Part shown: positions 1 to 33,722 of the stretch, in pieces
How the letters are laid out: each line of letters opens with the position of its first letter
Numbering within the stretch: position 1 is the stretch's first letter
Virus record (IMG/VR): IMGVR_UViG_3300031687_000059
Location: 1 to 33,722 of that record
Reading direction: 5' to 3' (one strand)
Length of the DNA: 33,722 nucleotides
Origin: a virus
The notes under the pieces: model-generated
What the model was told of the DNA's origin: nothing
What the model saw: the letters and a program-made list of their open reading frames with translations, nothing else
The model's database searches: none
Translations under genes and position numbers: made by a program

Positions 1-664
1 TCATTATAATTTTTTGTATAACACCCAGCTTCTTGACCTTAACAGGCGGTGACAACCAAATAGGCATTGAGAAAGATAATGTTGCAATATCTATTTCTGT
101 GTCTGCACCTACTGGAATTGTTCTGCTACTAAAACTTACATTTGTTAACTCAACATAACTTAAACTGGTCCAGTCGATATAATTGTCTGATTTTTGTATT
201 TCAAAATCTGGATTAAACAGGTATAATATCTGTTCCATAATTTGTAATTTTTGATCTGTATTTGTTGACCAAATATCAGCTGATACTTCTAATCTAAATG
301 GAGAAGGCATAACTTTTTCAACAGTATACCCAGCACCTACTCTATCGCTGTAACTACCATCTGCTAATACATCTCTTTCTTTTAAATGCTGTTTCTCAAT
401 ATGATAAGGATTTTGCATTCTTTCTCTGTCGTAAGTTAATTCTCTAACATATGCGGCAATTCTTGGTGCATACTGTAAAGCATTCTCACTGTTGTTTCTA
501 ATAATATTTGCAACCTGTCTTGTAGGATCTCCGTACACAACTGGAACAGCTCTTAATTGTACTTCTCCCTCTTTTCCTTTTCCTGTTTCCACAGAAAAAT
601 TACTCAATATTCTAATAAATTGAGTTAAAAACTTTCTAACCTGTCCTTCGTAAAAGTGTAGCAT
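1..664 (-). CDS. 15: Tail sheath stabiliser / tail completion protein gp15 (3' end outside window)
   Basis: Structural protein that, in T4, caps the contracted or extended tail sheath at its head-proximal end and makes the joint with the neck. The frame opens with ATG at 664 and is still open at base 1, giving 221 codons of the N-terminal part. Segments line up with T4 gp15: an N-terminal helix (EGQVRKFLTQFIRILSNF), then VPVVYGDPTRQ, APRIAAYV near residue 70, and SPFRLEVSADIW followed by QIMEQILYLFNPDFEI, ending in FSMPIWLSPPV. It begins 2 bases after the gp14 stop, so the two are one transcription unit read leftwards from the promoter at 1845-1852. T4 gp15 is about 270 residues, so roughly 50 residues are probably missing. 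Confidence 0.85.
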   Translation of the reverse strand, partial: MLHFYEGQVRKFLTQFIRILSNFSVETGKGKEGEVQLRAVPVVYGDPTRQVANIIRNNSENALQYAPRIAAYVRELTYDRERMQNPYHIEKQHLKERDVLADGSYSDRVGAGYTVEKVMPSPFRLEVSADIWSTNTDQKLQIMEQILYLFNPDFEIQKSDNYIDWTSLSYVELTNVSFSSRTIPVGADTEIDIATLSFSMPIWLSPPVKVKKLGVIQKIIM

Positions 665-666
665 TC

Positions 667-1836
667 TTAATTGTCAGCCTTTGGTTTTAATGCATCAGTT
701 AGTGACTGTCGTTGTTTTGTTGTTAATCCGTTTATTGTTGATTCTGTTGCATTGTTAACAAAATTTGTTTTAAAGTTTCCTCTTGTCTCATTGTTAGTTG
801 TAGTTATTCTTACAGAATCCTCTATTTTAATCCATCTGGCACCATCATAACGGAACAATCTGTTTGGCAAGTAATCTGTTCTCAAGAAGTAATCACCGTT
901 GTCAACATTTGAAGTCGGAAAGTTAATACCAAATCCTGCAGGTGCTCCATTTGGTGCAACACCATCTCCGTCTAGGTAGAAACCATAGTGCGAACTTGCC
1001 GGTGTATCTATTACTGCATTTACTTTTTTAGATGAACTTGTTCTCTGTGCAACAGTGTTAACATTATCGGTCCTAATGTTTCCTCTTTCATCTATAGGTG
1101 CAACATAGTACTGCTTGTAGTTGAATCCTGCTTTAGGTGAATCTTGTTCTGCTTGTGCAACAACTTGTTCATTAATTGTTTTTTCTCTATTGTAAGTTGA
1201 CATATAACTTGCAAGTGATCCAGTTGTTGTCGCATCACCTAGTATGTCTTTGTATTCTTGTGAATCAACTAGTGATTTCATTTTTAATCTTAACAAGTGT
1301 GGCCACCAAGTTTGTGAAAATCCTTCTGCGGCTCTATTAACATCTTCTACTACGTAGTATCTTTTCAGTGCAATTGGTATACTTTCATCCAATGAATAAT
1401 CTTCTTTCATGTGCGGCAACTCTATTACATCACCACTCATGGGTTTTCTTCCTATTCTCTCAATTATATCATTTAGATGAACAGTTAAAAAAAGTGTGTC
1501 ATTGGATAAAAACATTCCAAATTGTGATAGATTAAAATCTTGATCCTGCACATTGTATATGCCTCTAACAACATACACATCATCTGCATATTTTCTGTCT
1601 CTATTTTCTAAGAATAGTAAATCTTGTATGGTCGTTTCATTTAAATCTGTGCCTGTTACTCTAGGCTGACTAGGTGATGCCGCCCCGTCTTTGTTTGTAT
1701 CGCCTTGATCGTATGGACCTAAGTATTTGTGGAAGTGTAGATCCGTTCCACCCACCGTAAACATCTCTTTGATGTTACGATCGAAGAACTTATAGTCATT
1801 ACCTTTCTCAGGCTTAAAAATGGACAATCTTGGCAT
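667..1836 (-). CDS. 14: Neck protein gp14
   Basis: Neck (head-to-tail connector) protein assembled with gp13 at the portal vertex. I choose ATG at 1836 (389 residues, MPRLSIF...). The in-frame ATG at 1845 overlaps the late-promoter hexamer itself and would lie upstream of the expected transcription start. The gp14 signature is an N-terminal lead to GTDLHFHKYLGP, then QFGMFLSNDTLFLTVHL, GDVIELPH and a following KRYYVVEDVNR strand, as in gp14 of marine T4-like phages. The protein is longer than T4 gp14 (256 residues). The extra C-terminal part, around residues 311-334, has a small repeat-like module (GDYFLRT...RYDGARW) of the type also seen in the gp18 insertion here. It is followed after 2 bases by gp15. 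Confidence 0.75.
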   Translation of the reverse strand: MPRLSIFKPEKGNDYKFFDRNIKEMFTVGGTDLHFHKYLGPYDQGDTNKDGAASPSQPRVTGTDLNETTIQDLLFLENRDRKYADDVYVVRGIYNVQDQDFNLSQFGMFLSNDTLFLTVHLNDIIERIGRKPMSGDVIELPHMKEDYSLDESIPIALKRYYVVEDVNRAAEGFSQTWWPHLLRLKMKSLVDSQEYKDILGDATTTGSLASYMSTYNREKTINEQVVAQAEQDSPKAGFNYKQYYVAPIDERGNIRTDNVNTVAQRTSSSKKVNAVIDTPASSHYGFYLDGDGVAPNGAPAGFGINFPTSNVDNGDYFLRTDYLPNRLFRYDGARWIKIEDSVRITTTNNETRGNFKTNFVNNATESTINGLTTKQRQSLTDALKPKADN

Positions 1837-1844
1837 ATCATACA

Positions 1845-1852
1845 TATTTATT
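1845..1852 (-). promoter_or_regulatory. Late promoter for gp14-gp15
   Basis: Minus-strand AATAAATA, close to the T4 late consensus TATAAATA. Its last base is 1845, 8 bases before the chosen gp14 ATG at 1836. It forms a perfect 8-bp inverted repeat with the gp13 promoter at 1867-1874, so the two point away from each other. Confidence 0.65.
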
Positions 1853-1866
1853 GCACAGGCAAAGGT

Positions 1867-1874
1867 AATAAATA
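1867..1874 (+). promoter_or_regulatory. Late promoter for gp13
   Basis: AATAAATA, T4 late type. It ends 5 bases before the ATG at 1880. The ATG at 1874 overlaps the motif, so 1880 is the start supported by transcription. No Shine-Dalgarno site is present. Confidence 0.65.
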
Positions 1875-1879
1875 TGTGT

Positions 1880-2641
1880 ATGTCAGAACTTCAAACAGGT
1901 CAACAAGAGATATACGATTACGTTAAGAACAGCCTAGGTGATGGCATGATTGACGTTGAATTAGACCCAAAACACTACGAAACTGCTTTAACTAGAGCAC
2001 TCAACAAATATAGACAAAGATCATCAAATGCTGTAGAAGAATCTTATGCATTTCTTAAACTTAAGAAAAATCAAAATGAATATATTTTACCAGATGAGGT
2101 TATCAACGTAAGAAATTTAAACAGAAGGACAGTTGGATCAAGAACCGAAGGCGGAGAAGGTGGTACATTGTTTGAACCCTTCAACTTGGCCTACACAAAC
2201 ACATACTTGTTAAGAGCAGGTGCAACAGGTGGATTAGCCACTTACTATGCTTTTGCATCATACCAAGAAATGGTGGGTAAGATGTTTGGAAGTTTTATTC
2301 AGTTTCACTTTGATGTAGCAACAAAGAAAATGACAATTACACAAAGACCTAGAGCTGACAACGAAACAGTTCTTATGCACACTGACAACTACAGACCAGA
2401 CATAACATTATTCAAAGACATATATTCTAAGCCGTGGATTAGGGATTATACACTTGCAGTATCTAAACTTATGTTAGGTGAAGCAAGAGGTAAATTTAAT
2501 ACCATTGCAGGACCGCAAGGCGGAACAACACTTAATGGTGATGCTTTAAAAAGCGAAGGCCAAGCTGAAATGGAAAGACTAGAAGGCGAGATTGGTAACT
2601 TCCAAGAAGGTGGTACACCTCACAGTTTTGTTATTGGTTAA
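1880..2641 (+). CDS. 13: Neck protein gp13
   Basis: Connector protein that with gp14 completes the DNA-filled head for tail attachment. The start at 1880 (MSELQTGQQEIYDYV, 253 residues) is preferred over upstream in-frame ATGs at 1820 and 1874, because 1820 lies upstream of the promoter and inside gp14, and 1874 overlaps the promoter hexamer. An N-terminal helical part (YVKNSLGDGMIDVELDP, LTRALNKYRQRSS) is followed by a beta-rich part (EYILPDEVINVRNLNRR, IQFHFDVATKKMTITQRP) and the conserved SKPWIRDYTLAVSKLMLGEARGK, then a Gly-rich tail. It is divergent from gp14; in T4, genes 13, 14 and 15 are consecutive on one strand. Confidence 0.8.
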   Translation: MSELQTGQQEIYDYVKNSLGDGMIDVELDPKHYETALTRALNKYRQRSSNAVEESYAFLKLKKNQNEYILPDEVINVRNLNRRTVGSRTEGGEGGTLFEPFNLAYTNTYLLRAGATGGLATYYAFASYQEMVGKMFGSFIQFHFDVATKKMTITQRPRADNETVLMHTDNYRPDITLFKDIYSKPWIRDYTLAVSKLMLGEARGKFNTIAGPQGGTTLNGDALKSEGQAEMERLEGEIGNFQEGGTPHSFVIG

Positions 2642-2643
2642 CT

Positions 2644-2655
2644 TCTAGTACTAGA
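2644..2655. other. 12-bp perfect palindrome after gp13
   Basis: TCTAGTACTAGA, just after the gp13 stop. It has no loop and no T-tract, so it is not a convincing terminator and may be chance in AT-rich DNA. Confidence 0.25.
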
Positions 2656-2674
2656 TTTCTTTACCATAAAGTGG

Positions 2675-2682
2675 TTTAAATA
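2675..2682 (+). promoter_or_regulatory. Late promoter for small protein at 2691
   Basis: TTTAAATA, a T4-type late hexamer, ending 8 bases before the ATG at 2691. This is the same arrangement as at the other late genes here. Confidence 0.5.
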
Positions 2683-2690
2683 GTAGTATC

Positions 2691-2873
2691 ATGATAGACT
2701 CCAAATATAAAAAACTACCCAAATGTACTTTAGATGAATTAGCAGACATGGTCGACGACCTAGAGAATATGTCTATTCATTGCTTAAAACAAAAAAAGTT
2801 AAGTATGCGTAGACTGGTATTAACACAGATTCACGATGTTAAAAAAGAGATTGAAAAACGTTTAAAAAAATAG
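2691..2873 (+). CDS. Small hypothetical protein, 60 residues
   Basis: Not recognised. It is a Lys-rich, basic, all-helical-looking protein with a CTLDELADMVDDLENMSIHC segment followed by a basic stretch ending KKEIEKRLKK. Support for a real gene is the late-type promoter directly upstream and its fit between gp13 and the dNMP kinase with almost no spare bases. Its last 23 bases also carry the sigma-70-like promoter of the dNMP kinase. Function unknown. Confidence 0.55.
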   Translation: MIDSKYKKLPKCTLDELADMVDDLENMSIHCLKQKKLSMRRLVLTQIHDVKKEIEKRLKK

Positions 2874-2879
2874 TATAAT
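2851..2879 (+). promoter_or_regulatory. Sigma-70-like (early) promoter for dNMP kinase
   Basis: TTGAAA at 2851-2856, a 17-base spacer, and a perfect TATAAT at 2874-2879. The expected start of transcription falls on or beside the ATG at 2886, so this mRNA also would have no leader. The -35 lies inside the preceding small gene. Confidence 0.65.
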
Positions 2880-2885
2880 AAACCT

Positions 2886-3521
2886 ATGTTGATAGGTGTA
2901 GTAGGTTTAATAAGTTCTGGTAAAGGTACAGTCGCAGATAGACTTGTACAGAAACATAATTTCCGTAAAGATTCATTCGCAAAAAGTTTAAAAGATGCAG
3001 TCAGTTCCATGTTCAATTGGGACAGAGAAATGCTGGAAGGCAAGACTGATGATAGCAGAGCATGGAGAGAAACTCCGGATAAATTTTGGAGTGAAAAATT
3101 TGGCAAAGAAGTCACGCCTAGATGGGTGTTACAATATTTCGGCACAGAAGTTATGCGTCAAGGAATGCATGATGCTATATGGATCGATAGTTGTTTAATG
3201 AGATATGACGGCAAGCCAACTGTAATTGCTGACACTAGATTTCAAAATGAACTTAAAATGATAAGAAAATCCGGTGGCAAAGTAATACTGGTCAAAAGAG
3301 GCGAATTGCCCACACGAGAAGAAATGCAACAAAAAGGTGAACATCAATCAGAATGGGATTGGATGGGTTGGGACTTTGATTTTACTATCGATAATGATGG
3401 TACAAAAGAAGAATTATATGCAAAAATTGACGACCTAATCGTCAGCAACAAGATCGCCCAAACGCCAGCCGAGACGCTTGATCCCTTGCAACCTTTGGCA
3501 ATTGGCGCAAACAGTTTTTAA
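2886..3521 (+). CDS. 1: Deoxynucleoside monophosphate kinase, T4 gp1-like
   Basis: Phosphorylates dNMPs to dNDPs with ATP and so feeds phage DNA synthesis in the cytoplasm. 211 residues. The P-loop is at the N-terminus (GLISSGKGT, residues 8-16) and is followed by FAKSLKDAVSSMFNWDREMLEG, WVLQYFGTEVMR, an Asp-Thr-Arg segment (VIADTRFQNE) and a C-terminal KVILVKRG strand, the layout of T4 gp1-type kinases. T4 gp1 is 241 residues. The start at 2886 puts the P-loop in the usual place. A sigma-70-like promoter immediately upstream fits early expression. The last 87 bases are antisense to the convergent HNH-like gene, and the C-terminal 29 residues (ending GANSF) are probably dispensable. Confidence 0.8.
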   Translation: MLIGVVGLISSGKGTVADRLVQKHNFRKDSFAKSLKDAVSSMFNWDREMLEGKTDDSRAWRETPDKFWSEKFGKEVTPRWVLQYFGTEVMRQGMHDAIWIDSCLMRYDGKPTVIADTRFQNELKMIRKSGGKVILVKRGELPTREEMQQKGEHQSEWDWMGWDFDFTIDNDGTKEELYAKIDDLIVSNKIAQTPAETLDPLQPLAIGANSF

Positions 3522-3794
3522 ATTAGTTACAACAGTATTTCTTAAATTGCCGTCTACAAAGAACACGTCTAACTGACTTTGGTTTTGAGATTTAAATCCA
3601 CACAACTCACACTTGGCTTTCTTCTTGTAACCTGAACGTTGCAGTGCTGTCACTCCTCCTACTTTCTTATTATGTTTCTTACGATTGCAAGTATCACACA
3701 ATCTACGCCAATAGATTTTGTCAACTTTCCTATAAGCATATGCTCTAGGTTTAGATTTACATTCCACACATAAGGGTCTAACTGCATTGTTCAT
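3435..3794 (-). CDS. Degenerate HNH-type zinc-binding protein
   Basis: 119 residues. Three CxxC pairs are visible (C9/C12, C33/C36, C62/C65), then C96/C99. The C-terminal half has the HNH layout: LDVFFVDGNLRN (residues 75-86), NLKTVCANCQ (91-100). The usual catalytic His pair is replaced by Phe-Phe at 78-79, and the terminal His after the last CxxC is Gln100. It therefore probably binds zinc and nucleic acid without cutting DNA. Similar small proteins are common in marine T4-like phages. It has its own late promoter at 3802-3809 and overlaps the dNMP kinase 3' end convergently by 87 bases. Confidence 0.65.
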   Translation of the reverse strand: MNNAVRPLCVECKSKPRAYAYRKVDKIYWRRLCDTCNRKKHNKKVGGVTALQRSGYKKKAKCELCGFKSQNQSQLDVFFVDGNLRNTVVTNLKTVCANCQRLQGIKRLGWRLGDLVADD

Positions 3795-3801
3795 ATACTA
3801 G

Positions 3802-3809
3802 TATTTACG
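3802..3809 (-). promoter_or_regulatory. Late promoter for the HNH-like gene
   Basis: Minus-strand CGTAAATA, ending 7 bases before the ATG at 3794. No Shine-Dalgarno site can fit in the predicted leader. Confidence 0.55.
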
Positions 3810-3810
3810 T

Positions 3811-3824
3811 TGCCTATATAGGCA
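3811..3824. repeat. 14-bp perfect palindrome between divergent genes
   Basis: TGCCTATATAGGCA, directly upstream of the minus-strand late promoter (3802-3809) and 41 bases upstream of the gp18 late promoter. It could be an operator for a dimeric regulator or a cruciform. Function not shown by the sequence. Confidence 0.5.
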
Positions 3825-3865
3825 CCACGGTTTTAGCAAATTATGTATCAAATTGCCAACATTCT

Positions 3866-3873
3866 TATAAATA
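3866..3873 (+). promoter_or_regulatory. Late promoter for gp18-gp19
   Basis: A perfect T4 late consensus, TATAAATA. Unlike most late promoters here it is followed by a real leader of about 35 bases with a Shine-Dalgarno site (AAGGAG at 3899-3904) ahead of the ATG at 3915. Confidence 0.75.
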
Positions 3874-3898
3874 CTTCAGTATATACGTACAAACTTGC

Positions 3899-3904
3899 AA
3901 GGAG
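3899..3904 (+). promoter_or_regulatory. Ribosome binding site that fixes the gp18 start
   Basis: AAGGAG, 10 bases before ATG 3915. It decides against the in-frame ATG at 3843, which lies upstream of the late promoter. Confidence 0.7.
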
Positions 3905-3914
3905 AACACGTAAC

Positions 3915-6900
3915 ATGGCATTAACAGCACCAGGAGTAGAAGTAAGTGTAATAAACGAGAGTTTCTATGTACCTTCAGATGCAGGTACTACACCACTTTT
4001 TATAGTAGCATCATCACAAGATAAGAAAAACGGATCAGGCGATAACACAGCGGCAGGAACAACAACTGCAAATGCTAACACTGCCTATTTGATTTCTTCT
4101 CAAAGAGAATTAACAGAAACTTTTGGAGATCCAAAATTTTATCAAGACGCATCAGGCAATTCATTACACGGATATGAATTAAATGAATGGGGTCTACAAG
4201 CGGCGTACTCTTTCTTAGGAGTTGCCAACAGAGCATACGTTTTAAGAGCAAATGTTGACACTAGTGAATTACTAGGAAGTGCATCGGCTCCGACTGCTAA
4301 ACCTACAAATGGTACATACTGGTTTGACCTTGCATCAACTAGCTTTGGATTATTTGAGTGGTCAAAAACAGATCAAGCATTTACGGCAATTAGCCCAACA
4401 CTTATTACAGCAGTTACTGATTTAGTTGGAAGCGTTTCAACTGGAGGACCTAAAACTTCAATTGGTATTACTGGTGATTACGCAATTAACACAACACACG
4501 TTTCAAACAAAACTTTCAAAAAAACTGAAAGCAATACTTGGGTACAAGTTGGTTCAAGTGCATGGCACTTATCACTACCTGTAGTTTCAGTAGCGTCTGG
4601 AACAGCAGTAACAAATAGTCAAAACATGAAGATCAATGGCGTAACAATTGCGACAGGTGGAACTGCATTATCAAATGTTAACACGGCAATTAATTCAGGA
4701 AACATTCCAGGAGTGAGTTCAAGCATTAACGCTACATCAGGAAACTTAGATATATTCCATGATGGTGGTGAGCTTGGTGATTCTACAGACAGAGAAATAC
4801 TTTTCTTTGAAGAAGGTACAGGTTTATTAGCTGGTTTAGGAATTACAGCAGGAAACCTTAGAGCACCTAAATTTTTACAAGACAAACACACAAACAGACC
4901 TACTTGGAAAACTGCAGACGAAAACAGACCAACTGGTTCAGTTTGGTTCAAAACAACTTCAGCTAACTCAGGAGCACACATTAGTACTAAACTTTACAGT
5001 TCAGCAAGTGCAAGTTTCTCAGCAGTAGCGGCACCATTGTATGCAACACACAACTCTGCGATCTATAACCTAGACGCGGCGAACGGTGGAACTGCATTAA
5101 CAGTTGGAACTTTATACTCACAGTACAACATAACTGAACAAAAAATTGTTACAACAGATGGTTCACAAGTTGACACTACAAAAAATACTGGTGACTTCCA
5201 ATTGTTTAGATACGAGGGTGGAAAAACTATTATTACTAGTAGATTAACATCATCAACTTTTACACAAGGCCAAACATTTACAATAAGTGAGTCTAGAAAA
5301 AATCAAGCGGCAATGAGTACACCTATTACAGTTACAATGAGTAGTACAACTGTTGACGCCTTTATAGCAGACATTAACGGTAAGGTTGACGCAAGTGCGG
5401 CGGCTAGCTCCACTACAAGACTTATTAACATTAAAGCTTCTAAATTAGCAACTGGTGAAATTGTTATCGAACATGCACTAGGCGGTGATATTAGAATGAA
5501 CAACACTAGCGGTGACCCATTAGGCGATGCAGGCTTTGGAACTTCTCAAGCACATCCATATGGTGGATACACTCTAAACAGTTCAAGTTTAGTAGACAAC
5601 TTATATGTTGCACCAGCAGGTGACACAGAAGATTCTACAACAGCATCAGAAGTGATTGCTTCTAACTGGAAGAGATTAAGTTACACAGCAAGTAAAAACA
5701 CACCAAACAATGAGCCAGCAGACGGTACATTATGGTATGACACTAACGTTGATGTTGCAGACATTATGGCACACAATGGTACTACTTGGGTTGGATATGC
5801 AACTGCATACTCAAGCACAGATACAAATGGTCCACAGTTTAGTGCAACAGCACCAACTACACAGTCAGATGGTACTGCACTTGTAACTAACGACTTATGG
5901 ATTGATACTTCAGACTTAGAAAACTATCCAAAAGTTTACAAATATAACACATCAGCAACATTAAGTTCTTCAAACACAGCCAACCAAGTAGCAGTAACTA
6001 CATCAGGTGCGGCTTGGGAACTAGTTGACAGCAGTGACCAAACAACAGAAGACGGTATTGTTTTTGCAGATGCAAGATGGCACACATCAACTGACAAAGC
6101 GGCGGGAACTAGCACAGCGGCAGGCGTGGCTTCAACAATTAAAAACTTGTTAAGCAACGGTCATTTAGATCCAGATGCTCCAGATCCAGCACTATATCCA
6201 CAAGGCATATTACTTTGGAACACTAGACGTTCGGGTTACAATGTTAAAGAATACAAAAACAGTTACATTACAACTGCAAAATATCCAGGAAGTGGATCAA
6301 GCGGTTTAGGTAATCCTAGAGCAAGTAATGAATCTGTTGCAACTTACTACCCAGATAGATGGGTTACTAAATCAGGCAATAATGCAAACGGTTCAGGAAC
6401 TTTCGGTAGAAAAGCACAGAGAAAAGTTCTTGTACAACAATTAAAAGCTGAGATTGATACTAACCAAGCAATTAGAGAAGACCAAAGAGGTTACAATGTT
6501 ATTGCTACACCTGGTTACCCAGAGTTAATGCAAAACATGATCAACTTAAACACAGACAGAAACAACACAGCGTTTGTAGTAGGTGATACACCTTTAAGAT
6601 TAGAAGGTACATCAACTGCAATTCAAAACTGGGCTAATAACTCATCAGCGGCACTAGACAACGGTGAAAACGGCTTAATAAGCTCAAGTGATTACTTGGG
6701 TGTGTTTTATCCATCAGGTTTAACAACTGACAACACAGGAAAATCAATTGTTGTTCCGGCATCACACATGATGATGAGAACTTTAGCTAACAGCGACAAC
6801 GTGTCTTTCCCATGGTTTGCTCCAGCAGGAACAAGAAGAGGTATTGTTGACAATGCTTCAGCAGTTGGTTACATAGATTCAAAAGAAGGCGAATTTAAAA

Positions 6901-7352
6901 CAATATCTGTAACGGAGTCAGTGAGAGATTCAATGCATGAAGTTAAAATTAACCCAATTACATTCTTCTCAGGAGCAGGAATTGTTAACTTTGGTAACTT
7001 AACTAAAACATCGGCGAGTTCAGCACTAGATAGAATTAACATTTCTAGATTAGCAGTTTACTTGAGAACACAATTAGATGCAGTTGGAAAACCATTTATC
7101 TTTGAGCCAAATGATGAACTAACAAGAAATGAGATTAGACAAGCAATTGAATCATTCTTATTAGAACTAGTTGGTCAAAGAGCATTATACGATTTCTTAG
7201 TAGTTTGTGATGACACAAACAACACACCTACTAGAATAGATAGAAATGAACTTTATGTAGACATAGCAATTGAGCCAATTAAATCAGTTGAATTCATTTA
7301 CATACCGTTGAGAATCAAAAACACAGGAGAAATTGCAAAATTAGGAAACTAA
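3915..7352 (+). CDS. 18: Contractile tail sheath protein gp18
   Basis: Polymerises around the tail tube and contracts to drive it through the host envelope. The start at 3915 (MALTAPGVEVSVINE) follows a good ribosome site and gives 1145 residues, far longer than T4 gp18 (659). The N-terminal sheath domain (residues 1-120: PGVEVSVINESFYVPSDAG, LRANVDTSELLG) and the C-terminal polymerising domain (from about residue 833: QRKVLVQQLKAEIDTN, PGYPELMQNM, FFSGAGIVNFGN, EPNDELTRNEIRQAIESF, SVEFIYIPLRI) are well conserved. Between them sits a large insertion with at least four related modules of the form GT.W.D....W near residues 133, 341, 603 and 652-708. These are likely exposed on the outside of the tail. 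Cotranscribed with gp19. Confidence 0.9.
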   Translation: MALTAPGVEVSVINESFYVPSDAGTTPLFIVASSQDKKNGSGDNTAAGTTTANANTAYLISSQRELTETFGDPKFYQDASGNSLHGYELNEWGLQAAYSFLGVANRAYVLRANVDTSELLGSASAPTAKPTNGTYWFDLASTSFGLFEWSKTDQAFTAISPTLITAVTDLVGSVSTGGPKTSIGITGDYAINTTHVSNKTFKKTESNTWVQVGSSAWHLSLPVVSVASGTAVTNSQNMKINGVTIATGGTALSNVNTAINSGNIPGVSSSINATSGNLDIFHDGGELGDSTDREILFFEEGTGLLAGLGITAGNLRAPKFLQDKHTNRPTWKTADENRPTGSVWFKTTSANSGAHISTKLYSSASASFSAVAAPLYATHNSAIYNLDAANGGTALTVGTLYSQYNITEQKIVTTDGSQVDTTKNTGDFQLFRYEGGKTIITSRLTSSTFTQGQTFTISESRKNQAAMSTPITVTMSSTTVDAFIADINGKVDASAAASSTTRLINIKASKLATGEIVIEHALGGDIRMNNTSGDPLGDAGFGTSQAHPYGGYTLNSSSLVDNLYVAPAGDTEDSTTASEVIASNWKRLSYTASKNTPNNEPADGTLWYDTNVDVADIMAHNGTTWVGYATAYSSTDTNGPQFSATAPTTQSDGTALVTNDLWIDTSDLENYPKVYKYNTSATLSSSNTANQVAVTTSGAAWELVDSSDQTTEDGIVFADARWHTSTDKAAGTSTAAGVASTIKNLLSNGHLDPDAPDPALYPQGILLWNTRRSGYNVKEYKNSYITTAKYPGSGSSGLGNPRASNESVATYYPDRWVTKSGNNANGSGTFGRKAQRKVLVQQLKAEIDTNQAIREDQRGYNVIATPGYPELMQNMINLNTDRNNTAFVVGDTPLRLEGTSTAIQNWANNSSAALDNGENGLISSSDYLGVFYPSGLTTDNTGKSIVVPASHMMMRTLANSDNVSFPWFAPAGTRRGIVDNASAVGYIDSKEGEFKTISVTESVRDSMHEVKINPITFFSGAGIVNFGNLTKTSASSALDRINISRLAVYLRTQLDAVGKPFIFEPNDELTRNEIRQAIESFLLELVGQRALYDFLVVCDDTNNTPTRIDRNELYVDIAIEPIKSVEFIYIPLRIKNTGEIAKLGN

Positions 7353-7360
7353 TTTTCGAT

Positions 7361-7367
7361 AAAGGAG
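7361..7367 (+). promoter_or_regulatory. Strong ribosome binding site of gp19
   Basis: AAAGGAG, 7 bases before the ATG at 7375, in the 22-base gp18-gp19 gap. Fits heavy translation of the tube subunit. Confidence 0.7.
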
Positions 7368-7374
7368 AAAATAT

Positions 7375-7995
7375 ATGGCAATATCAACATTATCAAAATT
7401 TACAGTACCTTTAAGCAACGATCAAAGTTCAGCATCACAAGGTTTGTTGATGCCAAAACTTCAATATCGTTTTAGAGCAATACTTGAAGGTTTTGGAGTA
7501 TCAACACCTAGATCAGAATTAACAAAACAAGTAGTAGACATTACTAGACCTAACTTGACTTTTGACAACGTAACACTAGACGTTTACAACTCAAAAGTTT
7601 ATGTTGCTGGTAAACACACTTGGGAACCAATTACAATCACATTAAGAGATGATGTAAACAACTCAGTTACTAAACTTGTTGGCGAACAAATTCAGAAACA
7701 ATTTGATTTCTTTGAACAAAGTTCAGCGGCATCGGGTATTGATTACAAATTTACAACTCGAATTGAAATGTTAGACGGTGGTAACGGAGCAAGTACACCA
7801 AATGTATTAGAAACATTTGAGCTATACGGTGCTTATGTTGAAAACGTTAACTACAATTCACTAGCATACGCAACTTCAGATCCAGCTACAATCACAATGT
7901 CAATTAGATATGACAACTGTATACAAACACCAACAGGAACAGGTATTGGTACAGCAGTAGCTAGAACAATTGGTACTTTAAGTACTGGTGGTTAA
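7375..7995 (+). CDS. 19: Tail tube protein gp19
   Basis: Subunit of the rigid inner tail tube through which DNA passes. 206 residues, against 163 in T4. The tube fold is indicated by YRFRAILEGFG (residues 31-41), the PRSELTKQVVDITRPNLTFD strand pair, VYVAGKHTWEPITITLRDD (residues 77-95), ETFELYGAYVENVNYNSL and DPATITMSIRYDNC near the C-terminus. It lies directly after gp18 with a strong ribosome site and is followed by a rho-independent terminator, so gp18-gp19 form one heavily expressed late unit. Confidence 0.88.
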   Translation: MAISTLSKFTVPLSNDQSSASQGLLMPKLQYRFRAILEGFGVSTPRSELTKQVVDITRPNLTFDNVTLDVYNSKVYVAGKHTWEPITITLRDDVNNSVTKLVGEQIQKQFDFFEQSSAASGIDYKFTTRIEMLDGGNGASTPNVLETFELYGAYVENVNYNSLAYATSDPATITMSIRYDNCIQTPTGTGIGTAVARTIGTLSTGG

Positions 7996-8026
7996 TAAGA
8001 ATTAGAATTAGCATTTATAATACAAG

Positions 8027-8054
8027 AAAAGCGTCTTTATATGGCGCTTTTTTT
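8027..8054 (+). terminator. Rho-independent terminator after gp19
   Basis: Stem AAAAGCGTC (8027-8035) pairs with GGCGCTTTT (8043-8051) with one G-T pair. The loop is 7 bases, and 7 T residues follow from 8048. It lies 31 bases after the gp19 stop and just before the next late promoter. Confidence 0.8.
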
Positions 8055-8059
8055 GTGGC

Positions 8060-8067
8060 TATAAATA
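8060..8067 (+). promoter_or_regulatory. Late promoter for the 8075 operon
   Basis: Perfect TATAAATA, ending 7 bases before the ATG at 8075. There is no Shine-Dalgarno site. Confidence 0.7.
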
Positions 8068-8074
8068 CAAGTAT

Positions 8075-9475
8075 ATGCCAAAGATAAATGATTTTTTAAA
8101 AGGTATCCAAAACGGCCAACCCGGCATGAAGGACTTCCGTCACGCATCTAGATTGTTCATAGACGACAACTACAAATTGATGCCGAAACAGAAGTTCATG
8201 TTTCATGTGATGATTCAAACTGATGAATCAATGTTTGTTAACGGATACAATCCACAAGAAGACGCACAATTAGATATGTTGGTTAAGTCTTGTGACTTAC
8301 CTAGATACGGAATGAACCTAGAAGAGATGGTACAGTACAACAAGAAAGCATATGTGGCAACACGTATACAATACGAACCAGTCAACATTACATTTCATGA
8401 TGATCATGCTGACACTGTAAATGCTTTTTGGAAGAAATATTACGAGTATAATATAGCTGACTCTGTTAACCTTGGGAGCAGTGTAACAATGATGAATTAT
8501 CTAAAAGATAATGCATATGATTATATTACAGACAATAACACAAGAAATAGATTTTCTAGATGGGGACTAGATACACCAAAACAGAAAGCCAAACCTTACT
8601 TAAAAAGTATTATAATTTTTTTATTACACAAACAAAGATTTACATCCATGCAATTAGTAAATCCAGTTATTGGATCCTTTGCTCATGACACTGTAGACAA
8701 CGCCGATGGTGGTGGTACACTATCTAATGTTATGCAGGTTTATTATGAAACAGTATTGTATGATTCAGGTACAGTTAACAAAACTGATATGCCTGGATTT
8801 GCTACCTTAAATTATGATCACGAACCATCGCCATTGACAGTATTAGGTGGCGGAACCAACAGTATTTTTGGTCCAGGTGGCGTAGTCGACGGTATAGGTT
8901 CTGTAATGAAAAATGTACAAAGCGGAAATATACTAGGTGCAATATTAGGTGCATCAAACACCTACAACAATGCTAAAAAAATTAAGAAAAGAGATGCTAA
9001 GGAAGAACTAAAAGGCATTGCGAAAAGAGGTGTTCTAGAAGTTGCCAAACAAGCAGGTACAATTTCAAGCCCGGTAGCACAATTTGGTGTTGGTATAATT
9101 GGAGCGGCGGCAACAATAGCAACTGCAAAAGGATTAACCGACAACAATAATACAACAAATGCAACAGTTATATCAACTCCAGCATTTGACAGTGTTAATT
9201 TGCTTACTCCTAACGAATCATATAACTTAATAACATCTAATGCAGAAACAAAAGACATTATTGCAGGTCACATATATTATAAAGACATAGGTTCGAGAGC
9301 AGGACAAAGTGTTGCAGAAAGTGATATTACTTTTTCAAGTTCATCAAACGCAATCAAAAGAGTTTACAGAGCTAAAGCAATAACAGACATAAGAAAATTA
9401 GTTACAAATGGATTCATAAAAATAAGCAGAGAAACACAAGACATAACAGTTAACATAGAGAAAGTAGGATTATAA
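8075..9475 (+). CDS. Second tube-like tail protein (candidate baseplate-tube junction or cap)
   Basis: 466-residue virion protein. The N-terminal 280 residues look like a divergent tail-tube fold: KQKFMFHVMIQTDESMF, LVKSCDLPRYGMNLEEM, KKAYVATRIQYEPVNITFHD (the counterpart of the gp19 HTWEPITITLRDD strand), then MQVYYETVLYDSGTVN. The C-terminal part is Gly- and Ala-rich with a hydrophobic stretch (GVGIIGAAATIATA, about residues 335-348). Its place after gp19 and its tube-like signature suggest a T4 gp54/gp48-like tube initiator or cap, or another tube-associated protein. The assignment is inference, since I see no motif that decides between them. The stop overlaps the next ATG by one base. Confidence 0.5.
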   Translation: MPKINDFLKGIQNGQPGMKDFRHASRLFIDDNYKLMPKQKFMFHVMIQTDESMFVNGYNPQEDAQLDMLVKSCDLPRYGMNLEEMVQYNKKAYVATRIQYEPVNITFHDDHADTVNAFWKKYYEYNIADSVNLGSSVTMMNYLKDNAYDYITDNNTRNRFSRWGLDTPKQKAKPYLKSIIIFLLHKQRFTSMQLVNPVIGSFAHDTVDNADGGGTLSNVMQVYYETVLYDSGTVNKTDMPGFATLNYDHEPSPLTVLGGGTNSIFGPGGVVDGIGSVMKNVQSGNILGAILGASNTYNNAKKIKKRDAKEELKGIAKRGVLEVAKQAGTISSPVAQFGVGIIGAAATIATAKGLTDNNNTTNATVISTPAFDSVNLLTPNESYNLITSNAETKDIIAGHIYYKDIGSRAGQSVAESDITFSSSSNAIKRVYRAKAITDIRKLVTNGFIKISRETQDITVNIEKVGL

Positions 9476-9852
9476 TGGCTGAATTTTATACAAACTTACC
9501 ACCAAAAGAAAGCAATAGTTTAGACAAAACTATACAACAGTTAACAACAACAAACTATCAATCAGATTACGAAATGAATCCAGCTGATTATGATGCCTGT
9601 ATTGCATTTTTTGTTAAGCGAGGATTTAAAAGAGCATCTGCAGAATCTACTGCATATGTGATAATGGCCCAAGCAAAGATAGACAACATGAACCCGCAAG
9701 AATTAATAAACAAATTATCTGGTGCTTCGGAAGTACAACTATCAGAACTAATAACAATAATATTAAATGCTAACAGATATAAGTCAAGTAGACTAGGTGT
9801 TAGACAAACACTGGCAACCAAAGAACTTGTATCTAGAAACATTCTAGATTAA
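9475..9852 (+). CDS. Conserved marine T4-like phage protein, 125 residues
   Basis: Function unknown. It begins MAEFYTNLPPKESNSLDKTI and has a helical core, YDACIAFFVKRGFKRASAES then INKLSGASEVQLSELITIIL, followed by NRYKSSRLG near the C-terminus. Small proteins of this pattern occur beside gp4 in other marine T4-like phages, so it is probably a virion or assembly protein. It sits in an operon overlapping the tube-like gene (TAATG) and gp4 by one base at each end, which implies coupled translation. Confidence 0.6.
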   Translation: MAEFYTNLPPKESNSLDKTIQQLTTTNYQSDYEMNPADYDACIAFFVKRGFKRASAESTAYVIMAQAKIDNMNPQELINKLSGASEVQLSELITIILNANRYKSSRLGVRQTLATKELVSRNILD

Positions 9853-10292
9853 TGCTACCAAAATTTGCAAGAGGAAAATTTTCACCAAAGAATGGCGACA
9901 AGTATGTTGGCTTAAAAACTCCGACATACAGATCAAGTTGGGAACATGCTTTCATGAGATTATGTGACGAACATCCTAACGTCTATCAATGGGCTAGTGA
10001 ATCAATAAAGATTCCGTACAGACATCCATTCACAGGCAAGTACACTGTATACGTTCCGGATTTTTTTATAGTATACAATGATAAGAATGGAAAAAAACAT
10101 GCAGAGATGGTAGAAGTTAAACCTGCTGATCAAACAACAATGGAACGTGCTGGAAAAAGTCTAGCAAAGAAAAAACAAGTTGTGTTAAACATGGCCAAAT
10201 GGGAGGCCGCTACTGCTTATGCTAGACAAAGAAAAATAAAATTTAGGGTAGTTTCAGAAGATGACCTTTTTCACAACGGCAAACGTAAGTAA
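9852..10292 (+). CDS. 4: Head completion nuclease gp4
   Basis: Head-completion protein (T4 gp4, also called gp50), needed to make filled heads competent for tail joining. 146 residues, near the 150 of T4. A PD-(D/E)XK nuclease arrangement can be read: E31 in RSSWEHAF, D70 in VPDFF, and E88-V-K90 in VEVKP. The TYRSSWEHAF...WASESIKIPY pattern matches gp4 well. The ATG overlaps the stop of the previous gene (TAATG). The C-terminus is basic (HNGKRK), fitting DNA contact. Confidence 0.85.
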   Translation: MLPKFARGKFSPKNGDKYVGLKTPTYRSSWEHAFMRLCDEHPNVYQWASESIKIPYRHPFTGKYTVYVPDFFIVYNDKNGKKHAEMVEVKPADQTTMERAGKSLAKKKQVVLNMAKWEAATAYARQRKIKFRVVSEDDLFHNGKRK

Positions 10293-10295
10293 ATA
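10288..10295 (+). promoter_or_regulatory. Late promoter for gp16
   Basis: AGTAAATA, ending 5 bases before the ATG at 10301 and overlapping the last codons of gp4. Confidence 0.55.
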
Positions 10296-10300
10296 CGCAG

Positions 10301-10822
10301 ATGACAAAAAAATTAGAAGATATTCTTAATTTACCAAATGTCAAAGAGGCATTCAAAGAGGTAGATAAAAAAGAACAAGCCAAAGCTAACAAAGAAAAAA
10401 CAGGTGAGGTTATGAAAAACGTCGATCCTAAAACAGCAGAAGCACTTAAAAAATCTTATGCAGAGTTTGACAAGATAGCGGCCGCACTACCACAAGTAAA
10501 AGGACTAGGAGAACTAGGAGATTTAGAGCTAGACAAACTAGCAGTTGAATCAGAAGAGAGTTATAAAAATTTAATGGACCTAGGCATGAACGTCGATTCT
10601 CGTTATTCAGGACGTATATTTGAAGTTGCTAGTAATTTCCTTAAAAATGCCATAGATGCCAAGAGTTCAAAGATAGATAAAAAGCTAAAAATGGTTGATT
10701 TACAGCTTAAAAAAATGAAGTTAGACCAAGGTAACAAAGACGGTGGTACCATAGAAGAAAGTGACGGTTTTGTTATATCGGACCGTAATGAATTAATGAA
10801 GAAACTACTTAAAAAAGACTAA
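10301..10822 (+). CDS. 16: Terminase small subunit gp16
   Basis: Regulates DNA recognition and the motor/nuclease activities of gp17 during headful packaging. 173 residues, near T4 gp16 (164). Mostly helical and Lys/Glu-rich, with the signature of marine T4-like gp16: EFDKIAAALPQVKGLGELG, then SYKNLMDLGMNVDSRYSG, KLKMVDLQLKKMKLDQ, and a C-terminal ISDRNELMKKLLKK. The central helices fit the ring-forming coiled coil of T4 gp16. It has its own late promoter. Gene 17 is downstream, separated by two other genes, which differs from T4 where 16 and 17 are adjacent. Confidence 0.75.
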   Translation: MTKKLEDILNLPNVKEAFKEVDKKEQAKANKEKTGEVMKNVDPKTAEALKKSYAEFDKIAAALPQVKGLGELGDLELDKLAVESEESYKNLMDLGMNVDSRYSGRIFEVASNFLKNAIDAKSSKIDKKLKMVDLQLKKMKLDQGNKDGGTIEESDGFVISDRNELMKKLLKKD

Positions 10823-10825
10823 ATA
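10818..10825 (+). promoter_or_regulatory. Late promoter for gene at 10832
   Basis: ACTAAATA overlapping the gp16 stop codon, ending 6 bases before the ATG at 10832. It rules out a TTG start at 10826. Confidence 0.6.
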
Positions 10826-10831
10826 TTGCAT

Positions 10832-11455
10832 ATGAGCACTTTTACACAGTATCTATCAGAATCTAGCAAGTCATATGACTACAAAGTTAAGGTAGCAGGC
10901 GACATAAGCGATGACTTTGCATCTAGAATGGAAACAGCACTAGCAAAATTTGAAGTTGCTAAAATGTCAGCTGGTAAGAAGACACCTATAATGACTATGC
11001 CTTTAGATTTTCCTGCATTAAGCAATGAGTCAGTTACTATTTTTGATGTTACAACAAACTATCCTGTAACAGCAAATGTAATGAAAGAATATCTATCAGA
11101 CTACATGAACATAAATGCTTCAATGATCGTTGTTAGAAAGCCAGGTGAGCCAACAGAAGAATATCAAGCAAACATGCAGATAGGTCAAAAGTCAGAATAT
11201 GCAAACAAATTACAAGATGTTGAAATGAAAGATGCACCTAAAGTTAAAGCAGAAGAATTTTTTGGTGACAAATACAACATGAGCTTAATGAGAGAATTGT
11301 TAAAATCTAAAAAAGATAAAGATCAAGTTCCAGCTATGCCGGATGAAGATTCAAAAAACAAAGACGAAAAAAAATTACAAGACAAAGAAGAAAAAGGTAC
11401 ACCGAGTCCTCTTTCAAAAGCAACTAACAAACACCCGGACCCAAAGAGGAAGTAA
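10832..11455 (+). CDS. Putative head-internal or core protein with capsid-targeting leader
   Basis: 207 residues, family unnamed but present in marine T4-like phages. The N-terminus MSTFTQYLSES closely resembles the capsid-targeting leader of T4 internal proteins (MKTYQEFIAEA), where the prohead protease gp21 cuts after (I/L)xE. Here LSE ends at residue 10. The body has an alpha/beta part (YKVKVAGDISDDF, VAKMSAGKKTPIM, PLDFPALSNESVTIFDV, MKEYLSDYMNINASMIVV) and a charged C-terminus with alternating Lys and Asp/Glu. The start is set by the late promoter. An internal or core role is inference from the leader. The next gene begins 3 bases after the stop. Confidence 0.6.
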   Translation: MSTFTQYLSESSKSYDYKVKVAGDISDDFASRMETALAKFEVAKMSAGKKTPIMTMPLDFPALSNESVTIFDVTTNYPVTANVMKEYLSDYMNINASMIVVRKPGEPTEEYQANMQIGQKSEYANKLQDVEMKDAPKVKAEEFFGDKYNMSLMRELLKSKKDKDQVPAMPDEDSKNKDEKKLQDKEEKGTPSPLSKATNKHPDPKRK

Positions 11456-11458
11456 GTT

Positions 11459-12685
11459 ATGGAAATGATTGACGTATTAACAAAATTAAAAGAAATAGCA
11501 GAGTCTAAACCAGAGTTAGTAGCAGATGCAGTTGCAAACGTTCAAGCAACTAATCCACAAGCTGTTGTACAGAATGCAGTTCAAAGCGAACCAGCATTAA
11601 AAACAGATGAAGGCGGAATGTCAGATGCACACATAGGAGCTCAAGAAGCTCTAGGCGAATTCCAAGATGAAGACGGCAACTTAAAAGCACCAAAAACACA
11701 AGTAGTTGCGGCACTTACACAAAAAGCAAAAACAATGCCTTTCCCAGATAGTTACGAATATGAAATGGCGGCACAAATGGCGGTAGATGATTTCGATGAT
11801 GCAGGTCAAAGAAATCCAGACATGGACATGAGTTCAGAACAACCTACAGATGAAGGCAATGCGTTTGCACAAGCAGTGCAACAAGCTAAATCTTCAGGCA
11901 TGAAAAAAGGCGACAAATTTAAAGTTGGTGATGAAGAACACACGTTAAGAGACAGCGATTTTGAAAGGGAGAGCACACTAGATATGAAAACAGAAAAAAC
12001 AGAAGGTAAAGTACCAGCAGGCTTAAAAGCATACCAAGATAAAAAAGCAGGCAAAGAAGAGAAAAAAGAAACTGTAAAAGAAGCAATACAAATATCAACT
12101 GATTCTCCACAAGAAGCAAGTATGATGATGCAAATTTTAAAATTAGCAGGTGTTAAACCTGTTGATGATGCTATGATTGGTGCAGAGCCAGAACATGATC
12201 ACGAACACACTCACGGAGATGACAACGAAGCTTGTGGACCATCTTGTGCAGATCACGGTTGCGATTGTGAACACGGTAAAGCAGGTCAAGACGATGCAAT
12301 GGGTTCACAAGAGATGGGCAGAATGAGAGACATGATGACTGCTCCTGAAGAAGAAAAACAAGAAGAAACTTTCGACAACGAACCAGATGTAAAAGTACAA
12401 GACATAGACACGTTAGTAAATTTACACTCAGGTGGAATGAACAGAAAGAAAAGCCAGTACTCAAAAGCACAAGACGGCGACAATGCAATGGCAGTAGCTA
12501 AAGAAGATACTGTTACAGCAGAAGATTTAGCAAACAGTCTTAGAGCACAGTATGAAGGCTTCAAAGAATCATATCAAAAAGCGGCGAAAGTTGCAGAAGC
12601 AAAACCAGACTTCTTAGATATGGACAAAGATGGCGATAAAAAAGAACCAATGAAAAAAGCCATCAAAGACAAAGAAGCAAAGTAA
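11459..12685 (+). CDS. Acidic conserved phage protein with His/Cys-rich and EF-hand-like segments
   Basis: 408 residues, function unknown. It begins MEMIDVLTKLKEIAESKPEL after a GAGGAAG ribosome site at the end of the previous gene. Much of it is acidic and low-complexity. Residues about 244-274 are a cluster of His and Cys (HDHEHTHGDDNEACG, then CADHGCDCEHG) that could bind metal. The C-terminus carries DMDKDGDKKEPM (about residue 387), spaced like the calcium loop of an EF-hand. IMKLAGV-type text (MQILKLAGVKPVDDAM) also appears in the gene at 14415, so the two may be related. Cotranscribed with the 10832 gene, and probably structural or scaffold-associated. Confidence 0.6.
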   Translation: MEMIDVLTKLKEIAESKPELVADAVANVQATNPQAVVQNAVQSEPALKTDEGGMSDAHIGAQEALGEFQDEDGNLKAPKTQVVAALTQKAKTMPFPDSYEYEMAAQMAVDDFDDAGQRNPDMDMSSEQPTDEGNAFAQAVQQAKSSGMKKGDKFKVGDEEHTLRDSDFERESTLDMKTEKTEGKVPAGLKAYQDKKAGKEEKKETVKEAIQISTDSPQEASMMMQILKLAGVKPVDDAMIGAEPEHDHEHTHGDDNEACGPSCADHGCDCEHGKAGQDDAMGSQEMGRMRDMMTAPEEEKQEETFDNEPDVKVQDIDTLVNLHSGGMNRKKSQYSKAQDGDNAMAVAKEDTVTAEDLANSLRAQYEGFKESYQKAAKVAEAKPDFLDMDKDGDKKEPMKKAIKDKEAK

Positions 12686-12709
12686 TACTTTTCCAAGCAT
12701 CTAAACAGC

Positions 12710-12717
12710 GTTAAATA
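12710..12717 (+). promoter_or_regulatory. Late promoter for gp17
   Basis: GTTAAATA, ending 7 bases before the ATG at 12725. Confidence 0.6.
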
Positions 12718-12724
12718 CTATACC

Positions 12725-14314
12725 ATGGCGTATGTATCACTAGATAGCGATCAAATTAAGAAAGCTAACAAGAAACACAAATACACTAAAGAACAAGTGT
12801 TACAACTTGAACAGTGTATGGACGAAAAAGCAGGTCCTTTGTTCTTTATGAAAACTTTCATGAAGATACAGCACCCAGTAAAAGGGTCGATACCTTTTAA
12901 TCCATTTCCATATCAAGAGAGACTAATTGCAAGTTATAATGATCATAGATTTTCAATAGCTATGCTACCTAGACAGACAGGTAAAACAACCTGTGCTTCA
13001 GGCTTCCTTATTTGGTATGCTATGTTTAGACCGGATTCACAGATACTAATTGCGGCACACAAATACGCAGGTGCATCAGACATCATGTCAAGGGTGCGTT
13101 ATGCTTATGAGATGTTGCCCAGTTGGATCAAAGCAGGTGTAACACAGTACAACAGAAACAGTATAGAATTTGACAACGGTTCAAAAATATCAGCAACCAC
13201 AACAACAGAGAACACAGGACGGGGTATGTCACTTACACTAGTTTATTGTGATGAGTTTGCATTCGTACAACCACCTGAGAAAGCCAAAGAGTTTTGGACA
13301 TCACTATCACCTACCCTATCAACTGGTGGTAAGTGTATGATAACAAGCACACCTAACTCAGATGAAGATCAGTTTGCATTAATTTGGAAAGAGGCCAACA
13401 AAAGATTTGATGAATATGGCAACGACAAAGAAGTAGGAACAAACGGCTTCTATGCCATGAAAGCACATTGGTCAGAACACCCAGACAGAGACCAAGTATG
13501 GGCTGATGCAGAGAAGGCAAGGATAGGTGATGAGAGATTTAGAAGGGAACACGAATGTGAATTCTTAATCTATGATGAGACTTTGATTAATAGTACACAC
13601 CTAGTAGACATGGAAGCAACTGCACCTGTAGAAACAACCGGACAAGTACGTTGGTTTAAAAAGCCTACGCCAGGAATGACATATATGGTATCACTAGATC
13701 CTGCTATGGGAACAGGTGGTGATTATGCCGCAATACAAGTTTTTGAATTGCCAACATTTGATCAAGTAGGAGAATGGCATCATAATACAACACCCATGAA
13801 TCAACAAGTTAGAATTTTACAAGGTATTACTAAACATCTATATGATTCAATGATGGAACAAGATGCTAGTGCTACCCCACAAATATTTTACAGTATGGAA
13901 AACAACTCTATAGGTGAAGCGGCTCTATTAAGAGTTATGGATATAGGTGAAGAAAATATACAAGGTATGTTCTTATCCGAACCTATAAGAAAAGGACATA
14001 GAAGAAAATTTAGAAGAGGATTTAACACAACAGCAAAACACAAAATAGATGCTTGTACTAAATTCAAAGAATTAGTAGAAGGCGGAAAAATGAAAATTAG
14101 TTCACAATTATTAATATCAGAATTAAAGGACTTTGTTGCAAGTGGATTAAGCTTCAAAGCTAAACCTGGACAGCACGACGACCTTGTTAGTTCTTGTTTA
14201 TTAATGACACGTATGATAAAAGTACTTGCAGATTTTGATCCTAAAATATTTGAAAAATGGACAGACAGAACATCAGAGCTAACACCAATGCCAATCTTTG
14301 GTTCATTCAACTAA
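12725..14314 (+). CDS. 17: Terminase large subunit gp17
   Basis: ATP-driven DNA packaging motor and headful nuclease. 529 residues, against 610 in T4. ATPase domain: Walker A LPRQTGKTT (about residues 81-89), Walker B LVYCDEFAF (172-180) with D176/E177, and coupling motif ITSTPNSDEDQF shortly after. Nuclease domain: D325 in SLDPAMGTGGDY, E392 in YSMENNS, and D485/D486 in QHDDLV, the three acidic positions of the RNase H-like terminase nuclease. All key residues are intact. It is transcribed from its own late promoter and followed by a 100-base gap. Confidence 0.93.
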   Translation: MAYVSLDSDQIKKANKKHKYTKEQVLQLEQCMDEKAGPLFFMKTFMKIQHPVKGSIPFNPFPYQERLIASYNDHRFSIAMLPRQTGKTTCASGFLIWYAMFRPDSQILIAAHKYAGASDIMSRVRYAYEMLPSWIKAGVTQYNRNSIEFDNGSKISATTTTENTGRGMSLTLVYCDEFAFVQPPEKAKEFWTSLSPTLSTGGKCMITSTPNSDEDQFALIWKEANKRFDEYGNDKEVGTNGFYAMKAHWSEHPDRDQVWADAEKARIGDERFRREHECEFLIYDETLINSTHLVDMEATAPVETTGQVRWFKKPTPGMTYMVSLDPAMGTGGDYAAIQVFELPTFDQVGEWHHNTTPMNQQVRILQGITKHLYDSMMEQDASATPQIFYSMENNSIGEAALLRVMDIGEENIQGMFLSEPIRKGHRRKFRRGFNTTAKHKIDACTKFKELVEGGKMKISSQLLISELKDFVASGLSFKAKPGQHDDLVSSCLLMTRMIKVLADFDPKIFEKWTDRTSELTPMPIFGSFN

Positions 14315-14399
14315 TAACTGGTGCCTGTGTGCTACATAGAGTGCTGTGTATTGGTGGTAAAAACAACTTTAGTCATGTGTGCCGTTCAACAAAAAGACG
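14315..14399. other. Short intergenic stretch after gp17
   Basis: 85 bases rich in TGTG and TGGT runs with no open frame, no T-tract terminator and no clear hairpin. I see nothing interpretable in it. Confidence 0.4.
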
Positions 14400-14407
14400 T
14401 ATAAATA
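14400..14407 (+). promoter_or_regulatory. Late promoter for gene at 14415
   Basis: Perfect TATAAATA, ending 7 bases before the ATG at 14415. Confidence 0.7.
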
Positions 14408-14414
14408 ACACTAT

Positions 14415-16391
14415 ATGAACCCAAAAAACTCAGAAGATTTATTCAATAAAATTAGATCGCAGTTCACTAACATTAGACTAGGCGACGAAAGCGGTGCCGC
14501 AACAGCAGATCCAAGCAGTGCTGTATTTTTTGAATTTGAGTTTAGAGAAGACGCAGACACATTTGGGTCAGTTAGTGTATCAATAGCAGAAGACGGTACC
14601 ATGAAAGTATTTTATAACCGTAATTTAGTGGACAAAATTGACGAAGACAGCAAAGACGAATGGTATGCATTCCTTAAAGAGCTTAAAGACTTTGCAGTAG
14701 AGCACCAATTAAGCTTCGATGTACGTGATATTACTAAAAGTAACCTAACAAAACAGGATTACAAGAATATCGCAGACACTAATCAAACGGTAAATAACGA
14801 TGAGATGTCAGAAGAACTAAAAATAATTACAAAATTAGCAGGTGTCGATAAGGCGCCAGTTGCAGAAGGACTTTCGGGTACTTCTAAAAGCTCATTTGAG
14901 AACCTAGAAAAAACAAGATTAATAATTAGACACAAAGGCAAAGTTGACGAAACTGTGCCAGGTGCAAGATCAAGACAGATACAATCATTATACATTGAAA
15001 ACGAAGATGGTGAAAGATTCAAATATCCAATGACACACCTAGCAGGTGCAAGAGCTATGCAGAGACACGTGTCAAATGGCGGAAGACCACATGATGAATT
15101 TGGACAACACATTGTTGCAACTTCAGAAGACATAGCAAAATTAAATTCATTCTCAAGATACGTTACTAACAAAGATCAATTGAACGATAACGCTGGTGAT
15201 ATTATTGAGCAAACTAAAATGAAATTAGAAAACCTAAGAGGCTACATGAGAAACATAGCTAAACAATCTCATTACGAATCAGCAAGTAAAGATTTTAAAA
15301 CTAGCGACGAACAAGTATTAGACGATGAAACTGTAAACAAAATGAGAGAGAAATTCACAATGAAAAACTTAGATAGCAGAGTTGAAGATGCACTACCACT
15401 TATCAACAGAATCATGAGCGAACTAGAAGCACCTAAAGAAGAAGCACAAGTTAACGAATTAGATCCAGGTGATGAGCCAATTGATGCACCAGTACAACCA
15501 GATGTAGACCACGGTGCAGTTGTACAAGGTTATTTGACAGATCCAGAGAAAAAATTAATTTTAAGAAAAGATGATACAGCTGATAAAATGTTATCTGTAA
15601 CAAAATTCAAAGACAAAAATACTATGCTAGGTTCAATACTTTCTGATATAGCATCAAGATTAATTTCAACACCAAAAGGTGAAGAAGACAGAGTGGCAAA
15701 CTTTGCTTCTAGAGTAGCAGACGGAATAGAGCAAGAAGGTTCTGCTATGTTTAAGCCAGGTCCAGACTATAACAGCAATAAAAAAATTGCAGTACAGTTA
15801 GCAAAAAGATATTTAGATGACTACAAAAAAATGAAAGCTGATCCGTCATACGCAGACGAAGTGAGAAAAGACCCGCAAGACATAAACAAATTTAAAAACA
15901 TTAAAGGCCAAGATTACGATAACAAAGGCAAAGCAAAAGAAGAAACAGCATTTGAATCATGGGCTGATGACGTTACAAACGAATACGTGAAGCCAACAGA
16001 TTTAACTAACAAAGGTATGTTCAAAACTCAAGACAAAGACAAAGAAGAAAAAATGAACGTAACGAAAGCAGATCAAAAAGCAAACACACTAGCATACCAA
16101 AAAATGAAATCAGGTGATACTAGATATGCAGACAAGACTAACGAAGAATTTACTTTTGAAGATCTTAAACCTTTTATCGAACAGCATTTAAAAGATGGCG
16201 GAGATAAAGCTACTGCAATCGAAACAGCAATTGAAAAGTTTAACACAGAAGACAATGCTCCAGACATGGTCGTTAGAGATCCAGAAGATGAAGCAGAAGA
16301 TAAAGAACAAGAAATAGCAAAAGACCAAGTTGATGCTGAAAAGATCAACACAGAATTAGATAGAATTAAGCAACTAGCTAATATCCAATAA
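14415..16391 (+). CDS. Conserved marine T4-like phage protein, 658 residues
   Basis: Function unknown. A compact N-terminal domain (residues 1-110: FNKIRSQFTNIRLGD, SSAVFFEFEFREDADTFGSV, DEWYAFLKELKDFAVEHQL, FDVRDITKSNL) is followed by a linker. A longer charged region then begins at an internal Met131 (MSEELKIITKLAGVDKAPV) and contains TRLIIRHKGKVDE and QIQSLYIENEDGERFKYPMT. The C-terminal half is helical, acidic and Lys-rich (WADDVTNEYV, FEDLKPFIEQHLKDGG). Domain 1 has relatives in other marine T4-like phages. A late-promoter motif at 14789-14796 just before Met131 suggests a shorter second product. It lies between gp17 and gp32. Confidence 0.7.
   Translation: MNPKNSEDLFNKIRSQFTNIRLGDESGAATADPSSAVFFEFEFREDADTFGSVSVSIAEDGTMKVFYNRNLVDKIDEDSKDEWYAFLKELKDFAVEHQLSFDVRDITKSNLTKQDYKNIADTNQTVNNDEMSEELKIITKLAGVDKAPVAEGLSGTSKSSFENLEKTRLIIRHKGKVDETVPGARSRQIQSLYIENEDGERFKYPMTHLAGARAMQRHVSNGGRPHDEFGQHIVATSEDIAKLNSFSRYVTNKDQLNDNAGDIIEQTKMKLENLRGYMRNIAKQSHYESASKDFKTSDEQVLDDETVNKMREKFTMKNLDSRVEDALPLINRIMSELEAPKEEAQVNELDPGDEPIDAPVQPDVDHGAVVQGYLTDPEKKLILRKDDTADKMLSVTKFKDKNTMLGSILSDIASRLISTPKGEEDRVANFASRVADGIEQEGSAMFKPGPDYNSNKKIAVQLAKRYLDDYKKMKADPSYADEVRKDPQDINKFKNIKGQDYDNKGKAKEETAFESWADDVTNEYVKPTDLTNKGMFKTQDKDKEEKMNVTKADQKANTLAYQKMKSGDTRYADKTNEEFTFEDLKPFIEQHLKDGGDKATAIETAIEKFNTEDNAPDMVVRDPEDEAEDKEQEIAKDQVDAEKINTELDRIKQLANIQ
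14789..14796 (+). promoter_or_regulatory. Possible internal late promoter
   Basis: GGTAAATA inside the 14415 gene, ending 8 bases before in-frame ATG 14805 (Met131). The spacing matches the real late genes. It would give a 528-residue product lacking the N-terminal domain. Confidence 0.4.
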
Positions 16392-16429
16392 TAAAACTTC
16401 CATATTACCAATAATAGTAGTAGACAACT

Positions 16430-16437
16430 GATAAATA
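16430..16437 (+). promoter_or_regulatory. Late promoter for gp32
   Basis: GATAAATA, about 92 bases before the gp32 ATG, so transcription would begin at the foot of the hairpin at 16442-16472. Confidence 0.55.
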
Positions 16438-16441
16438 TCAG

Positions 16442-16472
16442 TGTATATTATGTACTATATGTCTAATATACA
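16442..16472 (+). promoter_or_regulatory. Hairpin in the gp32 leader
   Basis: TGTATATTA (16442-16450) pairs perfectly with TAATATACA (16464-16472), with a 13-base loop. The loop segment TATGT (16458-16462) could also pair with ACATA (16502-16506) as a pseudoknot. T4 gene 32 has a leader pseudoknot that nucleates gp32 binding to its own mRNA, and this may be the analogue. Confidence 0.45.
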
Positions 16473-16475
16473 TTT

Positions 16476-16495
16476 AGGCAAACTAAGGCAAACTA
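16476..16495 (+). repeat. Tandem 10-base repeat in the gp32 leader
   Basis: AGGCAAACTA occurs twice in direct tandem, followed by related A-rich text up to the Shine-Dalgarno site AAGGAGG (16514-16520). The stretch is almost free of self-pairing, as expected for a single-strand-binding operator. Confidence 0.6.
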
Positions 16496-16529
16496 AAACA
16501 AACATAGGCACAATAAGGAGGCTTACATT

Positions 16530-17537
16530 ATGGCATCATTAGCTGAAATAAGAGCGAAGTTAAAATCTCAAGAAGTTAATCGCTCAACTTCACAAACAGG
16601 CGGAGACAACGCCATCTACCCACACTGGAATATAGCAGAAGGCTCAGAAGCAGTTGTTAGGTTCTTACCAGATAAGGACACAAACAATACTTTCTTCTGG
16701 ACTGAAAGAAACATGATCAAATTACCTTTTGCAGGTATTAAAGGTCAAACTGATTCTAGACCAGTGCAAGTACAAGTACCTTGTATGGAGATGTACGGCA
16801 AGACTTGTCCAGTACTAACGGAAGTTAGACCATGGTTCAAAGATAAGAGCATGGAAGACATGGGCAGAAAATATTGGAAAAAGAAAAGTTATATTTTCCA
16901 AGGTTTTGTTACAACAAATCCACTAGCAGAGGACTCAACACCTGAGAATCCAGTCAGAAGATTTATAATTGGACCTCAGATCTTTAACATCATTAGAAGT
17001 GCATTGATGGATCCAGAGATGGAAGAAATGCCTACTGATTTGGTTAAAGGTGTTGATTTTAGAATTAACAAAACTACCAAAGGTGGTTATGCTGATTACT
17101 CAACATCAAAATGGTCAAGAAGAGAACGTGCATTAGATGAGGCAGAGAGAGCCGCAATCGAAACACATGGGTTACACAACCTAAGTGACTATAGACCAAA
17201 AGAGCCAACTGAAGCAGAAGTTAAAATAATTGCAGAATTATTTGCGAAATCTGTCGAAGGTGAAGCTTACGATCTTGAGCAGTATGGACAATACTTTAGA
17301 CCAGCGGGAATGGCTTACCAACCTAAACCCCAAGTATCAGTTCCAACAGCAAGTCCAGTAGCGGCGGCACCAGTAACTGAAGCGGCACCAGTAAGTGCAC
17401 CAGTAACTGCAACTGCACCTGTTACAGAATCTGTACCAGCACAACCAACAGCGGCGGCTACGGCGGCTCCTGCAGGTGATAGTGCCAAAAGAGCAGAGGA
17501 CATCTTGAAACTAATAAGATCAAGACAAGCAAAATAA
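16530..17537 (+). CDS. 32: Single-stranded DNA-binding protein gp32
   Basis: Coats ssDNA during replication, recombination and repair, and in T4 represses its own translation. 335 residues, against 301 in T4. The basic N-terminus (SLAEIRAKLKSQ) serves for cooperative binding. The core shows NIAEGSEAVVRFLPDKD, FFWTERNMIKLPFAGIKG and GRKYWKKKSYIFQGFV. Only two Cys (C85, C93) remain in the region that in T4 gp32 binds zinc with three Cys and one His, so the zinc site is reduced or changed. Residues about 265-320 are an Ala/Pro/Val-rich linker, and the tail ends KRAEDILKLIRSRQAK. The ATG has a strong AAGGAGG ribosome site. Confidence 0.9.
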   Translation: MASLAEIRAKLKSQEVNRSTSQTGGDNAIYPHWNIAEGSEAVVRFLPDKDTNNTFFWTERNMIKLPFAGIKGQTDSRPVQVQVPCMEMYGKTCPVLTEVRPWFKDKSMEDMGRKYWKKKSYIFQGFVTTNPLAEDSTPENPVRRFIIGPQIFNIIRSALMDPEMEEMPTDLVKGVDFRINKTTKGGYADYSTSKWSRRERALDEAERAAIETHGLHNLSDYRPKEPTEAEVKIIAELFAKSVEGEAYDLEQYGQYFRPAGMAYQPKPQVSVPTASPVAAAPVTEAAPVSAPVTATAPVTESVPAQPTAAATAAPAGDSAKRAEDILKLIRSRQAK

Positions 17538-17550
17538 TCTGACATTTTAC

Positions 17551-17580
17551 CAAGGCCCTGATGTTGACGTTAGGGCCTTG
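17551..17580. terminator. Hairpin after gp32, candidate terminator
   Basis: CAAGGCCCT (17551-17559) pairs perfectly with AGGGCCTTG (17572-17580). Adding A-T and G-T pairs extends this to a 12-bp stem with a 6-base loop. No T-tract follows (ATATGCTATTAT), so it may stall, protect or process the gp32 mRNA rather than terminate by the classical route. The loop holds the -35 of the uvsX promoter. Confidence 0.6.
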
Positions 17581-17592
17581 ATATGCTATTAT
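17564..17592 (+). promoter_or_regulatory. Sigma-70-like (early) promoter for the uvsX operon
   Basis: TTGACG at 17564-17569, a 17-base spacer, then TATTAT at 17587-17592 (both 5 of 6 against consensus). The predicted start is near 17599. A ribosome site AAAGGA (17602-17607) precedes the ATG at 17615. Confidence 0.65.
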
Positions 17593-17614
17593 AGGATATA
17601 CAAAGGATAAAATT

Positions 17615-18736
17615 ATGACGAAAGTATTTGACGCAACAAAGTTTAGAAAGAGTATTACAAAATCAATCCAAGGTTTAGGCATAGGGTTTAGTGATCCTAC
17701 TGATTGGATCAGCACAGGAAATTATGCATTAAATTATTTAATGACAGGCGATTTCAACAAAGGAATTCCGCTAGGCAAAGTTACGGTATTTGCAGGAGAA
17801 TCCGGAGCAGGTAAATCATACATAGCCGCAGGAAACATTATTAAGAATGCACAGGAGCAAGGTATATTTGTTATACTTGTTGACACAGAGAACGCATTGG
17901 ATGAGAAATGGTTGCAGGCATTGAAAGTAGACACATCGGAAGAGAAACTTCTAAAATTAAGTATATCAATGATCGATGATGTAGCTAAAACTATTTCAGA
18001 GTTTATGAAAGGTTACAAAGAAGCACACGCAGATGATAAAGAAGGTGCACCTAAAGTACTATTTGTTATAGACAGTTTAGGCATGATGCTTACACCAACT
18101 GACGTTAATCAGTTTGAAGCGGGTGATATGAAAGGTGACCTAGGTAGAAAACCTAAGGCATTAACTGCACTTGTGAGAAACTGTGTTAACATGTTCGGTT
18201 CATGGAACGTAGGCCTTGTAGCAACAAATCACACTTACGCATCACAGGATATGTTTGACCCAGATGATAAGATATCAGGTGGACAGGGATTTATCTATGC
18301 AAGTTCAATAGTTATTGCAATGAAAAAACTTAAATTAAAAGAAGATCTTGATGGTAACAAAGTTACAGACGTAAGAGGTATTAGAGCGGCTTGTAAAGTT
18401 ATGAAAACAAGATATGCTAAACCGTTTGAAGGTGTACAGGTTAAGATTCCATATGAAACAGGAATGAACCCGTACAGTGGACTAGTGGACCTATTTGAAA
18501 AGAAAGGTATACTTGTACAGACTGGAAACAGGCTAAAATACATTGACAAAGCAGGTAAAGAACATATCGACTTTAGAAAACAATGGATCGGTGATAAATT
18601 AGATATGCTAATGGCAGACTTTAAAGAATCCACAGATTTTGCTGATAAAGAAGATACAGACGCTCCTATTGAAGTAGAAGTAAAGCCAAAAGCAAAAACT
18701 AAAAAAGTAGAACCAATTAAGGAAGAAAAGGAATAG
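17615..18736 (+). CDS. uvsX: RecA-like recombinase UvsX
   Basis: ATP-dependent strand exchange protein that forms filaments on ssDNA coated with gp32 and drives recombination-dependent replication. 373 residues, near T4 UvsX (391). Walker A is GESGAGKS at residues 61-68. Walker B is LFVIDS at about 149-154. GSWNVGLVATNH and the L2-loop-like region DPDDKISGGQGF follow, then KVMKTRYAKPFEGVQVKIPYE. The C-terminus is acidic then Lys/Glu-rich, ending EPIKEEKE. It has its own sigma-70-like promoter and leads an operon of uvsX, the 78-residue gene, the UvsY-like gene and probably the HAD and glycosyltransferase genes. Confidence 0.92.
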   Translation: MTKVFDATKFRKSITKSIQGLGIGFSDPTDWISTGNYALNYLMTGDFNKGIPLGKVTVFAGESGAGKSYIAAGNIIKNAQEQGIFVILVDTENALDEKWLQALKVDTSEEKLLKLSISMIDDVAKTISEFMKGYKEAHADDKEGAPKVLFVIDSLGMMLTPTDVNQFEAGDMKGDLGRKPKALTALVRNCVNMFGSWNVGLVATNHTYASQDMFDPDDKISGGQGFIYASSIVIAMKKLKLKEDLDGNKVTDVRGIRAACKVMKTRYAKPFEGVQVKIPYETGMNPYSGLVDLFEKKGILVQTGNRLKYIDKAGKEHIDFRKQWIGDKLDMLMADFKESTDFADKEDTDAPIEVEVKPKAKTKKVEPIKEEKE

Positions 18737-18739
18737 TAT

Positions 18740-18976
18740 ATGATAGATTTTGATCACGCTGATATTGAAAGATTGTGGAATTCTATCATCCATTACGTAC
18801 CCGAGAGACAAAGATTAGACATGGCAATAGATTTCATTAAAAGTTTGGAAGACATTGGAGTAGATCATGACGTACTCAAAGGATCTGCAGAGCTTGATCC
18901 AAAACTTGAGGAAGCTGTCAACACTGTGTTCGAGGAAGAAGAATCTGATGACGTGGGTTACGGCGAGGATGAATGA
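18740..18976 (+). CDS. Small acidic hypothetical protein, 78 residues
   Basis: Not recognised. MIDFDHADIERLWNSIIHYV then PERQRLDMAIDFIKSLEDIG indicates a helical pair, and the tail is strongly acidic (FEEEESDDVGYGEDE). It starts 3 bases after uvsX, uses an AAGGA in the uvsX tail as ribosome site, and overlaps the UvsY-like start by 4 bases (ATGA). Its fixed place between uvsX and uvsY suggests a role in recombination, which is inference. Confidence 0.65.
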   Translation: MIDFDHADIERLWNSIIHYVPERQRLDMAIDFIKSLEDIGVDHDVLKGSAELDPKLEEAVNTVFEEEESDDVGYGEDE

Positions 18977-19434
18977 TAAACTGGTATAATGAAGTTAGCA
19001 GAAATTTATCTAAGATACCTGACTGTGTAGCATACTTTGATGCTGAACTACTAGAAGCAAGAAAGCAGTGTAAGATATACGGTAACTTGGAAAGAGCTAG
19101 TGCATCGTTACCTGGCATAGTTGAAGAAAGATTTAGTCAACTACAACAACTTGAAGCAATACTAGAATACCTAAACATAGAATTAAGAAGATTACGATCT
19201 AAAACTTTTAGGAAATTCCTAGAAAACTATAATAAATTATTAAGCAGTAGAGACGCAGAGAAGTATGTTGACGGTGAAGCTGACGTTGTTGACATGAGTA
19301 AAATAATTAACGACTTTGCATTAATACGTAATCAATGGTTAGGCATCACCAAAGGGTTAGATCAAAAACAATGGCAGATAACAAACATTGTTAAATTGAG
19401 AGTAGCAGGAATGGAAGATGCCGATATCTCATAA
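18973..19434 (+). CDS. uvsY: UvsY-like recombination mediator
   Basis: In T4, UvsY loads UvsX on gp32-coated ssDNA. 153 residues, against 137 in T4. Weak but positional similarity is visible: a helical YFDAELLEARKQCKIYG, a basic helix LNIELRRLRSKTFRKFL, an acidic EADVVDMSKIINDFA segment aligning to the VLKVDTSLQYW part of T4 UvsY, and a final helix KQWQITNIVKLRVAGMEDA aligning to its C-terminus. Location two genes after uvsX supports the call. It overlaps the upstream gene by 4 bases and the downstream gene by 17. Confidence 0.65.
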   Translation: MINWYNEVSRNLSKIPDCVAYFDAELLEARKQCKIYGNLERASASLPGIVEERFSQLQQLEAILEYLNIELRRLRSKTFRKFLENYNKLLSSRDAEKYVDGEADVVDMSKIINDFALIRNQWLGITKGLDQKQWQITNIVKLRVAGMEDADIS

Positions 19435-20041
19435 TAGAATAATACTTACAGACGTAGACGGAGTACTGTTAGAATGGGAACACCATTTTACCAAGTGGAT
19501 GCAACTACGATCATACTTTGACAAAAATGGAAATAGATTTTATCCATACAAGTCAGTGGACACATCGGAAGACGACTACGAAATGGCCAATAGATTTGGT
19601 GTTAGTAAAGATACCATTAGACAAGAAATCAGAGAATTTAATAGAAGTGCATGGATGGGAACACAACGCCCTATGTTAGAATCACAGACTTGGGTAAAGT
19701 TACTACATGCAGAGGGGTGGACCTTTGTACCAATCACATCACAAACATCAGATGTGCCAGCACAAGAGTTACGTAAAAAAAGATTAGGAGAACTATTTGG
19801 AGAACAAGTGTTTACCAATTACCACATACTAGGCACAGGAGCAGACAAAGACGGAGCATTAGCAGACTTCCATGACACCGGGCTGTATTGGGTCGAGGAC
19901 AAGCCTAAGAACGCACTAGCAGGGCTCTCTTACGGTTTAAAGCCTATATTAATTGACCATCCATACAATAGAGATTTTAATCACCCAGATGTTATCCGTG
20001 TAAATAATTGGGAACAAATACATGAGATTTTGGTAAAATGA
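19418..20041 (+). CDS. HAD-superfamily hydrolase-like protein
   Basis: 207 residues. HAD motif I is LTDVDGVLLEW, with D12 and D14 as nucleophile and acid. Motif II is PITSQT (T107 or S108). A Lys-containing RKKRLGELFG region follows, then motif IV at YWVEDKPKNA with E160/D161. It is probably a phosphatase on a nucleotide, sugar phosphate or DNA end; the substrate is not predictable here. The cap-like part (residues 20-95) is helical. The ATG lies 17 bases inside the UvsY-like gene and its stop overlaps the next ATG by 4, so it is translated with both neighbours. It is the link between the recombination block and the glycan island. Confidence 0.7.
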   Translation: MPISHNRIILTDVDGVLLEWEHHFTKWMQLRSYFDKNGNRFYPYKSVDTSEDDYEMANRFGVSKDTIRQEIREFNRSAWMGTQRPMLESQTWVKLLHAEGWTFVPITSQTSDVPAQELRKKRLGELFGEQVFTNYHILGTGADKDGALADFHDTGLYWVEDKPKNALAGLSYGLKPILIDHPYNRDFNHPDVIRVNNWEQIHEILVK

Positions 20042-20715
20042 AAGTATACGTAGGTTGGGATTCGCGAGAAGATATATCATATCAGGTATGTGAGCACTCT
20101 ATCAAACGTAGAGATTCATCAGCTGAAGTTATACCATTAAAACAAAATCAGATGCGAGAGCAAGGTATGTATACTAGAGAAATAGACAAATTAGCCACAA
20201 CAGAATTTACGTTTTCTAGATTCTTTGTTCCTTATCTTAATGACTACAAAGGTTGGGCTGTATTTTGTGATTGTGATTTCCTTTGGAAAATTCCAGCAAA
20301 AGAACTTGAACAATACTGCGATGATTCTAAAGCAGTTGTTTGTGTGCAACACGATTACACACCCGAAGAAGGATCTATCAAAATGGATGGACAGGTACAA
20401 ACAGCATATCCAAGAAAAAATTGGAGCAGTATGGTACTGTGGAATTGCGGACATCCTAAGAATAAAATATTAACTCCCGAACTACTAAACAAAGAAACAC
20501 CAAAATTCCTACATAGATTTAGTTGGCTAGATGACGAAGACATTGGGTCTCTACCTCACGAATACAATTGGCTAGTAGGTTGGTACAAAGAACCCAAAGA
20601 CGGTAAGCCTAAGATACTGCACTACACAGAAGGTGGTCCGTGGTTCGATGGTTATAGAGATTGCGAGTATTCCGATGATTGGAAGAAAGAAGTAATCAAT
20701 CTTTTCAGTGCGTAA
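20038..20715 (+). CDS. Glycosyltransferase, GT-A fold, GT8-like
   Basis: 225 residues. The GT-A nucleotide-sugar site is visible: MKVYVGWDSRED at the N-terminus, a DxD metal motif D78-C79-D80 in FCDCDFLW, PRKNWSSMVLWNC in the acceptor region, and ILHYTEGGPWFDGY near the C-terminus, as in GT8-type enzymes. It probably transfers a hexose to a surface glycan or lipid-linked acceptor in the cytoplasm. It overlaps the HAD gene by 4 bases. First glycosyltransferase of the accessory island. Confidence 0.75.
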   Translation: MKVYVGWDSREDISYQVCEHSIKRRDSSAEVIPLKQNQMREQGMYTREIDKLATTEFTFSRFFVPYLNDYKGWAVFCDCDFLWKIPAKELEQYCDDSKAVVCVQHDYTPEEGSIKMDGQVQTAYPRKNWSSMVLWNCGHPKNKILTPELLNKETPKFLHRFSWLDDEDIGSLPHEYNWLVGWYKEPKDGKPKILHYTEGGPWFDGYRDCEYSDDWKKEVINLFSA

Positions 20716-20733
20716 CCCACTATATTAATTCAA

Positions 20734-20741
20734 GATAAGTA
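20734..20741 (+). promoter_or_regulatory. Possible degenerate late promoter
   Basis: GATAAGTA ending 5 bases before the ATG at 20747. It differs from the late consensus at one base (TAAGTA for TAAATA). Only the spacing supports it. Confidence 0.3.
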
Positions 20742-20746
20742 CAGTT

Positions 20747-21004
20747 ATGAAACACATGAACAGAATGCTTCAGTGGATCGATGAACTAGGATTAATCGTA
20801 GTCCAATCTGAAATCAAACCATTCGGGCCCGGCACACGGAGATACATGGTTGGCAGACATGTTGAAGAACCTAAGCACAATGCATGGCAACTGCCAAGTG
20901 GTAAATGGGCGTCGACTCATGGTGTACAAGAATGGCTCACACCAGAACCACTAGATGGCCCAGCTTTAGAAAAATGGTTAACTGACTATGCAAATAAAAA
21001 CTAA
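20747..21004 (+). CDS. Small hypothetical protein, 85 residues
   Basis: Not recognised. Begins MKHMNRMLQWIDELGLIVVQ and continues with FGPGTRRYMVGRHVEEPKHN and KWASTHGVQEWLTPEP. Trp-rich, soluble, no signal peptide. The end overlaps the FkbM methyltransferase by 17 bases, so it is the first gene of a translationally linked set with FkbM, radical SAM and oxygenase genes. It could be a small partner protein. Confidence 0.55.
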   Translation: MKHMNRMLQWIDELGLIVVQSEIKPFGPGTRRYMVGRHVEEPKHNAWQLPSGKWASTHGVQEWLTPEPLDGPALEKWLTDYANKN

Positions 21005-21575
21005 TTTCTTAGGTACACTTGCTGAAATACCTAAAAAGATTGAGGGATGGAATCACACATTTCAATTAGCACTACCTTATATAAAAGAAAACGGAATTGG
21101 CATAGACGTTGGTTGCAGAGAAGGTGGATTTGCTAGGGAAATGGAAAAGTACTTTACACACATACATTGTTTTGATTTTCGAAATAAAAAAAATATGTTT
21201 GAAAAAAATGTAGTCGACATGAATAAATTTACGTATCATGTTTGCGGAATAGGAGATAAGAAAGGCACAACATTCACAACAAGCAATAAAGTAGGCAGAA
21301 TTAAAGATCACGGCGATGTTGCTGTACCTATAAAAACAATAGACTCATTTAACTTTAAAAATGTTTGTTTTATAAAATACGACATCGAGGGATACGAATT
21401 CAAAGCACTAAAAGGTTCAGAACAAACTATTAAAAAGTGCGAGCCAGTTGTTGTAATAGAACAAAACAGAGGAAATACTCATGCACAGAAACTTTTAGAA
21501 AGTTGGGGGTACACGTGCAAAGGTATAGACAGTGTGTTTAATCAAGATTATATAATGGTGAAAGAAAATGTATAG
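20988..21575 (+). CDS. FkbM-family methyltransferase
   Basis: 195 residues. SAM-binding motif I is GIDVGCREGG (residues 38-47), followed by HCFDFRNK (motif II region) and the FkbM motif KYDIEGYEFKALKGSE with D132 and E134. FkbM enzymes usually O-methylate sugars or other hydroxyl groups. It overlaps the upstream small gene by 17 bases and the radical SAM gene by 8. A second, unlike FkbM enzyme is at 24891. Confidence 0.78.
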   Translation: MQIKTNFLGTLAEIPKKIEGWNHTFQLALPYIKENGIGIDVGCREGGFAREMEKYFTHIHCFDFRNKKNMFEKNVVDMNKFTYHVCGIGDKKGTTFTTSNKVGRIKDHGDVAVPIKTIDSFNFKNVCFIKYDIEGYEFKALKGSEQTIKKCEPVVVIEQNRGNTHAQKLLESWGYTCKGIDSVFNQDYIMVKENV

Positions 21576-22569
21576 AGAGATACCATTGCCCTCGGCAATA
21601 GCATTTGAACCTATCAACTTATGCAACGCAAAATGTTATTGTTGTCCATATACCACATTAAGTGAAGACAAAACATATCACGGCCAACTAATGACCAAAG
21701 AACAATTAGGTATGCTGGTACACGACTACGGTTCACTTATAAAAAAATACAAAGTAAAAGATTATGCGTGTGCTATTAGCCCATGGAGATACAGTGATCC
21801 ACTAGTGCAACCTAATCTAGAGTACATCATGGAACTGTGTAATCACTATAAAATTAATGTTGGTATTACTACTAACGGTGTGTCATTCACTAAAAAACAG
21901 TGTGAAATTTTAAACAAATACAAACACCTAATAGGCAATGTTCATATGAGTGTTATTGGACATACCGCAGAAGAACTATGGGAATTTATGAAGATTAAAA
22001 AAGACAAGACACTGAAAAGTCTAAACTTTGTAAAAGAAAACTATCCAAAACTTTCAGAAAGGATTAGAATCGGTGTTAAACACAAAAATCAATCGGCCAC
22101 TGCTAGTGCCTCAACGATCACCGAATATCAAAATGCAACACTAGGTAAAGTGAAGTCAAAAAGTAATTGGATTGAAAATAGAATGGGTGACGGAGATGGC
22201 GACTGGACCAAACCCTACAATGCTGTAATTGATGAGAACAACTACATGCAAGGATGTGCTATGGGCTCCGGACGTATACTAAGGAAGATGGAAGTGTTAG
22301 TGAGCGGACAAGCAGTTTTGTGTTGTGACGATGCAGAAGGAAAGACAGACTATGGAAACATTTTTGAAATCGGAATTGAGGGAGCATGGAAAAACATGCA
22401 AAAAGAACACGAAATAATATACGATAAAAAATATTCCAAAGAAAAAAAGAACTTGATCTGTAACACATGTTCTAGGGCCAAGTTCAACGATAAATGGACA
22501 AGTGATATGGAATCAAAACTACAGGCAGAACAACGAGATACTGTTAATAAGATAGGAAGTATGCAATGA
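21568..22569 (+). CDS. Radical SAM enzyme with SPASM domain
   Basis: 333 residues. The radical SAM cluster motif is CNAKCYCC (C19, C23, C26: Cx3Cx2C) after FEPINL, which is the typical context. A Lys-rich middle follows. The C-terminal SPASM-like cluster region has C230, C252/C253 (VLCCDDAEG), then GNIFEIGIEGAW and C298/C301 (ICNTCSRA). It generates a 5'-deoxyadenosyl radical; members act on peptides, sugars or cyclitols and the substrate cannot be read here. It overlaps FkbM by 8 bases and the next gene by 4. Confidence 0.8.
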   Translation: MYREIPLPSAIAFEPINLCNAKCYCCPYTTLSEDKTYHGQLMTKEQLGMLVHDYGSLIKKYKVKDYACAISPWRYSDPLVQPNLEYIMELCNHYKINVGITTNGVSFTKKQCEILNKYKHLIGNVHMSVIGHTAEELWEFMKIKKDKTLKSLNFVKENYPKLSERIRIGVKHKNQSATASASTITEYQNATLGKVKSKSNWIENRMGDGDGDWTKPYNAVIDENNYMQGCAMGSGRILRKMEVLVSGQAVLCCDDAEGKTDYGNIFEIGIEGAWKNMQKEHEIIYDKKYSKEKKNLICNTCSRAKFNDKWTSDMESKLQAEQRDTVNKIGSMQ

Positions 22570-23168
22570 TTGGTAAACATTTTGTAAGTAAATGTACCAC
22601 CAGCACGGCAATCAACAATCCCTGGCCGCACCAAATTATAGAAGACACATTGCCACAAGAAGAATTCGTTAAACTTAAAGAACAATGTCTCAACATAGAG
22701 GTGCCCAAAGACAAACTTGTTCATATATTTCCAAAAGATTTTGCTGATCATAACATTAAGTTCTATGATCAAATACATGATATAGGTAAAACAATTTTAG
22801 ATAATGCAAAACAGTTGTGTGACCAATATCCTAATTATAGATGGTTCGAAGATCTAGCCGTCAATGCTCACATTTCTGTGACTCCTCCGTTACCTTATAA
22901 GTTCTACATACACCAAGAAGGGCTTGAAAAAATATGGAGCAGTGTAACCTACATAACTCCAGAAGTGAATGTAGGAACTAAAATGTACACAGAACAGGAT
23001 GAAAAAGCATTTGTTAAAGAAGCGGAGTGGAAACCTAATAGTACTTTTATATTTTGCGGACAGCAAGGTAAAACTTGGCACAGTTACGAAAGTAACCAAA
23101 CACAACAACGAATAACTTTAAACTTGTTTCTTGTAAAGAGCAGTTTAAAAAATTTACATTCCAACTAA
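22566..23168 (+). CDS. 2OG-Fe(II) oxygenase-like protein
   Basis: 200 residues. A jelly-roll iron site is suggested by H116-Q-E118 in FYIHQEG, H172 in KTWHSYES and R182 in QQRITLNLF, ten residues after H172, the spacing of 2-oxoglutarate binding in this superfamily. N-terminal NNPWPHQIIEDTLPQEEF is a common opening of such proteins. The usual HxD is HxE here. Likely a hydroxylase. It overlaps the radical SAM gene by 4 bases and converges with the minus-strand glycosyltransferase with a 15-base overlap. Confidence 0.55.
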   Translation: MIGKHFVSKCTTSTAINNPWPHQIIEDTLPQEEFVKLKEQCLNIEVPKDKLVHIFPKDFADHNIKFYDQIHDIGKTILDNAKQLCDQYPNYRWFEDLAVNAHISVTPPLPYKFYIHQEGLEKIWSSVTYITPEVNVGTKMYTEQDEKAFVKEAEWKPNSTFIFCGQQGKTWHSYESNQTQQRITLNLFLVKSSLKNLHSN

Positions 23169-23870
23169 AATTATTTTTTCCTTTAATGCTTGTACGTCTG
23201 CTTGTAGATGTCTGTCTCTTACTTTTTCCCAAACAAAATTATCTCTTACATTAATATTAAGATTATGACGTATTTGTTTGCCTGCATTATCGTTAATGAT
23301 TTTCTTTGCTTTGAATGTTACTGTTGGCAAAAAAAGGCACCTGTTTAATTTACGTGCAACCTTTTGTGTGTATGTGTCCACGTGCCAGTGCCAAAAGAAA
23401 GGAGGTGCTAGATATCCTAACGTAGTGATCCAGTTTTTATGTACTGCAAAATGTGCCGCTGGTAATGGTTTGTCTGGCCAACGAATTGCGTCTTCACCGT
23501 GATTCTTATTGCCTTTGGCTCGTCCGTCACTAGGTACTACCATCAAAATTCTATCCTCATATCTGAGAAATTCGTCAGCAATCATTTGATCCCAATTCTG
23601 TGTTTGTACTTGTACATCATCTCCCATAAGCATAACAATATCATTACTTGCTTTGTTGGCCATTAAATTCCAACTATAACAAGTGGATTGATTTGGACCA
23701 ACTGTATAATGTTTTTCGTCTAATAGATCTTTGTATTGTTCTAACTTTTCGTCGTCATCATTAAGATAAAATAGAAACTCTGTATTGCCATTTTGTGTTT
23801 CGGTTGCAGTATCAACTAATCTCTTTGCCAGTTCGGGTCTGCCTCTCGACGGACAACAAAAAGAAATCAT
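23154..23870 (-). CDS. Glycosyltransferase, GT-A fold, GT2-like
   Basis: 238 residues. N-terminal MISFCCPSRGRPELAKRLVD is the first strand and helix of GT2-type enzymes. FLFYLNDDDEKLEQY and the metal motif in DIVMLMGDDVQV (GDDVQ for DxD) follow, then PPFFWHWHVDTYTQKVAR and a C-terminal helical tail. The ATG overlaps the stop of the epimerase gene by 4 bases, so both are read leftwards from the late promoter at 24878-24885. Probably acts in the same glycan pathway. Confidence 0.72.
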   Translation of the reverse strand: MISFCCPSRGRPELAKRLVDTATETQNGNTEFLFYLNDDDEKLEQYKDLLDEKHYTVGPNQSTCYSWNLMANKASNDIVMLMGDDVQVQTQNWDQMIADEFLRYEDRILMVVPSDGRAKGNKNHGEDAIRWPDKPLPAAHFAVHKNWITTLGYLAPPFFWHWHVDTYTQKVARKLNRCLFLPTVTFKAKKIINDNAGKQIRHNLNINVRDNFVWEKVRDRHLQADVQALKEKIILVGM

Positions 23871-24871
23871 ATTAGTTTATTCTTCCAAGTCTCTGGAGTC
23901 TTGTCGTTTATGATCTCTAACGGTAAGTGATATTGAAATTTCTTTGTACCTCTGGATCTAATGTATTCAGCAGTCTTTCTAACAGACGTTCTCATGTCCG
24001 TTGCTGTGCTGTAACCTAATAAGTCTCTTGCTTTGTCCGATGAACACACTGCTAGTTTAACTTCTTTAGGTCTGTCCTTGTGGTGTATAGGATCTAAATT
24101 AATTCCAGTTTCGTTGGCACATGCTTCTGCTAACTCATTGATTGTTATAGGTTCTTCGTCTGGTCCTATGTTGATAATTTCGCCAACAACGTTATCTTGG
24201 AATGCAAGTGCATTCAAACAATACAAGCAATCATCAATATAACTAAAACATCGTTGTTGCATACCATCTCCGTATATGATAGGTTGTTTGCCTTGTAGCA
24301 TTCTGTTTAACATGATAGACATTACATTTCTAAACGGGTCATCGTACTTCTGTCTCGGTCCGACTATGTTGTGCGGTACAGCAATAACATACTCTACTCC
24401 ATGTGTTTCGCATAAATTTCTTAACACATCTTCACCTGCCTTCTTTGCGATACCATATGGATCCTGTGGACGACATTCGTAATCTTCTTTGTATGGCATC
24501 TCATCATGATGGCCATATCTTGCCATGCTTGAACAATACACAATACGTTTCACCTTGTTTCTTATTGCGGCAGTGATTGTTGTAACTGATGCTTCAAAAA
24601 TATTTCTTGTAACAAGTACAGGAGAAAATACAGAAAGACCTTCGTAGGCAGTAGCGGCAGTGTGATACACTATATCACATCCTTCCATTGCTTTGGTCAT
24701 GTTCTCTAGATCGCAACAGTCCACTTGATGGAACTCCACATCTTGTGGTACATTATCTGTATAACCACCGATCATGTTATCATTACCGGCAACAGTATGT
24801 CCTTGTGATATCATCAAATCTGCTAGGTGTGACCCTAAAAATCCTGCGACGCCTGTTATAAAAATTTTCAT
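23867..24871 (-). CDS. NAD(P)-dependent nucleotide-sugar epimerase/dehydratase (extended SDR)
   Basis: 334 residues. The Rossmann motif GxxGxxG is GVAGFLG (7-13). DIVYHTAA and RIVYCSSMARYG (catalytic Ser about 115) follow, then Y139-x3-K143 in PYGIAKK, VPHNIVGPRQKYDDP, and RCFSYIDDCLYCL. This is the layout of UDP-glucose 4-epimerase and related NDP-sugar enzymes. It supplies or converts an activated sugar for the neighbouring transferases. Its late promoter ends 6 bases before the ATG, with no Shine-Dalgarno site. Confidence 0.85.
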   Translation of the reverse strand: MKIFITGVAGFLGSHLADLMISQGHTVAGNDNMIGGYTDNVPQDVEFHQVDCCDLENMTKAMEGCDIVYHTAATAYEGLSVFSPVLVTRNIFEASVTTITAAIRNKVKRIVYCSSMARYGHHDEMPYKEDYECRPQDPYGIAKKAGEDVLRNLCETHGVEYVIAVPHNIVGPRQKYDDPFRNVMSIMLNRMLQGKQPIIYGDGMQQRCFSYIDDCLYCLNALAFQDNVVGEIINIGPDEEPITINELAEACANETGINLDPIHHKDRPKEVKLAVCSSDKARDLLGYSTATDMRTSVRKTAEYIRSRGTKKFQYHLPLEIINDKTPETWKNKLI

Positions 24872-24877
24872 TTTAAG

Positions 24878-24885
24878 TATTTAAT
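24878..24885 (-). promoter_or_regulatory. Late promoter for epimerase-glycosyltransferase unit
   Basis: Minus-strand ATTAAATA, ending 6 bases before the ATG at 24871. It shows that part of the glycan island belongs to the late regulon. Confidence 0.6.
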
Positions 24886-24890
24886 TTAAG

Positions 24891-25517
24891 TTATGCACGG
24901 TAAAAAACTTTGTCTGGCCAATGATCCATTAGCACCTTAAACCCCATTGAGCTTATGTGTTTTTCAATTTCAGCATTACTACTTCCATATTTTTTAGTAT
25001 TATTGTTTAATTCTATCATTAGGTACTGCACACTTTCTAATGTTTTTGTTGCACCTTTAAGCACTTCCATTTCGTATCCTTCGACATCTATCTTGATCAG
25101 GTCCACATTTTCATATGCTAGACTATCCAGTGTAACCATCCGGATGTCTCCCTCTTTCTCCACCCTCTTTGCCTGAGTGAAGTCATCTTCCGTAAGAGAT
25201 ATGTGTTTTATTTCAGATCCCACAGCTTCTTGTCGAGGATCACAGTTGATTGTGCAGTTACGTTGTAGACATGCGAAGTGCACCTTGTCAGGTTCAAAAG
25301 CAATTACATTCTTAGCAAATGGCTCAATAGCCTTAGACCATGTACCACACCATGCACCTACGTCTATAACTGTCTTGAATTTCTTGTTCTGTGTTTGACA
25401 ATAAGCCAGGAATTTCAGCAGACATTTGTTCTGTGTGAATGGTTGCCCCGTCTTCCATTGCTCAATATGTATGTCATTTGATGGAACCCACAAGTTGTTT
25501 ACTTTTTCTATTTTCAC
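24891..25517 (-). CDS. FkbM-family methyltransferase (GTG start)
   Basis: 208 residues. The start codon is GTG at 25517, overlapping the stop of the upstream gene as GTGA, with AAAGGA about 6 bases before it. SAM motif I is VIDVGAWCGTWS (50-61), then VIAFEPDKVHFACLQRN (motif II) and the FkbM signature IKIDVEGYEMEVLKGA. Likely sugar O-methylation. It differs clearly from the FkbM at 20988, so the two were probably acquired separately. Third gene of the minus-strand unit starting at 26966. Confidence 0.8.
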   Translation of the reverse strand: MKIEKVNNLWVPSNDIHIEQWKTGQPFTQNKCLLKFLAYCQTQNKKFKTVIDVGAWCGTWSKAIEPFAKNVIAFEPDKVHFACLQRNCTINCDPRQEAVGSEIKHISLTEDDFTQAKRVEKEGDIRMVTLDSLAYENVDLIKIDVEGYEMEVLKGATKTLESVQYLMIELNNNTKKYGSSNAEIEKHISSMGFKVLMDHWPDKVFYRA

Positions 25518-26326
25518 AATATTCCTTTATCCAATAATATTTCTACTGCTTTTCCGCTAGTAATTTCTTCTGGTGTGAACTGCTGATAGGCAAGACTGTA
25601 TAGCCATTCTTCGCAACCAACAAAGAAAGGATTTTCGATGTCTGCAAGTTCTTGTCCTGCAACTTCTTTAGCAAAACTCTTGTTATCTGCTATGACCGGA
25701 ATGCCCATACACTGTGCTTCCACGGCCGCTATCGAACAACTTGTTACCAAACACCAAGCATCTTTTAAATCCTCTGACAGTGGAACTGTTGCTTCGCTTG
25801 GTCCTGATGTTCCCCTGCCCCTAGGTTTTTGTCTAATTTTTATTGGTCTGTCTGTGTATCTTTTGATTTGTTCTACAGTTTCTTTTGTCCAATTAGGTCT
25901 GTCTAAATAGTTGTGAATACCAGCTGAGCTAGGACATACTAATATGTAACTGCCTTTAAAGTTAGGTGCTTTAATTTGTATATTAAACTTTTCAAACCTA
26001 TCAGCCTTACAACCCCTTATATAACTTGCATGAATTTTATTTCTACATATACGCCAATAGTGATTGTCTGCTTTTAAATTATTGTTGTCGAATCTACCAA
26101 AGTATGGAGTATCAGTAAACCAAAATTGATGTTTACGTGCTTCTAATTTTTTAACCATAGCTCTATTGTTACCAACAAATCCCCAGAACATACTGTTTGC
26201 TATAGGTTCTATTTCAGTTTGGTTATCTAGCAATTTTGTTTCTTCAGGCCAAGACTTTTGCACACCATCGAAGACTTCGTATGCTTTGCTATTTTTATTA
26301 TTAAATGGTGCGTAAATTGTTAACAT
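25514..26326 (-). CDS. Capsule-polysaccharide-type transferase paralogue A
   Basis: 270 residues. One of four related proteins in the window (with 28145, 28950, 32574). Shared elements are a FTDTPYFGR segment, an ILVCPSSAGIHNYL strand, a TDRPIKIRQKPRG strand, AWCLVTSCSIAAVEAQCMGI (about residues 195-214), a PEEI..G element, and a W..SLAY helix. The S..A(V/L)EA..(R/M)GIP signature resembles KpsC/KpsS-type capsule glycosyltransferases. The RPHP motif kept in two paralogues is RQKPR here. The ATG lies within the SGNH gene (26-base overlap). Enzyme activity is inferred. Confidence 0.55.
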   Translation of the reverse strand: MLTIYAPFNNKNSKAYEVFDGVQKSWPEETKLLDNQTEIEPIANSMFWGFVGNNRAMVKKLEARKHQFWFTDTPYFGRFDNNNLKADNHYWRICRNKIHASYIRGCKADRFEKFNIQIKAPNFKGSYILVCPSSAGIHNYLDRPNWTKETVEQIKRYTDRPIKIRQKPRGRGTSGPSEATVPLSEDLKDAWCLVTSCSIAAVEAQCMGIPVIADNKSFAKEVAGQELADIENPFFVGCEEWLYSLAYQQFTPEEITSGKAVEILLDKGIL

Positions 26327-26966
26327 CTATAAATTCTTTTAATTGTTTTGCCCACTGTTCGTGGCCTTCGGCTGACGGATGTGGATCGTTAGGACTTACT
26401 ATTAAATTTTTATCAGAGGCAAATTCAAGTTGACTCACTTTTGGATTAAAGAATCTATCCATGTTGATTGCATTTCTAATTACAGTAAAGTCTTCGGTGC
26501 CGTTACCAAAATCGTTAGGCAGAGAGTTATACATCACATAAGGTATTCGCTTACGTTCAAAATAATTTTGCAAATCAAAAACATTATTAAGGAACTTCAT
26601 AGTAAGATTGTTTTCTATATCCCAGCCTTTTTGTTTTCGTATGAAACTTACATTGTCCAATGTCTTCCAAGTCCGCCAAGTAAGATCAGTACCTGGTATA
26701 CGGCCTTTCTTCCACCCGTCGTCTGTTATGTAATCGTTCCTTATTGCACTAGACCACCCTATCACAGCAAAAATATCTTCGTTATTATTTTGCTCACACC
26801 AAACCTTAGTTGAAAAACTTATTCTAGTATTACCACGACCACCCATTGCAAGGTTAAACAATTCTAGATTATAACCTTCCGCTAAGATTTTTGTGGTAAA
26901 TGTGTCTACCCCGTCTTTGTTTCTCGGTGTTAAGAAACTACACCCATTTGATAATAATTTGCTCAT
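26301..26966 (-). CDS. SGNH/GDSL-type hydrolase
   Basis: 221 residues from ATG 26966 (MSKLLSNGCSFL). The longer in-frame start at 27014 lies upstream of the minus-strand promoter. Block I is NGCSF with Ser10 (GCS for GDS), block II NLAMGGRGNTR, block III IGWSS, and block V NDPHPSAEGHEQWA with the Asp-x-x-His pair. SGNH hydrolases remove or transfer acyl (often acetyl) groups on sugars, which suits the glycan setting. It leads the minus-strand unit, with the paralogue A and FkbM genes following by overlap. Confidence 0.68.
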   Translation of the reverse strand: MSKLLSNGCSFLTPRNKDGVDTFTTKILAEGYNLELFNLAMGGRGNTRISFSTKVWCEQNNNEDIFAVIGWSSAIRNDYITDDGWKKGRIPGTDLTWRTWKTLDNVSFIRKQKGWDIENNLTMKFLNNVFDLQNYFERKRIPYVMYNSLPNDFGNGTEDFTVIRNAINMDRFFNPKVSQLEFASDKNLIVSPNDPHPSAEGHEQWAKQLKEFIDVNNLRTI

Positions 26967-26987
26967 GCTGTTGTTTAGTAGTATAAT
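26959..26987 (+). promoter_or_regulatory. Sigma-70-like promoter, rightward, for GT61 gene
   Basis: TTGCTC (26959-26964), a 17-base spacer, TATAAT (26982-26987). A second possible pair is TTGTTT (26971-26976) with TATACT (26993-26998), spacer 16. The ATG at 27017 lies 12 to 23 bases downstream of the expected starts. Confidence 0.45.
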
Positions 26988-27014
26988 TATAGTATACTTA
27001 CTGACAAAATGCAA
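26986..27014 (-). promoter_or_regulatory. Sigma-70-like promoter, leftward, for SGNH unit
   Basis: Minus strand TTGCAT (27014-27009), a 17-base spacer, TATAAT (26991-26986). Its -10 overlaps that of the rightward promoter by 2 bases, so the two should compete. Confidence 0.4.
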
Positions 27015-27016
27015 AC

Positions 27017-28099
27017 ATGAAAAACATAGATTCGATCAAATACTTTTTAGACAAATGGGAAATGGTAGATAATGGTTATGATTATACAGTGCCATACCAT
27101 GAAGATATTGATCCAAACTTTACAAGTTTACCAACGTTCGTCGCAGAATTTCATAATGTTAAGGTAAACACTTGCCCGGTACTTGTTACTATGGCTAACA
27201 AACTTATAACCAATTATGTTTGGGGACTCACACATGCCAGCAAACACAAACCTCAAAAATCACACAAACTTTGGACTGACTGGAGTGATGATGTGGATGT
27301 TGCATTACCACCTACTACTGAATTCTTTGACAAGAAATATCATTACGTATGGTTACCAATCGATGAAGCAAGTGCAGAAAACCCATGGCATATTTGGATT
27401 GACGTTATATCTAAATTTAGACTTATGGAAAAAAGATGGTCCACAGACTTTACAAGATACTGTTATGTGTTAGCAAACGAAAGCAAGTATCTAAAAAAAT
27501 GCATCAAAGAATTATTTCCTGAAGTTAAAGTTCTAGTGATGCCAAAAGGGGAAACATGGCAGTTTAAACATTTGCTAGTGCCTAGTCTAAGTAATTCTAG
27601 AGACGGTGTTATTACTCCTCACCTAGCCCCATGGCTAAGACATTTTAAAGGAAGACCTGGACTTAAAGGCATAAGAGCACACAGAAAAATTGTTGTGTTA
27701 CGTCCAGGTGCTAGAACAAGAAAACTAACAAACTCTGATGAACTACTGTTAGCACTTAAAGGTTATGAAGCAGTTGTGCTTGAAAATATGAGTATCAAAG
27801 AACAAATGAAAACATTTGCAGAAGCAACACACATTGTTGCGGCTCATGGTGCAGGTCTAATAAATTTATTATGGTGTCAGCGTGGAACAAAGGTAATCGA
27901 AATACAAGACCCTAAAATGATTCATAAAAAAGTTTATCCAGTATTGTCACACCATTTAGAATTAAAGCATGAACTATACCTAGCAGACACAGTGCCAGTA
28001 CCAATGGATGGTAAGAAAAAGCCTGCAGGCATAAAGAGAAAAAGCGATTTAATTAATTTTAAAGTGAATGTTGCAGAATTAGTTAGACATTTAGATTAA
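27017..28099 (+). CDS. Glycosyltransferase family 61-like
   Basis: 360 residues. The C-terminal half has the GT61 (DUF563) pattern: KIVVLRPGARTRKLTN, then a helix and IVAAHGAGLINLLWC with H277-G-A-G280, and GTKVIEIQDP. The N-terminal half includes NPWHIWIDVISKF and CYVLANESKYLK. GT61 enzymes add xylose, GlcNAc or related sugars; the acceptor is not predictable. It stands alone on the plus strand under the divergent sigma-70-like promoter, with the next late promoter downstream. Confidence 0.72.
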   Translation: MKNIDSIKYFLDKWEMVDNGYDYTVPYHEDIDPNFTSLPTFVAEFHNVKVNTCPVLVTMANKLITNYVWGLTHASKHKPQKSHKLWTDWSDDVDVALPPTTEFFDKKYHYVWLPIDEASAENPWHIWIDVISKFRLMEKRWSTDFTRYCYVLANESKYLKKCIKELFPEVKVLVMPKGETWQFKHLLVPSLSNSRDGVITPHLAPWLRHFKGRPGLKGIRAHRKIVVLRPGARTRKLTNSDELLLALKGYEAVVLENMSIKEQMKTFAEATHIVAAHGAGLINLLWCQRGTKVIEIQDPKMIHKKVYPVLSHHLELKHELYLADTVPVPMDGKKKPAGIKRKSDLINFKVNVAELVRHLD

Positions 28100-28130
28100 A
28101 TTGGTAATTTATATCTGGTAACAAGACAAC

Positions 28131-28138
28131 CTTAAATA
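28131..28138 (+). promoter_or_regulatory. Late promoter for gene at 28145
   Basis: CTTAAATA, ending 6 bases before the ATG at 28145. No Shine-Dalgarno site. Confidence 0.6.
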
Positions 28139-28144
28139 CGAGTA

Positions 28145-28960
28145 ATGATTTACGTTAGTTCCACTAATAGACAACTCACAGAAAAATATGTCGACTGGGC
28201 AATGCAAGGACTACCTGGTGCAAAAAAGTTATTACCTAATGAAATTATTAATAAAAAAGATTGTACTAAAGCTGTAATGTTTGGAGTGCTACGTGGAACA
28301 CATCTAGTATATAAATGGGCAGAAAAAAACAAGATTGATTTTTATTACATGGACAGACCGTATTGGGGTGAAACAAGAAACAATCCTTACTACACTAAAA
28401 TTGTAAAGAACAATCATTTAAAGACCTGGCAAGAGAACAGACCCGATGACCGTTTTAAAAAATCATTTCCGTGGCCTATTAACCCGTGGAAGAAAGACGG
28501 GAAGAATATTATTGTATGCCCGCCATCTAATGCTATAAAAGAATTTTTTGGAGTACACGACTGGCTAGACCAAACATTAGAGACGCTTAAAGCTAATACC
28601 GATCGTCCAATAATAGTAAAGAATAAAGGATATAATCCAATTATAGGATACAATGACAACGGAGGAATGATAGTAGCAGGCAAAGATAATACTGCACCTA
28701 GTGGACCGATCGATTGGAATAATGCGTATGCTATTGTTACCTACAATTCAAATATCACATTAGAAGCTACTACTAGAGGTATTCCGTGTTTTACTGATGT
28801 GCATAATGCCTGTGCACCTATATCAGAAACAGATTTCTCAAAGATAGAAAAACCTTGCTACATTGACCGAGAACCGTTATACTATTCAATGGCATACGGT
28901 CAATTCACAGCAGAAGAAATAAGCAACGGATATGCATGGAGAATACTAGATGAAAGTTGA
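28145..28960 (+). CDS. Capsule-polysaccharide-type transferase paralogue B
   Basis: 271 residues. Nearest to paralogue A: YYMDRPYWGETRNNPYY, DDRFKKSFPW, IIVCPPSNAIKEFF, NTDRPIIVKNKGY, then AYAIVTYNSNITLEATTRGI with IPCFTDV, an IEKPCYIDRE segment, and MAYGQFTAEEISNGYAW at the end. The RPHP of other members is replaced by KNKGY, so the usual phosphate-binding His is absent. Late promoter upstream; overlaps paralogue C by 11 bases. Confidence 0.55.
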   Translation: MIYVSSTNRQLTEKYVDWAMQGLPGAKKLLPNEIINKKDCTKAVMFGVLRGTHLVYKWAEKNKIDFYYMDRPYWGETRNNPYYTKIVKNNHLKTWQENRPDDRFKKSFPWPINPWKKDGKNIIVCPPSNAIKEFFGVHDWLDQTLETLKANTDRPIIVKNKGYNPIIGYNDNGGMIVAGKDNTAPSGPIDWNNAYAIVTYNSNITLEATTRGIPCFTDVHNACAPISETDFSKIEKPCYIDREPLYYSMAYGQFTAEEISNGYAWRILDES

Positions 28961-29930
28961 AATATTTAGAAGAACAGTAAAAGATAGACGCAGAGGAGCA
29001 AGTTATGATCTCTTGCAATACATGGCTGAAGGTATACGAGCTTGTGGTGACGAACCTATAATGATTAATGAAACAAAGACTGGGGATTGGACTAAAGATG
29101 AAATGGAGCCAACAGCACCGATCGGTTGCATGTTTGGATATGGTGGCAGTAACCAAATGCATCACACAAAGGGACGTAGACGAGATCTAGTAGAACGTGC
29201 AAAGAAAAAAGGAATTAAAATAATAACATTTGACGGAGGATTACTTTCAAGTTTTGGCAATGTACACGGTGATAAACATCACTGGCGAGTTTCATTATTT
29301 TCGCCCATGAACAACGGCGACTTCTTGTCAGATAACAGTCCCCCTGATAGATGGGAAGCCGCGAAAGCTAGATGGAATGTTAAAAGTGAACCATGGAGAA
29401 AATCTAACCAAGATGATCCAATTATGTTTGTGCTACAACCTAAAGACAACTGGAGCATGAACAATCTCGATCCTATTGAATGGTTCAACGGAGTTTATGA
29501 AAAATTGAGACCTATGACCGATAGAAAATTTATTGTACGGCCTCATCCAAATCATGTTGCTCATATAGAAGAACGAATGAAAGAGTTTCCAGACGATGTA
29601 GAAGTTATTGTAGGACAAAAGTTCTTTCAAGGAGATGAAAAAAAGTATTATAGATTCCATTTCCAAGAAGCAATATCTAATTGTCATGCTGTTGTTACAC
29701 ATAATTCCACTGCCGGTGTTGACTCTTGTGTCCGCGGGATACCTACGTTTAATACCTCAGACCTTGCAATTAGTTGGCCAGTAGCTAACAAAGATTTAAA
29801 CAACATAGAAACTCCGGAATATCCCGACAGAACTCAATGGCTAAACGATCTCGGATACAAACTGTGGAGTGAAAAAGAAATTAGAAATGGTACGGTGTTC
29901 AAAAGATTTAAAGAAAAGTTAGGAATGTAA
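28950..29930 (+). CDS. Capsule-polysaccharide-type transferase paralogue C
   Basis: 326 residues, longest of the four. N-terminal VEIFRRTVKDRRRGASYDL and IKIITFDGGLLSSFG precede MFVLQPKDNWSMN, then FIVRPHPNHV with the conserved His-Pro, AVVTHNSTAGVDSCVRGI followed by PTFN, and an IETPEYPDRTQWLNDLGYKL segment. The RPHP and HNS...G(I/V)P pair resembles KpsC/KpsS-type Kdo transferases and GT-B capsule enzymes. Starts 11 bases inside paralogue B and its stop overlaps asnB by one base, so B, C and asnB are one unit. Confidence 0.58.
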   Translation: MKVEIFRRTVKDRRRGASYDLLQYMAEGIRACGDEPIMINETKTGDWTKDEMEPTAPIGCMFGYGGSNQMHHTKGRRRDLVERAKKKGIKIITFDGGLLSSFGNVHGDKHHWRVSLFSPMNNGDFLSDNSPPDRWEAAKARWNVKSEPWRKSNQDDPIMFVLQPKDNWSMNNLDPIEWFNGVYEKLRPMTDRKFIVRPHPNHVAHIEERMKEFPDDVEVIVGQKFFQGDEKKYYRFHFQEAISNCHAVVTHNSTAGVDSCVRGIPTFNTSDLAISWPVANKDLNNIETPEYPDRTQWLNDLGYKLWSEKEIRNGTVFKRFKEKLGM

Positions 29931-31678
29931 TGTGTGGTATATACGGTATAACCGAACACAATCCAAAATTTATAAAAGAATTTATAGATATATGTAAGCA
30001 CAGAGGACCTGACGGATCGAGTGTTTGGCACAACGAAAATATAACTCTAGGGCATAACTTGTTAAGCATAATGGGTGAGCCAGGTGATGCTACACAGCCG
30101 TGGACAACACCTCAAGGAAACAAACTTGTTTATAATGGAGAAATCTTTAATTACTACGAACTAAAAGAAAAATATAAAGACTTTACGGACACAACCGGTT
30201 GTGATACCGAACTACTTGCTTGGGGACTAGATAAATTTGGCTTATCGTTTGTTGATGAAATAGATTCTATGCACGGCTTTGCTTATTACGAAGTTAATAA
30301 AAACACACTTACATTAAGTAGAGACCATGCTGGTATTAAACCTGTGTATTATGCAGAGATTAAAGAAGGATTAGTTTTTGGTTCTGAGATAAAAGGAATG
30401 TTAGACAAAGTTCCTAACAGCAGAACAATGGATAATCTTGCTGTAAGTTTTATGGCAAGGACAGGAATCAATGCTTTACGCAATACATTCTTTACTGGAA
30501 TAAAAAAACTATTAGCCGGAGAGACCATAGTATACAATATAGTCGATAAAAAAATTACACAAACACACAGAGTTTATATTAAACCTACAAGTAACAAACA
30601 ATTTAATGCAGAAGAGTTTAGAACAAACGTAAAAAAAACAGTTGAAATGTGTTCAATAGGTAGGAGAAAAATTGGTGTATTCCTAAGTGGTGGACTTGAT
30701 TCAAGCATGGTTGCTTATGAGTTAAAACAATTAAAAGGTGAAGCAAATACATTTACAAATAGAATGGAGCCTAATGTACAAGCAGATGAAGATTATAACA
30801 GTGACGCTAACTGTGCCAAGATAATCGCACAACAAAATAATTTTAATCATAAAGAAGTTGTAGCAACTCCTGAAACATTTATAGAATGTTGGGACGACAG
30901 CATATACTACATGGAACAGCCTGTATACAATCCTAGTATGTCGATGTATTGTTCTACTAATAAGTTTTTATCAGAGAACAAAATTGTAGTTACAATGGCT
31001 GGAGATATGGGTGATGAGATACTTGCCGGATATCCAAAGTACTGGAAAATGAAAAATCCACAGTGGCTACAAAAACAAATAGGTAAAACAAAAATAGAAA
31101 ATTGGAACGATGTGTTAACACTATGGTTAAAAAGAATAAAACGTCCATTACAATTAACCGATAATCCTATAAGTGATGATGTACTAATAAAAGAATTTCG
31201 TAAATGCTATTCAGGAGAATTATGGAATTCTAATGATCCTATAGGATCATATATGGCTTTAGATTGTGTTGCACAAGTGCCAGAAGAAATGTTTAATAGA
31301 AACGACAAGTACGGAATGGCCTTCAGTATGGAAGGACGTTTCCCATTAGCAACAAAAATGTTTATGCAATATTGTATGAGTATGCACACTGATTCAAAAT
31401 TAGGTCCTGATAAAAATGATACTAAAACTTTTATTAAGAAGGCATACCTAGGCAAATTACCAAACGAAATTATTAATAAAGTAAAAACCGGGTGGACTGT
31501 TCCTGTTGGGCATTGGCTGACTACTAGCACAAGTTCTAAATTAAATAAATTTTACAAAGAAAGAACAGGCGAAAATTCTAAACTAGATATAACAAAAGCC
31601 AGTCAGAAAGCCGGCAAGGCACTTATACCTGCATGGATTGTTAGTGATTGGATTAAAAAATACAACATGACTAGGTAG
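29930..31678 (+). CDS. asnB: Asparagine synthetase, glutamine-hydrolysing
   Basis: Transfers the amide of glutamine to an acyl-adenylate; classically aspartate to asparagine, but relatives amidate sugar carboxylates in surface-glycan clusters. 582 residues. The glutaminase domain begins MCGIYG with catalytic Cys2 and includes CKHRGPDGSSVWH and YNGEIFNYYEL. The synthetase domain has the PP-loop SGGLDSS (253-259) and AGDMGDEILAGYPKYW. All expected residues are intact, and the length is close to E. coli AsnB (554). ATG overlaps the previous stop (TAATG), so it is cotranscribed with paralogues B and C. Confidence 0.88.
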   Translation: MCGIYGITEHNPKFIKEFIDICKHRGPDGSSVWHNENITLGHNLLSIMGEPGDATQPWTTPQGNKLVYNGEIFNYYELKEKYKDFTDTTGCDTELLAWGLDKFGLSFVDEIDSMHGFAYYEVNKNTLTLSRDHAGIKPVYYAEIKEGLVFGSEIKGMLDKVPNSRTMDNLAVSFMARTGINALRNTFFTGIKKLLAGETIVYNIVDKKITQTHRVYIKPTSNKQFNAEEFRTNVKKTVEMCSIGRRKIGVFLSGGLDSSMVAYELKQLKGEANTFTNRMEPNVQADEDYNSDANCAKIIAQQNNFNHKEVVATPETFIECWDDSIYYMEQPVYNPSMSMYCSTNKFLSENKIVVTMAGDMGDEILAGYPKYWKMKNPQWLQKQIGKTKIENWNDVLTLWLKRIKRPLQLTDNPISDDVLIKEFRKCYSGELWNSNDPIGSYMALDCVAQVPEEMFNRNDKYGMAFSMEGRFPLATKMFMQYCMSMHTDSKLGPDKNDTKTFIKKAYLGKLPNEIINKVKTGWTVPVGHWLTTSTSSKLNKFYKERTGENSKLDITKASQKAGKALIPAWIVSDWIKKYNMTR

Positions 31679-31686
31679 ATTAAATA
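31679..31686 (+). promoter_or_regulatory. Late promoter for gene at 31695
   Basis: ATTAAATA just past the asnB stop, ending 8 bases before the ATG at 31695. Confidence 0.5.
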
Positions 31687-31694
31687 TCAATATT

Positions 31695-32567
31695 ATGAAA
31701 ATTAAAGTTATCACATCATACAAGCCTGGCTGTTGGGAACAATACGGTAAGAAAGGTATTGAATCTATGGCTGAGCAGTTTCCAAAAGAAGTCGATATAG
31801 TTGTGTATGCAGAAGAGCCTAAACCTAAATGTAACTATGATAGGGTACAATGGGTCGACTTAAACACTGCCGAACCAGAATTATTTAATTTTAAAAATAA
31901 ACATAAAAACGATCCTGTTGCAAAAGGAGAACTAGAAGAAATCGAAGGTGGAGTTAGACGACCTGCAGAACTACAAACCAAAGGTGGTACTGACAAAAAC
32001 AAGGGATCATTTCTTTGGGACGCTGTTAGATTTTCAAACAAAGTGTTTTGTGTTGTAAATGCTGTGCGTAATGCTAAAGAGTATGATTATGTCGTATGGA
32101 TTGATGGCGACACATTTTCATTTAGACCAATACCAATGGACTTCTTTGAAAAGCTGTTGCCTCAAAATACAATGCTAACATACTTGGGTCGTGAAAATCC
32201 AAAACTTAATGATGGTGGAAAATATCCTGAATGTGGGTTTGTTGGCTATAATATAAAACATCCAGAGATACAAAACTTTATTAATGATTGGGAAAATCTT
32301 TATGTGACTGACAACGTTTTTAAATTGTTAGAATGGCATGACTCGTATGTATTTTGGCATTTGTCAAAAATATACAGAAAAGAAAAAAACATAGAAGTAA
32401 ACGACATAGGATACTGGAAAGGTGTAAAAGGTCATCATGTGTTTGTTAACAGTGAGTTAGGACAGTATATGGATCACATGAAAGGCAAACGTAAAAAAAT
32501 CGGTGCATCATCACGTAGTGATTTACGTTCTGAACCTACTGTTGAATACTGGAAACAATTAAAATAA
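31695..32567 (+). CDS. Glycosyltransferase, GT-A fold
   Basis: 290 residues. N-terminal MKIKVITSYKPGCWEQYG is the first strand of a GT-A fold. The metal motif is DGD in VVWIDGDTFSF. ECGFVGYN and EWHDSYVFWHLSK follow as acceptor-side elements, then KGHHVFVNSELGQYMDH. This type is frequent in marine T4-like phage islands. Late promoter upstream; the next gene begins 6 bases after the stop. Confidence 0.72.
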   Translation: MKIKVITSYKPGCWEQYGKKGIESMAEQFPKEVDIVVYAEEPKPKCNYDRVQWVDLNTAEPELFNFKNKHKNDPVAKGELEEIEGGVRRPAELQTKGGTDKNKGSFLWDAVRFSNKVFCVVNAVRNAKEYDYVVWIDGDTFSFRPIPMDFFEKLLPQNTMLTYLGRENPKLNDGGKYPECGFVGYNIKHPEIQNFINDWENLYVTDNVFKLLEWHDSYVFWHLSKIYRKEKNIEVNDIGYWKGVKGHHVFVNSELGQYMDHMKGKRKKIGASSRSDLRSEPTVEYWKQLK

Positions 32568-32573
32568 TATTTT

Positions 32574-33446
32574 ATGAAGATAGAAGTTTGGACAGAATAT
32601 GGACCACAAAACTCAAAACCCATATTCGACGCATTTATAAAGAGTTTGCAAGATGCAGGAGACACAGTAGTTCTCAATAGGTCTGCTAACGCCGATGTGG
32701 CAGTTATATGGAGTGTGCTGTGGCGTGGACGAATGGAAAATTATAAAAGGATATGGGATGAATACAGATCTACTGGAAGACCTGTTATTGTATTAGAAGT
32801 TGGTGGACTTAGAAGGAATGAAAGTTTTAAGATAGGCATCAATGGTATTAACAGACAAGCAGACTTTGCCAATCAAGAGTTTGATGAAAAACGATGGCCA
32901 TTATTCAAACACACACTAAGGCCGTGGAATCCAACAGGTGATATAATTGTTATATGCGGACAACACGATGCATCAGAACAATGGAAAGGACTTCCAAAGA
33001 TGTCAACTTGGTTTGAGCAACAAATAAGTGAAATTAGAAAATATACTGCTCGGCCAATACTTGTTAGACCACACCCTCGTAATACTATCCAATTTAAAGA
33101 AAGTGATTTTCAAAATGTTAAAGTTCGTTTACCTAAGAGAGATTTTAGAACTTATGATGATACTGATTTTAAGAACACATTAGAAAGAACATGGGCTGTG
33201 GTTAATCACAGTTCTAATCCTGCCATGGAAGCAATTATTAGTGGGGTTCCGGTATTTGTTTCCGAAGACAGTCTTTGTCATGATGTAGGCAATATAAAAT
33301 TGTGCGACATTAATACACCAGCGATGCCTAACAGAGTAGGGTGGGCACAAAAACTTGCATACACAGAATGGTTTAAAGATGAAATCGAACAAGGACTACC
33401 ATGGACGAGAATTAAAGCAAGACTAGAGGAGAAGTATCTTAAATGA
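32574..33446 (+). CDS. Capsule-polysaccharide-type transferase paralogue D
   Basis: 290 residues. Relative of A, B and C, closest in layout to C: WTEYGPQNSKPIFDAF at the start, IIVICGQHDASEQWKG, ILVRPHPRN with His-Pro retained, AVVNHSSNPAMEAIISGV followed by PVFVSED, INTPAMPNRVGWAQKLAY and the final DEIEQGLPW. KpsC/KpsS-like GT-B signature. The stop overlaps the next ATG by 4 bases (ATGA). Confidence 0.58.
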   Translation: MKIEVWTEYGPQNSKPIFDAFIKSLQDAGDTVVLNRSANADVAVIWSVLWRGRMENYKRIWDEYRSTGRPVIVLEVGGLRRNESFKIGINGINRQADFANQEFDEKRWPLFKHTLRPWNPTGDIIVICGQHDASEQWKGLPKMSTWFEQQISEIRKYTARPILVRPHPRNTIQFKESDFQNVKVRLPKRDFRTYDDTDFKNTLERTWAVVNHSSNPAMEAIISGVPVFVSEDSLCHDVGNIKLCDINTPAMPNRVGWAQKLAYTEWFKDEIEQGLPWTRIKARLEEKYLK

Positions 33447-33722
33447 AAACTATACAGCTTACCGGTAAGCCGGAAGTACATCTTATTAAATGGACACCAT
33501 ATGTAGGTGAGACTATTGTTGTAAACACAATAATACGTAAGGGACAAAAAATACAAGAAACAAAATTCTTCGAAGACAAAGTGAAAGCAGTACCTAGAGG
33601 AAATGCATATTGCATAGGTAATGGGCCTTCACGTAAAGGATTCGACCTAAACAAACTAAAAGCAACAGGACAGACGTATGGATGTAATGCATTGTATAGA
33701 GACTTTATACCTGACTTTATTT
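33443..33722 (+). CDS. DUF115/MptE-like protein, N-terminal part only
   Basis: Frame open to the window end, about 93 codons. After MKTIQLTGKPEVHLIKWTPY comes AYCIGNGPSRKGFDLNKLK, then TYGCNALYRDFIPDFI. The GNGPS motif followed by GCNA is the nucleotide-binding start of proteins related to 6-hydroxymethylpterin pyrophosphokinase MptE and DUF115, often found beside glycan genes in marine bacteria and their phages. The function is not fixed by this fragment. It overlaps paralogue D by 4 bases. Confidence 0.55.
   Translation, partial: MKTIQLTGKPEVHLIKWTPYVGETIVVNTIIRKGQKIQETKFFEDKVKAVPRGNAYCIGNGPSRKGFDLNKLKATGQTYGCNALYRDFIPDFI

Follow-up and report, generated by a model that had tools for sequence, protein, structure and literature searches.

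What do four overlapping genes at the head of a gene island in an uncultured virus do together, and on what do their products act? The genes lie in a 33,722-nucleotide stretch of viral DNA (IMG/VR record IMGVR_UViG_3300031687_000059; hereafter, the window). A reading made from the sequence alone had proposed that they form a cassette supplying methylation, radical chemistry, and hydroxylation to one target, namely a sugar of the island glycan or, more speculatively, a peptide for which the smallest gene would encode the precursor.

RESULTS

A four-gene cassette opens an island in a T4-superfamily phage

Comparison of the window with PHROGs returned matches to tail sheath, tail tube, terminase large subunit, head-tail adaptor, gp32-like SSB, UvsX, and UvsY, and because of these matches we regard the window as a fragment of a T4-superfamily myovirus. 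Its UvsX is 54 to 67% identical to those of isolates (12 matches listed), with the best matches found in jumbo phages such as Atu_ph07 and Phosso, and no record of the phage collection matched window positions 16000 to 27500 at the DNA level. The window is derived from an uncultured phage, for which its isolate relatives suggest a marine origin.

We confirmed the four genes at 20747 to 23168, all on the + strand and overlapping by 17, 8, and 4 bases: (i) a small orphan ORF of 85 aa (20747 to 21004); (ii) an FkbM-family methyltransferase gene of 195 aa (20988 to 21575); (iii) a gene for a radical SAM enzyme of 333 aa with a one-cluster (Twitch-like) SPASM region (21568 to 22569); and (iv) a gene for a 2OG-Fe(II) oxygenase-like protein of 200 aa (22566 to 23168). 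Among 35 chosen genes of the window, 13 of 31 same-strand neighbors overlap (10 of 28 outside the cassette), so overlap was rejected as a sign of a unit. Median pairwise dN/dS values of 0.116 (small protein), 0.088 (FkbM), 0.077 (radical SAM), and 0.120 (oxygenase), with single pairs at or below 0.74, point to purifying selection on all four genes, and the 85-aa ORF is therefore a real gene; the FkbM alignment of this step had the window's second FkbM protein as a row, and the FkbM profile was built without that row. The cassette forms the start of an island that also holds glycosyltransferase-like genes (one called through PHROGs), an epimerase (PF01370), the second FkbM gene, a GT61 gene (PF04577), and an asparagine-synthase-like amidotransferase (Asn_synthase/GATase).

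Three putative tailoring enzymes are encoded in the cassette

The methyltransferase belongs to the FkbM family, scoring 49 bits against PF05050 (cut-off, 22.7) and 43.5 bits against TIGR01444 (cut-off, 37.7). Its closest isolate relatives are from Caulobacter jumbo phages (36%), where, in the one record examined, the neighbors are tRNA genes rather than glycan genes. The FkbM gene is missing from part of the window's relatives (e.g., L004 to L007).

The third protein belongs to the radical SAM superfamily, with a CxxxCxxC motif and a PF04055 score of 30.1 bits (cut-off, 29.5). The motif cysteines C19, C23, and C26 (21622 to 21645, + strand) are invariant in a 16-row alignment, and the motif is present in 64 of 64 unique sequences. 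In the auxiliary-cluster region (22255 to 22470, + strand), C230, C252, C253, C298, and C301 are invariant in the same alignment; both motifs occur in 58 of the 64 unique sequences, the remaining 6 being cut by contig ends. The SPASM profile PF13186 scored 21.1 bits, 0.4 under its cut-off of 21.5. The seven-cysteine SPASM motif is given as CX9-15GX4C-gap-CX2CX5CX3C-gap-C in the accessible text of PMC6231123, and the invariant auxiliary cysteines of the window protein, only five in number, do not fill this two-cluster pattern. They do fit the Twitch pattern, as C230, G247-x4-C252, and C298-x2-C301 are invariant, and the region is predicted to bind a single cluster. No named NCBIfam SPASM or Twitch family was over its cut-off, the best of 11 listed being spiro-SPASM (39.6 bits versus 250).

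Among PDB sequences, the radical SAM enzyme had a single relative, BtrN, a Twitch radical SAM dehydrogenase (E value, 2e-4, or 0.0016 with a wider alignment). Opposite C252, C298, and C301, the BtrN chain has Cys 187, 232, and 235, which we take to be cluster ligands of BtrN. BtrN has four cysteine ligands (PMC6231123, in part), and three of the four auxiliary cysteines align. In an AF2 model of the window enzyme (pLDDT 76, pTM 0.81; cluster loops badly predicted), BtrN (PDB 4M7T) was the top VIA row (Z 17.5, rmsd 3.2, 232 aligned, yet just 22% identity in the fold alignment), followed within 1 Z by SuiB (16.8) and then by ChlB (16.2), SkfB (15.2), and EpeE (14.9), all four of which are peptide-acting enzymes. 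Ordered by Foldseek E value, DesII came first and SuiB second. An attempt to decide between a sugar and a peptide substrate from the fold failed, as the top rows were tied. Within the subfamily of SkfB, itself a Twitch-domain enzyme that acts on a peptide, function is described as hard to foretell from similarity networks (PMC6231123, in the portion consulted). A first scan of bacterial genome contigs for the radical SAM enzyme found no relatives. The sole match of a second scan (L284), an 85% fragment, lies at one end of a contig from a Chloroflexi MAG; its frame continues into other sequence, and it was set aside as a probable chimera.

The fourth protein had no credible Pfam match; none of 13 members matched a 2OG Pfam family, and the PF13640 search of the window record was empty. 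A search by tblastn gave a relative in Synechococcus phage S-SCSM2R (24.6%, E value 4e-6; L291:2953-3645) that passes PF13640 with 29.5 bits (cut-off, 27), and H116, E118, H172, and R182 of the window protein (codons at 22911, 22917, 23079, and 23109, + strand) align with the HxD...H...R of this relative, giving HxE...H...R in the window. After masking of HIH and HVH, which directs scoring to the second His, 73 of the 75 unique sequences had HxE; of the other two, one had HxD and one was cut before the motif. Through its PF13640-positive relative, the protein can be tied to the 2OG superfamily as oxygenase-like. The label "DNA endonuclease V" of PHROG 274 was dropped as doubtful, given this alignment. 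In S-SCSM2R, the LPS-sugar genes KdsB and KdsA lie just upstream of the oxygenase relative, and a single gene separates it from KdsA.

Such enzymes might instead act on another phage target, e.g., the nucleobases of phage DNA: 2OG oxygenases and glycosyltransferases work in the DNA modification of some phages, and the window carries a deoxynucleoside monophosphate kinase gene (2886 to 3521), a usual T4-type gene. Glycosyltransferases in phage DNA modification also figure in the accessible text of PMC7029224. Against this, the scans, in which each library covered part of the window genes, returned no family of the base-hydroxymethylase type, and the oxygenase relative lies near Kdo genes; we regard such another phage target as very unlikely.

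The small protein is evenly conserved and shows no leader/core pattern of a RiPP precursor

Successive profile searches of IMG/VR collected 29, 75, 7, and 75 small-protein loci, with 4 contigs being new, whereas Pfam, PHROGs, NCBIfam, the phage collection, and PDB sequences gave no useful match. The protein is conserved evenly from end to end in 31 rows, with neither a leader/core pattern nor a variable core; E22, P25, G27, G29, T30, R31, R32, Y33, G36, E40, P42, and others are invariant in these rows. Its best-conserved stretch is PxGPGTRR(Y/F), with Y33 changed to F in four later rows from a second group of loci (see below); the codons of G27-P-G-T-R-R32 lie at 20825 to 20842 on the + strand. 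An AF2 model (pLDDT 79, pTM 0.60) predicts an alpha-beta-beta-beta-alpha fold, of which the GPGTRR region is the least confident part (mean pLDDT 63 for residues 21 to 30). Foldseek found nothing at E ≤ 0.001 in the PDB or viral models. The best VIA rows (Z 5.0 to 5.8) were dsRBD chains, T7 Gp1.2, and one primase chain; at such Z values we distrusted them as a guide to the fold, and no RRE-type chain was among the matches listed, an absence that does not tell against the small protein being a stand-alone RRE.

Twenty-five radical-SAM-linked rows share 28 invariant columns; 27 of these stay unchanged in four rows without an adjoining radical SAM gene (L070, L110, L116, and L118), a modest test given the number of rows and given that the L118 record holds a radical SAM gene of the family 34 kb away from the small gene. 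Because the small protein looks folded, is evenly conserved, and is unchanged without an adjoining radical SAM gene, the proposal that it is a RiPP precursor is not supported: there is no leader/core division, the alpha-beta model is fairly confident, and no RRE is fused ahead of the radical SAM enzyme, in which 18 residues precede the first motif cysteine of the window protein.

The cassette comes apart in relatives

Relatives were collected from IMG/VR for the radical SAM enzyme (52 loci, then the best 80 of 87 with a wider alignment) and the oxygenase (the best 80 of 175). Partners were counted within 3.5 kb, among unique sequences flanked on each side by 3.5 kb or more, over 283 loci, using thresholds of 60, 150, 110, and 150 bits and leaving out L293 to L296. 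All three partners accompany the small protein in only 8 of 22 unique sequences. The others have oxygenase and radical SAM (3), oxygenase only (3), radical SAM only (3), FkbM and radical SAM (2), FkbM and oxygenase (1), or none of the window's three partner families (2; L127 and L129). The small protein is present beside 21 of 31 radical SAM enzymes; 2 have the oxygenase only, and 8 have none of the other three, although for one of these eight (L193) the record carries a small protein 34 kb away. Of 37 oxygenase sequences, 16 have none of the other three nearby, and all 16 loci include uvsX, uvsY, or g19 in the stretch available. Since all 16 thus lie in the island, the oxygenase is the resident gene, ahead of which small protein, FkbM, and radical SAM come and go. 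A fixed four-gene unit is thus not supported, and the genes occurring separately, which the sequence-only reading had itself named as an outcome that would count against it, is what the neighborhood search found.

The radical SAM gene in particular is lost, moved, or replaced across relatives. No radical SAM gene adjoins the small gene in L070, L110, L114 to L116, and L118 to L121; the L121 record (196.6 kb, possibly incomplete) holds the small gene, the oxygenase, and 9 other PF04055 matches, none of the window's radical SAM family. In L067 and L072, the trio of small protein, FkbM, and radical SAM lies elsewhere in the island, apart from the oxygenase. Comparing L111 with L038 and L041, UvsX is 97 to 99% identical, the oxygenase 90 to 93%, and the small protein 90 to 92%, but the radical SAM enzyme just 52%; judged by these identities, it is swapped in place. 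A widened small-protein profile, with the second group added, found no real copy at E values up to 10 near 21 radical SAM loci without a small gene. Two weak matches near radical SAM loci (E values, 5.6 and 7.8) were taken as chance, as was one inside a 235-aa frame of G013 (7e-4; 0.054 with the widened profile). Pairwise identities of the small protein correlate with those of radical SAM (0.76), oxygenase (0.69), and UvsX (0.54); these values show shared descent and were not taken as proof of coupling.

The small protein recurs beside tailoring enzymes in a second phage group

A second group of loci (L127, L129, L130, and L293 to L296) carries the small protein in the order radical SAM, 2OG-like, small in seven of seven cases. 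An FkbM-like gene follows the small gene in three (L293 to L295) and is followed by AsnB; L130 ends inside AsnB. The L127 radical SAM enzyme passes PF04055 and PF13186, and its neighbor scores 22.4 bits against PF13640, under the cut-off of 27. The second-group radical SAM enzyme matches BtrN at 7e-13. In profile comparison, it aligns with that of the window (probability, 73%) across 87 columns surrounding the radical SAM motif, and nothing significant joined the two oxygenases. The same small protein thus meets other tailoring enzymes of the same classes here. The island of the second group carries homologues of g19, g27, g30, g32, and g33 of the window, and the enzymes of both groups stand among glycan-type genes. 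The island around both groups is glycan-type and, in the best explanation, surface-type.

The small protein could be an independent phage gene, e.g., a host-takeover inhibitor, linked to tailoring genes only through common insertion hotspots. Small proteins of this sort are numerous in phages, the gene persists with either neighbor absent, and the second VIA row was T7 Gp1.2 complexed with E. coli dGTPase (Z 5.5), although a VIA Z below 8 is often a chance arrangement. Yet a radical SAM, 2OG, or FkbM gene adjoins the small gene in all five neighborhood types (the window, L072, L117, L323, and L295), one of them with other enzymes. For comparison, 4 of 33, 4 of 11, 2 of 17, 2 of 11, and 3 of 10 non-tailoring genes adjoin such a gene (2 of 22 and 2 of 12 with alternative representatives), and the product of the five fractions is ~3e-4 if neighborhood types are assumed to be independent. 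The gene caller of this count missed the small ORF of L072, for which adjacency was taken from a separate neighborhood inspection. On gene-neighborhood evidence, the small protein is no random neighbor of tailoring enzymes, and the association recurs in a distant phage group; we give the independent-gene explanation perhaps one chance in several.

Recurrence beside the same three enzyme classes would be equally expected of a common protein substrate. The small protein, constant partner of these classes in two phage groups, might itself be modified at its GPGTRR loop by whichever radical SAM, 2OG, or FkbM enzyme is present, in a RiPP-like pathway or as protein modification. Its gene overlaps the FkbM gene in the window and, as called, the FkbM-like genes of L293, L294, and L295 (4, 4, and 20 bases, respectively). 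A precedent is the marine proteusin pathway of pythonamide, in which the FkbM N-methyltransferase EreM, hydroxylation, and other maturases share one peptide, whose precursor has a 46-residue core (PMC9259500, in the sections consulted). The window resembles that marine cluster in its FkbM enzyme and putative hydroxylation, and differs in having no visible leader/core and in its glycan-type island. Against a substrate role stand the end-to-end conservation and folded model, the invariant columns kept in L070, L110, L116, and L118 (the last with a radical SAM gene 34 kb off), the exchange of the radical SAM enzyme beside a small protein that stays nearly the same in L111, the occurrence of enzymes with no small homologue nearby, and the lack of an RRE fused ahead of the radical SAM enzyme. 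We consider this reading improbable. A variant, in which the small protein would be a folded scaffold whose GPGTRR loop is rewritten by interchangeable enzymes of the three classes in glycan-type islands of distant phages, seems to us improbable to a marginally greater degree.

DISCUSSION

On balance, we judge it somewhat probable that the window genes represent an exchangeable glycan-tailoring cassette with an accessory small protein in a T4-superfamily phage. Because the oxygenase occurs alone in 16 of 37 sequences and the radical SAM enzyme in 8 of 31, the enzymes seem not to need the small protein, and their substrate is therefore probably something else. We infer that this would be a nucleotide sugar or an elongating glycan, produced by the neighboring glycosyltransferases, epimerase, and AsnB-like amidotransferase, that the FkbM enzyme would O-methylate, the radical SAM/Twitch enzyme would oxidize, epimerize, or deoxygenate after hydrogen abstraction, and the 2OG oxygenase would hydroxylate. 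The outcome may be a changed sugar on the infected cell or virion, and the 85-aa protein would be a folded accessory partner (carrier, adaptor, or regulator) rather than a precursor peptide. The proposed sugar target stands as the better guess, given the glycan-type island, KdsA and KdsB near the oxygenase relative, and the BtrN relative, whereas the window genes single out no particular sugar. As BtrN leads SuiB by <1 Z and the FkbM relative lies among tRNA genes, the sugar reading is a lean, not proof.

Radical SAM cassettes in glycan regions of marine T4-like phages, and T4-like genomes rich in radical SAM genes, are already published (PMC7029224 and PMC5332604, as far as their accessible text goes). 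Pelagimyophages carry radical SAM cassettes together with glycosyltransferases in a host-recognition region, and, like the phages studied here, they are T4-like and have a hypervariable glycan-type region whose radical SAM cassettes differ between close relatives (PMC7029224, in part). Unlike in the window, their cassette is described in the available sections of PMC7029224 with no mention of a small orphan, FkbM, or 2OG partner. The phage group also differs, as the window UvsX is nearest to Atu_ph07 and Phosso among the matches listed. The T4-like genome TARA_ERS488813_N000010, with its 12 radical SAM genes, is marine and radical-SAM-rich like the relatives here, and the accessible portion of PMC5332604 does not link those genes to FkbM, 2OG, or small-protein genes. 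The cultured Pelagibacter phage Mosig EXVC030M has a glycan-type region with two putative methyltransferases, two glycosyltransferases, and a sulfotransferase, and it encodes a homologue of the window gene at 25514 to 26326 (27.8%); in the phage collection, it gave no match to the window's radical SAM enzyme or small protein. Our literature search, with subscription journals mostly outside its scope, found no account of the four-gene set in phages, and neither it nor the family libraries tried contained the small protein family with its recurrent partners.

Some T4-like marine viruses carry many radical SAM genes of obscure purpose, and one such gene is here assigned to an exchangeable slot whose partners are defined. 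In two distant phage groups, slots of this kind are flagged by a previously undescribed family of small proteins, which offers a handle for genome mining.

Radical SAM genes in other contigs

Comparison of L111 with L038 and L041 revealed that the radical SAM proteins encoded in the same slot are relatives of 52% identity, in phages that are otherwise near-identical. One family member is thus replaced by another in place. In the 91-kb virus record IMGVR_UViG_3300028192_000001 (G015; locus L285 spans positions 13000-32000), we detected 13 radical SAM matches, 10 of which lie in a single run at ~14.8-27.7 kb; a marine T4-like genome with 12 radical SAM genes is a published precedent (PMC5332604). 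A phage radical SAM fragment (85% identity) also opens L284, a Chloroflexi MAG contig, at positions 1-288, after which its reading frame changes; this contig is probably an assembly chimera.

Oxygenase-like genes and a candidate Fe-S carrier

The oxygenase motif (window 22911-22919, + strand) was HxE rather than HxD in 73 of 75 unique sequences, the remaining two being one HxD and one sequence cut short. PHROG 274 matched the oxygenase-like protein (window 22566-23168) with an E value of 1.4e-5, and its label, "DNA endonuclease V," looks doubtful here. The oxygenase gene (+) is convergent with that of the glycosyltransferase (-), and their ends overlap by 15 bases at window 23154-23168.

In L012, an additional 147-codon frame (5559-5999) lies between FkbM and the radical SAM gene, and L013 has the same gap. 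By eye, the L012 frame, with its HxD...H pattern, looks like another 2OG oxygenase; a Pfam scan of this frame returned no match.

Finally, L040 (10408-10743) and L045 (9503-9838) each carry a gene for an A-type Fe-S carrier-like protein, assigned by eye from its CGCGESFG end. The gene lies a few kb away from that of the radical SAM enzyme, which may obtain its clusters from this carrier.
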